Of a stretch of DNA of 64,000 nucleotides, positions 1 to 64,000 are shown in pieces. Numbering within the stretch: the stretch's first letter is position 1; every line of letters begins with the position of its first letter. Position numbers and translations under genes: made by a program. Source of the stretch: Salipiger pentaromativorans (GTDB lineage Bacteria; Pseudomonadota; Alphaproteobacteria; Rhodobacterales; Rhodobacteraceae). The notes below the pieces were generated by a model. It was not told the origin of the DNA. It saw nothing but the letters and a program-made list of their open reading frames with translations, and ran no database searches. The stretch covers positions 186,001 through 250,000 of the forward strand of contig NZ_JAMDHK010000002.1 of the NCBI RefSeq assembly GCF_024721115.1, written 5' to 3'.

Positions 1-101
1 GCCACCACGAACTGCGCGATATCCGCGGCGTTGCCCTTGCGGCGGCGGGCGGTCAGCCCGCCCAGAATGGCGCCGATCAGCACCCCCGCGATCACGATCA
101 T
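1..101 (-). CDS. small membrane protein (partial, cut by window edge)
   Basis: The first 33 codons of a gene run off the window's left edge. The N-terminus is a short hydrophobic glycine-rich helix (MIVIAGVLIGAILGG) followed by the basic stretch TARRRKGN, typical of a one- or two-helix inner-membrane protein with its positive residues in the cytoplasm. It begins only 8 bases after the stop of the DUF2927 lipoprotein gene on the same strand, so it is probably the last gene of that operon. Small proteins of this type in Rhodobacterales are sometimes labelled apolipoprotein acyltransferase, but nothing visible here supports that. Function unknown. Confidence 0.6.
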   Translation of the reverse strand, partial: MIVIAGVLIGAILGGLTARRRKGNAADIAQFVV

Positions 102-109
102 GCCTGCCC

Positions 110-1489
110 TCAGCCCCCTTTGAGCGGATTGAGCGAGCCGATCTCGCGCAGCTTGGCGCGGACGGCCCAGTCCGAGCCGAACCCGTATCGTGCCCAGCCG
201 AGGGAGTCCAGACGCACCTGCCGTCCTTCGGCAACCCGGCCGGACAGGTCCAGCGCCTCGGCGCGCAGCAGCATCAGCGTTGCCAGAAGCGCGGCGTTCT
301 CGTGCCGGGCGGCGGTGTCGAGATGCTGGCCCAGCAGATAGAGCGCGTCCTCGGGACGGTTGTCGTTGATCGCATAGGCGGCAAGCTGCGAGGCCACATA
401 GGCCTGGTGAAGCTGGGTGTTGGGCGAGGCGGCGAAATAGCGCTGTGCCAGAACGAACTGGTCCTGCGCGTCTTCGGCGCTCACCCCTTGCAGGATGCGG
501 CCCATGGCATAATGCGAGAAGCCGCGGCGATGATCGCTCCAGCCCATGGCGGTGGCGACGTTCAGCGCCTCGGCGGCGGCGGTGCGGCGTTCGGCCGGCG
601 TGGCACCGGGGCCAAGCGCTTTCTGGATCGCGTCGATCCAAACCCGCGGGGTGCGGGGCAGGCGGCGCACCGGCTGGCCCGCGCCCGCCGGGTTCACCTG
701 GGCAAGGATCGCCGGCAGCCGGTCGGCCACGTCGCGGCGGGACATGCCCGAGCGCAGGGCGGGATCGTAATAGGCCCGCAGCACCGTCATGTCGAAGCCG
801 GTCAGCACCGTGTGCACGTTGTCGTCGTTGAACACGCTGTCGGCGAGGCGGTAGAGGTCGTTGAGCGGCCCCAGCGCCTGGGCGATCTCTTCGTGCAGGC
901 AGTCGCGGACCTCTTGCGGGGCGGCGTCGGCGGGCAGGAAGATGGCCACTTTCTCGCGTCGCGTGACCCGGGCCCAGCTCACCACCGCGCTGCGGCGGGC
1001 CGAGAGATATTCCTTGAGCGACGAGACATTGGGCACCACGAAACAGGCCGCCTGCGGCAGATGGCGGCGGATCTCGGCGCGCGGGATCGCCACGAGGGTG
1101 ATGTTGGCGGCGGGGCCCTGAACCTGGGTGATGTCGATCCGCGCCTCGGTGCGCAGCCGGTGGATCAGCCGGTTGAGATCCGGCGCCAGCGACGGCGGCG
1201 GGCTGCCGGCGACGCGCAGGGTGATCGGGCCTTCGAAGCGGGTGAAGGCCGGCAGCGAGCGGCCCGATTCCAGCGTGAAGGACAGGTCCAGGAAATCCCG
1301 GGCAAGATCGGAGTTGGAAACCACCGGCGCGGTCGGGCGCGGGGTGGAGAAGCTCTTCATCGCGGGCAAGCCGCTGACGCTTTCGACCGAGGCGGCGGCG
1401 CGGGTGGCGGTGTCGGAGGGCGCGACCGGCATACAGGCGCTGACGGCCAGACAAAGCGGGAGGCAGAGCGGGATCAGGAACCTGCGCAT
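110..1489 (-). CDS. DUF2927 domain lipoprotein
   Basis: A 459-residue secreted lipoprotein. The start at 1489 is chosen because the protein then opens with a clean lipoprotein signal (MRRFLIPLCLPLCLAVSAC, lipid-attachment Cys19); an upstream in-frame extension would hide it. Residues about 60-290 match the DUF2927 family of alphaproteobacteria, including an HEEIAQALG segment near residue 199 that looks like a metalloprotease helix, followed by a conserved NDDNVHTVLTGFD stretch. The rest is alanine-rich helical repeat, TPR-like. The start overlaps the stop of the upstream GNAT gene (TGATG), so the two are translationally coupled. The function of DUF2927 is not established; a peptidase role is only a guess from the HEE helix. 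Confidence 0.85.
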   Translation of the reverse strand: MRRFLIPLCLPLCLAVSACMPVAPSDTATRAAASVESVSGLPAMKSFSTPRPTAPVVSNSDLARDFLDLSFTLESGRSLPAFTRFEGPITLRVAGSPPPSLAPDLNRLIHRLRTEARIDITQVQGPAANITLVAIPRAEIRRHLPQAACFVVPNVSSLKEYLSARRSAVVSWARVTRREKVAIFLPADAAPQEVRDCLHEEIAQALGPLNDLYRLADSVFNDDNVHTVLTGFDMTVLRAYYDPALRSGMSRRDVADRLPAILAQVNPAGAGQPVRRLPRTPRVWIDAIQKALGPGATPAERRTAAAEALNVATAMGWSDHRRGFSHYAMGRILQGVSAEDAQDQFVLAQRYFAASPNTQLHQAYVASQLAAYAINDNRPEDALYLLGQHLDTAARHENAALLATLMLLRAEALDLSGRVAEGRQVRLDSLGWARYGFGSDWAVRAKLREIGSLNPLKGG

Positions 1490-1941
1490 CACGGCCTCTG
1501 ATACTTGATGAAGGGCGTGAGCGTGCCGATGCGGTCGTAAAGCTGGCGCGCGGTGTGGTTGAACTCCTGCGTGAGCCAATAGACCGTGGGGGCGCCGGCG
1601 CGGTCGGCGGCCTCGTAGACGCCCTCGATCAGCGCCCGGCCGATGCCCTTGCCGCGGACTTCGGGGGCGGCATACAGATCCTGCAGGTAGCAGACATTCT
1701 CGACGCGCCAGCAGTGGCGGTGAAACAGGTAATGGGTGATGCCCACGACCGTGCCGTCCAGCTCGGCGACCAGCGCGTTGAAATCGTGATCGTCCGATCC
1801 GAGCAGCCGTGCAAAGGTGCTTTGGTAGACCTCTTCGGACAGTGAGGTTTCGTAGAAGGCGAGATACGCCTTCCAGAGTTCGCGCCAGATTTCCTCGTCG
1901 TGCGCGGTGAGGGGCCGCACGATCACATTCGATTGGGACAC
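1489..1941 (-). CDS. GNAT family N-acetyltransferase
   Basis: A 150-residue single-domain acyl-CoA-dependent N-acetyltransferase. The acetyl-CoA binding motif A is clear in the second half: YLQDLYAAPEVRGKGIGRALI (Q/RxxGxG/A type), followed by a helix and the terminal strand with YxRIG-like residues (LYDRIG). The family transfers acetyl groups to amines; the substrate cannot be told from sequence. The start codon is GTG with no obvious ribosome-binding site. The gene is followed with overlap by the DUF2927 lipoprotein gene, and 353 bases separate it from moaA upstream, so its promoter should lie in that gap. Confidence 0.9.
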   Translation of the reverse strand: MSQSNVIVRPLTAHDEEIWRELWKAYLAFYETSLSEEVYQSTFARLLGSDDHDFNALVAELDGTVVGITHYLFHRHCWRVENVCYLQDLYAAPEVRGKGIGRALIEGVYEAADRAGAPTVYWLTQEFNHTARQLYDRIGTLTPFIKYQRP

Positions 1942-2134
1942 TAGTTTCGAAGCCTGCCTGCTGCTTTTGATCTCAGATGTTCAAGACATCCGATGTTTTT
2001 CTGTCCTCTATGCGATCACTATAGGGCAAAAGCTGGGTTTCTGCACAGCATGCGATTCGCGGGGCGAAAAGAAACATCGCCTTATGCGGGAGTTCCCCTC
2101 AACTGCCTGTTTTTAAAGGGGATGGCCTGTGCAT

Positions 2135-2156
2135 TGATGCAACAATGATGCAACAA
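2135..2156. repeat. tandem 11-base direct repeat TGATGCAACAA x2
   Basis: Two exact, abutting copies of TGATGCAACAA. The second copy overlaps the left arm of an inverted repeat (2150-2158 and 2174-2182). Adjacent identical half-turn repeats in a promoter-containing gap suggest a regulator binding site, but I do not recognise a known consensus. Confidence 0.6.
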
Positions 2157-2182
2157 TCAGGGCGGGAAACCGCGATTGTTGC
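2150..2182. repeat. 9-base perfect inverted repeat upstream of the GNAT gene
   Basis: GCAACAATC at 2150-2158 and GATTGTTGC at 2174-2182, separated by 15 bases. It is not followed by a T-run on either strand, so a terminator role is unlikely; an operator for the minus-strand GNAT promoter is possible. Confidence 0.45.
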
Positions 2183-2294
2183 TACACTCTTCATGGCTCG
2201 ATTGCGGCATTTCGTCAGGGTGACGCCGCGGAAAAAGGGCAGAGGCCGGCCTGCGAGGGGGATAAGGGAGGGCTGTGCCCGGGGGGGGGCGCGT

Positions 2295-3299
2295 TCAGCC
2301 GCCGGTGTGGCTCATGTGGCGCGACACGCGCCCGTCCACGGTCTGCCGCGAATAGTCGAAATCATGGCCTTCGGGCTTCCGCGCGATGGCGCTGCGGATC
2401 GCCGCTTCGAGCGGCGCGTCGCTGTCGGGATGGTTGCGCAGCGCGCTGCGCAGATCGGCCCGGTCTTCCTGGCCCAGACACATGAACAGCTCGCCGGTGC
2501 AGGTGACCCGCACGCGGTTGCAGCTTTCGCAGAAATTATGCGTGAGCGGGGTGATGAAGCCGACCTTCTGGCCGGTCTCCTCGAGGCGCACATAGCGCGC
2601 CGGGCCGCCGGTGCTTTCCGCAAGATCGGTCAGCGTATATTGCTCGGCCAGCCGGCTGCGCAGGTCGTCGAGCTTCCAGTATTGGCCCAGACGGTCCTCG
2701 TTGCCGATGTCGCCCATGGGCATGACCTCGATCCAGGTCAGATCCATGCCGCGTTCCGCGCACCATTCGGTGATCGAGAACAACTCGTCCTCGTTGAAGC
2801 CTTTCAGCGCCACCGCGTTCAGCTTGACCCGCAGCCCCGCCGCCTGCGCGGCGTCGATTCCGCGCAGCACCTGCGGCAGACGGCCCCAGCGGGTGATCTG
2901 GGCGAATTTCTCTTCGTCGAGCGTGTCGGCCGAGATGTTCACCCGCCGCACCCCCGCCTCGTAGAGCGGTTTGGCGAATTTCTCGAGCTGCGAGCCGTTG
3001 GTGGTGAGCGTCAGTTCCTTCAGCGCGCCGGAGTCGAGATGCTGCGACATGGATTGGAAGAACTTGAGAATATCCCGCCGCACCAGCGGTTCGCCGCCGG
3101 TGATGCGCAGCTTTTCCACGCCCAGACGGATGAAGGTCGAACAGAGGCGTCCAAGCTCTTCGAGCGTGAGCAGCTCTTTCTTGGGGAGAAAGCTCATATG
3201 TTCGGACATGCAGTAGACGCAGCGGAAATCGCAGCGGTCGGTGACCGAGACCCGCAGATAGGAGATCGGGCGCGCGAAGGGATCAATGAGCTTTTCCAT
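2295..3299 (-). CDS. moaA: GTP 3',8-cyclase MoaA
   Basis: A 334-residue radical-SAM enzyme that converts GTP to 3',8-cyclo-GTP, the first step of molybdenum cofactor synthesis, in the cytoplasm. The N-terminal radical-SAM cluster motif is Cys23-x3-Cys27-x2-Cys30 (CDFRCVYC), with ITGGEP near residue 66. The C-terminal second 4Fe-4S cluster uses Cys257, Cys260 and Cys274 ([18 protein letters not shown]). The protein ends in Gly-Gly, as MoaA does, and has full family length. It lies alone on the minus strand, divergent from a lipoprotein gene. Its product is needed by molybdenum enzymes such as the Cox hydroxylase 2 kb away, although the two loci are not one operon. Confidence 0.97.
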
Positions 3300-3382
3300 G
3301 ACGCGAACCTAAGCACGAAAGCGCTCCTCGGCAAGCGCGGACGCGATTGTCAGGGTCGCACATTGGTTTTAGGGTGCGCGTC

Positions 3383-3868
3383 ATGAAAGCCATTTCTCTC
3401 CTGCCGTTCCTGTTTCTGGCCGCCTGCGCGAAGGGCCCGCTCGGACTGTCTCCCGAGGCGGCAGCGCCCGCCGGCGACCAGATGCGCCCGCATGCGCGCC
3501 CCGAGGCGCTGTCGGCGCCGCCGCCGCCCGCCAATGCGCGCACCGCGGAACAGTTCGACACCACCACCGCCGCCGAGCGCAGCGCCGCCGCGGCGGCACC
3601 GGCCCCTGCCGGAGAGCGGCTGCTGGGCACCAGCGTCGCCTCGCTGGGCGACCCGGCCAAGCCCGGTTTCTGGGTCGAGACGCCGCTGGTCGCGCAGGCG
3701 GCGCAGGGCCGGGTGCTGTTCCCCGGAACCGGCAAATCCGCGCAGGTGGAGCTGATTCCCATCGACGGGCCCGCCACGGCCGGCAGCCGTCTGTCGCTGG
3801 CCGCGATGCGGCTCATCGGCGCGCCGCTGACCGATCTGCCCACCGTCGAGATCTATACCGGCGGCTGA
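3383..3868 (+). CDS. conserved putative lipoprotein
   Basis: A 161-residue exported protein. The start at 3383 gives an ideal lipoprotein signal peptide, MKAISLLPFLFLAAC, with the lipidation Cys at 15. A low-complexity Ala/Pro-rich linker (about residues 20-85) follows, then a small conserved domain with LGTSVASLGDPAKPGFWVETP and IPIDGPATAGSRLSLAAMRLIGAPLTDLP. Relatives in Rhodobacterales are sometimes labelled D-galactarate dehydratase, which does not fit a 161-residue lipoprotein and should be disregarded. It is divergent from moaA with an 83-base gap. Function unknown. Confidence 0.8.
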   Translation: MKAISLLPFLFLAACAKGPLGLSPEAAAPAGDQMRPHARPEALSAPPPPANARTAEQFDTTTAAERSAAAAAPAPAGERLLGTSVASLGDPAKPGFWVETPLVAQAAQGRVLFPGTGKSAQVELIPIDGPATAGSRLSLAAMRLIGAPLTDLPTVEIYTGG

Positions 3869-4031
3869 ACGCGCCAAAGCGCGGCAATCCGATGAAAAAA
3901 TCCCTTGGCAACCACCGGTGCCCTGGCACATGCTGCCGCTAACACCGGCGGCCGGATACGCCATTGGTCTAATATGCCCGGGGCCCCGAGCGTGTAGTCT
4001 GGGCGCCGGAGGACAGGAAAGGATCACCCTT

Positions 4032-4559
4032 ATGCACATGAGCGATACGCGCGAGATCAAGGCGCCCCGCGATCTGGTTTGGGCAGCGATCCTGGACCCG
4101 GAGGTGCTCAAGCAATGCGTGCCCGGCTGTACCGAGATGAGCGGCTCGGCCGAAGAGGGGTTCGAGGCGACGGTGGTGCAGAAGGTCGGCCCGGTGAAGG
4201 CAACCTTCAAGGGGCAGGTGACGCTGTCGAACATGAGCGCGCCGGACAGCGTGACGCTGTCGGGCGAGGGCAAGGGCGGCGCCGCGGGCTTTGCCAAGGG
4301 CGGCGCCGACGTGACCCTGACCGACAAGGGCGATGGGGTGACCGAGCTGCATTACGAGGTCGAGGCCAAGGTGGGCGGCAAGCTCGCGCAGCTCGGCTCG
4401 CGCATCATCGACGGGTTTGCCAAGAAGATGGCCGATCAGTTCTTCACCAACTTCCAGGAAGCGCTGGAAGGCCCCGCCGAAGCGGAAGAGGCCGGCGAGG
4501 CCGAGGGCGGCGAAGAGGGCAAGAAGAAGGGCTGGTTCAAGCGCATGGTGTCGGGCTGA
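4032..4559 (+). CDS. coxG: CoxG-family protein (SRPBCC fold)
   Basis: A 175-residue CoxG protein (carbon monoxide dehydrogenase subunit G family). It carries the SRPBCC/START-like domain over about residues 5-150 ([27 protein letters not shown], then FKGQVTLS and a long helix [17 protein letters not shown]). An acidic linker follows, and the C-terminus is basic and amphipathic ([12 protein letters not shown]), which in CoxG proteins is thought to dock on the membrane and link the enzyme to the quinone pool. GGAGGA at about 4007-4012 lies well upstream; ATG at 4038 is an alternative start. It sits 101 bases before coxS and probably opens the cox operon. Confidence 0.88.
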
Positions 4560-4660
4560 CCCGCGCCGGTCGGACCGGCGTCGCTGGTGCCGGCGGGATG
4601 TGACGAAGGAAACGGCGGGCGGGAACCGCGCCGCAGGGAAAAAGACCCAGGGAGGATTGG

Positions 4661-5146
4661 ATGACCAAGGTGACGATGACGGTGAATGGCAAGGCCGTCT
4701 CGAAAGAGGTCAGCGGCAACACGCTGATGACCGAGTTTCTGCGCGACGAGCTGCGCCTGACGGGCACCCATGTGGGCTGTGACACCAGCCAGTGCGGTGC
4801 CTGCGTGATTCATGTGGACGGCAAGAACGTCAAGGCCTGCACCATGTTCGCCGCCGAGGCGCATGGCGCGGAGGTCACGACGATCGAGGGCATGGCCAAT
4901 GCCGATGGCTCGCTGTCGGTGCTTCAGCAGGCGTTTCAGGATCATCACGGGCTGCAATGCGGCTTCTGCACGCCGGGCATGGTGATGACGGCGGCCAAGC
5001 TGCTGGAAGAGAACCCCAAGCCCAGCGAGCACGAGATCCGCGATTATCTCGAGGGCAATATCTGCCGCTGCACCGGCTACCACAATATCGTCAAGGCGAT
5101 CCTGGCGGCCAGCGGTCAGGACGTGAGCGGCATCGCCGCCGAGTAA
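4661..5146 (+). CDS. coxS: aerobic CO dehydrogenase-type small subunit (2Fe-2S)
   Basis: A 161-residue iron-sulfur subunit of a xanthine-oxidase-family molybdenum hydroxylase. The N-terminal plant-type 2Fe-2S ligands are Cys40, Cys45, Cys48 and Cys60 ([10 protein letters not shown]). The C-terminal helical 2Fe-2S domain has Cys100, Cys103, Cys135 and Cys137 (QCGFCTPG and CRCTGYHNI). It passes electrons from the molybdenum centre in CoxL to FAD in CoxM. A good ribosome-binding site (GGGAGG) precedes the ATG. The order S-L-M marks the form II type of cluster, whereas form I is M-S-L. Confidence 0.96.
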
Positions 5147-5191
5147 GGCGCCCTTGCCACCGCGCGCCGCCGGGATTGGCGGGGACGGTTT

Positions 5192-5220
5192 GAGTATTTG
5201 AAGAAAGATGAAAGGGCAGG
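5192..5220 (+). repeat. TATTTG intergenic element, copy in the coxS-coxL gap
   Basis: GAGTATTTGAAGAAAGATG followed by AAAGGGCAGG, lying 46 bases after the coxS stop. This is one of a dispersed family in the window (others near 7699, 19596, 22844, 35196, 45990 and 52214). It sits inside an operon here, so it does not act as a complete terminator in every context. Confidence 0.65.
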
Positions 5221-5294
5221 GGGCGAGGAGGATGCGCCGCTGTCCGAAGCATTCCGAGGCGGGCGGAGCCTGCCAAACTCAGGGAGGAGTTTTC

Positions 5295-7655
5295 ATGCCG
5301 AAGGATCATGGGATCGGCGCGGCGCAGAAACGGCGCGAGGACGTGCGCTTTCTGACCGGCGCAGGGCAATATACCGACGACATCAACGTCTATGGCCAGA
5401 CCTATTGCGCCTTCCTGCGCTCGGATGTGGCGCATGGCAGGATCGTCAGCATCGACACCAGCGACGCCGAGGCGATGCCGGGGGTGGTGCGGATCTTCAC
5501 CGGCAAGGATTTCGAGGGCGTCGGCGGGTTGCCCTGCGGCTGGCAGGTGACCGACAAGCACGGCGAGCCGATGAAGGAGCCGGGCCACCCGGTGCTGGCC
5601 CAGGGCAAGGTGCGCCATGTGGGCGATCCTTTCGCCGCCGTGGTGGCCGAGACTCTGGAAGAGGCGCGGAACGCTGCCGAGGCCATCGTTTACGACATCG
5701 AGGAACTGCCGGCGGTTGTGGATATGAAAGCCGCGCTGGCGCCGGGCGCCACCAAGGTGCATGACGATCTGCCGGACAACCTTTGTTACGACTGGCAGTT
5801 CGGTTCGGATCAGGCGGATGTGGACAAGGCCTTTGCCGAGGCCGCCCATGTCACCACGCTGGAGCTGGTGAACAACCGTCTGGTGGCGAACCCGATGGAG
5901 CCGCGCGTGGCGCTTGGCGAATACAGCCGCGCCAATGACGAAAGCACGCTTTATACGACGAGCCAGAACCCGCATGTGATCCGGCTGCTGATGGGCGCCT
6001 TCGTCCTCGGCATCCCCGAGCACAAGCTGCGCGTGGTGGCGCCCGATGTGGGCGGCGGTTTCGGCACCAAGATCTTCCACTATGCGGAGGAGGCCTTTGT
6101 CACCTTCGCCTCGCGGCAGATCAACCGGCCGGTGAAATGGACCTCGACCCGCTCCGAGGCCTTCATGTCCGACGCCCATGGCCGCGATCATGTGACCAAG
6201 ATCGAGCTGGCGCTGGATGCCGACAACAATTTCACCGGGCTGCGCACCGATACTCTGGCCAATATGGGCGCCTATCTCTCGACCTTCTCGAGCTCGATCC
6301 CGACCTGGCTGCATGGCACGCTGATGGCCGGCAACTACAAGACGCCCGCGGTCCAGGTGAATGTGAAGGCGGTGTTTACCAACACCGTGCCGGTGGATGC
6401 CTATCGCGGCGCGGGCCGTCCCGAGGCGACCTTCCAGCTCGAGCGGCTGGTGGACAAGGCGGCGCGCGAGCTGGGGGTGGACCCGATCACGCTGCGGCGG
6501 CAGAATTTCATCACCGAGTTCCCCTATACCACGCCCGTCGCGGTGCAATACGACACCGGCAATTACATCGCCACGATGGACAAGCTCGAAGAGATGATCG
6601 ACCGGGCGGGCTTTGCCGCGCGCCGCGCCGAGAGCGCAAAGAACGGCAAGCTGCGGGGCCTCGGCGTCAACTGCTATATCGAGGCCTGCGGCATCGCACC
6701 GTCGAACCTCGTGGGCCAGCTCGGGGCGCGGGCGGGTCTTTACGACGCCGCGACCGTGCGGGTGAACGCCACCGGCACGATTTCCGTGATGGTGGGCGCG
6801 CATTCCCACGGCCAGGGGCACGAGACCGCCTTTCCGCAGGTGGTGGCCGAGATGCTGGGCATCGACGAGAGCATGATCGACATCGTGCATGGCGACTCGA
6901 GCAAGATCCCCTTCGGCATGGGCACCTATGGCTCGCGCAGCCTTGCGGTCTGCGGTTCGGCCATGGTGCGGGCGACCGAGAAGATCATCAACAAGGCGAA
7001 GAAGATCGCCTCGCACCTTCTGGAAGCCTCGGAAGCGGATATCGAGCTGAAGGACGGCCAGTTCACCGTGGCGGGCACCGACAAGTCGGTGGCCTGGGGC
7101 GACGTGACGCTGGCGGCCTATGTGCCGCACAACTACCCGCTGGAGGAGATCGAGCCGGGGCTGGAGGAGACGGCGTTCTACGATCCGTCGAACTTCACCT
7201 ACCCGAGCGGCGCCTATGCCTGCGAGGTGGAGCTGGACCCGGAAACCGGCAAGGTCGAGATCCTCAACTTTGCCGCCGCCGACGATTTCGGCAATGTGGT
7301 GAACCCGATGATCGTCGAGGGGCAGGTGCATGGCGGCATCGCCCAGGGGATCGGTCAGGCGATGCTGGAGAGCTGCGTCTATGACGAGAACGGCCAGCTT
7401 CTGAGCGCCTCCTACATGGATTACGCCATGCCGCGTGCCGAGGACGTGCCGTTCTTCAAGGTCGATCATTCCTGCGTGACGCCCTGCACCCACAACCCGC
7501 TGGGGGTGAAGGGCTGCGGCGAGGCCGGGGCCATCGGCTCGCCGCCCGCCGTGGTGAACGCGGTGCTGGATGCGCTGAACTCGGGCGGCTTCGATGTGGC
7601 GCATATCGACATGCCCGTTTCGCCGCACCGGGTGTGGAAAGCGATGCATGGCTGA
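5295..7655 (+). CDS. coxL: form II aerobic CO dehydrogenase-type large subunit (Mo hydroxylase)
   Basis: A 786-residue molybdopterin-binding catalytic subunit. The start at 5295 is chosen for the strong ribosome-binding site AGGGAGGAG 6 bases before the ATG and the family-typical opening ([22 protein letters not shown]). The active-site loop at residues 369-375 reads AYRGAGR, the signature of form II, not the AYxCSFR of true (form I) CO dehydrogenase with its Cu-binding cysteine. The catalytic glutamate motif [17 protein letters not shown] is present near the C-terminus, as is the Moco-binding VGGGFGTK. It therefore belongs to a Mo hydroxylase whose physiological substrate is uncertain; CO oxidation by form II alone is doubtful. 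Confidence 0.95.
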
Positions 7656-7698
7656 GCCTTTCTCCGGCGGTCGCGCTTGACGCCGCCGCCGGGATTTT

Positions 7699-7727
7699 GC
7701 GTATTTTGAAAAGAGAAGAAGGGCAGG
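7699..7727 (+). repeat. TATTTG intergenic element, divergent copy in the coxL-coxM gap
   Basis: GCGTATTTTGAAAAGAGAAG followed by AAGGGCAGG, a degenerate member of the family found at 5192 and elsewhere. It is again placed a few dozen bases after a stop codon and before the next ribosome-binding site of the same operon. Confidence 0.5.
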
Positions 7728-7766
7728 GGCGCACGAGATCCCGGACCCTTCGCAGGAGGTAAGACG

Positions 7767-8555
7767 ATGTATAGCTTCGAGATCGAGACGCCGACGAGCC
7801 TTGCCGATGCGCTGAGCGCTCTGGGGCAGGACGAGGCGCAGGCGCTGGGGGGCGGTCAGACGCTGATCCCCTCGCTGAAGGCGCGGTTGGCTTCGCCGGC
7901 GGTGCTGGTGAGCCTGGCCAAGATCGACGAGATCAAGGGGATCACCGCCGGCGACGGCACGGTGACCATCGGCGGCGGCACCACCCATGCGGCGGTGGCG
8001 GCGGGGGTGGCCGGCAGCTATCCGGCGCTGGCGGCGCTGGCGGGCAATATCGGCGATCCGGCGGTGCGCAACCGCGGCACCATCGGCGGGTCGCTCGCCA
8101 ACAACGACCCGGCGGCCTGCTACCCGGCGGCGGTGCTGGCCTCGGGCGCAACCATCGTGACCAACACACGCGAGATCGCGGCGGACGATTATTTCCAGGG
8201 CATGTTCACCACCGCGCTGGAAGAGGGTGAGATCGTCACGGCGGTGACCTTCCCGATCCCGGAAAAGGCCGCTTATCTGAAGTTCGAGCAGCCCGCCTCG
8301 CGCTTTGCGCTGGTGGGGGTGTTCGTGGCGAAATACCCCGACGGGGTGCGCGTGGCGGTGACCGGCGCGTCGGAATCGGGGGTGTTCCGCTGGACCGAGG
8401 CCGAGGCGGCGCTGTCGGCGGACTTCTCGGTCGCGGCGCTGGACGGTCTGTCGCTGCCCGCCGAGGGCATGATGGGCGATCTGCACGGATCCGGCGCCTA
8501 TCGCGCCCATCTGGTGGCGGTGATGACCAAACGGGCGGTGACCGCCGCCGGCTGA
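7767..8555 (+). CDS. coxM: aerobic CO dehydrogenase-type medium subunit (FAD-binding)
   Basis: A 262-residue flavoprotein subunit of the Cox hydroxylase. FAD-contact motifs of the family are visible: [17 protein letters not shown] near residue 29 and [21 protein letters not shown] near residue 100. A C-terminal CO_deh_flav_C domain covers about residues 165-262. It accepts electrons from CoxS and passes them to the quinone or respiratory chain. The ribosome-binding site is AGGAGG, 9 bases upstream. It is the last gene of the coxG-S-L-M run, and no XdhC-like or MoxR-like maturation gene follows directly. Confidence 0.94.
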
Positions 8556-8625
8556 CCCGGTTGCGGCCAAGCGCCCTTTTCTGGCCCCGGTCCGGCGCGG
8601 ATCGGGGCTTTTGCGCTTTCATCCG

Positions 8626-8663
8626 GGTTTGTCTTTCCTATATCGGTTGGGGAAAGACAAACC
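8626..8663. promoter_or_regulatory. 13-base perfect inverted repeat before the monooxygenase gene
   Basis: GGTTTGTCTTTCC (8626-8638) and GGAAAGACAAACC (8651-8663) flank a 12-base spacer that includes TATATC. The right arm ends 13 bases before the ATG at 8677. It could be an operator straddling the promoter -10 region, or an RNA hairpin that hides or times the weak ribosome-binding site. There is no T-run after it, so it is not a classical terminator for coxM. Confidence 0.55.
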
Positions 8664-8676
8664 GGAAAGACCGCTC

Positions 8677-9663
8677 ATGATCCCCGCCTCCGTTCTCGAT
8701 CTCTCGCCCGTGCCCGAAGGCGGCACGGTGGCCGACGCGCTGACCAACACCATCGACCTTGCGCAACATGTCGAAGCCCTGGGCTACAACCGTTTCTGGC
8801 TGGCCGAGCATCACAATATGATCGGTATCGCCTCGGCGGCGACCTCGGTGGTGATCGGGCGGGTGGCGGCGGCGACGGCGACGCTGCGGGTGGGGGCGGG
8901 CGGCATCATGCTGCCGAACCACGCGCCGCTGATCATCGCCGAGCAGTTCGGCACGCTGGAGACGCTGTTTCCGGGCCGCATCGACCTGGGGCTCGGCCGG
9001 GCGCCGGGCACCGACCAGATGACCACCGTGGCGCTGCGCCGCAACCCGGCCTCGAGCGACCGCTTCCCCGAGGATGTGATCGAGCTGCTCGGTTTTCTGG
9101 GCGATGCCGCCGAGGGCCAGCAGGTGCGCGCGGTGCCGGGCGAGGGCACCCATGTGCCGGTCTGGATTCTGGGCTCGTCGCTCTTCGGCGCGCAGCTCGC
9201 CGCGCATCTCGGGCTGCCCTATGCCTTTGCCTCGCATTTCGCGCCGGACGCGCTGGGGCAGGCGGCGGAGATCTATCGCGACCGGTTCCGCCCCGGTCTG
9301 ACGCAAGAGCCCCATTTCATGATGGCGGCGAATGTCTGGGCGGCGGAGACCCCCGAGGAGGCGATGTTCCGGCGCAGTTCGCAATTGCAGTCCTTCGTCA
9401 ATATCCATCGGGGGACGCGGGGCAAGCTGCCGCGCCCGGTGGAGGACATCTCGGCGGTGGCCGAGCCGCGCTATGTCGCGGCGGCCGAGCGGATGATGAG
9501 CGTCGGCGCGGTGGGCGACCGGGCGCAGGTGGCCGAGGGGCTGGGGCGGCTGATCGACCGCTACAAGCCCGAAGAGCTGATGCTGGCCAGCGCGATCCAC
9601 GACCCCGAGGCGCGCAAGCTCAGCTATACGATCGCCATGCAGGCGCTTCGGGATCTCGGCTGA
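8677..9663 (+). CDS. luciferase-like (LLM class) flavin-dependent oxidoreductase
   Basis: A 328-residue TIM-barrel monooxygenase of the bacterial luciferase family. The start at 8677 is chosen because the family opens with the strand [14 protein letters not shown]. Typical segments follow: [54 protein letters not shown], and IWILGSS-like [27 protein letters not shown]. These enzymes use FMNH2 or F420H2 supplied by a partner reductase to oxidise organic substrates; the substrate is unknown. A tight inverted repeat sits just upstream, suggesting specific regulation. The gene stands alone between coxM and a chemoreceptor gene. Confidence 0.92.
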
Positions 9664-9751
9664 TCCGGCGCCGGTGTTCGGCGGTCTTCAGCTTTCGGAA
9701 AGATCCCTCGGTATATGACAGGCTCCAGACCGCTCACTGGAGGGATTGCAG

Positions 9752-11131
9752 ATGGGGCTTTGGAGCCGACCGAAAAAGCAGCCGGCACAAGAGATTTCGG
9801 GGGATGAGGCGATCTTGCAGATCGTCGAGCGCACGCAGGCGGTGATCCATTTTGCGCCGGACGGGACGATTCTGCGCGCCAATGAAAACTTCCTCCGCGC
9901 GCTCGGCTACACCGAGGAGGAGGTGGTGGGAAAGCATCACAGCATCTTCGTGCAGCGGAAATACCGGCAGACGCCGGCCTATGCGCAGTTCTGGGAGGAT
10001 CTGCGCGCCGGCAAGTTCTTTTCCGACGAGTTTCCCCGCATCACCAAGAGCGACGAGGTGATCTGGATCAGCGCCACCTATGCGCCGGTCTTCGACGAGG
10101 CGGGCAATGTGGTGCGGGTCACCAAGATCGCCACCGAGATCACCGGCCAGCGCGAGGCGATCAAGGACATCGCGCGGGGGCTGGCGGCGCTGAGCCGGGG
10201 CGATCTCTCCTTCCGCGTGACGCTGCGGCCCGAGGAGCGGCTGTCGGAGCTGGGCGAGGCCTATAACGTCGCGGTGGAAACCTTTGCCACGCTGATCACG
10301 CAAGTGCAGTCGGTGTCGAGCACGATCGATGAGATCGCCGAGCGCATCGGCGGCAATTCCGACGAGCTGTCGCGCCGCACCGAGACTCAGGCGGCCACGC
10401 TGGAACAGACGGCGGCGGCGGTGGAAGAGCTGAACACCAATGCGAAATCGGCGGCGGAATACGCCTCGGAAGTGGGCCGCGAGGCGGAGGACACCAAGCT
10501 CGCCGCCGAGGGCAGCAGCCAGGTGGTCGAGGATGTGACCGCGGCGATGCAGCGGATCGAGACCTCGTCGGAATCGATTTCGCAGATCATCTCGGTGATC
10601 GACGACATCGCCTTCCAGACCAACCTTCTGGCGCTGAACGCGGGGGTCGAGGCGGCGCGCGCGGGGGAGGCCGGACGCGGCTTTGCGGTGGTCGCCTCCG
10701 AGGTGCGGTCGCTGGCGCAGCGCTCGGCGGAATCGGCGCAGGAGATCAAGGCGCTGATCGGCGAGAGCGGCGGCCATGTGAAGGCCGGCGTGGATCTGGT
10801 CGGCAAGGCCAGCAGCGAGCTGATCAACATCTTTCAGGGGGTGGAACGGATTTCCGACCGCATCCGCGAGGTGGCGCACGGGCTGAGCGAACAGACCATG
10901 ACGCTGGGCGAGATCAACACGGCGATTTCGCAGCTCGATCTGGTGACGCAACAGAACGCCGCCATGGTCAACGAGACCACCGAGGCGACGCGCAGCCTGG
11001 CGCGCGACAGCCGGACGCTTTCGGAAGGGGTGCGGGTGTTCCAGGTCTCCGGCGACGGCGGGGCTGCGCTTGCCGTCATGCCCTCTGGAGGCGGTCAAAC
11101 CGGTTGGGCCGAGGAGGCTTCGGTCGCCTGA
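9752..11131 (+). CDS. soluble PAS-domain methyl-accepting chemotaxis protein
   Basis: A 459-residue cytoplasmic chemoreceptor. It has no membrane segments. A PAS domain (about residues 20-120: [34 protein letters not shown] in two halves) is followed by a HAMP-like segment (about 140-190) and the long coiled-coil signalling domain. The highly conserved CheA/CheW-binding tip is intact ([37 protein letters not shown] in pieces). A PAS sensor points to redox, oxygen or small-molecule sensing inside the cell. ATG 9752 is preferred over the TTG at 9746 because GGAGGGA lies 7 bases upstream. No chemotaxis operon is nearby. Confidence 0.93.
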
Positions 11132-11264
11132 GGGGCGCAAACCGGCGAGGGGTTTCTGTTTTCATAAGAAGGGCGGGGCGGGCTCGAAGGGCTCGGTCTG
11201 GTTTCGAATCTGTGCTAGGATTCGTTTCGGGACTTTTCAGGTAAACATTTTGACGGAGGAGACG

Positions 11265-11516
11265 ATGCGTTTTTCCAAAGCGGTTGCCGGGCTGGCTGTG
11301 GCGCTCATTCTATCGGGAGGCGTGGCGCTTGCCGGCGATGCCTCCTGGAAATATTCGGACGGGACACGGCTCAAGATCAAGTGCCGGACCGCTGGCTGCA
11401 CGGTCAAGGCCAAAAAGCCGGGCGGCGACTGGGTGCTGGTGGAAGAGGGCCCCGGCGGCAACAAGAACTTTGTTGTGCTGGAAGCGAAGTATAAGAAGGC
11501 GAAACCGGTCTTGTGA
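11265..11516 (+). CDS. small secreted protein of unknown function
   Basis: An 83-residue protein with a clear Sec signal peptide (MRFSKAVAGLAVALILSGGVALA, predicted cut before GDAS), so the mature form is about 60 residues. The mature part is basic and has two cysteines four residues apart (CRTAGC) that could form a disulfide, with repeated short strands (WKYSDGTRLKIKC, TVKAKKPGGDWVLVEEG). The ribosome-binding site GGAGGAG precedes the ATG by 5 bases. I recognise no family. It lies between the chemoreceptor gene and the tRNA, in its own transcription unit. Confidence 0.75.
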   Translation: MRFSKAVAGLAVALILSGGVALAGDASWKYSDGTRLKIKCRTAGCTVKAKKPGGDWVLVEEGPGGNKNFVVLEAKYKKAKPVL

Positions 11517-11546
11517 CCGTCTAGGCGGTCGCTGCCGCTGGCGATC

Positions 11547-11623
11547 TGGTAGGCCCGGAGGGACTTGAACCCCCAACCAAGGCGTTATGAGCGCCCTGCT
11601 CTAACCAATTGAGCTACAGGCCC
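11547..11623 (-). tRNA. tRNA with CAU anticodon, probably tRNA-Ile2
   Basis: A full cloverleaf on the minus strand. The acceptor stem GGGCCTG pairs with CGGGCCT, the D-arm is GCTC..GAGC, the anticodon loop is CTCATAA (anticodon CAT), and the T-loop is TTCAAGT. The 3' CCA is encoded. CAU can be elongator Met or the lysidine-modified Ile2. The acceptor pairs C4-G69 and C5-G68, known positive determinants for TilS in E. coli, favour tRNA-Ile2. It is not an initiator: there is no three-GC-pair anticodon stem. Confidence 0.9.
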
Positions 11624-11814
11624 ACCGTGTCTGCCTGAGTAGCATTCGCGCGGGCAGGGTCAAGGTTTTCGCACGCGGCCCCGGCGCGCCGGGCCGTCCG
11701 GCTGCCACGCCGCCAGCTTCCGGAGCGCTGCGGTAGGTCACACGCGGGGTGTTCAGACGGCGTCCGCGCCACGCGGGCCTTGGGACTGTGGCGGCGGTTC
11801 TCGCACGGCGCGCT

Positions 11815-11837
11815 GTAGGGTGGGCAATTTGCCCACC
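11815..11837 (+). repeat. REP-like palindrome (single copy)
   Basis: GTAGGGTGGGCAATTTGCCC followed by ACC: a GTAGGG head and a GGTGGGCA/TGCCCACC-type stem. It lies in the 278-base gene-free gap between the tRNA and the site-2 protease gene. Confidence 0.75.
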
Positions 11838-11901
11838 CCGCCCGAAAGGCCCACGCCCATGGGGCACCGCTCGAAGGTCGCCGCTGCGTGGGGGCCTCCC
11901 T

Positions 11902-12966
11902 TCAACGTGGGCTGCGCAGCACCATCAGCTCGCCGACATTCTCACGGGTGATATAGCCCAGCACATGGCCGCCGGGGTCGGTCACGGCCACGGCGGCGGC
12001 CTCGGAGAGCGCGTCCAGAACCTCGCCCAGCGGGCTGCCGAGCGTGAGCTGCGGGACGTCTTCCATGAAATCCCCCACGGGCAGGGTGTTTTGCCCCTCG
12101 GCGATGGCGCGGAAGAGCGCGGTACGGGTGAGGAACCCGGCGAGCCGCCCGTCGGGGCCGAGGACCGGAAATTCGTGCTGGGTGGTGCGGATCAGGGTCT
12201 GGCCCGCAACATGCAGCGGATCTTCGGGGCGCAGGCTTTCGAAGGCGGTGATCATCGCGTCGCGCGCCTGAAGATCGTTTGCCACCGCGCGCGAGGTTAC
12301 GTCCTGGCTTTCCGCCTGACCGGCGAAATAGACGAAGAGCGCGATCAGCAGCAGCATGAAGTTTCCCGAGGCAAGACCCCAGAACGCAAAGAGAAACGCC
12401 ATGATCTGACCGGCGGTGGCCGCCGCCCGCGTGGCATGCACGCGGTCCATCCGCGTGGCGAGAAAGGCTCGCAGCACCCGCCCGCCATCCATCGGAAAGG
12501 CGGGCAGCAGGTTGAAGAGCGCGAGGAACAGGTTCACCGCCGCGAGCTGGCCCAGAAAGGCGCCGGGCGAGCCGCCGAGATTGGCCAGCTCCTCGATATC
12601 GGTGCTGGCGCCAAGCGCCATCAACACCGCCCAGATCACGATATTCACCGCAGGCCCGGCAAGCGCCACGATGATCTCCTGCGCGGGTTTTTCGGGCATC
12701 CGCTCCAGCCGCGCCATGCCGCCGATCGGCAGCAGCGTAATGTCGGGGGTCTTGATGCCATAGCGCCGCGCAGTCAGCGCGTGGCCGAATTCATGCGCCA
12801 CCACGCAGGCGAAAAGCGCCAGGACGAAGCCCACGTTTTGCAGCGCTGCCATGGCGCCGCCCTGCGGCCAGGCCGCCGCCGCGACCCAGGCGAGCAGCAG
12901 GAAAAACGTCGCATGGACGCGCAGTTCCGAGCCGAAAAGGCGTCCGATGGAGAATGACCAGCTCAT
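11902..12966 (-). CDS. site-2 protease (M50) with C-terminal CBS domains
   Basis: A 354-residue intramembrane zinc metalloprotease. The first zinc motif is H58-E-F-G-H62 in a membrane helix and the second is the NLLPAFPMDGG motif with Asp160. Four to six hydrophobic helices cover residues 15-225. Two CBS modules (about 235-350, containing PVLGPDGRLAGFLTR and VTDPGGHVLGYITRENVGEL) follow in the cytoplasm and probably sense adenine nucleotides. This is the SpoIVFB-like group of site-2 proteases; the substrate is unknown. The next gene on the same strand (YbaK) lies upstream with a 65-base gap. Confidence 0.94.
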   Translation of the reverse strand: MSWSFSIGRLFGSELRVHATFFLLLAWVAAAAWPQGGAMAALQNVGFVLALFACVVAHEFGHALTARRYGIKTPDITLLPIGGMARLERMPEKPAQEIIVALAGPAVNIVIWAVLMALGASTDIEELANLGGSPGAFLGQLAAVNLFLALFNLLPAFPMDGGRVLRAFLATRMDRVHATRAAATAGQIMAFLFAFWGLASGNFMLLLIALFVYFAGQAESQDVTSRAVANDLQARDAMITAFESLRPEDPLHVAGQTLIRTTQHEFPVLGPDGRLAGFLTRTALFRAIAEGQNTLPVGDFMEDVPQLTLGSPLGEVLDALSEAAAVAVTDPGGHVLGYITRENVGELMVLRSPR

Positions 12967-13031
12967 GCGATGGGCTCCTGCGATGACGGTGGGGTCAGGA
13001 TGCGCCCCCCGCGTGCGGGGGGCAAGGGGGG

Positions 13032-13499
13032 CTATTCGGTGAAGGCGGCAGGCACGGCGCCGGTGAGGCCGGGCAGCAGATGCGCATCCAGCGCGAAGAC
13101 ATGGCGCGGGGTGCCGGCGGCGGCCCAGATCGTGGGGAACTCCAGCAGGCGCGGGTCGATCCAGGCACGGATCGGGCTGAGATGCCCCACCGGCGCCACG
13201 CCGCCGATGGCAAAGCCGGTCTGCGAGCGGATCAGGTCGGCATCGGCCTTGCCCAGCGGCTCGCCCGCCAGCGCCGAGGCCTTCTCGGCGCAGACCTTGT
13301 TGCCGCCCGCGGTCAGGAACAGCACCGCCTCGCCGCTCTCTTCGGCGCGGAAGATGATCGACTTGGCGATCTGGTCGATCTCGCAGCCGACGCTGTCGGC
13401 GGCCTCCTGCGCGGTGCGGGCCTGGCCCACCTCGCGAATGTCCGGCTCCATCCCGGCGGCTTCCAGTGCGGCGCGCACCCGTTTGAGGCTCTTGCTCAT
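13032..13499 (-). CDS. YbaK/EbsC-type aminoacyl-tRNA deacylase
   Basis: A 155-residue single-domain protein of the YbaK/ProX editing family, which hydrolyses mischarged tRNAs (for example Cys- or Ala-tRNAPro) in trans. Typical features are the early TAQEAADSVGCEIDQIAKSIIF segment with its central lysine, the GGNKVCAEKA block, and GFAIGGVAPVGH with the conserved GGxxPxGH turn. The start at 13499 gives the usual family length. It is divergent from glnE (102-base gap) and is followed on the same strand by the site-2 protease gene. Confidence 0.92.
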   Translation of the reverse strand: MSKSLKRVRAALEAAGMEPDIREVGQARTAQEAADSVGCEIDQIAKSIIFRAEESGEAVLFLTAGGNKVCAEKASALAGEPLGKADADLIRSQTGFAIGGVAPVGHLSPIRAWIDPRLLEFPTIWAAAGTPRHVFALDAHLLPGLTGAVPAAFTE

Positions 13500-13601
13500 G
13501 GCGGTCTCCTGTCGTTTCTTGCAGGGGTTAGACCCCGATGGCGGCGCGGGTGCAAGAGCTTGGCATTGCGCAGACCCGCTCGGCTCCGCCATACAGGCGC
13601 C

Positions 13602-16388
13602 ATGAGCTTTGCATCCCGCATCACCCGCCTGCCGCGCCCCTATGAACCCGAACTGGGAGAGGAGGCCCGCGCCGCCGCGCCCTGGGCCTCGGGCGATGTC
13701 GCCACGCTGCTCGCGGGCGCGGGCGGGTCGAGCCCTTATCTCAAGGGGTTGATCGGCAAGGAATCGGCCTGGCTCGAGGGTGCGCTGGCCGATCCAGAGG
13801 TCGCGCTGCCCGCGCTCTTCGATGCGCTGGAAGACACGCCGGCGGACAAGCTGGACAATGCGCTGCGGCAGGGCAAGCGCCGGGTGGCGCTGCTGACCGG
13901 GCTGGCCGATCTGGCGGGCGTCTGGCCGCTGGCGGAGGTCACGGGCGCGCTCACGCAATTTGCCGATCTGGCGGCGCGGCTGGCGCTGGAGGCGGCGATC
14001 GCGCGCGAGATCCGGCGCGGCAAGCTGCCCGGCGCCACCGAGGAGGACATTGCCATTGCAGGTGGCATGGTGGTGCTGGCGATGGGCAAGATGGGGGCCT
14101 TCGAGCTGAATTACAGCTCGGATATCGACCTTATCTGCCTTTTCGATCAGGATCGCTTCGAGCGCGACGATTTTCACGAGGCGCGCAGCGCCTTCGTGCG
14201 GGCCACGCGCAAGATGTCGGCGACGCTCAGCGATCTGACCGGCGAGGGCTATGTCTTCCGCACCGACTTGCGGCTGCGCCCCGATCCGGCGGTGACCCCG
14301 GTCTGCATCGCCATGGAGGCCGCCGAGCGTTATTACGAAAGCCTGGGCCGGGCGTGGGAGCGCGCCGCCTATATCAAGGCGCGGCCCTGCGCGGGCGACA
14401 TCGCAGCGGGCGAGCGCTTTCTCGACACGCTGCGCCCCTTCGTCTGGCGGCGGCATCTGGATTTCGCCGCCATTCAGGACGCGCATGACATGCGCCTGCG
14501 CTACCGCGATAAGAAGGGCCACGGGCCGATCACCCTGCCGGGCCACGACATGAAGCTGGGCCGGGGCGGCATTCGCGAGATCGAGTTCTTCACCCAGACG
14601 CGGCAGATCATCGCCGGCGGGCGCGACCCGGATCTGCGGGTGCGCGGCACGGTCGACGGGCTGCGGGTGCTGTCGGAAAAGGGCTGGGTGCCCTTCGATG
14701 TGACCGAGCGGCTTACGGATCATTACCGCGCGCATCGCGAGGTGGAGCACCGGGTACAGATGGTCAACGATGCGCAGACCCATCTGCTGCCGGGCTCGGG
14801 CGACGGCTTCGACCGGCTGGCGGCGCTGATGGGGCGCGACCGGGCCGAGCTGGAACACGATCTCAAGGCCCGGCTCGAAGAGGTGCACGAGCTGACCGAG
14901 GGGTTCTTTGCGCCCGATGCGCGCGACGGGCGCAAATGCGAGGTGCCCGACGAGCTGGAGCGAAGCGAACTTCTGGCGCGCTGGACAAGCTATCCGGCGC
15001 TGCGCTCCGGGCGGGCGATGGAGATCTTCAGTCGTTTGCGGCCCGAGATCCTGAGCCGTCTGGCCCGCGCCGCGAAACCGCAGGAGGCGCTGGCGGCCTT
15101 CGACGGGTTCCTCGCCGGACTGCCCGCCGGCGTGCAGCTCTTTTCGCTCTTCGATGCCAATCCGCAGCTCATCGACCTGCTGGTCGACATCGTCTCGACC
15201 TCGCCCGATCTGGCGCGGCACCTGTCGCGCCATTCCAGCGTCTTCGACGCGGTGATCGGCGGCGATTTCTTCAGCCCCTGGCCGGGGGCGGCGGCGCTCA
15301 CGGCCGAGCTGGGCGAGATTCTTGCGCGCGAGGGTGATTACGAACGCCGTCTCGATATGGCGCGCCGCTGGGCCAAGGAATGGCATTTCCGCGCGGGGGT
15401 ACATCTGCTGCGCGGCCTCAGCGAGCCCGAGGAGGCCGGGCAGTGCTATGCGGATCTGGCCGAGGCGGCGCTGGCGGCGGTGCTGCCGGTGGTGCAGGAG
15501 GAATTCGCCCGCAAGCACGGCCCCGCGCCGGGGCGCGGCGCGGTGGTGGTGGGCATGGGCTCGCTCGGGGCGCGGCGGCTGCACGCGCTGTCCGATCTCG
15601 ACCTGATCGTGATCTACGATCCGGCGGGGGTCGAGGCTTCGGAGGGCCGCCGCCCCTTGCAGTCGCGGCAATATTACGCCCGGCTGACCCAGGCGCTGAT
15701 CACCGCGATGACCGCGCCCATGGCCGAGGGCAAGCTCTACGAGGTCGATATGCGGCTGCGCCCCTCGGGCAATCAGGGGCCGGTGGCGACCTCGCTCGCC
15801 TCTTTCACCGAATACCAGCGCAAACAGGCCTGGGTCTGGGAGCATCTGGCGCTGACCCGCGCGCGAGTGGTGGCCGGGCCGGTGGAGCTGGCCGAAGAGG
15901 TCGAGGCGCTGCGGGCCGGGATCCTCGCGGCACCGCCGCCGCGCGCCAAGGTGCTGGGCGAGCTGGCCGAGATGCGCGCGCGCATCGCCGCCGCCAAGGG
16001 GCAGGGCGACCCGTGGGATCCCAAGCTGGGGCGCGGGCGGATGCAGGACATCGAGCTTCTGGCGCAGGCCGGGGCGCTGCTGTCGGGCCGGGCGCCCCGG
16101 CGCACCGCGCGCGGGCTCGCGGCGGCGGCGCGCGACGGCTGGCTGGAGAAGGCGGAGGCCGATCACCTTGCCGCCACCTACCGGCTGTGCTGGAGCCTTC
16201 AGATCGGCGCGCGGCTGATCACCGAGGGCGCGCTCGACCCGGAAGAGCTGGGCGCGGGGGGCTGCGCCTTCCTCACCCGGCTGACCGGCACGCAGGCGGC
16301 GGCGGAGATGCAGGAAAAGCTCGACGACATGACCCGCCGCGCCGCCGGGATCATCGACGCGGCATTGCCCAGGGAGGCGGAGACATGA
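13602..16388 (+). CDS. glnE: bifunctional glutamine synthetase adenylyltransferase/deadenylase
   Basis: A 928-residue enzyme that adenylylates glutamine synthetase and reverses that modification by phosphorolysis, under control of PII. Two nucleotidyltransferase domains are visible. The first has YSSDIDLICLFD near residue 171. The second has GSLGARRLHALSDLDLIVIYD near residue 663. Each has the linked GlnD PII-uridylyltransferase-type helical region after it (RLRPDPAVTP and RLRPSGNQGP are the matching conserved blocks). Length and domain order are normal for alphaproteobacteria. Its stop overlaps the ATG of the next small gene (ATGA). Confidence 0.96.
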   Translation: MSFASRITRLPRPYEPELGEEARAAAPWASGDVATLLAGAGGSSPYLKGLIGKESAWLEGALADPEVALPALFDALEDTPADKLDNALRQGKRRVALLTGLADLAGVWPLAEVTGALTQFADLAARLALEAAIAREIRRGKLPGATEEDIAIAGGMVVLAMGKMGAFELNYSSDIDLICLFDQDRFERDDFHEARSAFVRATRKMSATLSDLTGEGYVFRTDLRLRPDPAVTPVCIAMEAAERYYESLGRAWERAAYIKARPCAGDIAAGERFLDTLRPFVWRRHLDFAAIQDAHDMRLRYRDKKGHGPITLPGHDMKLGRGGIREIEFFTQTRQIIAGGRDPDLRVRGTVDGLRVLSEKGWVPFDVTERLTDHYRAHREVEHRVQMVNDAQTHLLPGSGDGFDRLAALMGRDRAELEHDLKARLEEVHELTEGFFAPDARDGRKCEVPDELERSELLARWTSYPALRSGRAMEIFSRLRPEILSRLARAAKPQEALAAFDGFLAGLPAGVQLFSLFDANPQLIDLLVDIVSTSPDLARHLSRHSSVFDAVIGGDFFSPWPGAAALTAELGEILAREGDYERRLDMARRWAKEWHFRAGVHLLRGLSEPEEAGQCYADLAEAALAAVLPVVQEEFARKHGPAPGRGAVVVGMGSLGARRLHALSDLDLIVIYDPAGVEASEGRRPLQSRQYYARLTQALITAMTAPMAEGKLYEVDMRLRPSGNQGPVATSLASFTEYQRKQAWVWEHLALTRARVVAGPVELAEEVEALRAGILAAPPPRAKVLGELAEMRARIAAAKGQGDPWDPKLGRGRMQDIELLAQAGALLSGRAPRRTARGLAAAARDGWLEKAEADHLAATYRLCWSLQIGARLITEGALDPEELGAGGCAFLTRLTGTQAAAEMQEKLDDMTRRAAGIIDAALPREAET

Positions 16389-16648
16389 GCAAGGGGCACA
16401 AGGACGACCCCAAGGGGCTGATCACCGAGGCCTATCGCATCGAGGGCATCGGCGCGGCGGAATGCCGGTCGATCTTTCTCGACTGGGCGCTGTCGCTGCC
16501 CGTGGGGGCCGAGCCGCGCAGCCATATCGAGGCGCTGCTGGCGCGCCACGGGGAAGAGGGCCATCCGATGACGGAGGTGCTGCGCGAGGGGCTGACCCGC
16601 GCCGGGGCGCCGCGCCGCCGGGGCGGCGCCTCGGGCCGCCGCAACTGA
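16385..16648 (+). CDS. small conserved protein coupled to glnE
   Basis: An 87-residue hydrophilic protein whose ATG overlaps the glnE stop by four bases, so it is translated with glnE. It opens MSKGHKDDPKGLITEAYRIEGIGAAECRSIFLDWALSLP and has a basic tail (RRRGGASGRR). There is no signal peptide or membrane segment. I recognise no named family; short companions of this sort after glnE occur in Rhodobacterales. A role with glutamine synthetase control is only suggested by position. Confidence 0.75.
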   Translation: MSKGHKDDPKGLITEAYRIEGIGAAECRSIFLDWALSLPVGAEPRSHIEALLARHGEEGHPMTEVLREGLTRAGAPRRRGGASGRRN

Positions 16649-16763
16649 GGGCACCGGGCCCGCGACGAAGGAAGCACTTGCTCCACGCCGCTGCATGCGT
16701 TTGGCTGTCGGGACCGTTCACACCGGGCCGCCCGCCGGCCCGGCCCGCCCTTGGCCGAGATTT

Positions 16764-18020
16764 ATGCCCGAATACGTTCCCATCGCGATCCCCGAGCATC
16801 CGAGGCTTGCGCAGAACATCATCCATTTCGCCCGCGCGCTGCGCCGCGCCGGGCTGCCGGTGGGGCCGGGCCGGGTGATCGACGCGATCCGCGCGGTGGC
16901 GGCGGCGGGGTTTACCGACCGGATGGATTTCTACTGGACGCTGCACGCCTGTTTCGTGAACCGCCCCGAGCATCGCGTGGTCTTTGCCCAGATCTTCCGG
17001 CTTTACTGGCGCGACCCGCGCTATCTCGAACATATGATGTCGATGATGCTGCCCGCCGTGCGTGGCGTGCAGGAGGAAAAGCTCGCCCAAAGCGCCGAGA
17101 AACGCGCGGCGCAGGCGCTGCTGGGCGACCAGTTGCCCGAACTGCCCCAGCCCGAGGGTGAGGAGGAGGCGACCAAGATCGAGGTCGACAGCTCCTTCAC
17201 CATCTCGACGGAGGAAAAGCTCAAGACGCTGGATTTCGAGCAGATGTCGACCGAGGAGATCGCGCAGGCCAAGCGCATGCTGGCAAAGCTGAAGCTGCCG
17301 GTGAAGCCGATCCCCTCGCGCCGGGGCATGGCGGCGGTGGACGGGCGGCGGATCGACTGGCGCCGCACTCTGCGCGCCTCGATGCGGCAGGGCGGCGAGA
17401 TGCGGTCGCTCGCGCATCTGAAGCCGCGCCCGCGCTGGCCTAATCTGGTGGTGCTTTGCGACATCTCCGGCTCGATGTCGCAATATTCCCGCATGGTGCT
17501 GCATTTCCTGCATGCGGTGGCGAACGAGAAGGGCGCCGGCTGGGCCAGGGTCCATGCTTTCACCTTCGGCACGCGGCTCACCAATATCACCCGCCATCTG
17601 GCGACCCGCGACGTGGACGCGGCGCTGAAGGCGGCGGGCGCCGAGGCGCAGGACTGGGAGGGCGGCACGCGCATCGGCGAATGCCTGCACGCCTTCAATC
17701 GCGACTGGTCGCGCCGGGTCATGGGGCATGGCGCGGTGGTGCTGCTGATCACCGACGGGCTCGACCGCGACGACGCGGCGGCGCTGGAGAAAGAGATGGA
17801 GCGGCTGCATCTCTCGGCGCGCCGCTTGATCTGGCTAAACCCGCTGCTGCGCTGGGACGGGTTCGCGCCCAAGGCCTCGGGCATCCGGGCGATGCTGCCG
17901 CATGTGGACAGCTTCCGCGCCGGGCATTCGATTGCGTCGCTGGAGGATCTCGCGCAGGCGATCTCGCGCCCGGACGATGCGGGCGAGAAGGAGCGGCTGA
18001 TGCGGATGATGGCGGGGTAG
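16764..18020 (+). CDS. coxE: CoxE-like VWA domain protein
   Basis: A 418-residue cytoplasmic protein of the CoxE family (VWA_CoxE). The N-terminal half is helical (HPRLAQNIIHFARALRRAGLPVGPGRVIDAI). The C-terminal von Willebrand A domain carries the metal-adhesion motif DISGSMS at residues 233-239, with later Thr and Asp positions (GGTRIG and LLITDGLDRDD). In CO dehydrogenase clusters CoxE works with the MoxR-type AAA ATPase CoxD in metal-centre assembly. Here it stands about 8 kb from coxSLM, and no MoxR ATPase gene is seen in the window. ATG 16764 fits the family start, but its ribosome-binding site is weak. Confidence 0.88.
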   Translation: MPEYVPIAIPEHPRLAQNIIHFARALRRAGLPVGPGRVIDAIRAVAAAGFTDRMDFYWTLHACFVNRPEHRVVFAQIFRLYWRDPRYLEHMMSMMLPAVRGVQEEKLAQSAEKRAAQALLGDQLPELPQPEGEEEATKIEVDSSFTISTEEKLKTLDFEQMSTEEIAQAKRMLAKLKLPVKPIPSRRGMAAVDGRRIDWRRTLRASMRQGGEMRSLAHLKPRPRWPNLVVLCDISGSMSQYSRMVLHFLHAVANEKGAGWARVHAFTFGTRLTNITRHLATRDVDAALKAAGAEAQDWEGGTRIGECLHAFNRDWSRRVMGHGAVVLLITDGLDRDDAAALEKEMERLHLSARRLIWLNPLLRWDGFAPKASGIRAMLPHVDSFRAGHSIASLEDLAQAISRPDDAGEKERLMRMMAG

Positions 18021-18304
18021 CGGCGTCACCGTTTGAGCTGTCTCCGGCGCGGACCATGGCGACGCCGCCGCGCCATCGCCGGACCGCCCCCCTGGGCCGG
18101 CGATTTGGTGACGCCAGCGCAAAGTGCCGAGGTCTTTCGGATTTGGCAGGGATAAAGTCGGGGGAACCATCTGTCAGATCGCCAAGCCGCGGTCCGGCGA
18201 CGGCGCAGCTTTCTTTGCGCTCGGCGAGCTTTTCCGAACCAGGGTGCTGCCTTGACGGGGCAGACAGGTCTTTGAACCGCCATCCTCTCCGATGTTAGCG
18301 CCAT

Positions 18305-18318
18305 TTGATCCAAATCAT
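18305..18318. promoter_or_regulatory. FNR/FnrL-like box upstream of the YeeE pair
   Basis: TTGATCCAAATCAT matches the FNR/FnrL consensus TTGAT-N4-ATCAA with only the last base different. It lies 21 bases before the SqrR-like palindrome. Seen in sequence only; binding is inferred, and a chance match is possible. Confidence 0.4.
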
Positions 18319-18338
18319 GCGGTATATGGAATGTGTTT

Positions 18339-18360
18339 GATATTCGGTTTCCAGAATATC
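18339..18360. promoter_or_regulatory. SqrR/BigR-like persulfide-responsive operator
   Basis: GATATTC (18339-18345), eight bases, then GAATATC (18354-18360): a perfect 7-base palindrome containing ATTC-N8-GAAT, the motif reported for the ArsR-family sulfide/persulfide sensor SqrR of Rhodobacter capsulatus. It ends 21 bases before the YeeE start codon. The downstream genes belong to a family often regulated by BigR/SqrR, which agrees with this assignment. Confidence 0.65.
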
Positions 18361-18381
18361 TCTGGATCGGGAGGGTCATTC

Positions 18382-18930
18382 ATGACTTTGAACTGGAAAC
18401 TGGGCGGTTTGCTGCTGGGCGCGGTGTTCTTCGCCGCCGTCCTGCTGGTGAAGCCCATCGGGGTGAGCACGCAATTCGTGATCCTGGACGGGATCATCGC
18501 GGATAGCGTCGCCACCGACTTCATCACGCAGAGTGACGAGGGCTATACCTCGACCAACGCTTATATGGCGAAATCCGGTGGCAAATACGCCAAGAACGCC
18601 GCCAACCCGCTGAATTACAGCTTCATCTTCGTGTTGGCGATGGTCGGCGGCGCGTTTCTGTCGACCGTCCTGCGCGGCGGCATATCGAAGGAAGAGCGCA
18701 GCGCTCCGGCGATCTGGCGGGCGAATTACGGCGACACGCCGTGGAAACGCTACGCTGTGGCCTTTGTCGGCGGCTTCGTGGTGCTTTACGGCGCGCGCCT
18801 CGCGGGCGGCTGCACCTCGGGGCACATGATGTCGGGCATGATGCAGACCTCCCTTTCGGGCTATATCTTCGCCGCCGGGGCTTTCCTGACCGCCGTGCCC
18901 ACCGCCATGCTCATGTATAAGGAGGGCTGA
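18382..18930 (+). CDS. YeeE/YedE family sulfur transporter, first half
   Basis: A 182-residue inner-membrane protein with about four hydrophobic helices. It carries the family hallmark GGCTSGH (LAGGCTSGHMMSGM), whose cysteine is part of the sulfur-compound conduit in YeeE-type transporters. A periplasmic-type loop lies between helices 1 and 2 (DSVATDFITQSDEGYTSTN). The family moves thiosulfate or related sulfur species. It is coupled to the next gene by 3 bases, and the two together make one YeeE-like unit. The start at 18382 is chosen for GGGAGGG upstream. A SqrR-like operator lies upstream. Confidence 0.9.
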   Translation: MTLNWKLGGLLLGAVFFAAVLLVKPIGVSTQFVILDGIIADSVATDFITQSDEGYTSTNAYMAKSGGKYAKNAANPLNYSFIFVLAMVGGAFLSTVLRGGISKEERSAPAIWRANYGDTPWKRYAVAFVGGFVVLYGARLAGGCTSGHMMSGMMQTSLSGYIFAAGAFLTAVPTAMLMYKEG

Positions 18931-18933
18931 CCC

Positions 18934-19521
18934 ATGCAGATCGCTCTTGCCATTCTCATCGGCGCCGGTTTCGGCTTTGTGCTCGACCGTGTCGGCGCCA
19001 CCAACCCCAATGTGATCGGCGGCATGCTGACGTTGCGACGGCTGCACCTGATGAAGACCATCCTGCTGGCCATCGGCACCGGCTCGATCCTGATGTTCGG
19101 CGGGCAGATGCTGGGCCTCGTGGATGTGATGCATATGGACGTGAAGGCCGCCTATGCGGGTGTGTTCATCGGCGGGCTGCTGCTCGGCGCGGGCTGGGCA
19201 GCCTCGGGCTACTGCCCCGGCACCGGCGTCTGCGCGCTGGGGACGGGGCGCAAGGATGCGCTTTTCTACATCGCGGGCGGGCTGCTGGGCGCTGCCGCCT
19301 ATATGGCGACCTATCCGGCCTGGAAATCCTCCGGCCTGCTCGACGATATCGCGGGCGGCAAGGTGACGCTAGGCACGGTGCCGGGATCGAAATTCGACGG
19401 TCTCTTCGCGGTCTCCGGCGATATGCTGGGCATCGCGCTGGGGCTGGTCTTTGTGCTGGTGGCCTTCGTGCTGCCCGAGAACATCTCGGGCGGTCGCGTG
19501 CAGGAAGTGCCTGCGGAGTAA
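18934..19521 (+). CDS. YeeE/YedE family sulfur transporter, second half
   Basis: A 195-residue membrane protein, partner of the preceding gene, with four to five helices. It contains the second conserved cysteine motif ASGYCPGTGVCALGTGRKDA, with two cysteines. Paired half-size YeeE/YedE proteins of this kind occur in BigR/SqrR-regulated sulfide-detoxification operons. The likely role is transfer of sulfur (thiosulfate, sulfite or persulfide) across the inner membrane. No persulfide dioxygenase or sulfide-quinone reductase gene is present next to it in this window. Confidence 0.9.
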   Translation: MQIALAILIGAGFGFVLDRVGATNPNVIGGMLTLRRLHLMKTILLAIGTGSILMFGGQMLGLVDVMHMDVKAAYAGVFIGGLLLGAGWAASGYCPGTGVCALGTGRKDALFYIAGGLLGAAAYMATYPAWKSSGLLDDIAGGKVTLGTVPGSKFDGLFAVSGDMLGIALGLVFVLVAFVLPENISGGRVQEVPAE

Positions 19522-19595
19522 GGCGCCGGTCTTAAAACATCTGGCGGCTCCGGAGAGGACCTCCGGGGCCGTTGCGGTTGAAAACGCCGGATTTT

Positions 19596-19656
19596 GAGTA
19601 TTTGCCAGAAAGATGAAAGGGCAGGCGCATCCCTTTCATCTTTCCGGACAATACTC
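19596..19656. terminator. bidirectional hairpin between convergent genes (paired TATTTG element)
   Basis: The left arm (19596-19621) starts GAGTATTTGCCAGAAAGATG and the right arm (19631-19656) is its inverted partner, ending CATCTTTCCGGACAATACTC. The 26-base arms have a few mismatches and a 9-base loop. It lies between the YeeE gene (plus) and prfC (minus), and T-rich bases flank the left arm. The position at a convergent junction supports a two-way terminator. Confidence 0.65.
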
Positions 19657-19813
19657 CCGCCGGAGGCCGGCCCGAGGCGGGCGCGATTGCTGGGTTTCAG
19701 AAGAGGGCGTGGCCTGTCTTCCGAAAGCCGAATGCCGCCAGAAAGAGGGCGCCGCTCCTGATCTCCTCAAACACTCCTCTGGAGCCTTTGCCGGGCAAGG
19801 CCCGGACCGGAGA

Positions 19814-21421
19814 TCACACCATCATCTCTTTCGTCGCGCTCAGCGTGATGTCGGGGTAATCCCGCACCACCCGGTCGATGTCCCATTGCAGCCGCGTCAG
19901 ATAGACCACGTCGCCATCGTTGTCATGGGCGATGTGCTGCTTGTTGGCATTGACGAATTTCTCCACCGCTGCCTTGTCGCCCGAGACCCAGCGGGCCGAG
20001 GTGAACTGCGACGGCTCGAAGCGCACCGGCAGCCCGTATTCCTGCTCGATCCGCGCGCCCAGAACCTCGAACTGCAGCGCGCCCACGACGCCCACGATAA
20101 AGCCCGAGCCGATATTCGGCTTGAAGACCTTGGCGGCACCTTCCTCGGCGAATTGAAACAGCGCCTTTTCCAGATGCTTGGCCTTCATCGGATCGCCCGC
20201 GCGCACATTCTGCAACAGCTCTGGCGCAAAGGAGGGGATGCCGGTGACCTTCAGCGCCTCGCCCTCGGTCAGCGTGTCGCCGATGCGCAGCTGCCCGTGG
20301 TTCGGGATGCCGATGATGTCGCCCGCCCAGGCCTCTTCCGCCAGCTCGCGGTCGGCGGCGAGAAACAGCACCGGGTTGGCGATGGCCATGGGCTTTTTCG
20401 TCCGCACATGGGTGAGCTTCATGCCGCGCTCGAAATGCCCCGAGGCGAGGCGCACAAAGGCCACCCGGTCGCGGTGCTTGGGGTCCATATTGGCCTGCAC
20501 CTTGAAGACGAAGCCCGCGACCTTCTTTTCCTCCGGCGCGATCTCGCGCGGTTCGGCGCGTGTCGGCTGCGGCTCCGGCGCCAGCGATCCGATGCCGTCC
20601 ATCAGCTCCTTCACCCCGAAGGAGTTGATCGCCGAGCCGAACCAGATCGGCGTCATATGGCCTTCGAGCACCGATTGCGGGTCGAGCGCGGGCAGCAGCT
20701 CGCGCGCCATCTCGATCTCTTCCTTGAGCTGCTCCAGCAAGTCGGTGGGGACGTGCTGTTCCAGAGCCGGATCGTCCAGCCCTTCGATCTTGATCGATTC
20801 CGCCACCTTGTTGCGGTCGGCGCGGTCCATCAGCTCCAGCCGGTTGCGCAGCATGTCGTAGCAGCCGATGAAATCGCGCCCCATCCCGATGGGCCAGCTC
20901 GCCGGGGTCACGTCGATCGCCAGGTTTTCCTGGATCTCGTCGATGATCTCGAACGTGTCGCGCGCCTCGCGGTCCATCTTGTTGCAGAAGGTCAGGATCG
21001 GCAGGTCGCGCAGGCGGCAGACCTCGAAGAGCTTCTGCGTCTGGCTTTCCACACCCTTCGCGCCGTCGATCACCATGATCGCCGCATCCACCGCCGTCAG
21101 CGTGCGATAGGTGTCTTCGGAGAAATCCGAGTGACCGGGCGTGTCCACGAGATTGTAGCGATACTGGCCGTAGTCGAAGCTCATCGCCGAGGCCGAGACC
21201 GAGATCCCGCGCTCCTGCTCCATCTTCATGAAGTCCGAGCGCGTGCGCCGCGCCTCGCCCTTGGCGCGCACCTGACCGGCCATCTGGATGGCACCGCCAT
21301 AGAGAAGGAATTTCTCGGTCAGCGTCGTCTTGCCCGCATCCGGGTGCGAGATGATCGCAAAGGTGCGGCGCCGGGCGATTTCCGGCGGCAGGTCGGGGCG
21401 GTTTTGAGGCGTGTCCAGCAT
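19814..21421 (-). CDS. prfC: peptide chain release factor 3
   Basis: A 535-residue translational GTPase that removes RF1/RF2 from the ribosome after termination. GTP-binding motifs are SHPDAGKTTLTEK (G1), RGISVSASAM (G2 region), DTPGHSDFSEDTYR (G3) and FCNKMDRE (G4). The C-terminal RF3 domain is complete. The start at 21421 gives the usual opening MLDTPQNRPDLPPEIARRRTFAIISHPDAGK in pieces; the 17-residue upstream extension is not family-like. It is divergent from the PGIR-repeat gene. Confidence 0.96.
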   Translation of the reverse strand: MLDTPQNRPDLPPEIARRRTFAIISHPDAGKTTLTEKFLLYGGAIQMAGQVRAKGEARRTRSDFMKMEQERGISVSASAMSFDYGQYRYNLVDTPGHSDFSEDTYRTLTAVDAAIMVIDGAKGVESQTQKLFEVCRLRDLPILTFCNKMDREARDTFEIIDEIQENLAIDVTPASWPIGMGRDFIGCYDMLRNRLELMDRADRNKVAESIKIEGLDDPALEQHVPTDLLEQLKEEIEMARELLPALDPQSVLEGHMTPIWFGSAINSFGVKELMDGIGSLAPEPQPTRAEPREIAPEEKKVAGFVFKVQANMDPKHRDRVAFVRLASGHFERGMKLTHVRTKKPMAIANPVLFLAADRELAEEAWAGDIIGIPNHGQLRIGDTLTEGEALKVTGIPSFAPELLQNVRAGDPMKAKHLEKALFQFAEEGAAKVFKPNIGSGFIVGVVGALQFEVLGARIEQEYGLPVRFEPSQFTSARWVSGDKAAVEKFVNANKQHIAHDNDGDVVYLTRLQWDIDRVVRDYPDITLSATKEMMV

Positions 21422-21472
21422 GAGCGAGCCTATATCGCCAGCCGATGCGCCCCGCAATGCGCGACCGCGCAT

Positions 21473-21501
21473 TTGGAGAACTGCCGGGGTCGTGCTAGAC
21501 T
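21473..21501 (+). promoter_or_regulatory. sigma70-type promoter for the PGIR-repeat gene
   Basis: A -35-like TTGGAG at 21473-21478 and a -10-like TAGACT at 21496-21501 with an exact 17-base spacer. This places a start of transcription near 21508, about 38 bases before the ATG at 21546. Predicted from spacing and similarity only. Confidence 0.5.
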
Positions 21502-21545
21502 GACCGGGCGTTTTTGATCTGCATTATTTCAACAGGAGAACATTC

Positions 21546-21815
21546 ATGTCTGGCAACACCCCCCTCAAATCCCGTCTCAGCAAGGCCCTCGGCCTCTTCG
21601 TCTCCGTTCCCCTGTCGGCTCTGCCGGCATTGGCACAGGACAAGACCCCGGACCGCACGGTCGGGCTGAGCAAGGGCCGCGCCGTCGGCGTGCGCGCGAT
21701 CAAGGGATCGACCGGTTTGCGCGTCCCGGGCATCCGCAAGCCCGGTATCCGCTATCCCGGCATCCGGGTGCCCGGGAGTGTCGGAAAGAACCTGCCGGAG
21801 TTCGAGGGCAAATAA
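21546..21815 (+). CDS. secreted peptide with tandem PGIR repeats
   Basis: An 89-residue protein with a Sec signal peptide (about residues 1-30, ending SALPALAQ). The mature 59 residues contain a run of five-residue repeats: PGIR at 61-64, 66-69 and 71-74, then VPG at 75-77 (RVPGIRKPGIRYPGIRVPG), preceded by Gly/Arg-rich GLSKGRAVGVRAIKGSTGLR. The DNA repeats every 15 bases. The ribosome-binding site AGGAGA lies 7 bases before the ATG. It is followed after only 12 bases by an arginine/agmatine deiminase-family gene. I know no named family. The repeats could be a structural or binding peptide, or a substrate of the neighbouring enzyme (speculative). Confidence 0.75.
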   Translation: MSGNTPLKSRLSKALGLFVSVPLSALPALAQDKTPDRTVGLSKGRAVGVRAIKGSTGLRVPGIRKPGIRYPGIRVPGSVGKNLPEFEGK

Positions 21816-21827
21816 GGGCTTGCCGGG

Positions 21828-22751
21828 GTGCACCTGGCGGTCCGGCCGCGGCCCGACGGGGTCATCCTGCCGGACTATGCGTTTCCGGACGCGATCTGCG
21901 TGCCCTGGTCTGATTTCACTATCAGGGCCACACTCGAGGCGCTTGCGGGCGAGATTTCGCGGCAGGCGGGCGTTGTCCTGATCTGCCGCGACCCCGACGC
22001 CGCCCGGCGCTTTGTCGCGGGTCAGGCCCGTCCCGAGCATTTCGGCATTGTCACCGGCGGCTTCGACAGCCCCTGGCTGCGCGACCACGCACCGGTGGCG
22101 CTGAGGGCCGAAGGCCGGTTGCGATATGTGCGCCCTTTGCGTCACGGCACGCCGCGCGAAAACGATGGCCGCCTGTTCGAAACGGTCTTTCCCGCCGCCG
22201 AGCGGATCACGCCGCTCAATCTGGCGGCGGGAAATCTGGTGACAGGGTCCGGCGGACTGGCGGTGTCGACCGACGGCATTCTGGAAGAGAACGGTCTCGA
22301 GGATCCCGGGCCGCTGCTGCCCATGGCCCGGATGCTGGGGATACACGACTGGCTGATCGTGCCGGGGTTTCCGGACGATCTCAGCCGCCATTCCGATTGC
22401 ATGCTGCGCTTTCTCGGCCCCGATCTCGCGGCGATCTGCCTGCGTGACGACGACCCGGAGGCGCGCCGCGCCTCGGATGCCTGCCGGGACGGCTTGCGAA
22501 AGCTGCGGCCGGAGATACGCCTGCTGGACCTGCCGGCGGCAGCGGGACCGGGCGGGTTCAACAGCCCGCTCAACTGGATACAGCTCGGCCAGACCCTGCT
22601 GCTGCCGGATTTCGGCGTCGAGGATCCGCTGGCGAGAACGCGAACCGCCCGGCTGCGCGCGGCCGGCTTCGACGGCCTCTCGATTCCCTGCGCAACATCC
22701 GGGCTGGGCGGCGCGCTGCATTGCCTGACGGCATCCGTCTTTGCATCCTGA
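21828..22751 (+). CDS. agmatine deiminase / peptidyl-arginine deiminase family enzyme
   Basis: A 307-residue protein of the PAD_porph superfamily, which hydrolyses the guanidino group of agmatine or of arginine residues. Catalytic elements are visible: DSPWLRD with Asp86, the RHSD segment with His188, and the C-terminal nucleophile Cys299 in GGALHC. NWIQLGQTLLLPDFG matches the family's NYIxxNG-type strand. It is shorter than usual agmatine deiminases (about 350 residues), and the central motif NLAAGNLVTGSGG departs from the usual EGGN. The start is GTG, and no signal peptide is seen. It forms a two-gene unit with the PGIR-repeat peptide, so a peptide substrate is conceivable; agmatine remains the default. 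Confidence 0.85.
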   Translation: MHLAVRPRPDGVILPDYAFPDAICVPWSDFTIRATLEALAGEISRQAGVVLICRDPDAARRFVAGQARPEHFGIVTGGFDSPWLRDHAPVALRAEGRLRYVRPLRHGTPRENDGRLFETVFPAAERITPLNLAAGNLVTGSGGLAVSTDGILEENGLEDPGPLLPMARMLGIHDWLIVPGFPDDLSRHSDCMLRFLGPDLAAICLRDDDPEARRASDACRDGLRKLRPEIRLLDLPAAAGPGGFNSPLNWIQLGQTLLLPDFGVEDPLARTRTARLRAAGFDGLSIPCATSGLGGALHCLTASVFAS

Positions 22752-22843
22752 CGGCACAGCGCAGGCATGATGATCCTGCGGCGCAACAAGCAGAGCCGCT
22801 CACCGGGCCGCATCGCAACAGGGCCACACGCGCCCTCCCGCTG

Positions 22844-22866
22844 TTTCCATTGGCTGCAAATATCCC
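22844..22866 (-). repeat. TATTTG intergenic element (variant) before the Hint gene end
   Basis: On the minus strand it reads GGGATATTTGCAGCCAATGG and then AAA, close to the copy at 35196. It lies between the convergent deiminase and Hint genes, at the 3' end of the latter. Confidence 0.5.
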
Positions 22867-22938
22867 GGGGGGAAGCGCGCCCCGGCGCGCGAGGGGGCAG
22901 CGCCCCCAACCACGGCGCCGCAGACGCGGCGCACCCCC

Positions 22939-23967
22939 TCAGCAGCTCGACGACTTGCGCAGAAGTTCCGCCAGATCGGGGCGGTTCAGCAGCGCCTCAT
23001 GCACTTCCAGATCGCCGTGATCGCTCTTGCCGTGCCCGGGCAGGAGCTGCGACAGCCGTTGCGACAGCTCCTGCGGCAGTGCGGCCCGGGTGCGGGTATC
23101 GACCAGCATGGATTCCGCCGCGATTCCCTCGGCATAGATGATCTGATGGTGATCGAAGAGCATCTGGTAATAATCCACGAATCCGCCCTTCACGCGGGTG
23201 ATCGTATCGCCGTTGATCAGATGCCGCGCCTTCACCAGAAGCTCCGACCGCCCGGCACCCAGCCGGTCCTGACGCTGATAGATGAACAGCCGGTGATCGG
23301 GGCTGACCAGAAGATCGCCGGAATTGTGCAGCACGCCCGCCTTGATCAGGATCGGCGCGAAGGCGCCCACGGCGCGCGCCGTGTGGTGCCCGATCCAGCG
23401 GATCTCCTGCGGGCCGTCGTCACGGGTCAGCACCCGGTCGCCGACGCTCAGCGCCTCGACCGGGCGTTGCGCGCCCGAGGCCAGGGTGATCATCGTGCCG
23501 CGGGTGAAGGAGACACAGGCGACCTGCGCGAATTTCTGCAGCGCGTCGTCGCGCGACACCCCGACCAGCGCATAGTCCTGACGCGGGTTCATGGCGCCGA
23601 GCGGCAGCAGCAGGATCTCGGCAACGTCGCCATCGGCGTCGGTTTCCACCAGCACCAGCCCTTCGGTGGTCTCGCCGTCGCCCGACATGAAGGTCACCGC
23701 GCAATCGAGATGCAGATCCGCGCCGGGCGTGCCGATCTCGCTGTCTCGGGCAATCCTGAAGGGCGGCTGGCTGACCGGGTGCAGGCTGAGCCGATGCAGC
23801 GCGGCCACCGGCGAGACGCGGTAGATGTCGTCGGGAATCAGCTCTTCGGCAAAACTCAGCCCGTCGCCGAGATTGGCGCCGTTGATCACCCGGATCTGAT
23901 CCGCGCGATAGACGTTGACGCTATGCGCTGCCTGCGCGTTTGCCGACTGCTCCATGAACTGGTCCAT
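22939..23967 (-). CDS. Hint (hedgehog/intein-type) domain protein
   Basis: A 342-residue protein with a Hint_2 domain in the second half. It opens at Cys151 (CVSFTRGTMITLASGAQRPVEALSVGDRVLT), with the strand QEIRWIGHH and the block-B histidine motif LLVSPDHRLFI, then VKARHLINGDTITRV. The first 150 residues are a separate beta-rich domain. Free-standing Hint proteins are common in Rhodobacterales; they may self-cleave, and many accompany type I secreted proteins, but no exporter or RTX gene is adjacent here. The C-terminus ends SSSC. Either Met1 or Met5 could be the start. Its biological role is unknown. Confidence 0.88.
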   Translation of the reverse strand: MDQFMEQSANAQAAHSVNVYRADQIRVINGANLGDGLSFAEELIPDDIYRVSPVAALHRLSLHPVSQPPFRIARDSEIGTPGADLHLDCAVTFMSGDGETTEGLVLVETDADGDVAEILLLPLGAMNPRQDYALVGVSRDDALQKFAQVACVSFTRGTMITLASGAQRPVEALSVGDRVLTRDDGPQEIRWIGHHTARAVGAFAPILIKAGVLHNSGDLLVSPDHRLFIYQRQDRLGAGRSELLVKARHLINGDTITRVKGGFVDYYQMLFDHHQIIYAEGIAAESMLVDTRTRAALPQELSQRLSQLLPGHGKSDHGDLEVHEALLNRPDLAELLRKSSSC

Positions 23968-24127
23968 GACATGCCCACCTTGTCAAACCCACCTGACCGC
24001 TTCCATGCCGGTCGCGGTACGGAAACAGACTATACCCCATTGTATGCATTGGGAATGTGTCATCAAATGGGTCGTCCGCCGGCGTTTTCCCGGCGCAACA
24101 ACGCGGCAGAGAAGGAGCGCGCAGGAG

Positions 24128-24907
24128 ATGGATCTGAAGATTGCCGGAAAGCGGGCGCTGGTCTGTGCCTCGTCGCGCGGGCTGGGCCGGGGCTGCGCCG
24201 AGGCGCTGGCCGAGGCCGGCTGTTCGCTGGTGATGAACGCCCGCAGCCCGGGCCCGCTGGAGGCGGCCGGCGCGGAGATCAGCGCCGCCTACGGGGTCGA
24301 GGTCACGGTGGTGCCCGCCGATATCGTCGATCCCGAGGGCCGTGCCGCGGTGATCGAGGCGGCGGGGGCGGTGGATATTCTGGTGACCAATTCCGGCGGT
24401 CCGCCCGCGGGATACTGGACGGAATGGGACCGGGGCGATTTCATCGCGGCGCTGGACGACTCCATGCTGACGCCGATCGCGCTGATGCAGGCGCTGATCC
24501 CGGGCATGATGGCGCGCGGCTGGGGCCGGGTGGTCAATATCACCTCGCGCTCGGTCAAGGCGCCGCTGCTGCCGCTGGGGCTGTCGAATTCGGCACGGGC
24601 GGGGCTGACGGGCTTTGTCGCGGGCACCTCGCGGCAGATCGCGGGCAGCGGCGTGACGATCAACAACCTGCTGCCCGGCGTGCATGACACCGACCGCATC
24701 GACGAGCTGGACGATGTGACCGCCGCCGAAAAGGGCATCAGCCGCGACGAGGCGCGCCGCCAGCGCGCCGCCGGCATTCCCGCCGGGCGCTATGGCGATC
24801 CGGCCGAGTTCGGCAAGATGTGCGCCTTTCTCTGCTCGCAGCACGCGGGCTATATCGTCGGACAGAATATCCTGCTCGACGGCGGCGAAACCTTTGCCTC
24901 GCTCTGA
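24128..24907 (+). CDS. SDR-family protein lacking the classical Tyr/Lys
   Basis: A 259-residue short-chain dehydrogenase/reductase-fold protein. The Rossmann dinucleotide motif is ALVCASSRGLGRGCA at residues 10-24, and NSGG stands where NAG is usual. The catalytic Ser is present (Ser140 in NITSRSV), but the positions of the catalytic Tyr and Lys hold Ser153 and Arg157 (GLSNSARAGLTGF). It therefore belongs to the atypical SDR group with LSNxAR in place of YxxxK, and ordinary dehydrogenase activity is doubtful. AGGAG lies 2-3 bases before the ATG. It is followed after 8 bases by the AlkC-like gene. Confidence 0.9.
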   Translation: MDLKIAGKRALVCASSRGLGRGCAEALAEAGCSLVMNARSPGPLEAAGAEISAAYGVEVTVVPADIVDPEGRAAVIEAAGAVDILVTNSGGPPAGYWTEWDRGDFIAALDDSMLTPIALMQALIPGMMARGWGRVVNITSRSVKAPLLPLGLSNSARAGLTGFVAGTSRQIAGSGVTINNLLPGVHDTDRIDELDDVTAAEKGISRDEARRQRAAGIPAGRYGDPAEFGKMCAFLCSQHAGYIVGQNILLDGGETFASL

Positions 24908-24915
24908 GTACCAGC

Positions 24916-26055
24916 ATGGCGCGCGGCCCTGACGGCAAAGGCGGTGGGGCGGGGTTCTCGCTCGCCGATCAGCTTTTCAACGCGGAGACGGCGGGCGATC
25001 TGGCCGCCGGCTTTGCGATGCTCCCCGGCTTCGATGCCGGGCGCTTTCTCGAGACCGTGCTGCCGCGCTTTCCGGGGCTCGGCGTCCATGCGCGGCTTGA
25101 CGTGTTGGCGGATGGGCTCGAAGCGCAATTGCCGCGCGATTTCAACGCGCTGGCCGAGGCTCTTGAAGCCGCGATGCCGCCGCCGCTTTCACCGGATCTG
25201 CGGGACGACGATTTCGGGCGCTTTGTCCATGCGGTGCCTGGCGTGCTGGCGGCACGGCACGGGCTCGAGGCGCCCGAGCGGGCGCTCGACCTGCTCCATG
25301 CGGCGACGCAGCGGTTCTCGATGGAATTCGCGATCCGCCCCTTTCTGAACCGCTGGCCCGATCTGGTGCTCGACCGCATGAGCGTTTGGGCGCGCGATCC
25401 GCATTACCATGTGCGGCGGCTGGTCTCCGAGGGCACGCGCCCCCGGCTGCCCTGGGGCATGGGGATCGCCGTCGACCCGCTGCGCCCGCTGGAACTGCTG
25501 GATCTGCTGCATGCGGATCCAGCGCGCTTCGTGACCCGCTCGGTGGCCAATCATCTCAACGATCTATCCAAGATCCATCCCGAGGCGGTGTTGGGCCGGC
25601 TGCGTGGCTGGCGGGAGCGGGGCGCGCAGGACCCGGCGGAGCTGGACTGGATGACCCGGCACGCGCTGCGCACCGCGGTGAAGCGGGGCGAGCCCGAGGC
25701 GCTGGCGCTGCTGGGCTACCGCGCCGATCTGCCGGTTCGCGCGGCGCTGGAACTGCCCGCCGAGGTGCGGATCGGGGAGATGCTGGCCTTTGCCGTGACG
25801 CTGGAGGGGGAGGAGGCCGGGCCGGTGCTGGTGGACTACCGGCTGCGGTTCGCGCGGCCGTCCGGCGATGCGGAGAAGGTGTTCAAGCTCAAACCCGGGC
25901 GGTTGACGCCGGGGCGCCCGCTGCGGCTGGAGAAGCGGCACCGGATGAAGGGCGACGCGACGACCTTCCGGCTGCATCCGGGACGGCATGCGGTGATCGT
26001 GCAGGTGAACGGGCGGGATGTGGCCGAGGGGGCGTTCGAGTTGCTGGCGGTGTGA
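24916..26055 (+). CDS. AlkC-like DNA alkylation repair protein with Ig-like tail
   Basis: A 379-residue protein. The first about 270 residues are ALK-type HEAT repeats, with the family stretch WARDPHYHVRRLVSEGTRPRLPWG and VTRSVANHLNDLSKIHP. The last 100 residues form a beta-rich domain (EVRIGEMLAFAVTLEGEEAGPVLVDYRLRF, in pieces) like the immunoglobulin-like tail of AlkC DNA glycosylases. These remove 3-methyladenine and 3-methylcytosine without base flipping. The start at 24916 is chosen to avoid overlap with the upstream SDR gene. A second member of the wider family (AlkD-like) is at 60378. Confidence 0.87.
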   Translation: MARGPDGKGGGAGFSLADQLFNAETAGDLAAGFAMLPGFDAGRFLETVLPRFPGLGVHARLDVLADGLEAQLPRDFNALAEALEAAMPPPLSPDLRDDDFGRFVHAVPGVLAARHGLEAPERALDLLHAATQRFSMEFAIRPFLNRWPDLVLDRMSVWARDPHYHVRRLVSEGTRPRLPWGMGIAVDPLRPLELLDLLHADPARFVTRSVANHLNDLSKIHPEAVLGRLRGWRERGAQDPAELDWMTRHALRTAVKRGEPEALALLGYRADLPVRAALELPAEVRIGEMLAFAVTLEGEEAGPVLVDYRLRFARPSGDAEKVFKLKPGRLTPGRPLRLEKRHRMKGDATTFRLHPGRHAVIVQVNGRDVAEGAFELLAV

Positions 26056-26068
26056 GCGGTGTTGGGAG

Positions 26069-26092
26069 TGGTGGGCAAATTGCCCACCCTAC
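26069..26092 (-). repeat. REP-like palindrome, inverted member of a pair
   Basis: The minus strand reads GTAGGGTGGGCAATTTGCCC and then ACCA. It faces the copy at 26145-26168; together with the GC-rich middle they make a REPIN-like inverted pair of about 100 bases between the convergent AlkC-like and RND genes. Confidence 0.75.
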
Positions 26093-26144
26093 GAGGAGGG
26101 GCGCCGCGCCTTCGCCCTGGTCCGCGCCGGGGCAGGGCGCCTCT

Positions 26145-26168
26145 GTAGGGTGGGCAATCTGCCCACCA
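26145..26168 (+). repeat. REP-like palindrome, second member of the pair
   Basis: GTAGGGTGGGCAATCTGCCC and then ACCA, in opposite orientation to the copy at 26069-26092. The intervening bases also contain matching inverted stretches (GGGCGCC). Confidence 0.75.
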
Positions 26169-26201
26169 TCTGCTCTCAAAAATCTCGCCGCACCGGGCGC
26201 C

Positions 26202-29200
26202 CTATTCCGCGGCCTTCAGCGGCGGGACCGCCTTGGGTGCGGCGGCGGCGGGCGGTAGGTCGTCCCAGAGGATCTCCGGCGCCTTCACCTTGCGCGCCGC
26301 CCGGGTCAGCGCCCAGTCCTGCGCGGCCCGGCTGCCGCGCCCGAGCGACAGCGCCGCCAGCGCGCGGGCGATCCACATCAGATAGGTGTTGAACCAGACC
26401 CGCAGCGCCAGCATTGCCGGCGTGAAGACCAGCGTCAGCACCGTCGCGATGGAGAGCCCGAAGACCACCGCCGTCGCCAGTGGCTTCCACCAGAGCGAGG
26501 TGGGCGAGTCGATGGCATAGCCGCCGCCGAAGAAATCCAGCGACAGACCGATCATCATCGGGAACAGCCCCGCGATGGTGGTGACCGTGGTCAGCAGCAC
26601 CGGGCGGATGCGGTCCTCGGCGGTGCGGATGATCGCCTCGATGCGGGGCATGTAGCGGGCGTAATCCTGGAACGTGTCGATCAGTACGATGTTGTTATTG
26701 ACCACGATCCCCGCCAGCGCCACCACGCCGGTGCCGGACATGATGATCGAGAAGGTCTGGTCCATCACGATCATGCCGAGGAACACCCCGGCGGTAGAAA
26801 GCACCACCGCAAGCAGCACCAGAACCGAGTTGTAGAAACTGTTGAACTGCGCCAGCAGGATGATGAACATCAGCGCCAGCGCGGCGGAAAACGCCTGCGC
26901 CAGAAACGCCTGGCTGTCCGCCTCCTCCTCCTGATCGCCGGTCCATTCCCAACTCACGCTCGCCGGCAGCGGATCGGTCTCCAGCCAGGCGGTCAGCGCC
27001 GCGATGCGTTCATTGGCGGTCACCGGCACCACATGCAGCGCCCCGTCCTCGGCCAGTTGCGCCAGCGCGGCGGCGCTCTGGCCCTCGGCGGCCGAGGTCA
27101 CCCGATAGGCGGTGCCGCGCAGGGACAGATCCCCGGTGCCCGGCGCGGTTTCCTCGCCATAGCCGAGGATCTCGCCCTCGGCACTGAAGGCGGACAGCCC
27201 GTCGCGCACCCCGGCCTTGATGTCGAAATGGCGCTTCTGGTCGACGCGGTCGATCTCGGCCAGTTTCGCCACCGGTTCGCGGGTGATGAAATTCGACAGC
27301 GGCACCAGCCCGTCCGAGGTGCGCACCTTGAGCGAATCCAGCGTCGAGAGCACGCGGTCCTCTTCGGGCAGACGCACGCGGATGTCGATCTCCTCGTCCG
27401 AACTATCGACCCGCATCGTGTCGAGCGTGAGCCCGCGCGTCACGAGCTGCACCATGGCGCCCACGGTGGCCACGTCGGCGCCATAGCGCCCGGCCTTCTC
27501 GACATCGACATTGATCTGCCAGTCGATGCCGGGCAGCGGGCGGGTGTCTTCGATCTGGCGCAGCCCGGGCATCGCGTCGAACTGCGCGCGGGCGGCCGCC
27601 GTCGCATCGAGCAGCGCCTGCCAATCGTCGGATTTCAGCCGCAGGTGCACGGGTTTGGCCGAGGCAGGGCCCATGGCGAGATCGAGGATCTCGATCTCGA
27701 TCCCGGGCAGGGCGCGCATCGCCTCGGTCAGCTCTTCCAGCACGATATTGCCGTCGAGCTCGGGCCGGTCGCGGCGGTTGTCCCAGGGCACGATCTCGAG
27801 CTGGATCTGCCCGATCGTGTCCTTGGGCGGCTGCGCTCCGCCGGTGTTGGAACTGAGCCCGCCGTCGCCGGCGAAGGCAAAGGCGGTCTCGATGCCGGGA
27901 TGGGCCAGCACGATGCGCTCGGCGCGTTTGACCAGCGCGTCCTTTTCCGCAAGCGACAGGTTGCCGCGCGCTCGGACATAGACGAGCGCCTGCTCGGGTT
28001 CGCTTTCGGTGAAGAACTGCGTGCCGTTGTTGTTCTCACCGTAATAGCCGAAGACCGAGATCACGAAGAACACCACCGCGCCGATGGTCACGAGCGGCAT
28101 CACCGGATTGGCGGTCACGAGCTGGATGAGCCGGCCGAAGAGCGAGCGGCGATAGCTGCCGCGGATGCGCTTGCGGCGATGCTCGATGCGGGCGGCGTCG
28201 AGCGTGATCGAGGCCATGACGGCGAAGACGAGGAACAGCGCCACGCCGGGCAGCCGGGCGCCATAGCCCGTGGCCGGGTTGTAGAAGAGGAAATTCGGGT
28301 TCAGCACCATCATCGCGCCGGCGAACATTCCCAGCAGGGCCACGGGCACCAGCGCCGCCCGCGCGGCCCAGCTGGGCCAGGCGCGGCGCAGCTTTTCCGA
28401 GGCGTTGTGCAGCAGGCGCGAGAAGCGGCCCGAGACGCCGCCCATCACCGGCAGGTAGATCAGCGCCACCACCAGCGAGGCCGAGAGCACGAAGATCAGC
28501 GTGACCGGCAGCATGCCCATGAACTGCCCCGCGACACCGGGCCAGAACAGCATCGGCAGGAAGGCGCAGAGGGTGGTGGCGGTCGAGGAGACCACCGGCC
28601 AGAACATGCGCTTGGCGGCCTCGACATAGGCGTGCATCGGGCCGGTGCCCTGGGCGATGCGCTTGTCGGCGTATTCCACCACCACGATGGCGCCGTCCAC
28701 CAGCATGCCCACGGCGAGGATCAGCCCGAACATCACGATGTTCGACACGGTGATCCCCATGCCCCAGAGCAGCAGGAAGCAGAGCAGGAAGGAGGTGGGG
28801 ATGGCAAAGCCCACCAGCAGCGCCGCGCGGGTGCCGAGCGTGGCCAGCACCACGATCATCACCAGCGCGATGGCGGTCAGTACCGACCCTTCGAGCTGCT
28901 TGACCATGGAATCGACGATCACGCTCTGGTCGTTGCTGGCGGCCACGGTGACGGTGGCCTGCAACTCGTGCGGCCAGGCCGCCTGCGCCTCGGCCACCAC
29001 GGCGCGCACCGCCGCCGTGGTGTCGATCAGGTTGAAGCCCTTGCGCTTGACCACCTGTAGCGCAACGGTGTTCTCGCCGTTGAACCGCGCGGTGCCCTGG
29101 CGGTCCTCGAAGGTGAGGTGGATGGTCGCCAGATCGCCAAGCGTCACCACCCGGTCGCCGTTCACCTTGACCGGCAGGTCATAGACGTCGCGCGGGTCGT

Positions 29201-29900
29201 CGAAGCTCGACGGGATCTTGACCGAGAAACTGCCATTGTCGGTCTCGACCTCGCCCGCAGCCACCAGCAGGTTGTTGTTCTGAACCACATTGATCAGTTC
29301 GCTGGCGGTGACGTTGTAGCTTTCCAGCCGCAGCGGGTCGATCGTGACCTCGAGCATCTCGTCGCGATTGCCGGCGATGCCCGCCTCGAGCACCGAATCG
29401 AGCGCCTCGACCTTGTCCTGAAGATCCTTCACCACCTGCGCCATGGTGCGTTCGGGCACCGGGCCGGTCAGCGAGACGATGAGGATGGGGAATTCCGAGA
29501 AGTTGATCTCGTTGATCGAATATTTCTCGGCGCCTTCGGGGAATTTGGATTCCGCCTTGTTCATGGCGTCGCGGACATCGGCCATGGTCTCGGTCTTGTC
29601 CCAGCCGAACTCGAATTCCAGCGCCACGCCGGCATAGCCTTCGGAGGCGACGCCGCTCAGGGTCTTGAGCCCGTCGAGATCGGCAAGCTCGGTCTCCATC
29701 GGTTTCACGAGCAGCTTTTCGCTGTCCTCGGCGGAGATGCCGGGGAAGGGGACGGAGATGAACAGCGCCGGGATCTCGATGTCGGGTTCGCCCTCTTTCG
29801 GCAGGGTGACATAGGCATAGGCGCCGGCCACCAGCGACAGGAAGACGAAGGCCAGCACCATGCGGGCGCGGCGGGCGGCCCAATCGACGATCCCGGTCAC
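26202..29900 (-). CDS. RND efflux permease (HAE-type)
   Basis: A 1232-residue inner-membrane proton-driven exporter of the resistance-nodulation-division superfamily. It has an N-terminal helix, two large periplasmic loops and the two bundles of membrane helices. The proton-relay helix 4 motif GLILAVGMLVDGAIVVVEYADKR contains the conserved Asp. The second half repeats the pattern (SGTGVVALAGIVVNNNIVLIDTF). It is longer than the usual 1,030-1,050 residues, through an extended middle and a cytoplasmic tail. It overlaps the upstream adaptor gene by four bases. An outer-membrane channel gene is not present. Substrates are unknown. Confidence 0.95.
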   Translation of the reverse strand: MTGIVDWAARRARMVLAFVFLSLVAGAYAYVTLPKEGEPDIEIPALFISVPFPGISAEDSEKLLVKPMETELADLDGLKTLSGVASEGYAGVALEFEFGWDKTETMADVRDAMNKAESKFPEGAEKYSINEINFSEFPILIVSLTGPVPERTMAQVVKDLQDKVEALDSVLEAGIAGNRDEMLEVTIDPLRLESYNVTASELINVVQNNNLLVAAGEVETDNGSFSVKIPSSFDDPRDVYDLPVKVNGDRVVTLGDLATIHLTFEDRQGTARFNGENTVALQVVKRKGFNLIDTTAAVRAVVAEAQAAWPHELQATVTVAASNDQSVIVDSMVKQLEGSVLTAIALVMIVVLATLGTRAALLVGFAIPTSFLLCFLLLWGMGITVSNIVMFGLILAVGMLVDGAIVVVEYADKRIAQGTGPMHAYVEAAKRMFWPVVSSTATTLCAFLPMLFWPGVAGQFMGMLPVTLIFVLSASLVVALIYLPVMGGVSGRFSRLLHNASEKLRRAWPSWAARAALVPVALLGMFAGAMMVLNPNFLFYNPATGYGARLPGVALFLVFAVMASITLDAARIEHRRKRIRGSYRRSLFGRLIQLVTANPVMPLVTIGAVVFFVISVFGYYGENNNGTQFFTESEPEQALVYVRARGNLSLAEKDALVKRAERIVLAHPGIETAFAFAGDGGLSSNTGGAQPPKDTIGQIQLEIVPWDNRRDRPELDGNIVLEELTEAMRALPGIEIEILDLAMGPASAKPVHLRLKSDDWQALLDATAAARAQFDAMPGLRQIEDTRPLPGIDWQINVDVEKAGRYGADVATVGAMVQLVTRGLTLDTMRVDSSDEEIDIRVRLPEEDRVLSTLDSLKVRTSDGLVPLSNFITREPVAKLAEIDRVDQKRHFDIKAGVRDGLSAFSAEGEILGYGEETAPGTGDLSLRGTAYRVTSAAEGQSAAALAQLAEDGALHVVPVTANERIAALTAWLETDPLPASVSWEWTGDQEEEADSQAFLAQAFSAALALMFIILLAQFNSFYNSVLVLLAVVLSTAGVFLGMIVMDQTFSIIMSGTGVVALAGIVVNNNIVLIDTFQDYARYMPRIEAIIRTAEDRIRPVLLTTVTTIAGLFPMMIGLSLDFFGGGYAIDSPTSLWWKPLATAVVFGLSIATVLTLVFTPAMLALRVWFNTYLMWIARALAALSLGRGSRAAQDWALTRAARKVKAPEILWDDLPPAAAAPKAVPPLKAAE

Positions 29901-31183
29901 TGGATGACCTCCTCGAAGCTGGGGGCCACCGGCACGCCGTCGGTGACGTATTCCTGACCCACGGTGATCACATCGACCGTGTCGGGCAGGCCGCGCACCC
30001 AGATGCCCTCGCGGCTGTCGCGCAGCACGGTCACCGGCATGAAACGCGCGCTGTCGTCGCCGGCGACCGTCCGCACCCCCAGCCGGCCGTCGTCGTCCAG
30101 CGTCAGCGCGGATTGCGGCAGCAGATGCGCCAGGGCGCCCTCGGCCTCGATGGCGATCTCGGCGGTCTGGCCGGCGCGGATCGCCAGATCGGGGTTGGGC
30201 AGGGTGATTTCGACGCGGAAGGTGCGGGTGGTCTCGTCCGCCCGGCGGGCGACGAAGCTGACGGTGCCGGTCACCAGCGTGGTGCCGGTGAGCCGCGCGC
30301 CGGCGCGCGCGCCGGGAACGACCCGCGCGACATCGGTTTCGGGCACATAGCCCACCAGCCGGATCGGGTCGAGCTGCAGCACGGTGGCGCAGCTTGCCCC
30401 CACGCTCATCAGCGCGCCGAGCTCGGCGGTGTCGCTTTCAAGAACCCCGGCAAAGGGGGCCTCGATGGTCAGATCGTCCACCGTGGTCTGGGCGCGGGCC
30501 ACCGCGGCCCGGGCGCTTTCGAGCGAGGCCTCGAGGCTGTCGCGCCCCGATTCCGCCGATTTCAGCCCGGCCTCGGCGCTGCTGACCCCGGCCTCGGCGG
30601 CGCGCTGCGCGGCGCGGGCGGCGGCGAGCGCGGTGCGCGAGTTGTAGCCGCCCTTGGCAAGTTCCTCGGCGGCGGTGAGGTTGATCTGCGCCTCCTCGAG
30701 CTGTGCCTGCGCCTGCACCAGCGATGCCTGCGCCTCGGGGATGCGTGCCTCGATCTGCGGGCGCTGCGCTTCGGCCTCGGCCAGCGCGGCCTTCGCCTCG
30801 GCCAGCGAGGCGCCGGAGGTGCCCGGGTCGAGCGTGCAGAGCGCCTGACCGGCGGCGACCGCGCTGCCCTTGGGCAGCGGCGCCGAGATCACCCGGCCGC
30901 TGGTCTCGGCCTTCACCTCGACTTCGCGCGAGGGCTGGGTTTCGCCGCGCAGCACCACGGCGTCGTCGATCTCCTGCGCGGTGGAGCGCATGGCGATCAC
31001 CGCGACCGCGGCGGCAGAACGGTCTTGCGGGGCCGCCTCTTCGACCGCGGGCGCGGCCTCCTCGGCGGCGGGCGCGGCGGGGGCGATGTCCTGGGCAAAG
31101 CCCAGCAGGCGGTCGCGCTCCATGATCACGCCATACAGCACCGCGATCACCAGAAGCGCCGTCAGGATCGAGATGATACGCAT
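29897..31183 (-). CDS. RND efflux periplasmic adaptor (membrane fusion protein)
   Basis: A 428-residue adaptor that links the RND permease to an outer-membrane channel. It has one N-terminal membrane anchor (MRIISILTALLVIAVLYGVI) and an Ala/Glu/Pro-rich spacer. The lipoyl half-motif VVLRGETQPSREVEVKAETSGRV follows, then a long alanine-rich alpha-helical hairpin (about residues 125-230), the second lipoyl half (IEAPFAGVLESDTAELGALMSVG) and beta-barrel domains. It is the first gene of the two-gene operon and is preceded by a palindromic operator at 31342-31361. Confidence 0.94.
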   Translation of the reverse strand: MRIISILTALLVIAVLYGVIMERDRLLGFAQDIAPAAPAAEEAAPAVEEAAPQDRSAAAVAVIAMRSTAQEIDDAVVLRGETQPSREVEVKAETSGRVISAPLPKGSAVAAGQALCTLDPGTSGASLAEAKAALAEAEAQRPQIEARIPEAQASLVQAQAQLEEAQINLTAAEELAKGGYNSRTALAAARAAQRAAEAGVSSAEAGLKSAESGRDSLEASLESARAAVARAQTTVDDLTIEAPFAGVLESDTAELGALMSVGASCATVLQLDPIRLVGYVPETDVARVVPGARAGARLTGTTLVTGTVSFVARRADETTRTFRVEITLPNPDLAIRAGQTAEIAIEAEGALAHLLPQSALTLDDDGRLGVRTVAGDDSARFMPVTVLRDSREGIWVRGLPDTVDVITVGQEYVTDGVPVAPSFEEVIQ

Positions 31184-31341
31184 GGTTCCGGTCTTTCCAC
31201 TCTGTCCGCACCGCGGCGGAGCCTATAACGACACGGGCACAAGGCAAGCCCGACGAACAGCCTGCGGCGCCATGACCGCACGGCACCCGCCCATGGTCCG
31301 GGCGGGCCTCGCGAGACGGTCTGCGGGGTCCGCACCGAATA

Positions 31342-31361
31342 CTGAACTACCTGGTTCAGTT
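31342..31361. promoter_or_regulatory. perfect palindrome, TetR-type operator candidate for the efflux operon
   Basis: ACTGAAC (31342-31348), six bases, GTTCAGT (31355-31361). It lies 159 bases before the adaptor start on the minus strand and 147 bases before the YfgM-like gene on the plus strand. Similar ACTGAACC/GGTTCAGT palindromes are common before RND pump operons controlled by TetR-family repressors. No regulator gene is adjacent. The surrounding 324-base gap (31184-31507) shows no other gene. Confidence 0.5.
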
Positions 31362-31507
31362 TAGGCGTGATCGCGCCGCCGATCAAGCCATTGCCCGGGA
31401 TTCGCGCGGCGGCCGGCGGGCCGCCGCCCGGAGCGACGGCGGTGATGCCTTGGCAGGCCCGGCGCGGGGCTGTAAGGAGGGGGCAAATCAAGACCAGTGA
31501 GGCCCCC

Positions 31508-32164
31508 TTGAGCGACACCGACAGTTTCATCGACGAAGTGACCGAAGAGGTGCGCCGCGACCGGCTGTTCGCGCTTATGAAGCGCTATGGGTGGCTGGCG
31601 GTGCTGCTGGTGCTGGTGCTGGTGGGCGGGGCCGCCTGGCGCGAATATGCCGCGGCGCGCGACCGCGCGGCGGCGGAGGCGCTGGGAGACGCGATCCTGT
31701 CGGCGCTCGATGCCGACGATCCCGCCGCGCGCAGCGCAGCGCTGGCTGCCGTGGACGCGCCCACGCCGGGCGCGCAGGCCGTGGTGGCGATGCTGGCGGC
31801 GACCGAAGCGGCGCGGGCGGGCGATGCGGACACCGCCGCCCAAAGCCTCGAGTCGGTGGCCGCGAACGGCGATCTGCCCGAAATCTATCGCGAAATCGCC
31901 TCCTTCAAGGCGCTGAGCCGCCCTGATACAGGGCTGTCCCCGGAAGACCGCCGCATCGGGCTCGAGGCGCTGGCGGTGCCGGGCAAGCCGCTGCGGCTGC
32001 TCGCCGAGGAACAGCTTGCGCTGATCGAGATCGAGGCGGGAGCCCGTGAGGCCGCCATCGACCGGCTGCGGCGCATCATCGAGGATTCCGAGGCGACCGC
32101 GGGCTTGCGCCAGCGCGCAACTCAGTTGATTGTAGCGTTGGGCGGCGCGCCCGAGGCCGGGTAA
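31508..32164 (+). CDS. YfgM-like membrane-anchored TPR protein
   Basis: A 218-residue protein. A short cytoplasmic segment (SDTDSFIDEVTEEVRRDRLFALMKRYG) is followed by one membrane helix (WLAVLLVLVLVGGAAW) and an alanine-rich TPR-like periplasmic domain, the layout of YfgM-type proteins that work near the Sec translocon. The start is taken as TTG 31508, because homologous proteins begin at this SxTDSFIDEVTEEV stretch; the ribosome-binding site AAGGAGGGGG is about 23 bases away, so the start is uncertain and an in-frame ATG exists at 31445. It is followed by bamB and der, a conserved order. Confidence 0.85.
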   Translation: MSDTDSFIDEVTEEVRRDRLFALMKRYGWLAVLLVLVLVGGAAWREYAAARDRAAAEALGDAILSALDADDPAARSAALAAVDAPTPGAQAVVAMLAATEAARAGDADTAAQSLESVAANGDLPEIYREIASFKALSRPDTGLSPEDRRIGLEALAVPGKPLRLLAEEQLALIEIEAGAREAAIDRLRRIIEDSEATAGLRQRATQLIVALGGAPEAG

Positions 32165-32203
32165 ACCGGCGCAAAAACGGCAGAAACGACGGGGGCAGGG
32201 GAT

Positions 32204-33529
32204 TTGCGTATCACCACGATCACGGCGGGGCTTCTTGGGCTGACGATGCTGTCGGCCTGCGAGGATCCCGAGGTCATTCTCCCCGGCGAGCGCTACGGCA
32301 CCCGCGAGGTGCTGCAAGGCGACGTGCCCGCCGAGGCGCCGCCGGAAAACAGCGCCCGCGCGCTGGCGCTTGCCGCCGCGCAGAGCAATGCCGATTGGGC
32401 GCAAAGCCCGGTGTCGCCCTTCGTGCGGGTCGGCAACGCGGCTTTGGGCCGGTCGCTGACCCCGGTGCTTTCGGTCAATATCGGCGAGGGCGACACCCGC
32501 CGCGAACGGCTGAACGTCGATCCGGTGGTGGCCGGAGGACGCATCTTCACGATGGATTCGCAGCACCGGGTCAGCGCGGTGAGCCCCGCCGGCGCCATCC
32601 TGTGGCAAAAGAGCATGGTGCCCGACCGCGACGCGGCGCAGCAGGCGCAGGGCGGCGGGCTCGCGGCGGCGGACGGGCGGCTTTACGTGGCCTCGGGCTT
32701 TGGCCGGCTGACGGCGCTCGACGCGGCCACCGGCGACGAGATCTGGACCCAGCGCCTCGGCGGCACCGCCACCGGCGCGCCGACCGCCTCGGGCGGGCTG
32801 GTCTATGTGACCTCCGGCGACAACCGGGGCTGGGCCATCGAGGCGGATAGCGGTCGCGTCCGCTGGCAGACCGAGGGGGTCGAGGACATTCACAACGTCG
32901 CGGGGGCGCCGGCGCCGGCGCTGAGCGATGACATCGTGATCTTCGGCTACGGCAGCGGCAGCCTGCAGGCGGCCTTCCGCCAGGGCGGGCTGCGGCGCTG
33001 GAGCGCCGACGTGGTCGGCGCGCGCAACGGCATCGCGCTGGCGGGGATCACCGATCTGACCGGTGCGCCGGTGATTGCCGGCAACCGGGTCTTTGCGGGC
33101 AACCATTCCGGCCGGGTCGTGGCCTTCAATCTCGACAGCGGTGAACGGCTCTGGACCGCGCTCATGGGCGCGCGCGGGCCGGTCTGGCCCGCGGGCGACT
33201 CGGTGTTCCTGGTCTCGGACGTGAACGAGCTGGTGCGGCTCGACGCCGCCACCGGCGGCCAGATCTGGGCGGTGCCGCTGCCGGGCTATGTCGAGGTGCG
33301 CCGGCCGCAGCGCAAACGCAGCACGGCCTATGCGCATCACGGCCCGGTCATGGCCGGCGGGCGGCTGGTGCTGGCCTCGTCGGACGGGCTGCTGCGCAGC
33401 TTCAACCCCGAGGACGGTGCGCTGCTCTCGGCGGTGGAGATCCCGAACGGCGCCACCACCGCGCCGGCGGTGGCCGGCGGCACGCTCTATGTGGTGACCA
33501 AGAAGGGTCAGCTCGTCGGCTATCGCTGA
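32204..33529 (+). CDS. bamB: outer-membrane assembly factor BamB-like PQQ-repeat lipoprotein
   Basis: A 441-residue lipoprotein with a TTG start. The lipoprotein signal is MRITTITAGLLGLTMLSAC, with Cys19 as the lipidated residue. The mature part is an eight-bladed beta-propeller of PQQ-like repeats (for example LTALDAATGDEIWTQRL, RGWAIEADSGRVRWQTEG and LVRLDAATGGQIWAVPL). BamB is an accessory subunit of the BAM complex that inserts outer-membrane beta-barrels. The setting between a YfgM-like gene and der is the standard arrangement (yfgM-bamB-der), which strengthens the call. Confidence 0.93.
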   Translation: MRITTITAGLLGLTMLSACEDPEVILPGERYGTREVLQGDVPAEAPPENSARALALAAAQSNADWAQSPVSPFVRVGNAALGRSLTPVLSVNIGEGDTRRERLNVDPVVAGGRIFTMDSQHRVSAVSPAGAILWQKSMVPDRDAAQQAQGGGLAAADGRLYVASGFGRLTALDAATGDEIWTQRLGGTATGAPTASGGLVYVTSGDNRGWAIEADSGRVRWQTEGVEDIHNVAGAPAPALSDDIVIFGYGSGSLQAAFRQGGLRRWSADVVGARNGIALAGITDLTGAPVIAGNRVFAGNHSGRVVAFNLDSGERLWTALMGARGPVWPAGDSVFLVSDVNELVRLDAATGGQIWAVPLPGYVEVRRPQRKRSTAYAHHGPVMAGGRLVLASSDGLLRSFNPEDGALLSAVEIPNGATTAPAVAGGTLYVVTKKGQLVGYR

Positions 33530-33647
33530 GGCGGTACATGGGACGGCCCGGGGAACGGCGTGCCGGACCCCCCGGCGCTGCGCGTGCCCTCTTTCGCCGA
33601 TGCGGCAAATGCGCTATCGGGGCGGCTTGTGATCAAGGACGCATGAG

Positions 33648-35114
33648 ATGAGCTTTTCCCTCGCCATTGTGGGCCGCCCGAATGTGGGCAAGTCCACGCT
33701 GTTCAACCGCCTGGTCGGCAAGCGCCTGGCGCTGGTCGATGACCAGCCCGGTGTGACCCGCGATCTGCGCGAGGGCGAGGGCAAGCTGGGCGACCTGCGC
33801 TTCACGGTGATCGACACGGCGGGGCTGGAGGAAGCCACCGACGAAAGTCTTCAAGGCCGCATGCGCAAGCTGACCGAACGCGCGGTCGATATGGCCGATG
33901 TCTGCCTCTTCATGATCGACGCGCGGGTCGGCGTGACCCCCACCGACGAGGTCTTTGCCGAGATCCTGCGCAAGCGCGCCAAACATGTGATCCTGGCGGC
34001 GAACAAGGCCGAAGGCGCCGCCGCCGATGCCGGTGTGCTCGAGGCTTATGCGCTGGGGCTGGGCGAGCCGCTGCGTCTGTCGGCCGAGCATGGCGAGGGG
34101 ATGCCGGATCTCTACGGCACGCTGCAGCCGCTGGCCGATGCCTTTGCCGAACGTGCCGCCGAGGAGGCGCCTGAGACGGATGTGAGCATCGCCGACGAGG
34201 ACTCGGACGAGGCCGAGGAGGGGATGCCCGAAATCACCGCGGCAAAACCCCTCCAGATCGCCGTGGTGGGGCGCCCCAACGCGGGCAAGTCCACGCTGAT
34301 CAACAAGATCCTTGGCGAGGACCGGCTGCTGACCGGCCCCGAGGCGGGCATCACCCGCGACGCCATCTCCGTGCGCCTCGACTGGGAGGGCGTGCCAATG
34401 CGGATCTTCGACACCGCGGGCATGCGCAAACGTGCCAAGGTGCAGGAAAAGCTGGAGAAACTCTCGGTCTCGGACGGGCTGCGCGCGGTGAAATTCGCCG
34501 AGGTCGTGGTGGTGTTGCTGGATGCGGCCATCCCCTTCGAGCAGCAGGATCTGCGCATCGCCGATCTGGCCGAGCGCGAGGGCCGCGCGGTGGTGGTCGC
34601 GGTCAACAAATGGGACGTGGAAGAGCACAAGCAGGAAAAGCTGCGCGATCTGAAAGAGGCGTTCGACCGGCTGCTGCCGCAGCTACGCGGCGCGCCGCTG
34701 GTGACGGTTTCGGCGCGCACCGGCAAGGGGCTCGACCGGTTGCAGGCGGCGATCATGAAGGCCTGGGAGGTGTGGAACCGCCGCGTCTCCACCGGCCAGC
34801 TCAACCGCTGGCTCGAAGGCATGATCTCCTCGCACCCGCCGCCCGCGCCGCAGGGCCGGCGGATCAAGCTGCGCTACATGACCCAGGCCAAGACCCGACC
34901 GCCGGGCTTCGTGGTGATGTGCTCGCATCCCGACAAGATCCCCGAAAGCTACACGCGCTATCTGGTCAACGGGCTGCGCGAGAGCTTCGACATGCCGGGC
35001 ACGCCGATCCGGCTCTATATGCGCGGGCAGGGGGACAAGAACCCCTATAAGGGCCGCCGCGAAAAGAACGCCGGGGCGCTGAAGAAGCACCTGGGCAAGC
35101 AGCGCAAAAGCTGA
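33648..35114 (+). CDS. der: ribosome biogenesis GTPase Der (EngA)
   Basis: A 488-residue protein with two tandem GTPase domains. The first G1 motif is GRPNVGKST at residues 8-16. The second is GRPNAGKST near residue 206. DTAG switch motifs follow in each, and NKWDVEEH marks G4 of domain two. A C-terminal KH-like domain (about residues 380-488: [21 protein letters not shown]) completes the family architecture. An acidic linker ([15 protein letters not shown]) separates the G domains. Der is needed for 50S subunit maturation. The tail is basic ([10 protein letters not shown]). Confidence 0.97.
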
Positions 35115-35195
35115 TCTCGGCACGCCCCGTCGGGTTGCCGCGCCTTGTCGCACCGCCGGGGTGGGGCTCTGCCCCGGCTCCTGCGGAGCCTCCCC

Positions 35196-35260
35196 GGGAT
35201 ATTTGACGCCAATGGAAGACCGGAACGCCGCGCCCCGTCTTCTTCTCTTTTGAAATACGC
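35196..35260. terminator. inverted pair of TATTTG elements at a convergent gene end
   Basis: The plus-strand copy GGGATATTTGACGCCAATGG (starting 35196) and a minus-strand copy GCGTATTTCAAAAGAGAAGA (35237-35260 read in reverse) face each other between der (plus) and the zinc peptidase gene (minus). The same element pairs at 19596-19656, again at a convergent junction, so a two-way terminator or 3'-end element is likely. Pairing between the two arms is weaker than at 19596. Confidence 0.5.
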
Positions 35261-35299
35261 CCGCCGGAGGCGTCCGGCATTGCCGCCGCGAGCAGGCGG

Positions 35300-36265
35300 T
35301 TAGAGCGGGGCGTTGCGGCGCAGCCAGCCATGGGCAAAGCCCAGCTTGTCCCGCACACCCTGCGCCAGCACAAAGGGATAGAGATCGGGCAGGTCCAGCG
35401 CCCGGTTCACATGGTTCATGGCAATCGACAGGTCGATGGCCAGCGTGATCTCGGCCTCGGTGTCGCTCTCGGCATAGGCGTCATAGCCGGGCGGCGGCCC
35501 GCCGGGCAGCGCCAGACCCGCCGCCGCCGCGCTGTCCACCAGATCCACCAGATGCAGCAGATGCGCGATGCTCTCGGCCCAGTCCTCATGCGGGTGCGCC
35601 GTCGCATAGCTCGTCACATGGTGATAGCCCGAGGGCTGCGGCGCGGCGTAATGCGCCTCGAGCGCGGCGCCGTAATCCTGGCGTTCGTCGCCGAAGAGCG
35701 GGCGGAAGGCGTCGAGAAACCCCGGCTCCGCCGCGAGTCGTAGGAACAGGAAATGCGCGATCTCGTGGCGCATGTGGCCCAGCATCGTGCGGTAGAGTTC
35801 GCCGAACTGCTCCTGACGCAGTACCAGCACCGCGTCGCTGGCCTCGGTCACGTTGATGGTGATGATCCCGTCCGCGTGCCCCATCACGATTTCCTCCGGC
35901 CCGGCGGCGGTCTTCTCCGACAGCAGCCGGAACACCGGGCGGCGGCCACGGTCGGTCGCGGTGAACCAGCCCCAGCGCGCGAGATTGGCGAGCATCCAGC
36001 GTTTGGCCAGCTCGGACACTTCCCAGAGCGGGCGGTTGGTGCCCTCGCGCAGATCCGGCAGCGTCTTGGTCATCGCGCAGGAGCGGCAGAGCCCGCGCGT
36101 CTCCGCCTGCCAGTTGCAGCCGATAATCTCGCGATTCGCACAGACCGGTCCGGCGCGCAGCATGACCTGCCCGTCCGGGTCAAAGCTCACCTGCTGCCCG
36201 CAGGTGCAGCCGGTGTTGTGAAAATAAAGCGGTGCCCCGCAATTGGGGCAGCGGAAGATCTGCAT
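35300..36265 (-). CDS. putative zinc-binding peptidase with N-terminal zinc ribbon
   Basis: A 321-residue cytoplasmic protein. The N-terminal zinc-ribbon has Cys6, Cys9, Cys20 and Cys22, and a second set Cys42, Cys50, Cys60 and Cys63. The C-terminal domain is a putative metallopeptidase with H167-E168-I-A-H171 (RHEIAHF) and a downstream DWAESIAH segment with Glu231 that could be the third zinc ligand. This is the layout of the zinc-ribbon/Peptidase_Mx family. The start at 36265 places the first CPNC directly after MQIFR. No substrate is known for the family. Gene order on the minus strand is serS, TspO-like, then this gene, with a 150-base gap before it. Confidence 0.88.
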   Translation of the reverse strand: MQIFRCPNCGAPLYFHNTGCTCGQQVSFDPDGQVMLRAGPVCANREIIGCNWQAETRGLCRSCAMTKTLPDLREGTNRPLWEVSELAKRWMLANLARWGWFTATDRGRRPVFRLLSEKTAAGPEEIVMGHADGIITINVTEASDAVLVLRQEQFGELYRTMLGHMRHEIAHFLFLRLAAEPGFLDAFRPLFGDERQDYGAALEAHYAAPQPSGYHHVTSYATAHPHEDWAESIAHLLHLVDLVDSAAAAGLALPGGPPPGYDAYAESDTEAEITLAIDLSIAMNHVNRALDLPDLYPFVLAQGVRDKLGFAHGWLRRNAPL

Positions 36266-36415
36266 GACAAGCGGTCCTGGCCCGATACTACGGGGAGGGA
36301 ACGGGCGCCCCTCGGCGCCGGTTCCGACACCGGCCAAGGATGAGGAAAACGCCGCCCGCCGCAACCCCGTATAGCGCCGCAGCGGGCGTTGCGGGCCGTC
36401 GTCGCGGGCGGGCGC

Positions 36416-37117
36416 CTACTCCGTATCGGTGCCGCGCAGCGCCAGAATGGCGAAGATGCCGATCAGCGCCAGCCCGGCCACCGCGATGTTGAGCGGCGCG
36501 GAATTGGCCACGATCACCGCGATCAGCGCCCAGATCACCGTGATCCCGTAAAGCGGCGCCCGGTGCAGCCGGTATTGCATGACCAGCGCGATCGTCAGCG
36601 CAATGGACAGCGCCACCAGCGCGGCAGGCGTCTCGGGCAGCCAGCCGTAGCCCGCCAGCAGCAGCCCGACCGAGACCGGCGCCGCCGCCGTCAGCCAGCC
36701 GGAATAGACCGCCAGCGGCGAGACCTGAAGCCAGCGGTCCATGTCGCCGGTGAGAAACAGCGCCCGCAGCGCCGCCACAAGCATCACCCAGATCATCGCC
36801 GTGGCCGCGATGGGCGAGACCTGCGCCACCGGCAGCCAGAGCACGCCCACGCCGAGGCTCAGCAGCAGCGGCGCCCGGTGGCCCTGCCAGTCGGGTTCCT
36901 CCGGGCGGCGGAAGAGGCCAAAGCCCGTGCCCGCGACAAGCCACAGATAGATCAGCCCCCAGATCGCAAAGGCATAGCCCGCGGGCTGGGAGGGCGGATC
37001 CTCCTGCGGCACCGGAAAGGCGCCGGGGTCGAACCCGGCAAATCCGGGCCACAGCACCGGCCCGGCGGCAAAAGCCACCGCCGCCAGGAACACCGCTGCC
37101 GCCCAGAGCTTGTTCAT
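36416..37117 (-). CDS. TspO/MBR-related (tryptophan-rich) membrane protein
   Basis: A 233-residue protein with six or seven hydrophobic helices. The stretch YAFAIWGLIYLWLVAGTGFGLF and scattered tryptophans resemble the longer tryptophan-rich sensory (TspO/MBR-like) proteins of Rhodobacterales. The canonical TspO of about 160 residues has five helices, so this is a longer relative. TspO binds porphyrins and related ligands and affects photosynthesis-gene control in Rhodobacter; no such role can be read here. It starts 2 bases after the serS stop, so the two are co-transcribed. Confidence 0.7.
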   Translation of the reverse strand: MNKLWAAAVFLAAVAFAAGPVLWPGFAGFDPGAFPVPQEDPPSQPAGYAFAIWGLIYLWLVAGTGFGLFRRPEEPDWQGHRAPLLLSLGVGVLWLPVAQVSPIAATAMIWVMLVAALRALFLTGDMDRWLQVSPLAVYSGWLTAAAPVSVGLLLAGYGWLPETPAALVALSIALTIALVMQYRLHRAPLYGITVIWALIAVIVANSAPLNIAVAGLALIGIFAILALRGTDTE

Positions 37118-37119
37118 GA

Positions 37120-38412
37120 TCAGACCAGATCTCCGTCCGCCGTGAGCGTGGTCTTGCCGCGCAGCCAGGGGTGCAGCGCCTCGGGCAGCTTCACCGAGCC
37201 ATCCGCCTGCTGGCCGTTTTCCAGCACCGCGATCAGGCAGCGCCCGACGGCCAGACCCGACCCGTTCAGCGTATGCACATAGTCCGGCTTGCCACCGGCG
37301 CCAGGCTTGAACCGCGCGTTCATCCGCCGCGCCTGGAAATCGCCGCAGACCGAGACCGAGGAGATCTCGCGATAGGTGTTCTGCCCCGGCAGCCAGACCT
37401 CGATGTCATGGGTGCGCCGCGCGCCGAACCCCATGTCGCCGGTACACAGCACCACCGTGCGATAGGGCAGGCCCAGCTTTTCCAGAATGCCCTGCGCGCA
37501 GGTGGTCATCCGGTCGAGCTCTTCGCGGGACTTGTCCGGGTGGGTGATCGAGACCATCTCGACCTTTTCGAACTGGTGCTGGCGCAGCATACCGGCGGTG
37601 TCGCGGCCCGCGCTACCCGCCTCCGAGCGGAAGCATTGCGTATGCGCCACATAGCGGCGCGGCAGATACTCCTCGTCCACGGTCAGCCCGTTGACGATAT
37701 TGGTCAGCGTCACCTCGGCGGTGGGCACCAGCCACCAGCCCTCGCGGGTCTGGTAGCTGTCCTCGCCGAATTTCGGCAGCTGGCCGGTGCCGTACATCAT
37801 CTCTTCGCGCACCAGCACCGGGGTCCAGGTCTCGGTGAGCCCGTTTTCCTCGGTGTGGGTGTCGAGCATGAACTGCGCCAGTGCCCGGTGGATGCGCGCC
37901 ACGGCGCCGGACAGCACCACGAAGCGCGCGCCGGAAAGCTTGGCGGCGGTCTCGAAATCCATGCCCTTCTGGACGCCCTCGAGCTGGTAATGCTCCTTGG
38001 GCGCGAAATCATAGGTCGCGGGCGTGCCCCAGCGGCGGATCTCGACATTGTCGTCCTCGTCCGCGCCCTCGGGCACATCGTCATAGGGCAGGTTCGGCAG
38101 GCCCATCAGCAGGTCATTGAGCTGGGTGTCCAGCTCCTTGGCCCTGGCCTGCATCTCGGCCACTTCGGATTTTTTCGCGGAAACCAGCGCGCGCAGCCGT
38201 TCGAATTCCGCCTCGTCGCCGGAGGCCTTCGCCTTGCCGACCTCCTTGGAGGCCTTGTTCTGCTCCGCCTGCGCGGTTTCGGCGGCGTGGATCGCGGCGC
38301 GGCGTTCCTCGTCGATGGCCAGGACCGACGACGATTGCGCATCCAGCCCACGGCGAGACAGCGCCGCATCCCATGCGGCGGGGGTTTCTCGGATGGCGCG
38401 GATGTCGTGCAT
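37120..38412 (-). CDS. serS: serine--tRNA ligase
   Basis: A 430-residue class II aminoacyl-tRNA synthetase that charges tRNA-Ser and tRNA-Sec. It has the N-terminal coiled-coil arm (about residues 25-105, rich in Glu/Ala/Lys) that contacts the tRNA long arm, then the catalytic core with motif 2 ([33 protein letters not shown], in pieces) and motif 3 ([20 protein letters not shown]). Length and order are normal. It heads a minus-strand run with the TspO-like gene. Confidence 0.97.
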
Positions 38413-38461
38413 CGTCCCTTGTCCTTCTTTGGGTGCGAGTCGCGGCGGTTATGCCCTCTTT

Positions 38462-39145
38462 TTAATCCGAGGTGTAGGGGGCGCCCCGCAACAGCCGCGC
38501 CCGAACCCACTCATCCACCGGCACCGCCAGCGTATCGCCCTGCGCATAGGCAGAGACCACGGCGACGATCTCCCACGCGCCCGGCCCGCCGCTCAGCACC
38601 GGCCCGCCGGAATTGCCGGGGCGCACCGGGCAGGCGATGCGCAGGAGCGCGTGGTCCTTGTGTCCCGCGCAATCGAAGCGGGCCGAAAGCCTGTGCGGCC
38701 GGTGATCGTGATAGCCGATAAGGGCGTAGGGCGGGGCGAAGGTGCTGCCGATATGCAGCGGCGCGATGTCGAGCGGCTGGGCCAGCGTGACCAGCGCCAG
38801 ATCGTGTTCGATGTCGAGATACAGGTTTCTATAGGCTTTGGGGTGCAGCTCATAGCCCGCCACGGCGCTCTCCCCGGCATAGTCGCCGCCGAGCCAGCCC
38901 GCGACGAAATGCAGGTTCTCGGCACGCTCCGGCGTGCCGCCGGGGCCCGCGAGACAATGCGCGGCGGTCAGCACGGTATCGGGCGCGATCAGCGCCCCGG
39001 AACACATGCCGCGCCGGTTGTAGCCCCTGGTGTTGAGCCGGCCCACGGCCTGCCACTGGGGGTGGTCACCGAGGGGCAGGGCGGGCAGATCCTGCGCGGT
39101 GGCCGGGGTGGCGAGGAGGAGGGCGAGCAGGGCGGCGCGGATCAT
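38462..39145 (-). CDS. secreted trypsin-like serine protease
   Basis: A 227-residue protein with a Sec signal peptide (MIRAALLALLLATPATAQ) and the chymotrypsin-fold catalytic triad: His63 in LTAAHC, Asp115 in EHDLALV and Ser179 in GNSGGP. Cys48/Cys64 and Cys159/Cys172 are likely disulfides. No propeptide activation site or PDZ domain is seen, so it is a small periplasmic or secreted protease. Its ATG overlaps the stop of the upstream pentapeptide-repeat gene by four bases, so the two are translationally coupled and may act together; the substrate is unknown. Confidence 0.92.
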   Translation of the reverse strand: MIRAALLALLLATPATAQDLPALPLGDHPQWQAVGRLNTRGYNRRGMCSGALIAPDTVLTAAHCLAGPGGTPERAENLHFVAGWLGGDYAGESAVAGYELHPKAYRNLYLDIEHDLALVTLAQPLDIAPLHIGSTFAPPYALIGYHDHRPHRLSARFDCAGHKDHALLRIACPVRPGNSGGPVLSGGPGAWEIVAVVSAYAQGDTLAVPVDEWVRARLLRGAPYTSD

Positions 39146-40737
39146 TGCGGGTTGTCGGGGTCCATGCCGATGGAGCGCTGCCAGGCGCGCCAGCGGGTTT
39201 CGAATTTGTAGTTGAGGAGTGTTTCGCTGACCCAATGATCGGGTCTAGGTTCGCCTCTCGGAAGTTGCACCGTGCCATCGGCAAAGATGTCATTCTGGAA
39301 TTCCTGCAAAACCAGCGCAGTCACTTGACTGGCGGTTTCACTTGATTGCCCACCACTTAACTTGAGTGCAGCTCCACGAAAGTTTGCATTGCCCAGAAGA
39401 GTGTTCTCGTCCATCTCCACGTATCGAAGATCTGCTCCTTGGAGCTGCGCCTGTTCTAAGTTGGCGCCTTGCAACTTAGCCCCGCGAAATTTGGCGCCTT
39501 GCGCTTGTATGCACGAAAGTTCAGCTTCACGTAAATCGGTGCGCATGAGATCAGCGACCTGAAATTGCGCGAAGTTCAGCTTCACGCACCGCAGATCGGC
39601 CCAATTCAGCTGTGCTGCTTGCAACGCGGCGTATTCAAAATTTGCTCCGTTTAGCTTGGCGCTTCGAAACTTAGCCCCTTGCATCTGGGCTCTCGCAAAT
39701 AGCGCACCGCGAAAATCACGTTGCCGCAACATTGCGCCTTGTAGGTTCGCGCCGCTGAGGTCGATGGACAGGGTGTTGTCGTCCAGCCCGCAGGTCTGCG
39801 TCAGCCGGCCAAGCGTCTGCGCGGCGTTCTGCATGTCGGAGCGGATGTGCAACCCGCGCGCCCATCTTTGTAGCGCCTCAAGGCTCGCATTGTCCGGGTG
39901 CAGGCCGAGCTGGGTCAGCGCCTCGGTTTGTGTCAGGGGCGGGCTGTCGTCCTGCGGATGGGTCAGTGCCCGCACCTGCATCCAGGCATGCTCTTTCGCC
40001 GGATGCTCCCGCGACAATTCGCGCAGATAGACGCTGAGCATCCGGGCGATGCGGTCGGCGGTGGCGATATCCGGGGTGACCTCGCTGCGTTCGCGCAGCA
40101 GCCCTTCCAGCCGGTCGATGGCGGCGTTGCGGCGGACCACATCGTCTTCCCAGGCGTTGAACGGGTCTGTCGTGCGGGGCGGGTCACCGGCTCCGGGGCT
40201 TTCTTCGGTCACCGCCTCACGCCATGTCACCTGCCGCTGCGCGTGCAGGTCGGCAGCGGCCTCGGTGATCTTCTGGTTGAAGAGCGCCTCGTCGGCGATG
40301 CGGGTCTGCTGCCGGGTGAGGCGCAGCCGGTAGAGGGTGATCGGCAGGGCGATCACCGCTGTCAGCAGCGTGGTGAGCGCGGCGAGCTGGGCCAGCTCGA
40401 ACCGCCAGTTCCAGAGTGCCTGCTTGTCCGCCTCGGTCTCCGGCGCCATCGGCGGCGGCGGGGAGGTGGTCAGATCGGCAACCAGACCCAGCAGACCGTA
40501 GAGCAGGTATCCGGCGACGCAGGCCCAGAGGATCCCGGCGGCAATCGTGAGGAGTGTCCAGAGCAGGAAGAGGCCGCCATCCATGCTCTTGTAGCCCAGC
40601 CGCATGCGGAAGCGGTCGAGCGCTGCGGGCCTCTTGCGGGCGCGTTCGGGCAGATAGGCCGCGACGAGCAGCACCGCGAGGACGAAGGCGAGGGTGCCGA
40701 ACCATCCGGGTGGAATCGGAAATGTGGTTGTCGCCAT
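39142..40737 (-). CDS. membrane-anchored pentapeptide-repeat protein
   Basis: A 531-residue protein. Three hydrophobic helices lie in the first 140 residues (about 12-30, 55-80 and 115-135), followed by a helical cytoplasmic region. Pentapeptide repeats of the A(D/N)LxG type cover about residues 325-455 (LSGANLQGAMLRQRDFRGALF, FRSAKLNGANFEYAALQ, FRGAKLQGANLEQAQLQGADL). Such repeats fold into a right-handed beta-helix. The repeat half is clearly poorer in G+C and uses rare codons (TTA, AGT, CGA), unlike the N-terminal half, suggesting acquired or recombined sequence. It is coupled to the protease gene. Confidence 0.88.
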   Translation of the reverse strand: MATTTFPIPPGWFGTLAFVLAVLLVAAYLPERARKRPAALDRFRMRLGYKSMDGGLFLLWTLLTIAAGILWACVAGYLLYGLLGLVADLTTSPPPPMAPETEADKQALWNWRFELAQLAALTTLLTAVIALPITLYRLRLTRQQTRIADEALFNQKITEAAADLHAQRQVTWREAVTEESPGAGDPPRTTDPFNAWEDDVVRRNAAIDRLEGLLRERSEVTPDIATADRIARMLSVYLRELSREHPAKEHAWMQVRALTHPQDDSPPLTQTEALTQLGLHPDNASLEALQRWARGLHIRSDMQNAAQTLGRLTQTCGLDDNTLSIDLSGANLQGAMLRQRDFRGALFARAQMQGAKFRSAKLNGANFEYAALQAAQLNWADLRCVKLNFAQFQVADLMRTDLREAELSCIQAQGAKFRGAKLQGANLEQAQLQGADLRYVEMDENTLLGNANFRGAALKLSGGQSSETASQVTALVLQEFQNDIFADGTVQLPRGEPRPDHWVSETLLNYKFETRWRAWQRSIGMDPDNPQ

Positions 40738-40925
40738 GACCTCGGCCCCTCGCTACGCCTGCCGAGCCTAGCCGCGACGCCGCGCCGCCGCAATCGTGCC
40801 GCGCCGGGGGACGGGCGGGCAGGGTGACGTCGCGTCGGGGTAGACCTTCCTGTCGGTGGAATGTGCTTGAAGCCGCCCTGCCGCTGGGTAAGGTCTTTGC
40901 AGAGTGTGAAAATCCGGGTGTGGAC

Positions 40926-41738
40926 ATGATGGACAGGGTGAGAGGCTGGCATCTGCCGGCAGGCGTGGCGCTGGTTCTGGGACTTTTGCTGGCGGCGCCG
41001 GTCGCGGCGCAGCAATGGGGGCCTTATGACGGCACCATCCATTCCACGACGCCGGGGAATGCGGGCGCGGCGCCGGTCGATGGCGGCGCCATCTGCCAGG
41101 GGCATCGGTCGGGCTATTACTGCATCGTCGTCGGCTGCCTGCCGGGTCAGCCCATCGGGCTGTATCTCGTCTCCGAGGCGCTGGCCAAGAACGGGTTGCG
41201 CAGCGCCCATCTCATGGTCGATGGCCGCAACCTCGGCTATATGCTGCTGGAGAAGGTCGAGGGGCGCGAGACGCTGTTCGGCAAGGTCATCCCCTCGACG
41301 GTGGCGCGGCATTACATCTCGCGGATGCGCTCCGGGAGCCAGCTCGAGATCCGGCTTCAGGACGGCAGCGACATGCTGAGCTATGTCAGCACGCTGCGCG
41401 GCTCCTCCAGGGCCATCGCCAACGCGCTGGCGCGGTGCCCGGCGCCCGGAACGCCCGAGCCGCGCGCAGGGCAGGCCGCGACCCCGGCGCCGGCCCCGGC
41501 CCCGGTGCCGCAGGGCACGCAGGGGCTCGACCCGCTGGACTCGCTGTTCGTCGCCAATGGCTGCACGGCCAGCGAGGCGCAGATCTACGATCTGATGTCG
41601 GATGGCGGGCGCAGCATCGGCGACGGGCAGGCGCAATTCATGATCTGGGTGAGGTCGCCGGGATGGCACGACGCCTATGAGGTGATCAACCGCTCGCCCT
41701 TCGTCTATCGCTGGAAACAGGGGCCCTGCGCGCGCTGA
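40926..41738 (+). CDS. secreted protein of unknown function
   Basis: A 270-residue exported protein. MMDRVRGWHLPAGVALVLGLLLAAPVAAQ is a Sec signal peptide; the ATG at 40926 or 40929 may be the start, and no clear ribosome-binding site is visible. The mature part has an N-terminal domain with cysteines at CQGHRSGYYCIVVGC, an Ala/Pro linker (ATPAPAPAPVPQG), and a second small domain with one Cys pair (NGCTASEAQIYDLMSDGG and QGPCAR). I recognise no named family. It is divergent from the pentapeptide gene and precedes yajC by 129 bases. Confidence 0.75.
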   Translation: MMDRVRGWHLPAGVALVLGLLLAAPVAAQQWGPYDGTIHSTTPGNAGAAPVDGGAICQGHRSGYYCIVVGCLPGQPIGLYLVSEALAKNGLRSAHLMVDGRNLGYMLLEKVEGRETLFGKVIPSTVARHYISRMRSGSQLEIRLQDGSDMLSYVSTLRGSSRAIANALARCPAPGTPEPRAGQAATPAPAPAPVPQGTQGLDPLDSLFVANGCTASEAQIYDLMSDGGRSIGDGQAQFMIWVRSPGWHDAYEVINRSPFVYRWKQGPCAR

Positions 41739-41867
41739 CGTTCGGAGAGCGCGCAACTTGCCGTGCAAGGCCGCGGGGCGCCTTGCATCCGCTACCGTTC
41801 GCACATAGGTTCCGCGCGACTTGCACAGGGGGGCGTCCCCCGCCATCAGCCAATGAGGAGCCCGCCC

Positions 41868-42155
41868 ATGGACACAAGCGCCATTGCCCAGTTTGTCCCG
41901 CTTATCCTGATCTTCGGGATCATGTATTTCCTGCTGATCCGTCCGCAGCAGAAGAAGGTCAAGGAACACCAGAAGATGGTGTCGGCGCTGCGCCGGGGCG
42001 ATCAGGTGGTGACCCAGGGGGGCGTCATCGGCAAGGTCTCGAAGGTCAAGGAAAACAACGAGGTCGAGGTCGAGATCGCCGAGGGCGTCAAGGTGCGCGT
42101 GGTGCAGAGCACGATCACCCAGGTCCTGTCCAAGACCGAGCCCGCGGAAAGCTGA
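41868..42155 (+). CDS. yajC: preprotein translocase subunit YajC
   Basis: A 95-residue inner-membrane protein of the SecDF-YajC accessory complex. One membrane helix (FVPLILIFGIMYFLLI) is followed by the hallmark RPQQKKVKEHQKM and a small cytoplasmic domain (GDQVVTQGGVIGKVSKV). The ATG at 41868 has TGAGGAG upstream. It directly precedes secD (27-base gap) and secF, the standard operon. Confidence 0.96.
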   Translation: MDTSAIAQFVPLILIFGIMYFLLIRPQQKKVKEHQKMVSALRRGDQVVTQGGVIGKVSKVKENNEVEVEIAEGVKVRVVQSTITQVLSKTEPAES

Positions 42156-42182
42156 CCTGCCAAGCCCGGGAGGGCGCCCTGA

Positions 42183-43844
42183 ATGCTTCAGATCGAAACC
42201 TGGAAACGCGTCCTTATCTGGGCGCTGGTGGCGGCGGGGCTGGTGCTTGCGGCGCCCAACCTCTTCTACAGCCGAGTCGAGACCCATAACGACGCGGTGA
42301 GCGCCATCGAGAAAAGCGGCGCCACGCCCGAGCGCGAGGCCGCCGCGGCGCAATGGCCCTCCTGGCTGCCCTCCGATCTCGTGAATCTCGGGCTCGACCT
42401 GCGCGGCGGCGCGCATCTGCTCGCCGAGGTGAAGGTCGCCGATGTCTATACGTCGCGCATGGAGGCGCTCTGGCCCGATGTGCGCGACATCCTCCGCGAT
42501 GCCCGCGACGAGGTCGGTACGGTGCGGCTGCAACCGTCGGAGCCCGGCACGCTGCGGGTGCGGATCTCGAACCCCGAGGGCATGGCCCGCGCGCTGGAGC
42601 TGGTGCGCGGTCTGGCGCAGCCGGTGGTTTCGCTGACCGGCGCCGGTGCCACCGACCTTCAGGTGGCGGGCGAGGGCAGCGACATTGTCGTGACCTTCTC
42701 GGAAGCCGAGAAACAGGCCACCGACGAGCGCACCATGCGCCAGTCGCTGGAGATCATCCGCCGCCGGATCGACGAGGTCGGCACGCGCGAACCGACGATC
42801 CAGCGCCAGGGGGCCGACCGGATTCTGATCCAGGTGCCGGGCATCGGCTCGGCCGCCGAGCTGAAGGACATCATCGGCACCACCGCGCAGCTCACCTTCC
42901 AGCCGGTGGTGAGCCGCACGACCAATCCCAACGAATCCGCCGGGGTGGGGAACGAGATCCTGCCCTCGCTGACCGAGGAGGGCGTGTATTACGTGCTCGA
43001 ACAGGCGCCCGTGGTCACCGGCGAAGAGCTGGTGGATGCGCAACCCTCCTTCGACCAGAACGGCCGCCCGGCGGTGAACTTCCGCTTCAACCCGGCGGGC
43101 GCCCGCAAGTTCGGCGATTACACCGCCGAAAACATCGGCTCGCCCTTCGCCATCGTGCTCGATGACGAGGTGATCTCGGCGCCGGTCATCCAGAGCCACA
43201 TTCCCGGCGGCTCGGGCATCATCACCGGCAATTTCAGCGTCGAGGAATCGACCAACCTCGCGGTGCTGCTGCGCGCGGGCGCGCTGCCCGCCGGTCTGGA
43301 GTTCCTCGAAGAGCGAACCATCGGCCCCGAGCTGGGGCAGGACAGCATCGAGGCGGGCAAGCTCGCCACCGGCGTGGCCTTTACCGCCGTGCTGGTCTTC
43401 ATGTTCCTGAGCTACGGGCTGTTCGGCATCTTCGCCAATATCGCGCTGATCCTGAACATCGCGCTGATCATGGGGATCCTGTCGATGATCGGCGCCACGC
43501 TGACGCTGCCCGGCATCGCGGGGATCGTGCTGACGGTGGGCATGGCGGTGGATGCCAACGTGCTGATCTTCGAGCGCATCCGCGAGGAACTGAAATCGGC
43601 GCGGGGCCCCGCTCGGGCCATCGAGCTTGGCTATGAAAAAGCGCTGTCGGCCATCGTCGACGCCAACATCACCACCTTCATCACCGCGGTGATCCTTTAC
43701 GCCATCGGGTCCGGCCCGGTGCGCGGCTTTGCCATCACGCTGGGGCTCGGCATCGTGACCTCGGTCTTCACGGCGATCTGGGTGACGCGCCTGCTGCTTG
43801 TGATGTGGTTCGAACGCCGCCGCCCCCGGACGCTGGAGATCTGA
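42183..43844 (+). CDS. secD: protein translocase subunit SecD
   Basis: A 553-residue RND-type membrane protein that uses the proton-motive force to pull exported proteins out of SecYEG. It has an N-terminal helix, the large periplasmic P1 domain (about residues 35-380, starting GLDLRGGAHLL), then five clustered helices with the D5-type motif GMAVDANVLIFERIREEL carrying the conserved Asp and Arg. Full length. It is followed by secF after one base. Confidence 0.97.
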   Translation: MLQIETWKRVLIWALVAAGLVLAAPNLFYSRVETHNDAVSAIEKSGATPEREAAAAQWPSWLPSDLVNLGLDLRGGAHLLAEVKVADVYTSRMEALWPDVRDILRDARDEVGTVRLQPSEPGTLRVRISNPEGMARALELVRGLAQPVVSLTGAGATDLQVAGEGSDIVVTFSEAEKQATDERTMRQSLEIIRRRIDEVGTREPTIQRQGADRILIQVPGIGSAAELKDIIGTTAQLTFQPVVSRTTNPNESAGVGNEILPSLTEEGVYYVLEQAPVVTGEELVDAQPSFDQNGRPAVNFRFNPAGARKFGDYTAENIGSPFAIVLDDEVISAPVIQSHIPGGSGIITGNFSVEESTNLAVLLRAGALPAGLEFLEERTIGPELGQDSIEAGKLATGVAFTAVLVFMFLSYGLFGIFANIALILNIALIMGILSMIGATLTLPGIAGIVLTVGMAVDANVLIFERIREELKSARGPARAIELGYEKALSAIVDANITTFITAVILYAIGSGPVRGFAITLGLGIVTSVFTAIWVTRLLLVMWFERRRPRTLEI

Positions 43845-43845
43845 C

Positions 43846-44817
43846 ATGCGCCATCTGAGACTGGTCAAGGACGGAACCTCGTTCGACTTCTTCAAGCACT
43901 GGAAGCTCTGGCTGGGCATTTCGGGGTTCATGATCCTGCTGGCGATGACCAGCTTCGGCCTGCGCGGGCTGAACTACGGCATCGACTTCCGCGGCGGCAC
44001 GACGATCCGCACGGAAAGCGCGCAGCCGGTGGATGTGGGCGCCTATCGCGACGCGATAGGCGCGCTGGAGCTGGGCGACAGCACGATCTCGGAAGTGTTC
44101 GACCCGACCTTCGGGCCGGAGCAGAACGTCGCCATGGTGCGCATCCAGGCGCAGGACGATCAGGAGGCGGTGAGCGCCGAGACGGTGGCCGCGGTCGAGG
44201 CGGCGCTGCAAGGCGTGGCGCCGGACATCAAGTTCGTGTCGGTGGAAAGCGTCGGGCCCAAGGTCTCGGGCGAGCTGATCCAGACCGCCTTTCTGGCGGT
44301 CGGGCTCGCGATCGGGGCGGTGCTGATCTATATCTGGCTGCGCTTCGAATGGCAGTTCGCGCTTGGCGCGGTGCTGGCGCTGGTGCATGACGTGCTGCTG
44401 ACCATCGGCGTGTTCTCGGAAGTGGGGATCAAGTTCGATCTGGCGATCATTGCGGCGCTGCTGACCATCGTGGGCTATTCGCTGAACGACACGGTGGTGG
44501 TCTTCGACCGGGTGCGCGAGAACCTGATCAAATACAAGAAACGCCCGCTGAAAGAGGTGCTGAACCTCTCGATCAACGAGACGCTGAGCCGCACGATCAT
44601 GACCTCGCTGACCACGCTGCTGGCGCTTTTCGCGCTGTTCGCGCTTGGCGGCGACGTGATCCGGGGCTTTGTCTTCGCGATGATCTGGGGCGTCTTCGTC
44701 GGCACCTATTCCTCGATCTTCGTGGCTTCGGCGATCCTGCTCTGGCTGGGCGTCAAGCGCGACTGGTCGAAGCCCGACGCGGCGGCCGAGGCCAAGGCCG
44801 CGGGCACGAGTGTCTGA
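43846..44817 (+). CDS. secF: protein translocase subunit SecF
   Basis: A 323-residue partner of SecD. The first helix is followed by the signature YGIDFRGGTTIR and a small periplasmic domain, then the helix bundle with IVGYSLNDTVVVFDRVRENL (conserved Asp/Arg of the proton path). It forms the SecDF complex with the gene before it. The stop overlaps the GTG start of the next gene by 8 bases. Confidence 0.97.
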   Translation: MRHLRLVKDGTSFDFFKHWKLWLGISGFMILLAMTSFGLRGLNYGIDFRGGTTIRTESAQPVDVGAYRDAIGALELGDSTISEVFDPTFGPEQNVAMVRIQAQDDQEAVSAETVAAVEAALQGVAPDIKFVSVESVGPKVSGELIQTAFLAVGLAIGAVLIYIWLRFEWQFALGAVLALVHDVLLTIGVFSEVGIKFDLAIIAALLTIVGYSLNDTVVVFDRVRENLIKYKKRPLKEVLNLSINETLSRTIMTSLTTLLALFALFALGGDVIRGFVFAMIWGVFVGTYSSIFVASAILLWLGVKRDWSKPDAAAEAKAAGTSV

Positions 44818-45562
44818 CGCTTTCGCCCAGGCTCTGGCGGCGCCGGGGCTCTGGGCGATGCTTGGCACCTGCTTTGTCGCTGGGCTGGTTTACGGCTTTG
44901 CGGGGTTCGGCGCGGCGCTGGTCTTCATGCCGGTGGGCGCGATCTTTCTGCCGGTCGAAGCGGCGATTGCCTCCTTCAACGTGGCGGGACTGGTCTCGGT
45001 GGTGACCGTGCTGCCGGGGGCGCTGCGGCAGGTGGAGCGCAAGAACACCGGGCTCATGGTCCTTGCCGCGCTGCCCATGGTGGCGCTGGGGATCCAGGTT
45101 CTGAAACATGCCGATGTGGCCCTGCTCCGCTGGGCGGTGGTCGGTGTCGCGGCGGTGACGCTGGCGGCGCTGGTGACCGGCTGGCGCTACCGCGCCGTGC
45201 CGGGGCCGGGGATGCGCGCGGCGGTGGCGGGGGCCACCGGCTTTGTCGGCGGCGCCACCGGGCTTCTGGGGCCGGTGCTGATCCTGTTTCAGCTCGCCGG
45301 GCAGGAGAGCGTGCTGCGGTCGCGGGCGACGATCATCGTCTTTCTGACCGTCACCTCGGTGTTGCTGTTGCCCCTCATGGCTTTGCAGGGCGTGTTAACC
45401 TTGTCCGCCATCCCCCTTGGTCTTCTCATGCTTTTGCCCTATGGTCTGGGCACGAAAGTGGGCCAGACGCTGTTTGATCCGGCACGGGAGGGGGCGTACC
45501 GTGTTGTGGCTTACCTGATCATCGCGACGGCAATCTTGCTGGGATTGCCTGTATGGGACTAG
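44810..45562 (+). CDS. TauE/SafE family sulfite-exporter-like membrane protein
   Basis: A 250-residue protein with seven or eight hydrophobic helices and the family repeat signature: FVAGLVYGFAGFGAALVFMPV early and ATGFVGGATGLLGPVLILF in the second half. The family exports sulfite, sulfoacetate or other organic anions; the substrate here is unknown. The GTG start at 44810 overlaps the end of secF by 8 bases, so it is translated from the sec operon message. Confidence 0.88.
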   Translation: MSDAFAQALAAPGLWAMLGTCFVAGLVYGFAGFGAALVFMPVGAIFLPVEAAIASFNVAGLVSVVTVLPGALRQVERKNTGLMVLAALPMVALGIQVLKHADVALLRWAVVGVAAVTLAALVTGWRYRAVPGPGMRAAVAGATGFVGGATGLLGPVLILFQLAGQESVLRSRATIIVFLTVTSVLLLPLMALQGVLTLSAIPLGLLMLLPYGLGTKVGQTLFDPAREGAYRVVAYLIIATAILLGLPVWD

Positions 45563-45571
45563 GGGACGACC

Positions 45572-45925
45572 ATGCAGATGAATGAACTCAGCTTTGGCGC
45601 GGCGCAGCCGGTGGACGGCTACGGCCCGGGGTTTTTCCGGGTCGGCGGGCGCCCGATGGACGGTGCGCTGTGCCTGTCTCATGGCGGCTGCCGTGCCTGG
45701 GGCGGGCTCGAGGACGAGGATGCGCTGGTGGCGCTGGCGGGCGAGGTCGATGTGATCTTTGTCGGGCTCGGGGCCGAGACGGGTTATCTGCCCAAGAGCC
45801 TGTCGGCGCGGCTGGAAGCCGTGGGGGTCGGTGTCGAGGTGATGAACACACCCTCGGCCTGCCGGACCTATAATGTGCTTCTGGGCGAAGGGCGGCGCGT
45901 GGCGCTGGCGGTGCTGCCGGTCTGA
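45572..45925 (+). CDS. Mth938-like domain protein (NDUFAF3 family)
   Basis: A 117-residue protein of the Mth938/DUF498 family (COG3737), whose eukaryotic relatives NDUFAF3/C3ORF60 help assemble respiratory complex I. Family landmarks are FRVGG, DVIFVGLGAETGYLPKSL and the mixed motif MNTPSACRTYNVLLGEGRRVALAVLPV. It sits 9 bases after the TauE/SafE gene in the sec operon, a position conserved in many alphaproteobacteria. A role in complex I assembly is an inference from the eukaryotic relatives. Confidence 0.9.
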   Translation: MQMNELSFGAAQPVDGYGPGFFRVGGRPMDGALCLSHGGCRAWGGLEDEDALVALAGEVDVIFVGLGAETGYLPKSLSARLEAVGVGVEVMNTPSACRTYNVLLGEGRRVALAVLPV

Positions 45926-45989
45926 GACGCGCGGTCCGGCATGGTTCGGAACACAGGGCGCGGCGCTGTCCGGCGCATGTGGTTTTTTC

Positions 45990-46012
45990 GCGTATTTGAA
46001 GAAAGATGAAAG
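45990..46012 (+). repeat. TATTTG intergenic element
   Basis: GCGTATTTGAAGAAAGATGA and then AAG, 64 bases after the Mth938-like stop and 72 bases before ccmA. A run of six T lies directly upstream. Confidence 0.6.
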
Positions 46013-46084
46013 CCGGGACCGGGCAGGCAGGATGCGCGGTTTTGGCGCTTTCCTCAAAGCCTTGGCTGAGGTAATCCCTCGGCC

Positions 46085-46699
46085 ATGATGCTGAGCGTGC
46101 GCGATCTTGCGGTCTCCCGGGGCGGGGTGCCGGTGCTGGAAGGGGTGAGCTTTGCGCTGGCCCCGGGCCGGGCATTGGTGCTGCGCGGCCCGAACGGATC
46201 GGGCAAGACCACGCTGCTGCGCACGGTGGCGGGGTTGCAGCCACCTTTTTCGGGCGAGATCGCGGGCGCGGGGGAGCGCATCGCCTATGCCGGCCATTCG
46301 GACGGGCTCAAGGCCATGCTGACGGTCACGGAGAACCTGAGGTTCTGGGCGCAGGTCTTTGGAACGAGGGACATTTCCGCGGCGCTGCGCGATTTCGATC
46401 TGGCGCAGCTCGACAGCCGGCTCGCCGGCACGCTCTCGGCCGGGCAGAAGCGTCGGCTGGGGCTGGCGCGGCTGATGGTCACCGGGCGCCCGGTCTGGGT
46501 GCTGGACGAGCCCACCGTCTCGCTGGACGCGGCCTCGGTGGGGTTGTTCGCCGCTGCGGTGCGGGCGCATCTCGCGGCTGGGGGCTCGGCGCTGATGGCA
46601 ACGCATATCGACCTCGGGATTCCCGAAGCGGAGGTGTTCGACGTGACCCCCTTCAAGGCGGTGCCGCGCGCCGCGAAACAGGACGAGGCGTTTCTGTGA
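46085..46699 (+). CDS. ccmA: heme ABC exporter ATPase CcmA
   Basis: A 204-residue ABC ATPase of cytochrome c maturation system I. The Walker A motif is GPNGSGKTT, the signature [14 protein letters not shown], Walker [13 protein letters not shown], and the switch His is in MATHIDLG. With CcmB it drives release of heme-loaded CcmE from CcmC. ATG 46085 or 46088 could be the start. Its stop overlaps the GTG start of ccmB. Confidence 0.96.
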
Positions 46700-47352
46700 T
46701 CGCGCTGCTGACACGGGATCTGCGACTGGCGGTGCGGGCCGGGGGCGGGTTCGGCCTGGGGCTGGCGTTTTTCCTGATCGTCACGGTTCTGGTGCCCTTC
46801 GGCGTGGGGCCGGAAACCGGGCTTCTGTCGAAGATCGCGCCGGGGGTGCTGTGGATCGGGGCGCTGCTGGCCTGCCTGCTGTCGCTCGACCGGATCTTTG
46901 CGCTCGACTGGGAGGACGGCTCGCTGGATCTGCTGGCCACGGCGCCGCTGCCGATGGAGGGCATCGTCAGCGTCAAGGCGCTGGCGCATTGGATCACCAC
47001 CGGGCTGCCGCTGGTGCTGGCGGCGCCGCTGCTGGGGGTGCTGCTGAGCCTGCCCGCCGATGGCTATCTCTGGGTGCTGGTCTCGCTTGCGGTGGGCACG
47101 CCCGCGCTGTCGGTGATCGGCACCTTCGGCGCGGCGCTGACCGTGGGGCTGAAGCGCGGCGGTCTGCTCTTGTCGCTGCTGGTGCTGCCGCTTTACGTGC
47201 CGACGCTGATCTTCGGCGCCGAGGTGGCGCGGCGCGGGGCGGAGGGGCTGGCGGTGCAGACGCCGCTGCTGATGCTGGGGGGCATCAGCGCCGGGGCCAT
47301 CGCGCTCCTGCCCTTTGCCAGCGCGGCGGTGCTGCGGATCAACCTGCGCTGA
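46696..47352 (+). CDS. ccmB: heme exporter membrane protein CcmB
   Basis: A 218-residue protein with six membrane helices, the permease partner of CcmA. It opens [39 protein letters not shown], typical of CcmB, and contains [10 protein letters not shown] after the second helix. The start is GTG, overlapping the ccmA stop by four bases. Confidence 0.96.
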
Positions 47353-47439
47353 GCGCGCGCCGCCCTGCGGCAGCTGGTCCCTTGCGGCTGACGGAGATTT
47401 TAGGTGTAACCATGCGACGTTTGGGATAGAGGCAGGGCC

Positions 47440-48168
47440 ATGTCGATCTGGGAATACGCCAACCCCGTAAAGTTCATCCGGACCACGGATCTCGTGCTGC
47501 CATGGGTCTCGGCGCTGGCCGTGGCCGCGCTGGTCGTCGGGCTGGTCTGGGGCTTCTTCTTCACGCCCGAGGATTACCGGCAGGGATCCACGGTGAAGAT
47601 CATCTATCTGCATGTGCCCGCCGCGATGATGGCGATCAACGCCTGGGTGATGATGCTGGTGACCTCGCTGGTCTGGATCGTGCGGCGCCACCATGTCTCG
47701 GCGCTGGCGGCCCGCGCCGCCGCGCCCATCGGCGCGACCTTCACAATCATCGCGCTGGTCACCGGCGCGCTTTGGGGCCAGCCGATGTGGGGCACCTGGT
47801 GGGCCTGGGATCCGCGGCTGACCTCCTTCCTCATCCTGTTCCTGTTCTATCTCGGTTACATGGCGCTCTGGACCGCGATCGAGAATGACGACACGGCGGC
47901 GGATCTGACCTCGATCCTCTGCCTTGTGGGCTCGGTCTTTGCGCTGCTGTCGCGCTATGCGGTGAATTTCTGGAACCAGGGGCTGCATCAGGGCGCCTCG
48001 CTCTCCCTGGATGCGGAAGAGAACGTGGCGGATGTGTTCTGGTATCCGCTGCTGGTCTGCATCGCCGGATTCGTCCTGCTGTTCGTGGCGCTGGTCTTCC
48101 TGCGCACCCAGACGGAAATCCGCGCGCGCCGGGCGCGCGCGCTCTTGGCTCGGGAGCGTCAGGCATGA
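47440..48168 (+). CDS. ccmC: heme-handling protein CcmC
   Basis: A 242-residue membrane protein with six helices and the heme-binding tryptophan-rich WWD motif GTWWAWDPRLTSF. It loads heme onto the chaperone CcmE in the periplasm. Two histidines flank the motif (YLHVPAAMMAIN and NQGLHQGAS) as axial ligands. Its last codons overlap the ATG of ccmD. Confidence 0.96.
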   Translation: MSIWEYANPVKFIRTTDLVLPWVSALAVAALVVGLVWGFFFTPEDYRQGSTVKIIYLHVPAAMMAINAWVMMLVTSLVWIVRRHHVSALAARAAAPIGATFTIIALVTGALWGQPMWGTWWAWDPRLTSFLILFLFYLGYMALWTAIENDDTAADLTSILCLVGSVFALLSRYAVNFWNQGLHQGASLSLDAEENVADVFWYPLLVCIAGFVLLFVALVFLRTQTEIRARRARALLARERQA

Positions 48169-48323
48169 TGCCGGAACTGGGAAAATACGCCTTTGCCGTG
48201 CTGGCCTCCTACGGCGTCAGCCTGGCGCTGATCGTGGTGCTGGTGGCGATGAGCCTGATGCGCGCGCGCCGGGTGCGGGCCGAGCTGGACAAGATCGAGG
48301 AACGGACCAAGCGCCATGGCTGA
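48165..48323 (+). CDS. ccmD: heme exporter protein CcmD (small)
   Basis: A 52-residue protein that is easy to miss. MMPELGKYAFAVLASYGVSLALIVVLVAMS forms one membrane helix, followed by the basic/charged tail RARRVRAELDKIEERTKRHG typical of CcmD. Its ATG overlaps the ccmC stop, and its last codons overlap the ATG of ccmG (48316). CcmD stabilises the CcmABC complex and helps release of holo-CcmE. Confidence 0.92.
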   Translation: MMPELGKYAFAVLASYGVSLALIVVLVAMSLMRARRVRAELDKIEERTKRHG

Positions 48324-48867
48324 GACCCGAAAGAAACTCTCTCTGCTGATGATCCTGCCGCCGCTGATCTTCGCGGCTTTTGCAGTGATGGCCTATCTGG
48401 GCATGCAGCGGGGCAATACCCGCGATCTGCCCTCGACCTTCATCGGCCGCGCCGCGCCGGCGCTGCCCGCCGAGACGCTGGAGGGCTTCCCCTCGGTCAG
48501 CGACGCGGATCTGCGCAGCGGCGAGGTGACGGTGGTGAACTTCTGGGCCTCCTGGTGCCCGCCCTGCCGGGCAGAGCATCCGCGCCTGCTCGAGTTGCAG
48601 GCCGAGGGCGTGCGCATCGTCGGTGTGAATTTCAAGGACAAGACGGGGGCGGCGGCGGGCTATCTGACCGAAGCGCAGTCGCCCTTCATCGGGGTGCCTT
48701 ATGACCCGCAAGGGCGCACGGCGATCGAATGGGGGGTGACCGGCCCGCCCGAGACGTTCATCGTCGCGGGAGATGGCACGGTGCTGCACAAGCACACCGG
48801 GCCGCTGGCGGGCACGCTTTACACCGACGTCTTCCTGCCCAAGCTGCACGAGGCGCTTGGCCGCTGA
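48316..48867 (+). CDS. ccmG: thiol:disulfide interchange protein CcmG/DsbE
   Basis: A 183-residue membrane-anchored thioredoxin-like protein that reduces the CXXCH cysteines of apocytochrome c. One N-terminal helix (LSLLMILPPLIFAAFAVMAYLG), then a thioredoxin fold with active site WCPPC (Cys81, Cys84) and the family GVTGPPETF loop containing the cis-proline. It closes the ccmABCDG run; ccmE, ccmF and ccmH are not in the window. Confidence 0.96.
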   Translation: MAETRKKLSLLMILPPLIFAAFAVMAYLGMQRGNTRDLPSTFIGRAAPALPAETLEGFPSVSDADLRSGEVTVVNFWASWCPPCRAEHPRLLELQAEGVRIVGVNFKDKTGAAAGYLTEAQSPFIGVPYDPQGRTAIEWGVTGPPETFIVAGDGTVLHKHTGPLAGTLYTDVFLPKLHEALGR

Positions 48868-48914
48868 GCCTGCCAGCGCCGCTGAGGCGCGGCCTGTGCA
48901 ACACCCGGGAGAGA

Positions 48915-49040
48915 TCAGAGATCGCAGGGCGCGCTGTTGTGGCTTTCGGTGCAGGCCGGCGGCTGGCCATGGGCCGCATAGGCGCCAAAGATCGAGAGCA
49001 CCGCAAGCGCGGCGGCCTGTAGGATGGTCAGGGTTTTCAT
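48915..49040 (-). CDS. 41-residue secreted or membrane micro-protein
   Basis: A short reading frame on the minus strand starting ATG at 49040. It has a hydrophobic N-terminus (MKTLTILQAAALAVLSIFGA) that reads as a signal or membrane anchor, and a small polar tail with two cysteines (PACTESHNSAPCDL). A weak GAGGCAG lies before the ATG. It lies between ccmG (plus, convergent) and the FtsB-like gene. No known family; the hydrophobic-then-Cys pattern supports a real gene. Confidence 0.55.
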   Translation of the reverse strand: MKTLTILQAAALAVLSIFGAYAAHGQPPACTESHNSAPCDL

Positions 49041-49216
49041 TCTGCTGCCTCGGTCGGGTTGTTATGACTTGTCTTTTCAGCAGAGATGGGGCGCTTCGGG
49101 GCGGTGTTTCAAGCCCTGCCGCCTGTCCGGCGGGCGGCGCCCGGCAAAGCGGCGGAGATCTGCACAGGAAAGCGGCGGGTGAGCGGGCGTTCGCCGGGCG
49201 GCGCGCGCCGCAGGGC

Positions 49217-49516
49217 TCAGCGCACGACGATTTCGTCGGAGCGCATCAGGCCCAGCACATCGCGGGCCTGCTGGTCGAGCAGGTCGAGATCGAGATAATC
49301 GTCCGACAGCCGGTGCGTGAGGTTTTCCATTCGCGCGACCTGATCCTCGAGCTGGGCCAGCTCGGCCGCGAGCTTGTCGCCCTCGACTTCGATCTCGGCG
49401 CGGCGGAACAGGCCGAAATCGCCCTGCACGGCGGCAAAGACGAAATAGCCCGAAAGGCTCAGGGTGATGGCCGCGTAGATCACGACACCGAATGCGGGTT
49501 TGCGCCTTGCGCTCAT
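49217..49516 (-). CDS. FtsB/DivIC-like septum formation initiator
   Basis: A 99-residue bitopic protein. A short basic cytoplasmic end (MSARRKPAFG) is followed by one membrane helix (VVIYAAITLSLSGYFVFAAVQG) and a periplasmic coiled coil (FRRAEIEVEGDKLAAELAQLEDQVARMENL). It ends with a DivIC/FtsB-type tail (LDLLDQQARDVLGLMRSDEIVVR). FtsB works with FtsL and FtsQ in the divisome. The start at 49516 is chosen because the upstream extension is not conserved in kind. It is followed downstream by the 41-residue gene. Confidence 0.88.
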   Translation of the reverse strand: MSARRKPAFGVVIYAAITLSLSGYFVFAAVQGDFGLFRRAEIEVEGDKLAAELAQLEDQVARMENLTHRLSDDYLDLDLLDQQARDVLGLMRSDEIVVR

Positions 49517-49667
49517 GGCTGCGCTCTTGCTCTGCCTCGACAACCGCATCTCTTCCGGATGCGTAAGACAGACTATGCCACAGGTGATTCGCAAAGGGAA
49601 TCCCCTGTGACGCGCTTATGAGGAAAAACCGCGTGATCGCGGCGGGATGCGCGGCGTTCCGGAGAGC

Positions 49668-49688
49668 GGTGGGCAAGAGTTACCCACC
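49668..49688 (+). repeat. REP-like palindrome (degenerate copy)
   Basis: GGTGGGCAAGAGTTACCCAC and then C, a degenerate member without the GTAGGG head, in the gap between the FtsB-like gene and pgk. Confidence 0.5.
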
Positions 49689-49717
49689 CCGGACCCCGCG
49701 CAGCGGCGGAGCGGGCC

Positions 49718-50896
49718 TCAGCCCAGCGCCGCGACGCCGGGTAGGACCTTGCCTTCCATCCATTCCAGGAAGGCGCCGCCGGCGGTGGAGATATAGGTGA
49801 AATCCTCCGCCGCGCCGGCCTTGTTCAGCGCCGCGACCGTGTCGCCGCCACCGGCCACCGAGACGAGCTGACCATGGGCGGTGGCGGTGGCCGCATGGGC
49901 GGCGGCGGCGTTGGTCGCCGCGTCGAAGGGCGCGATCTCGAAGGCGCCGAGCGGGCCGTTCCAGATCAGCGTTTCGGCCTTGTCGATGGCGGCCTTGATC
50001 GCCTCGACCGCCTCGGGTCCGGCGTCGAGGATCATCGCATCGGCGGGGCAGGCATCGGCGGGCACCGTCTCGGAGGGGGCGTTTTCGCGGAATTCACGCG
50101 CCACCACCACATCGGCGGGCAGCAGGATCTCGCAGCCGGCGGTGCCGGCCTTGGCGAGAATCTCCTTCGCGGTGCCGGCCATCTCGTGTTCGCAAAGCGA
50201 TTTGCCCACGTCGATGCCCTGCGCGGCGAGGAAGGTGTTGGCCATGCCGCCGCCGATCACCAGAAGATCGACCTTTTCCACCAGATTGCCCAGCAATTCC
50301 AGCTTGGTCGAGACCTTGGCGCCGCCGACCACCGCCAGCACCGGGCGCTTGGGCGCGCCGAGCGCGGCGTCGAGCGCCTCGAGCTCGGCCTGCATCAGCC
50401 GGCCCGCGCAGGCGGGCAGCAGATGCGCCAGCGCCTCGGTCGAGGCATGGGCGCGGTGCGCCGCCGAGAAGGCGTCGTTGCAATAGATGTCGCCAAGCGC
50501 GGCATAGCGCTTGGCCAGCTCGGGGTCGTTTTTCTCTTCGCCCGGCTCGAAGCGGGTGTTTTCGAGCAGCACGACCCCGCCCGGATCGCAGGCGTCGATC
50601 ACCACCTCGGCCTCGTCCAGCGTGGCGAAATGCACCTTGGTGCCGAAGGCCGCCTCGATGGCGGGCACCAGCATCTTCAGCGACATCTCGGGCACCACCT
50701 TGCCCTTGGGCCGGCCGAAATGCGCCAGCAGCACCGGCTTGCCGCCGCGCGACAGGATGTCCTGCACGGTGGGGCCGACGCGCTCGATGCGGGTGGCGTC
50801 GGTGACCTCGCCGTTTTCCACGGGCACGTTGATGTCGACACGGGTCAGCACGCGCTTGCCGTCAAGCTCCATGTCGTCGAGGGTTTTCCAGGCCAT
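49718..50896 (-). CDS. pgk: phosphoglycerate kinase
   Basis: A 392-residue glycolytic enzyme that transfers the acyl phosphate of 1,3-bisphosphoglycerate to ADP. Family blocks are [49 protein letters not shown] and the nucleotide-binding end [11 protein letters not shown]. Full length. It is divergent from the cyclophilin pair with a 136-base gap. Confidence 0.97.
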
Positions 50897-51032
50897 GTTA
50901 TCCTCCGGTCAAATCGTTGTGAAAGGTCTGCCCCGAAGGGCGGGCGGCGTCAATGCGCGCCCGTCTCTTGGCAATCGCGCAGGGGCGGATTAAGTCGGGA
51001 GCGAGCTTTAGGCGCATAGGGAGTGACACGAT

Positions 51033-51539
51033 ATGGCCGAGATCAAGGACCCCGAGAACACGATCCTCATGGAGCTGAAGGACGGCACCGTGACGATCGA
51101 GCTGCTGCCCGACGTGGCACCCAAACATGTGGAGCGGATGAAGGAGCTGGCGCGGGCCGGCGCCTATGACAACGTCGCCTTCCACCGGGTGATCGAGGGT
51201 TTCATGGCGCAGACGGGCGATGTGGCCCATGGCAACATGGAGAAAGAATTCAACATCCGCCGCGCCGGCACCGGCGGGTCGGATCTGCCGGATCTGCCGG
51301 CGGAATTCTCGAAACTGCCGCATGACCGGGGCACGCTGGGCGCGGCGCGCTCGATGAACCCGAATTCGGCGAATTCGCAGTTCTTCATCAATTTCAAGGA
51401 CAACCATTTCCTGAACGGTCAATACACCGTCTATGGCCGGGTCATCGACGGCATGGCGCATGTGGATGCGATCACCCGTGGCGAGCCGCCCGCGAGCCCC
51501 GACCGCATGGTCAGCGTCAAGGTGGCGGCCGATGCGTAA
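51033..51539 (+). CDS. ppiB: cytoplasmic cyclophilin-type peptidyl-prolyl isomerase
   Basis: A 168-residue cyclophilin. Active-site blocks are FHRVIEGFMAQTGD (Arg/Phe/Met/Gln), SANSQFFINF and NGQYTVYGRVIDGM. There is no signal peptide, so it is cytoplasmic. Its last 8 bases overlap the start of a second, exported cyclophilin gene; the two are clearly tandem duplicates. Confidence 0.95.
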   Translation: MAEIKDPENTILMELKDGTVTIELLPDVAPKHVERMKELARAGAYDNVAFHRVIEGFMAQTGDVAHGNMEKEFNIRRAGTGGSDLPDLPAEFSKLPHDRGTLGAARSMNPNSANSQFFINFKDNHFLNGQYTVYGRVIDGMAHVDAITRGEPPASPDRMVSVKVAADA

Positions 51540-52083
51540 TCTGGCAGCGGGGCTGCTCTGCCTTCTGGCCGCGCCGCTCTCGGCGGCGGGGCTGGATGTG
51601 ACGGTGCAGGGCGAAGGGGCCAACGGCACCTTTCACATCGCGCTGTTCGACGATGTGGCGCCAGACCATGTCAAGCGCATCACCACGCTGGCGCAGCAAG
51701 GGGCTTATGACGGGGTGGTGTTCCACCGCGTGATCGAGGGCTTCATGGCGCAGAGCGGCGATGTGCAATATGGCAAGATCGGCGGCGACATGCGCATGGC
51801 GGGGATGGGCGGATCGGATCTGCCGGATCTGAAGGCGGAGTTCTCGGGCAAGTCTTTTGACCGCGGCACCGTCGGCATGGCGCGGTCGCAAAGCCCGGAT
51901 TCGGCGAATTCGCAGTTCTTCATCATGTTCGCTCCGGCGCAGCATCTGAACGGGCAATATACCGTGGTGGGCGAGGTGACCTCGGGCATGGATGTGGTCG
52001 ATGCCATCAAGCGCGGCACCGGGCGCAACGGGGCGGTCGTGGGCCAGCCGGATGTGATGGTGTCGGTCAAGGTCACCGACTGA
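51532..52083 (+). CDS. periplasmic cyclophilin-type peptidyl-prolyl isomerase
   Basis: A 183-residue cyclophilin with a Sec signal peptide (MRNLAAGLLCLLAAPLSAAG). Active-site blocks match the upstream copy (FHRVIEGFMAQSGD, SANSQFFIMF, NGQYTVVGEVTSGM). It catalyses proline isomerisation during folding of exported proteins. The gene overlaps the previous one by 8 bases. Confidence 0.95.
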   Translation: MRNLAAGLLCLLAAPLSAAGLDVTVQGEGANGTFHIALFDDVAPDHVKRITTLAQQGAYDGVVFHRVIEGFMAQSGDVQYGKIGGDMRMAGMGGSDLPDLKAEFSGKSFDRGTVGMARSQSPDSANSQFFIMFAPAQHLNGQYTVVGEVTSGMDVVDAIKRGTGRNGAVVGQPDVMVSVKVTD

Positions 52084-52213
52084 GCGTGATCGCGCGGGGC
52101 GCGCCTGCGGGCGCGCGCCGGTCTTGCGCCCTGCCGCCGCTGGCGGCCGGGCGCGGGTGAGGAGGGCGGCGCCCTCCTCTTGGCCCTTCGGGGCCAATTC
52201 ACCTCCCCTTTCG

Positions 52214-52234
52214 AGTATTTGCGGAAAGATGAAC
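52214..52234 (+). repeat. TATTTG intergenic element
   Basis: GAGTATTTGCGGAAAGATGA and then A, between the convergent cyclophilin and GNAT genes and ending 5 bases before the end of the minus-strand GNAT gene. Confidence 0.6.
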
Positions 52235-52239
52235 GCCCG

Positions 52240-53127
52240 TCAGGCGGCGAGCGCCGGGGGCAGACGCCGGGCGATGGGGGCGAGCGCGTTCAGGTGCAGC
52301 CAGGTGCCGCCCAGGCGATGCGCGCGGGCGCCGCTGCGCAGCTTGAAACGGGTCAGGCCAGGGGCGTCGTCGGAATTGAGCATGCCGAGATCGAGCAGGT
52401 CGTGGCCGTGCCCGGCAAGCCAGCGCATCGCCTCCCAGAGCAGCGCGGTCATGGCACCGCGCTTGCGGCCCTCGGACAGCGTGACCCCGATCTGCCATGT
52501 GGCCATGCGGCCGTGGCGCAGCACCGCGATGGCGGCGACGGGCGCGCCGTTGTGGCGCGCCTCCCAGATCAGTGCCTTGCCGGGGTTGGTCTGGGCGAAG
52601 GCGATCAGCAGCCCCGGAGGCAGGCTGCGGTAGCGGCGCGCGCGGGCCTGCCGCGCCTCGGCGTCCAGCAGCCAGTGATCGGCCGCGAGCGGGTGGCGCG
52701 AGATCCGAAGGGCTTGACGCTCCAAACGGTTCAGGTGGCTGCGCCATTTCGGATGCATCGCGGCGCGCATGGCGGAGTCGGTCCCGAGCGGCAGCAGCGC
52801 GATGGTGGCAGGGGTGATCAGCGGCCAGAACCCGGCGCGGCGCAGTGCCGGTGCCTCGGGGCCGTCGGCATTGAGCAGCAGCGGTACGCGGCGCCGGTTG
52901 CGGCAGAGCGGCAGCCAGTCTTCGAGATCGGCGGCGCGGCGCGCCACCGGGCCGCGCGACAGCAGCTCCACATGCCCCAGCACCGGCAGGCGGCGCGACT
53001 GGATGAGCCAGGACAGCGCCGGCGCGCGGGCGGAGCCCGCGAAGCCCTGGCGCAGCGGCACCCCGAGACAGCGCAGGGTGCGGGCGTATTCGGGCGATTG
53101 CGTCAGGGGCAGGCGCAGCGATTCCAT
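52240..53127 (-). CDS. GNAT-fold acetyltransferase
   Basis: A 295-residue protein. The C-terminal two-thirds resembles the GNAT/FemAB-like acyltransferase fold, with NPGKALIWEARHNGAPVAAIAVLRHGRMATWQIGVT and a strand/helix pair ending LDLGMLNSDDAPGLTRFKLRSGARAHRLGGTW (in pieces). Such proteins transfer acyl or aminoacyl groups; the substrate is not evident. The start at 53127 gives MESLRLPLTQSPEYARTLR, the natural domain start. It is divergent from a small reading frame at 53166. Confidence 0.82.
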   Translation of the reverse strand: MESLRLPLTQSPEYARTLRCLGVPLRQGFAGSARAPALSWLIQSRRLPVLGHVELLSRGPVARRAADLEDWLPLCRNRRRVPLLLNADGPEAPALRRAGFWPLITPATIALLPLGTDSAMRAAMHPKWRSHLNRLERQALRISRHPLAADHWLLDAEARQARARRYRSLPPGLLIAFAQTNPGKALIWEARHNGAPVAAIAVLRHGRMATWQIGVTLSEGRKRGAMTALLWEAMRWLAGHGHDLLDLGMLNSDDAPGLTRFKLRSGARAHRLGGTWLHLNALAPIARRLPPALAA

Positions 53128-53165
53128 GATCCCGATTAAGGAATCGGAAAGTGAATCCGTGGTTA

Positions 53166-53315
53166 ATGGGCCGCATGAGACAGAGACATCCCGCGCCCCG
53201 TTCGCAGGCCGTTGTGGCCCCCCGTCCGAAACCGACCGCCGCCGCGGCGCTGTTGCTGGCCACGGCGCTGTCGCTGCCCTTTGCCGCGCTGGCGCTGCTC
53301 CAGGCGGTGTTCTGA
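53166..53315 (+). CDS. 49-residue putative membrane protein
   Basis: A short frame with a basic N-terminus (MGRMRQRHPAPRSQ) and one alanine/leucine-rich hydrophobic helix (AAAALLLATALSLPFAALALLQAVF). The A/T-rich 38 bases before it could serve as a shared promoter with the divergent GNAT gene. No ribosome-binding site is clear, so this may be spurious. Confidence 0.35.
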   Translation: MGRMRQRHPAPRSQAVVAPRPKPTAAAALLLATALSLPFAALALLQAVF

Positions 53316-53400
53316 GGGGCGTTTCGGCGTGCCGGGGTGGGCCATAGGGCACGAGGCCCCGGATCGGGTCCGGGGCGCGGGTTGCGCGTGGCGGCGCGCG

Positions 53401-53424
53401 GTAGGGTGGGCAATTCTGCCCACC
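53401..53424 (+). repeat. REP-like palindrome (single copy)
   Basis: GTAGGGTGGGCAATTCTGCC and then CACC, 12 bases before the end of the minus-strand tyrS gene. Confidence 0.7.
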
Positions 53425-53435
53425 GCTCCTGTGTC

Positions 53436-54686
53436 TTAGGCGAGTTTCACCAACGCGTGGCGCTTTTTGCCTGCCGAGAGCTTGACCGGCGAGGCCAGCG
53501 CCCCCGCGTCCAGCATCAGCCCGGCATCGCTCAGCGGCGCATCGTCGATGCGGGCGCCGTTCTCGGCGATCAGCCGTTTCGCCTCCTTGCCGGATTTCGC
53601 CAGACCCGCGCGCACGATCACCTGCACGATCGAGATGCCGTCGCCGATCTCTTCGGCGGTCAGCTCCAGCGTCGGCAGGTCGTCGCCCACGCCGCCCTTC
53701 TCGAAGACCTCGCGCGCGGTGGCTTCCGCCGCCGCAGCGGCCTCGGCGCCGTGGCAGAGCGTGGTCACCGCATTGGCGAGCACGATCTTGGCCGCGTTGA
53801 TCTCGGAGCCCGCCAGCGCGCCCAGCCGGTCGCATTCCGCGACGTCCATCTCGGTATAGAGCTTGAGGAACCGGCCCACATCGGCATCGGTGGTGTTGCG
53901 CCAGAACTGCCAGAACTCGTAGGGCGCGCGCATATCGGCATTCAGCCAGACCGCGCCGTCCTGCGATTTGCCCATCTTCTTGCCGTCCGAGGTGGTCAGC
54001 AGCGGCGAGGTCAGCCCGTAGATCTCGGCATCCAGCACCCGGCGGGTGAGGTCGATGCCGTTGACGATATTGCCCCACTGGTCCGAGCCGCCCATCTGCA
54101 ACAGGCAGCCGTAGCGGCGGTTCAGTTCGAGGAAATCATAGGCCTGCAGGATCATGTAGTTGAATTCGAGGAAGCTCAGCGACTGCTCGCGGTCGAGCCG
54201 GGATTTCACCGATTCAAAGCTCAGCATCCGGTTGACCGAGAAATGCCGCCCGATGTCGCGCAGGAAGTCGAGGTAATTGAGCCCGTCCAGCCATTCGGCG
54301 TTGTTCAGCATCAGCGCCGGATTCCCGGCCTGCTCGTAATCGAGATATTTCGCGAAGACCTGCCTGATGCCCGAGATATTGTCGTCGATCTGCGCCGGCG
54401 TCAGCAGCGGGCGCTCGTCGGCGCGGAAGCTCGGATCGCCCACCTTGGTGGTGCCGCCGCCCATGAGGGTGATCGGCTGGTGGCCGGTCTTTTGCAGCCA
54501 GCGCAGCATCATGATCTGGATGAGCGAGCCCACATGCAGCGATTTCGCCGTGGCGTCGAAGCCGATATAGCCCGGCACCACCCCTTTGGTCAGCGCCTCG
54601 TCGAGCCCCTGATAATCGGTGCAATCGGCCAGAAAGCCACGCTCCATCATGACATTCATGAAATCCGATTTGGGATGGTAGGTCAT
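53436..54686 (-). CDS. tyrS: tyrosine--tRNA ligase
   Basis: A 416-residue class I aminoacyl-tRNA synthetase. The HIGH-like motif is SLHVGSL and the KMSKS-like motif is [14 protein letters not shown], with [33 protein letters not shown] (in pieces) as the tyrosine-binding region. A C-terminal S4 RNA-binding domain follows. The start at 54686 begins [10 protein letters not shown]. It is divergent from anmK. Confidence 0.97.
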
Positions 54687-54738
54687 GGGGCTTCCCTCGT
54701 ATAGTTCGTTCGTTCCTATAAGCGTGGGGCGGGCTGAG

Positions 54739-55839
54739 GTGAAGGGTAAGTTGAACGATGCGCCGGTCTGGGCGCTGGGTACAATGTCGGGCACGTCGCT
54801 CGACGGGGTCGATGCGGCCATGGTGCTGACCGATGGCAAGCAGATCCTCGAATTCGGAGAGCGGGGCTACCGGCCTTATTCCGAGACGGAACGTGCGGTG
54901 CTGCGCGACGCGCTCGGGCGCTGGCCGGGAGAGGATGTGAGCGCCGCGCTGGCGGTGGTGCAGGGGGCGCATGAAGAGCTTCTGACGCAGTTTCCGCAGG
55001 CGGATCTGGTGGGGTTCCACGGCCAGACGCTGGCGCATGAGCCGCAGGGGCGGGGCACGCATCAGCTTGGCGACGGCGAAGCCCTGGCGGCGGTGCTGGG
55101 CTGCGATGTGGTGTGGGATTTCCGCTCGGCCGATGTGGCGCTGGGGGGCGAGGGGGCGCCGCTGGCGCCGTTCTTTCACTTCGCCTGCGCGCAGTGGATC
55201 GGCGCACGCGCGCCGCTGGCCTTTCTGAATCTCGGGGGGGTGGGCAACCTCACCTGGGTCGATCCGCTCTGGCCGCAGCCGGATCTGGACGGGGCGCTGC
55301 TGGCCTTCGATACCGGCCCGGCAAACGCGCCGCTCAACGATCTGGTGGCCGAGCGGCTGGGGCTCGATTGCGACCGGGACGGGGCGCTGGCGGCGCGGGG
55401 CGCGGTTGTGGAGGGGGCGCTGGAGCTGTTCCTGGAGGAAGGGTATTTCCGCAAGATCCCGCCCAAATCCCTGGACCGGGATGATTTTTCCCTGATGCTC
55501 GATCTCGTGCGCGAGCTGTCGGACGCGGATGCGGCGGCGACGATGACGGCGATGGCGGCCACGGCGGTGATGCTGGGGCTGGAGCATTGCCCCTCTGCGC
55601 CGCAGCGGCTGCTGGTCACCGGGGGCGGGCGCAAGAACCCGGTGATGATGGCGATGCTGGCGGCGGGGCTCGATTGCGCGGTGGAGCCGGTGGAGCGCGT
55701 GGGGCTCGACGGCGATATGCTCGAGGCGCAGGCCTTTGCCTATCTCGCGGTGCGGGTGGCGCGCGGGCTGCCGACCTCGGCGCCGGGCACCACGGGGGTG
55801 GCGGCGCCGGTGAGCGGCGGGCGGATCAGCCGGGTGTGA
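54739..55839 (+). CDS. anmK: anhydro-N-acetylmuramic acid kinase
   Basis: A 366-residue kinase that opens the anhydro ring and phosphorylates anhydroMurNAc during peptidoglycan recycling. The ATP-binding opening is [17 protein letters not shown]. Later blocks are [36 protein letters not shown] and [13 protein letters not shown]. The start is uncertain: GTG 54739 or TTG 54751. An ATG at 54685 overlaps the divergent tyrS start and adds an extension unlike the family. Confidence 0.94.
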
Positions 55840-55853
55840 GGTCGGGCGGGGGC

Positions 55854-55877
55854 GGTGGGCAGGATTGCCCACCCTAC
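55854..55877 (-). repeat. REP-like palindrome, left member of a facing pair
   Basis: The minus strand reads GTAGGGTGGGCAATCCTGCC and then CACC. It lies 14 bases after the anmK stop. Confidence 0.72.
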
Positions 55878-56053
55878 GGGGGCGTCCCATGCGATTGTGG
55901 TCCTTGCGCCGGGCAAGGGCGTCGGGTGTGAGCAAGGACACCAGACGACACCCGCTGCCGGGGCGACAGGCCGAGGCCCCGGAACGGGGCCGGTGCGGGT
56001 TTTCTGAGGGGTTTTGTCTGAGGGTTTTGTCCGTGCGCTGCGGCCCGCTTCGC

Positions 56054-56077
56054 GTAGGGTGGGCAATCCTGCCCATC
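56054..56077 (+). repeat. REP-like palindrome, right member of a facing pair
   Basis: GTAGGGTGGGCAATCCTGCC and then CATC. It is the plus-strand partner of the copy at 55854, with about 176 bases between the two, and shares the rare CC in the loop with it. Confidence 0.72.
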
Positions 56078-56155
56078 GCATGCCAGCCAGCAAGCGCACA
56101 GTCCCGCGGCGACCGCCCCTTGACGCGCCGCGCGTCCCGACATAGCGCATCGCAC

Positions 56156-57973
<1,818 letters not shown>

Positions 57974-57990
57974 GCGTCGGGCCAGGCGGG

Positions 57991-58034
57991 CAAGAGTTTT
58001 TGAAAACTCTTGCAAATTCCTTCGAAGGAATTTG
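57991..58034. terminator. two adjacent perfect palindromes at a convergent gene end
   Basis: The first palindrome (57991-58012) has arms CAAGAGTTTT and AAAACTCTTG. The second (58013-58034) has arms CAAATTCCTTC and GAAGGAATTTG. They abut without a gap, 18 bases after the ABC-F stop and 10 bases before the end of the AbrB-type gene on the other strand. T-runs lie inside the first hairpin. A two-way terminator is the simplest reading. Confidence 0.7.
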
Positions 58035-58043
58035 CCGCGCCCC

Positions 58044-59123
58044 TCAGTCCCTGGTCAGATCGACATGGCGTTCGGCGGCGCTCATGACGCCCACGGTGAA
58101 GAGGATACGCACCACATGGTGCAGGCTCACCAGCGCCGGGTTGGCGGCGAGGCTCAGCGCGATCACCGACATCTCGGTCACCCCGCCCGGCGAGTAGGAG
58201 ATCATCAGCAGCAGGAAGGGCAGCCCCGTGGCCTTGGTCAGCAGCGTGGCAAACCCCGCCCCGAGCGCCAGCATGAAGAGCACCGACACCAGGCTCAGCC
58301 CGAGCGAGCGGCGCAGCATCGCCGCTGTCATGCCCGAAAAGCGCAGCCCAAGCGAAACCCCCACCACCACCTGCGCCGTGGCAATCAGCCAGAACGGCAG
58401 ATGCAGATCCACCGCGCCGGTCAGCGTCAGCGCCGCCGAGAGCAGCAGCGGCCCGGTGATCTGGCCTGCCGGCAGGCGGATCACCTGCGCGATGCCCAGC
58501 CCGGCCCCCGCCGCGACGAGGATCAGCAGCAGCGCCGGCGGCGAGACCGGCGCGGCGGGGACGGCGCTGGCCCCGGCCGCGCTGCCCACCGGATGGCCGA
58601 GCCAGAGCGACAGCGCCGAGGGCACCAGGGTGATCACCAGGATGATGCGCAGGAACTGCTGCGCGGTGAGCAGCGGCAGGTCGGCGCCGGCGCGTTCGCC
58701 CATCACCAGGCTTTCCATCAGCCCGCCGGGGGTGCCGGCGTAATAGGCCGTCGCACGGTCATAGCGTCCGAGACGGCGAAAGATCGTGTAGTTGCCCGCA
58801 TGGGCCAGCACCACGAACAGCGCCAGCGCCGACAGGGTCAGCAGCATGTCCCCGGCTTCGTTCAGCAGTTCGGGGCGCACCTGGGTGCCGATCATCACGC
58901 CGATCAGCCCGATGAACAGCGTGCGGAAGCGCATGGGAAAGCTGTAATCTCGCAGCGCCCCGTGCTGGAACAGCGCCGTGGCCAGCCCGGCGCTGCCGAG
59001 GCTGCCCAGCATGAAGGGCATCGGCAGATGCGCGGCCTGTGCCAGCAGCCCGCCCAATGCGCCAAGCGCCAGCAGGGCGGCGGTCAGACCGATTGTGCGG
59101 AGGGTCAGCGAGGCGCCATACAT
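58044..59123 (-). CDS. AbrB-family (COG3180) membrane protein
   Basis: A 359-residue protein with about ten hydrophobic helices arranged in two repeats. The conserved segment TPGGLMESLVMGERAGADLPLLTAQQFLRI and the second-half SYSPGGVTEMSVIALSLAANPALVSLHHVVRI are the family hallmarks. Despite the name AbrB family, these are membrane proteins with no DNA-binding domain, once mislabelled ammonia monooxygenase; the substrate is unknown. The start at 59123 is preferred; an ATG at 59159 adds 12 residues. Confidence 0.9.
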   Translation of the reverse strand: MYGASLTLRTIGLTAALLALGALGGLLAQAAHLPMPFMLGSLGSAGLATALFQHGALRDYSFPMRFRTLFIGLIGVMIGTQVRPELLNEAGDMLLTLSALALFVVLAHAGNYTIFRRLGRYDRATAYYAGTPGGLMESLVMGERAGADLPLLTAQQFLRIILVITLVPSALSLWLGHPVGSAAGASAVPAAPVSPPALLLILVAAGAGLGIAQVIRLPAGQITGPLLLSAALTLTGAVDLHLPFWLIATAQVVVGVSLGLRFSGMTAAMLRRSLGLSLVSVLFMLALGAGFATLLTKATGLPFLLLMISYSPGGVTEMSVIALSLAANPALVSLHHVVRILFTVGVMSAAERHVDLTRD

Positions 59124-59233
59124 GCGCGCGAGATAAGCGGATGCGCCGGGAATGTGCAACGGGGCGCGGCGCTTGTCGTGAGAGTTTCACCTTCGGCGCG
59201 AAGGCTTGCCTTTGCCGCCGGGCGGTCTAGACC

Positions 59234-60346
59234 ATGCGCATGCGACGCGCGCTTTTCATCGGATCGGACATCTATCGCGGGTCGCGCTATGGCGCGCGTC
59301 ACCCGCTTTCGATCGAGCGTGTGCCGGCGGCGACGGATCTTGCCCGCAGCCTCGGCTGGATGCCGCCAGAGCTCTACCGTACCAGCCCCCGCGCCAAAGC
59401 CGCCGCGCTGACCGGGTTTCACACGCCCGCCTATATCGCCGCCCTGGCAGCGGCGGAACGCGCCGGCGCGATCAGCGAGGAGATCCGCGCGCGCCATGGA
59501 CTCGGCACGCTCTCCAACCCGATCTTCCCCGAGATGTTCCGCCGCCCTGCCACAGCCGTGGGCGGCGGGCTGCTGGCGGCAGAGCTGGTGATGTCGGGGC
59601 AGGCGCGCGCCGTCTACAACGCCGGCGGCGGCACCCATCACGCGCTGGCCGACCGCGCGGCGGGGTTCTGCTTTCTCAACGAGCCGGTGCTGACCATCCG
59701 GCATTTGCTGCGGCTGGGGGCGCGCCGCGTGGCCTATGTGGATATCGACGCGCATCACGGCGACGGGGTGGAGATCGCTTTTCACGGTTCTGAACAGGTC
59801 CGGGTGATCTCGGTGCACGAGGACCGGCGCTGGCCCTTTACCGGCGCGCTGGAGGACACCGGCGGCGGTGCGGCGGTCAACCTGCCGGTGCCGCGCGGGT
59901 TCAACGACAGCGAGTTCGCCTATGTGCTGGAAGAGCTGATCCTGCCCGCCGTCGACGGGTTCGCGCCCGATGTGGTCTTTCTGCAATGCGGCGCCGATGC
60001 GCTGACCGAGGATCCGCTGTCACGGTTGGCGCTGTCGAACAACAGCCATTTCCGCGCGGTCGCGGCGCTCTACGCGCTGGCGCCGAGGCTGATTATGTCG
60101 GGCGGCGGCGGCTACAATCCCTGGAGCGTGGCGCGTTGCTGGGCGGGATGCTGGGCAACGCTGTCGGGGCAGGCGCTGCCCGAGGATCTGCCCGGCGAGG
60201 CGTGCGCCTTTCTTGCGGCTCTCACATGGTCCCGCAAGGGCCGGCCCGCGCCGGAGCTGCTGGCGACGCTGCGCGATGCGCCCCGCGACGGGCCGGTGCG
60301 GGAGGAGATCCGCGACGGGGTCGCCGTGCTGCGGCAGCGGCTGTGA
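59234..60346 (+). CDS. histone deacetylase-like amidohydrolase
   Basis: A 370-residue zinc-dependent deacetylase of the arginase/deacetylase superfamily (HDAC/AcuC/acetylpolyamine amidohydrolase group). Landmarks are GGGTHHALADRAAGFCFLN (active-site His135/His136), YVDIDAHHGDGVEIAF (zinc ligands Asp172 and His174), CGADALTEDPLS (zinc-ligand Asp) and the catalytic-tyrosine motif GGGGYN. It probably removes acetyl groups from acetylated proteins or polyamines. It is divergent from the AbrB-type gene by 110 bases. Confidence 0.93.
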   Translation: MRMRRALFIGSDIYRGSRYGARHPLSIERVPAATDLARSLGWMPPELYRTSPRAKAAALTGFHTPAYIAALAAAERAGAISEEIRARHGLGTLSNPIFPEMFRRPATAVGGGLLAAELVMSGQARAVYNAGGGTHHALADRAAGFCFLNEPVLTIRHLLRLGARRVAYVDIDAHHGDGVEIAFHGSEQVRVISVHEDRRWPFTGALEDTGGGAAVNLPVPRGFNDSEFAYVLEELILPAVDGFAPDVVFLQCGADALTEDPLSRLALSNNSHFRAVAALYALAPRLIMSGGGGYNPWSVARCWAGCWATLSGQALPEDLPGEACAFLAALTWSRKGRPAPELLATLRDAPRDGPVREEIRDGVAVLRQRL

Positions 60347-60377
60347 GATGGGCTTTCGGCCTGTCCCGAAACAGGTC

Positions 60378-61052
60378 TCAGAGGTATTTCGAGGCTTCCC
60401 GAAGGGCGAAGGGCTTCAGCCCGCCGCCGTGGGCGTCCAGAAACCCCTGCGCGCGGGGAACATCGTGTTTCGAGAGATCGCGCACCCACCAGGCCACGGC
60501 CTTCTGGATGAACCAGTCGCGGTCGGGCACGTAAGAGGCGGCCCAGCCCAGCACCCGGTCGCGGATCGCCAGATCCGCCTCGGAGGGGTGATTGAGCCGC
60601 GCCCAGGGCAGGGTGATCACCAGCGCCGCGCGGCGGGTCCACATATGCGGGCTTTGCACCCAGCCCTCCACCGTGTCGATGCGCGCGTGATCGGCGGTCA
60701 GGCGCCGCTGCCCGGCCTGACAGGCGTGATCGGCGATGGCCCAGCTGTCGAAGTCCGGCACCCAGCTCTGGATCAGCGCCCAGACGGAATCGTCGGGCCG
60801 GATGCGCGCCTGGGTCAGAAGTTTCGCCGCCGCCAGCCGCGCCTCGAACACATCGCTGTCCCAAAGCCCCCGCGCCAGCGCCACGCGCGCCTCAACGTCC
60901 AGACCCGGCCGCCAGGCGCGGGTGAGATCGTTCAGCACCGGGTTGGGCACGCCCAGATAGGTCCGGTCCACCTTGTGATAGGCGCGCATCTCTTCGGCCC
61001 GACCGGGGACCGCATGGGCGGCGATCTCAGCCAGCGCGGCCTCGGGGGTCAT
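60378..61052 (-). CDS. AlkD-type DNA alkylation repair protein
   Basis: A 224-residue all-helical HEAT-repeat protein of the AlkD family, which excises 3-methyl- and 7-methylpurines without base flipping. Visible landmarks are DVFEARLAAAKLL, FDSWAIADHACQ with the conserved DSWAxxD and HMWTRRAALVITLPWAR (the catalytic/DNA-contact Trp-Arg), and DWFIQKAVAWWVRDLSKHD. Its ATG overlaps the stop of the preceding PNPOx-like gene by four bases. Confidence 0.92.
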   Translation of the reverse strand: MTPEAALAEIAAHAVPGRAEEMRAYHKVDRTYLGVPNPVLNDLTRAWRPGLDVEARVALARGLWDSDVFEARLAAAKLLTQARIRPDDSVWALIQSWVPDFDSWAIADHACQAGQRRLTADHARIDTVEGWVQSPHMWTRRAALVITLPWARLNHPSEADLAIRDRVLGWAASYVPDRDWFIQKAVAWWVRDLSKHDVPRAQGFLDAHGGGLKPFALREASKYL

Positions 61053-61600
61053 GTGGCGTCGGCCTCGATCCCCGTGGGCTTGCCGTCAAGCGTTTCGCTG
61101 TTGGTCGTGGCCCAGTAATCGCGCAGCCCGTCATACCCCTTGTTCTCGGCCCAGCGGGTCAGTGTGTCGCGCTCGCCGGAAAATTCCATGAAGGGCACCG
61201 CATAACCGCAGGAGTTCTGCACCAGGTCGATCTCCATCTCGCAGATCTGCCGCGCACCGGGCAGGTCTGGGAAGAGATCGAGCATCTCGCCCCAGCCCGC
61301 ATCGCTGTGCTGGATCATCCGCGCGGTGCCGTAGCAGCGCAGGATCAGCGGGCGCTTTTCAAAGCTGCACCACATGAGCGTCAGCCGGGGATCTTCCAGC
61401 AGGTGGCCCGCCGTCTCGTTGCCCGAGCCGGTGAGGTTCAGAAAGGCGATGCGATTGGGTCCGAGGATCCGCAGCGTATCCATGCCCTTGGGCGAGACAT
61501 TCACCCGCCCCGTGGGGGCGGCGGAGCCCACGAAAAACAGATGCTGGGCCTCGATAAAGGCCATGTGGTCTTCGCTCAGAGCGTCGAATCGCTTTGCCAT
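61049..61600 (-). CDS. PNPOx-like (pyridoxamine 5'-phosphate oxidase family) flavin protein
   Basis: A 183-residue split-barrel FMN-binding-type protein. The core is FVGSAAPTGRVNVSPKGMDTLRILGPNRIAFLNLTGSGNETAGHLLEDPRLTLMWCSFEKRPLILRCYGTARM (in pieces), typical of the Putative_PNPOx family. The true substrate is unknown. The start at 61600 gives MAKRFDALSEDHMAFIE. It is coupled to the AlkD-type gene. Confidence 0.9.
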   Translation of the reverse strand: MAKRFDALSEDHMAFIEAQHLFFVGSAAPTGRVNVSPKGMDTLRILGPNRIAFLNLTGSGNETAGHLLEDPRLTLMWCSFEKRPLILRCYGTARMIQHSDAGWGEMLDLFPDLPGARQICEMEIDLVQNSCGYAVPFMEFSGERDTLTRWAENKGYDGLRDYWATTNSETLDGKPTGIEADAT

Positions 61601-61708
61601 ACCGGTCTCCCGCTTTTGCCGCAGGGCAGAATAGCGCGTTGCGGCGGCGTGGCCAGACATAGTCTCGGGCCCGTCCCGGAGGCGTTCCGGGGCGGGCGCC
61701 GCCGGCGC

Positions 61709-63526
61709 TTATTCCACCGTCACCGATTTTGCGAGGTTGCGCGGCTGGTCCACATCGGTGCCCTTGGCGACCGCCGCGTGATAGGCGAGAAGCTGCGCCG
61801 GCAGCGCATAGAGCAACGGGGCGAGCCGTTCGTCGACCGCGGGCAGGGTGATGACCTGCCAGACGCCTTCTCCGGCCTCTGCCGCGCCCGCCGCGTCGGT
61901 GATCAGGCAGACCTTGCCGCCGCGGGCCATGACCTCCTGCATGTTCGACACGGTCTTATCGAAAAGCGAGTCATGCGGCGCCATGACAATCACCGGAACG
62001 GTCTTGTCGATCAGCGCGATGGGGCCGTGCTTGAGTTCTCCTGATGCATAAGCCTCGGCGTGTATATAGCTGATTTCTTTCAGCTTTAGGGCGCCCTCAA
62101 GCGCGAGAGGATACATCATCCCGCGCCCCAGGAACAGCACGTCGCGCGCCTCGGAGATCTTTTGCGCCGCGGTTTCGATCGTCGTATCGCGATCCAGCGC
62201 GGCATTGAACACGCCGGGCAGCGCGCGGAGCTGATCGAGCAGCCCGGCGATGTCGGAATCGGCCATTGTGCCGCGTTCCTTCGCGGCCTTGATCGCCAGT
62301 AAAAGCAAGACGTTGAGCTGGCATGTGAAGGCTTTGGTCGAGGCGACGCCCACTTCGATCCCGGCGTGGATCGGCAGCGCCAGATCGCTTTCCCGGGCGA
62401 TGGAACTGGTTTCGACATTGACCACCGACACGATCTTGTCGGCCTTTTCCTGGCAATAGCGCAGGGCGGCCAGCGTGTCGGCGGTTTCGCCCGACTGGCT
62501 GACGAACAGCGCCACGGTGCCGGGCAGCACGGGCGGTTCGCGGTAGCGGAACTCCGAGGCGATATCGACCTCGACGGGCAGGTGGGCCAGCCGCTCGAAC
62601 CAGTATTTCGCCGTCAGGCAGGCATAAAACGCCGTGCCGCAGGCGACCATGGTCAGCCGGTCGATCTTGGTGAAATCGAGATCGGCGCCGGGCAGCGTGA
62701 TCTTGTTGCCGTCGAGATAGGCGCCCAGCGCATCGGCCAGCACCGTGGGCTGCTCGGCGATCTCCTTGGCCATGAAATGCTTGTAGCCGGCCTTGTCGAT
62801 GCGGGTGGCATCCATGCGGATCGCCTTGGCCTCGCGGTTCACCCGGCGGTTCTGCATATCGAAGATCTCGGCGCCCTGGCGGGTGATCACCGCCCAATCG
62901 CCCTCTTCGAGATAGGTGATCGTATCGGTGAGCGGCGCCAGCGCGATGGCGTCCGAGCCCACGAACATCTCGCCGTCGCCATGGCCGATGGCCAGCGGAG
63001 AGCCCTTGCGCGCGGCGATCATCAGGTCTTCTTCGCCATCGAAGAGGAAGGCGAGCGCAAAGGCGCCTTCGAGCCGCGCCACGGTTTCGCGCGCGGCCTC
63101 GGCCGGGCTCTTGCCGCTGTCGAGATAGTAGCTCGCCAGCATCGCCACGGTTTCGGAATCGGTCTCGGTTTCGGGAACGACCCCCTTGGCGGCGAGCTCG
63201 GCGCGCAGCTCGCGGAAATTCTCGATGATTCCGTTATGCACCATCGCCACCGAACCCGTGCGATGGGGATGGGCGTTCTTTTCGCTGGGCGCGCCATGGG
63301 TGGCCCAGCGGGTGTGGCCGATGCCGGATTTGCCCGCCAGCGGTTCATGTACCAGCCGGTCGGAGAGGTTCACCAGCTTGCCAACCGCGCGGCGGCGGTC
63401 GAGATGGCCGTTGTTCACCGTGGCGATGCCGGCGCTGTCGTAGCCGCGATATTCCAGCCGTTTCAGCGCTTCGACCAGGATCGGCGCGACCTCATGCGTG
63501 CCGAGCACGCCAACGATTCCACACAT
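61709..63526 (-). CDS. glmS: glutamine--fructose-6-phosphate aminotransferase
   Basis: A 605-residue enzyme that makes glucosamine-6-phosphate, the first step to UDP-GlcNAc. The N-terminal glutaminase domain starts with the catalytic Cys1 (MCGIVG). The two sugar-isomerase (SIS) domains follow (VACGTAFYACLTAKYWFERLA, FVSQSGETADTLAALRYC, FLGRGMMYPLALEGALKLKEISYIHAEAY). It ends ...KSVTVE, as the family does. It lies 5 bases after glmU on the same strand, a common operon. Confidence 0.97.
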   Translation of the reverse strand: MCGIVGVLGTHEVAPILVEALKRLEYRGYDSAGIATVNNGHLDRRRAVGKLVNLSDRLVHEPLAGKSGIGHTRWATHGAPSEKNAHPHRTGSVAMVHNGIIENFRELRAELAAKGVVPETETDSETVAMLASYYLDSGKSPAEAARETVARLEGAFALAFLFDGEEDLMIAARKGSPLAIGHGDGEMFVGSDAIALAPLTDTITYLEEGDWAVITRQGAEIFDMQNRRVNREAKAIRMDATRIDKAGYKHFMAKEIAEQPTVLADALGAYLDGNKITLPGADLDFTKIDRLTMVACGTAFYACLTAKYWFERLAHLPVEVDIASEFRYREPPVLPGTVALFVSQSGETADTLAALRYCQEKADKIVSVVNVETSSIARESDLALPIHAGIEVGVASTKAFTCQLNVLLLLAIKAAKERGTMADSDIAGLLDQLRALPGVFNAALDRDTTIETAAQKISEARDVLFLGRGMMYPLALEGALKLKEISYIHAEAYASGELKHGPIALIDKTVPVIVMAPHDSLFDKTVSNMQEVMARGGKVCLITDAAGAAEAGEGVWQVITLPAVDERLAPLLYALPAQLLAYHAAVAKGTDVDQPRNLAKSVTVE

Positions 63527-63531
63527 CTCGA

Positions 63532-64000
63532 TTAGCCCTTGTTCTGTTTCGCTTTTTTCGCGCGCAGCATGTTGAAGAGCCGCGTCGCGAAGCCGGGTTT
63601 GTCCACTTGCTTGGCCCGTCCCAGCGCCAGCGCGCCGGGGGCCACATCCGAGGTGATGACCGAGCCCGAGCCGGTCATGGCGCCGTCGCCCACGGTCACC
63701 GGCGCCACCAGCATGGTGTCCGAGCCGATGAAGGCGTTGCGCCCGATGGTGGTGCGGTGCTTGAATACCCCATCATAATTGCAGGTGATGGTGCCGGCGC
63801 CGATATTGGTGCCTTCGCCGATCTCCGCATCGCCCAGATAGGTCAGGTGGTTGGCCTTGGCGCCTTCGCCCAGATATGCGTTCTTGATCTCGACGAAATT
63901 GCCCACATGGGTGTCCTCGGCCAGTTCGGCCCCGGGCCGCAGCCGCGCGAAGGGGCCGACGATGGCGCCGCGGCTGACGTGACAGCCTTCGAGATGGGAA
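63532..64000 (-). CDS. glmU: GlmU C-terminal part (N-acetyltransferase domain; partial)
   Basis: The C-terminal 155 or so residues of the bifunctional GlmU; the rest lies beyond the right edge. It shows left-handed beta-helix hexapeptide repeats ([40 protein letters not shown], in pieces), the region that acetylates glucosamine-1-phosphate, followed by a short tail ([29 protein letters not shown]). The reading frame stays open to the window's edge ([26 protein letters not shown]). It precedes glmS by 5 bases. Confidence 0.95.

Follow-up and report, generated by a model that had tools for sequence, protein, structure and literature searches.

The window analysed here is a stretch of 64,000 nucleotides from Salipiger pentaromativorans (C22:186001-250000 of a 5.28-Mb genome). 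It contains two adjacent genes on the forward strand. The first (21546..21815, +) is an open reading frame for a putative precursor peptide of 89 amino acids, with homologues directly upstream of the same enzyme in five other species and with purifying selection in one genus. The second (21828..22751, +) starts with a GTG codon 12 bp after the stop codon of the peptide and encodes a protein of 307 amino acids, predicted to be a deiminase of the PAD_porph family, whose members modify guanidino groups. This assignment comes from a PF04371 match, the catalytic residues, a structural model and its fold matches. No promoter-like site was found on the + strand ahead of the pair in the window.

The N-terminal region of the peptide (residues 1-31, 21546..21638, +; MSGNTPLKSRLSKALGLFVSVPLSALPALAQ) resembles a signal peptide: its n-region is basic, a hydrophobic stretch follows (best 11-residue Kyte-Doolittle mean of 1.89), and the sequence A-L-A precedes Q-D, the cleavage site being assigned by eye. 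A previous inspection of the DNA, the sequence-only reading, had called the peptide Sec-exported. That claim is drawn from the signal-like pattern, so the peptide is described here as putatively exported, apparently by Sec. No signal peptide is visible on the deiminase when its N-terminus is judged by eye.

The Arg-containing core (residues 32-89) carries three PGIR units, repeated every five residues in the translation (21726..21767, +); their codons begin at 21726, 21741 and 21756 (residues 61-64, 66-69 and 71-74), and each unit includes an arginine (Arg64, Arg69 and Arg74). These coordinates were confirmed, as was the 307-residue enzyme lying 12 bases further on with its Asp86, His188 and Cys299; Asp190 and Asn249 are present as well. 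The description of the peptide as Arg-rich is only modestly apt for the window core (7 Arg and 6 Lys in 58 residues) and fits the five relatives better (9-14 Arg in 55-72 residues). The PGIR repeat was rejected as a conserved motif, since it was seen in the peptide of the window species and in none of the other five; the six share the arginines.

Linkage and distribution of the pair

The pair was found in six genomes: the window genome (G000), Roseovarius aestuariivivens (G452), G441, G191, G453 and G456. A scan with the peptide only, covering contigs of 84,980 species by a pattern-based method that detects close relatives only, yielded R. aestuariivivens as the sole relative, with 47% identity over the best segment; a deiminase about 45% identical to the window enzyme lies 9 bp downstream of this peptide. 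Searches with the enzyme only yielded the other four, G441, G191, G453 and G456, and each has a peptide gene 13-22 bp upstream. In the two-enzyme query of 394 genomes of the family (393 genera, at most five candidates scored per genome), an intact enzyme was detected in the window genome, G441 and G191, and a C-terminal fragment in G308; in both G441 and G191 the peptide is directly upstream. Within the genus of G441 the enzyme occurs in three of six genomes, G453 and G456 being the two further ones, again with the peptide upstream. Thus, all six intact enzymes found in the clade adjoin a peptide gene in the same order, separated by gaps of 9, 12, 13, 15, 22 and 22 bp (with start codons chosen by the analyst). 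Five of the six cases came to light after the substrate-enzyme idea had been formed.

A peptide profile applied to the same 394 genomes (at most 13 candidates scored per genome) matched only G000, G441 and G191, the same three with an intact enzyme; the profile was built with these three sequences included, so the information it gives is that no peptide occurs without the enzyme among the 394 genomes. In G308 the pair enzyme is broken, none of the three frames giving a complete copy, and the genome yielded no peptide (best E 0.049), which looks like the joint loss of a unit. The broken copy (L038:1453-1914, -) is close to a release factor 3 gene.

The distribution of the pair is patchy. The pair enzyme is present in one of 20 genomes of the genus of the window species and in one of 84 genomes of the genus of R. 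aestuariivivens. The other match in the latter genus, G531, was discarded as a DDAH/ADI-type protein. In a sample of 385 genomes of the class (at most six candidates scored per genome), the only pair enzyme was that of the window genome itself; nine other matching genomes hold distant PAD_porph proteins. No homologous peptide was found upstream of these distant proteins or of the agmatine-deiminase-type L032 in the ten readable cases, a count that leaves L033 aside.

The genomic surroundings were compared by blastp of ORFs of at least 80 amino acids (window 12001-32000, 14 kb in G441, 18 kb in G191 and 14 kb in G452); the peptide is too short for this comparison and was detected by profile. 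The window and G441 have both flanks in common, including release factor 3, a Hint-domain protein and further genes, and by eye G453 and G456 have the same Hint-side flank as the window. Between G191 and G452, and between either of them and the window or G441, nothing but the enzyme was found to be shared, overlapping antisense ORFs aside. As the pair is all that the three neighbourhoods were seen to have in common, it constitutes a unit that occurs in three settings or more. The sequence-only reading had left room for two genes that are neighbours only in this lineage. This reservation did not hold, given that six of six intact enzymes have the peptide directly upstream across three neighbourhoods, and the conserved linkage in five other species rules out chance neighbours.

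Several neighbouring genes can be recorded. Just 3´ of the pair, the window encodes a Hint_2-domain protein (22939-23967, -; 141.7 bits), which is kept in G441 and, as judged by eye, also in G453 and G456; no shared copy was found in the G191 or G452 neighbourhoods. A second Hint-like protein, recognised by eye, is encoded immediately before the peptide gene in G456 (L049:425-1069) and G453 (L050:2-1072), at the position occupied by release factor 3 in the window and G441. Further upstream in the window, two adjacent genes (18292-18930 and 18934-19521, +) encode membrane proteins, the second matching Sulf_transp and, just under the cut-off, DUF6691; we take them to be YeeE/YedE-like.

Other origins were also considered. 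No match to the window enzyme (P0002) or its homologue (P0003) was found in the plasmid collection, where the peptide (P0001) gave one weak match (Nonomuraea, E 0.5, 24% covered). No relative was found in viral contigs, and PADLOC and PHROGs gave no match at E<=0.1 for four proteins. A phage, plasmid or defence origin was discarded on the basis of these searches. An RNA element was likewise discarded: the single Rfam match reached 23.4 bits, below its gathering score of 100, and was taken as chance.

Family and fold of the deiminase

The recurrent pairing of an Arg-rich peptide with an enzyme of the arginine-to-citrulline type suggests that the enzyme probably modifies the peptide. The nature of the enzyme bears directly on this reading. 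Four pair enzymes were scanned against Pfam, the L049 and L050 enzymes being left out, and all matched PF04371 (PAD_porph) above the gathering score of 25 bits (30.6 for the window enzyme, and 31.0, 43.0 and 37.3). The residues D86, H188, D190, N249 and C299 are invariant in all 14 aligned proteins (six pair enzymes and eight other PAD_porph proteins; the alignment leaves out L060, L064 and the fragment L033). In a HMMER alignment they correspond to D130, H236, D238, N297 and C351 of the Porphyromonas gingivalis enzyme PPAD, the five catalytic residues named in passages of PMC4893104.

The main alternative is that the enzyme is a small-molecule deiminase, with agmatine, free arginine or some other guanidine as its substrate, and that the peptide is a partner of a different sort, in binding, uptake or release. 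The structural data are compatible with either. Among proteins of solved structure, the sequence profile ranks the agmatine deiminase of C. jejuni (E 3.6e-6) and PPAD (E 2e-4) highest. A model built from 14 sequences (pLDDT 88.9, pTM 0.88; an earlier model from six sequences had reached 71.8, with catalytic loops below 50) matched the Medicago agmatine deiminase 6nib (Z 32.0, rmsd 2.5, 292 residues aligned) as well as PPAD 4ytg (Z 31.2, rmsd 2.4, 290 aligned). The predicted fold is therefore PPAD-like and agmatine-deiminase-like in equal measure, and structure cannot separate the two with either model; the solved PAD_porph structures include many agmatine deiminases. The small-molecule alternative also gains from the lack of a visible signal peptide on the enzyme and from the ability of PPAD to accept free L-arginine in addition to its peptide substrates, as stated in part of PMC4893104.

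Against this alternative, all four pair enzymes scanned were without an NCBIfam match at E<=1, and thus below the 381.8-bit cut-off of the AguA model TIGR03380. Two proteins of the same class, L066 and L032, score 370 and 240 bits with this model and are called agmatine-deiminase-type here, although both lie below the cut-off. The glutamate of the EGG motif in these two proteins is replaced by Ala in the pair enzymes and by Thr in PPAD. Furthermore, the curated AguB model was above its cut-off (410 bits) in none of the six pair genomes, compared with two of 14 control genomes; the best scores were 354 bits for a nitrilase of G452 and at most 173 bits in the other five. The earlier remark that agmatine is the usual substrate is consequently weakened by the missing NCBIfam matches and the AguB result, yet it keeps some force; the nitrilase of G452 comes near the AguB cut-off. 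Above all, a small-molecule role leaves the constant neighbour, an Arg-containing and putatively exported peptide, unexplained. Taken together, this alternative is considered unlikely.

In a tree with two agmatine-deiminase-type and six other PAD_porph proteins, the six pair enzymes form one clade (support 95/99). By sequence, the pair enzyme can be classified as a PAD_porph member that is not a recognisable AguA. Its specificity is less easily derived from single residues. In PPAD, Arg152 and Arg154 bind the carboxylate of the C-terminal Arg, the only position on which the enzyme acts, according to passages of PMC4893104. The counterpart of Arg154 (R110) is invariant in the six pair enzymes and that of Arg152 (position 108) is not conserved; L066 also has Arg at position 110, so the specificity of the pair enzymes cannot be read from R110.

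A separate PAD_porph clade was observed in other alphaproteobacterial families (L058:1174-2358, L059:1447-2532, L061:1237-2268, L062:1057-2097, L063:1426-2505 and L065:991-2058). These proteins have signal-like N-termini (by eye) and conserve LNDGGN, GGLEHADG and MGGGVRCMSW; they match AguA models weakly (29-48 bits) and are possibly exported deiminases.

Leader and core of the peptide

The four peptides scanned had no family match in Pfam or NCBIfam. Leader identity exceeds core identity in all 15 pairwise comparisons of the six peptides; against the window peptide, the values are 0.61 and 0.28 for Roseovarius, 0.65 and 0.40 for G441, and 0.42 and 0.30 for G191. In the last pair the enzyme identity is 0.45, so the leader is not above the enzyme. 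Among the leader residues, R10, L11, P22 and P27 are conserved. Signal peptides usually evolve fast, and the conservation of this one hints at a second role of the leader. The layout of all six pairs, a precursor gene with a conserved leader and a variable core adjoining an enzyme of a modifying type, is that of ribosomally synthesised modified peptides.

The peptide is under purifying selection within the genus of G441. For three pairs of that genus, dN/dS was 0.16/1.06, 0.15/0.93 and 0.02/0.39 in the core, 0.15/1.73, 0.13/1.41 and 0/0.73 in the leader, and 0.14/1.23, 0.16/0.97 and 0.08/0.50 in the enzyme, which indicates that the cell depends on the sequence of the peptide to roughly the same extent as on that of the enzyme.

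The cores, of 55-72 residues, contain 7 (window), 10 (Roseovarius), 14 (G441), 9 (G191), 13 (G456) and 12 (G453) arginines. Arginines of the window core are kept between genera more often than other residues in three comparisons (4/5 v 9/41, 6/7 v 16/48 and 5/6 v 9/41), but the margin is smaller in the reverse direction, from Roseovarius (4/9 v 9/37) and G191 (5/9 v 9/37) to the window, and Arg itself helps to place the alignment. Arg following I, V, L, M or F, a motif picked after looking at the sequences, exceeds shuffled expectation in the window (p 0.008), Roseovarius (p 0.009) and G191 (p 0.0004) but shows no excess in the G441 genus (p 0.39, 0.25 and 0.20). The feature common to the six cores is thus Arg, often behind an aliphatic residue in three of the four lineages.

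The net charge of the core is +9 in the window, +2 in Roseovarius, +10 in G441, +12 in G191, +11 in G456 and +10 in G453. This fits a second alternative, producer protection, in which the cationic core would be a toxin or antimicrobial active in its unmodified form, and the cytosolic deiminase would neutralise the copies retained in the cell by removing their charge. The high charge (+9 to +12) of five of the six peptides and the patchy distribution agree with it, and the antimicrobial peptide LL-37 loses charge on citrullination, according to PMC7012854. The Roseovarius core, with its net charge of only +2 and its two Cys, shows that the cores are not uniform and speaks against a general cationic toxin. 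In addition, no toxin or defence family was matched, and immunity does not need strong conservation of the leader. Protection of the producer is accordingly rated as improbable.

A regulatory role, with the upstream ORF as an arrest or attenuator peptide that senses arginine or secretion and controls the deiminase gene, would suit a small Arg-containing ORF directly 5´ of an arginine-type enzyme, but it is very improbable: arrest peptides are conserved near the C-terminus, unlike these six, whose C-termini differ and whose N-terminus is conserved, an attenuator would not fit into gaps of 9-22 bp, Rfam gave nothing above a gathering score, and the Arg codons are mostly CGC or CGG.

Proposed citrullination and known systems

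The reading preferred here is that the peptide is the substrate of the deiminase and is modified for its function, to which we assign a rough probability of 0.6; it is built on gene order, conservation and family membership. In the precursor made from the first gene, the N-terminal segment would be Sec signal and recognition leader at once; the second gene would produce a cytosolic peptidyl-arginine deiminase of the PAD_porph family. Before export, while the precursor is in the cytosol, the deiminase would bind it through the leader and turn some or all of the core arginines into citrulline, with the loss of a positive charge and a mass shift of +0.98 Da at each. The precursor would then pass through Sec, and signal peptidase would release the citrullinated core, which is probably disordered and about 55-72 residues long.

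Two objections to the peptide as substrate have to be weighed. The six peptides end in K or D, which counts against it if the strict requirement of PPAD for a C-terminal Arg extends to the pair enzymes. On the other hand, passages of PMC8060559 report that the agmatine deiminase of Arabidopsis, a PAD_porph protein, citrullinates fibrinogen and a peptide in vitro. The second objection, raised in the sequence-only reading, is that, of the two partners, only the peptide is exported. The enzyme indeed has no visible signal peptide, but the mismatch of compartments is not decisive, because bufferin precursors with Sec signal peptides, whose use of Sec has been shown, are also modified. In preliminary results, the sequence that the modifying complex recognises includes the bufferin signal peptide (PMC12452194, in passages on these precursors).

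More tentatively, and at somewhat less than even odds, the pairs may represent a new minimal class of ribosomal peptides: multiply citrullinated and Sec-exported, made by two genes, with the signal peptide as leader and internal arginines as targets. On this reading, the enzyme would be a peptidylarginine deiminase dedicated to one peptide substrate that is genetically linked to it. If the deiminase does modify its neighbour, the pair would offer a new and very simple way of making citrulline-containing peptides, a directly testable case and a genome-mining handle for citrulline peptides. It would also be a second chemistry, after the bufferin iron enzymes, acting on precursors with a Sec signal instead of a leader, and it would imply that peptide-modifying members are concealed in the PAD_porph family, whose proteins are often annotated as agmatine deiminases. 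No title returned by the literature search, whose coverage lies largely outside subscription journals, describes a precursor peptide with a PAD_porph gene as its partner. Citrullination of peptides by a peptidylarginine deiminase is known; a dedicated two-gene layout that combines a Sec leader with many arginines as targets appears to be new.

The closest known products are the citrulassins, lasso-peptide RiPPs of Streptomyces in which a bacterial peptidylarginine deiminase converts Arg to citrulline, the deiminase gene lying outside the cluster (passages of PMC12971885, PMC9266682 and PMC8498205) and far from that of its peptide (PMC8498205). A 2021 review calls this the second report of a bacterial peptidylarginine deiminase activity to the knowledge of its authors (PMC8498205, in part). 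Both systems would combine a ribosomal peptide with a bacterial peptidylarginine deiminase, citrullination in the pair being proposed. In the citrulassins, as far as these passages describe them, one conserved Arg is the target, a lasso is formed, a protease and a cyclase are needed and the deiminase is encoded elsewhere; in the pair, the precursor adjoins the deiminase, the core contains 7-14 arginines and no other common gene was found.

PPAD shares the predicted fold and the five catalytic residues with the pair enzyme. It is exported, with an Ig-like domain, a C-terminal sorting domain and the requirement for C-terminal Arg (passages of PMC4893104), whereas the pair enzyme has 307 residues, ends eight residues past Cys299 and lacks a visible signal peptide and a counterpart of Arg152. 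AguA (TIGR03380) has the Pfam family, the fold and the catalytic residues in common with it; the pair enzyme differs in having no match to the AguA model, in the replaced EGG glutamate and in its linkage, which is with a peptide gene and, as far as was seen, not with polyamine genes. Finally, the MNIO-modified bufferins resemble the pair in that a Sec signal peptide replaces the classical leader and the precursor adjoins its modifying enzyme; their modification is directed at Cys and performed by iron enzymes with a partner protein, as parts of PMC12452194 describe, and the likeness is one of organisation, homology with the pair not being claimed.
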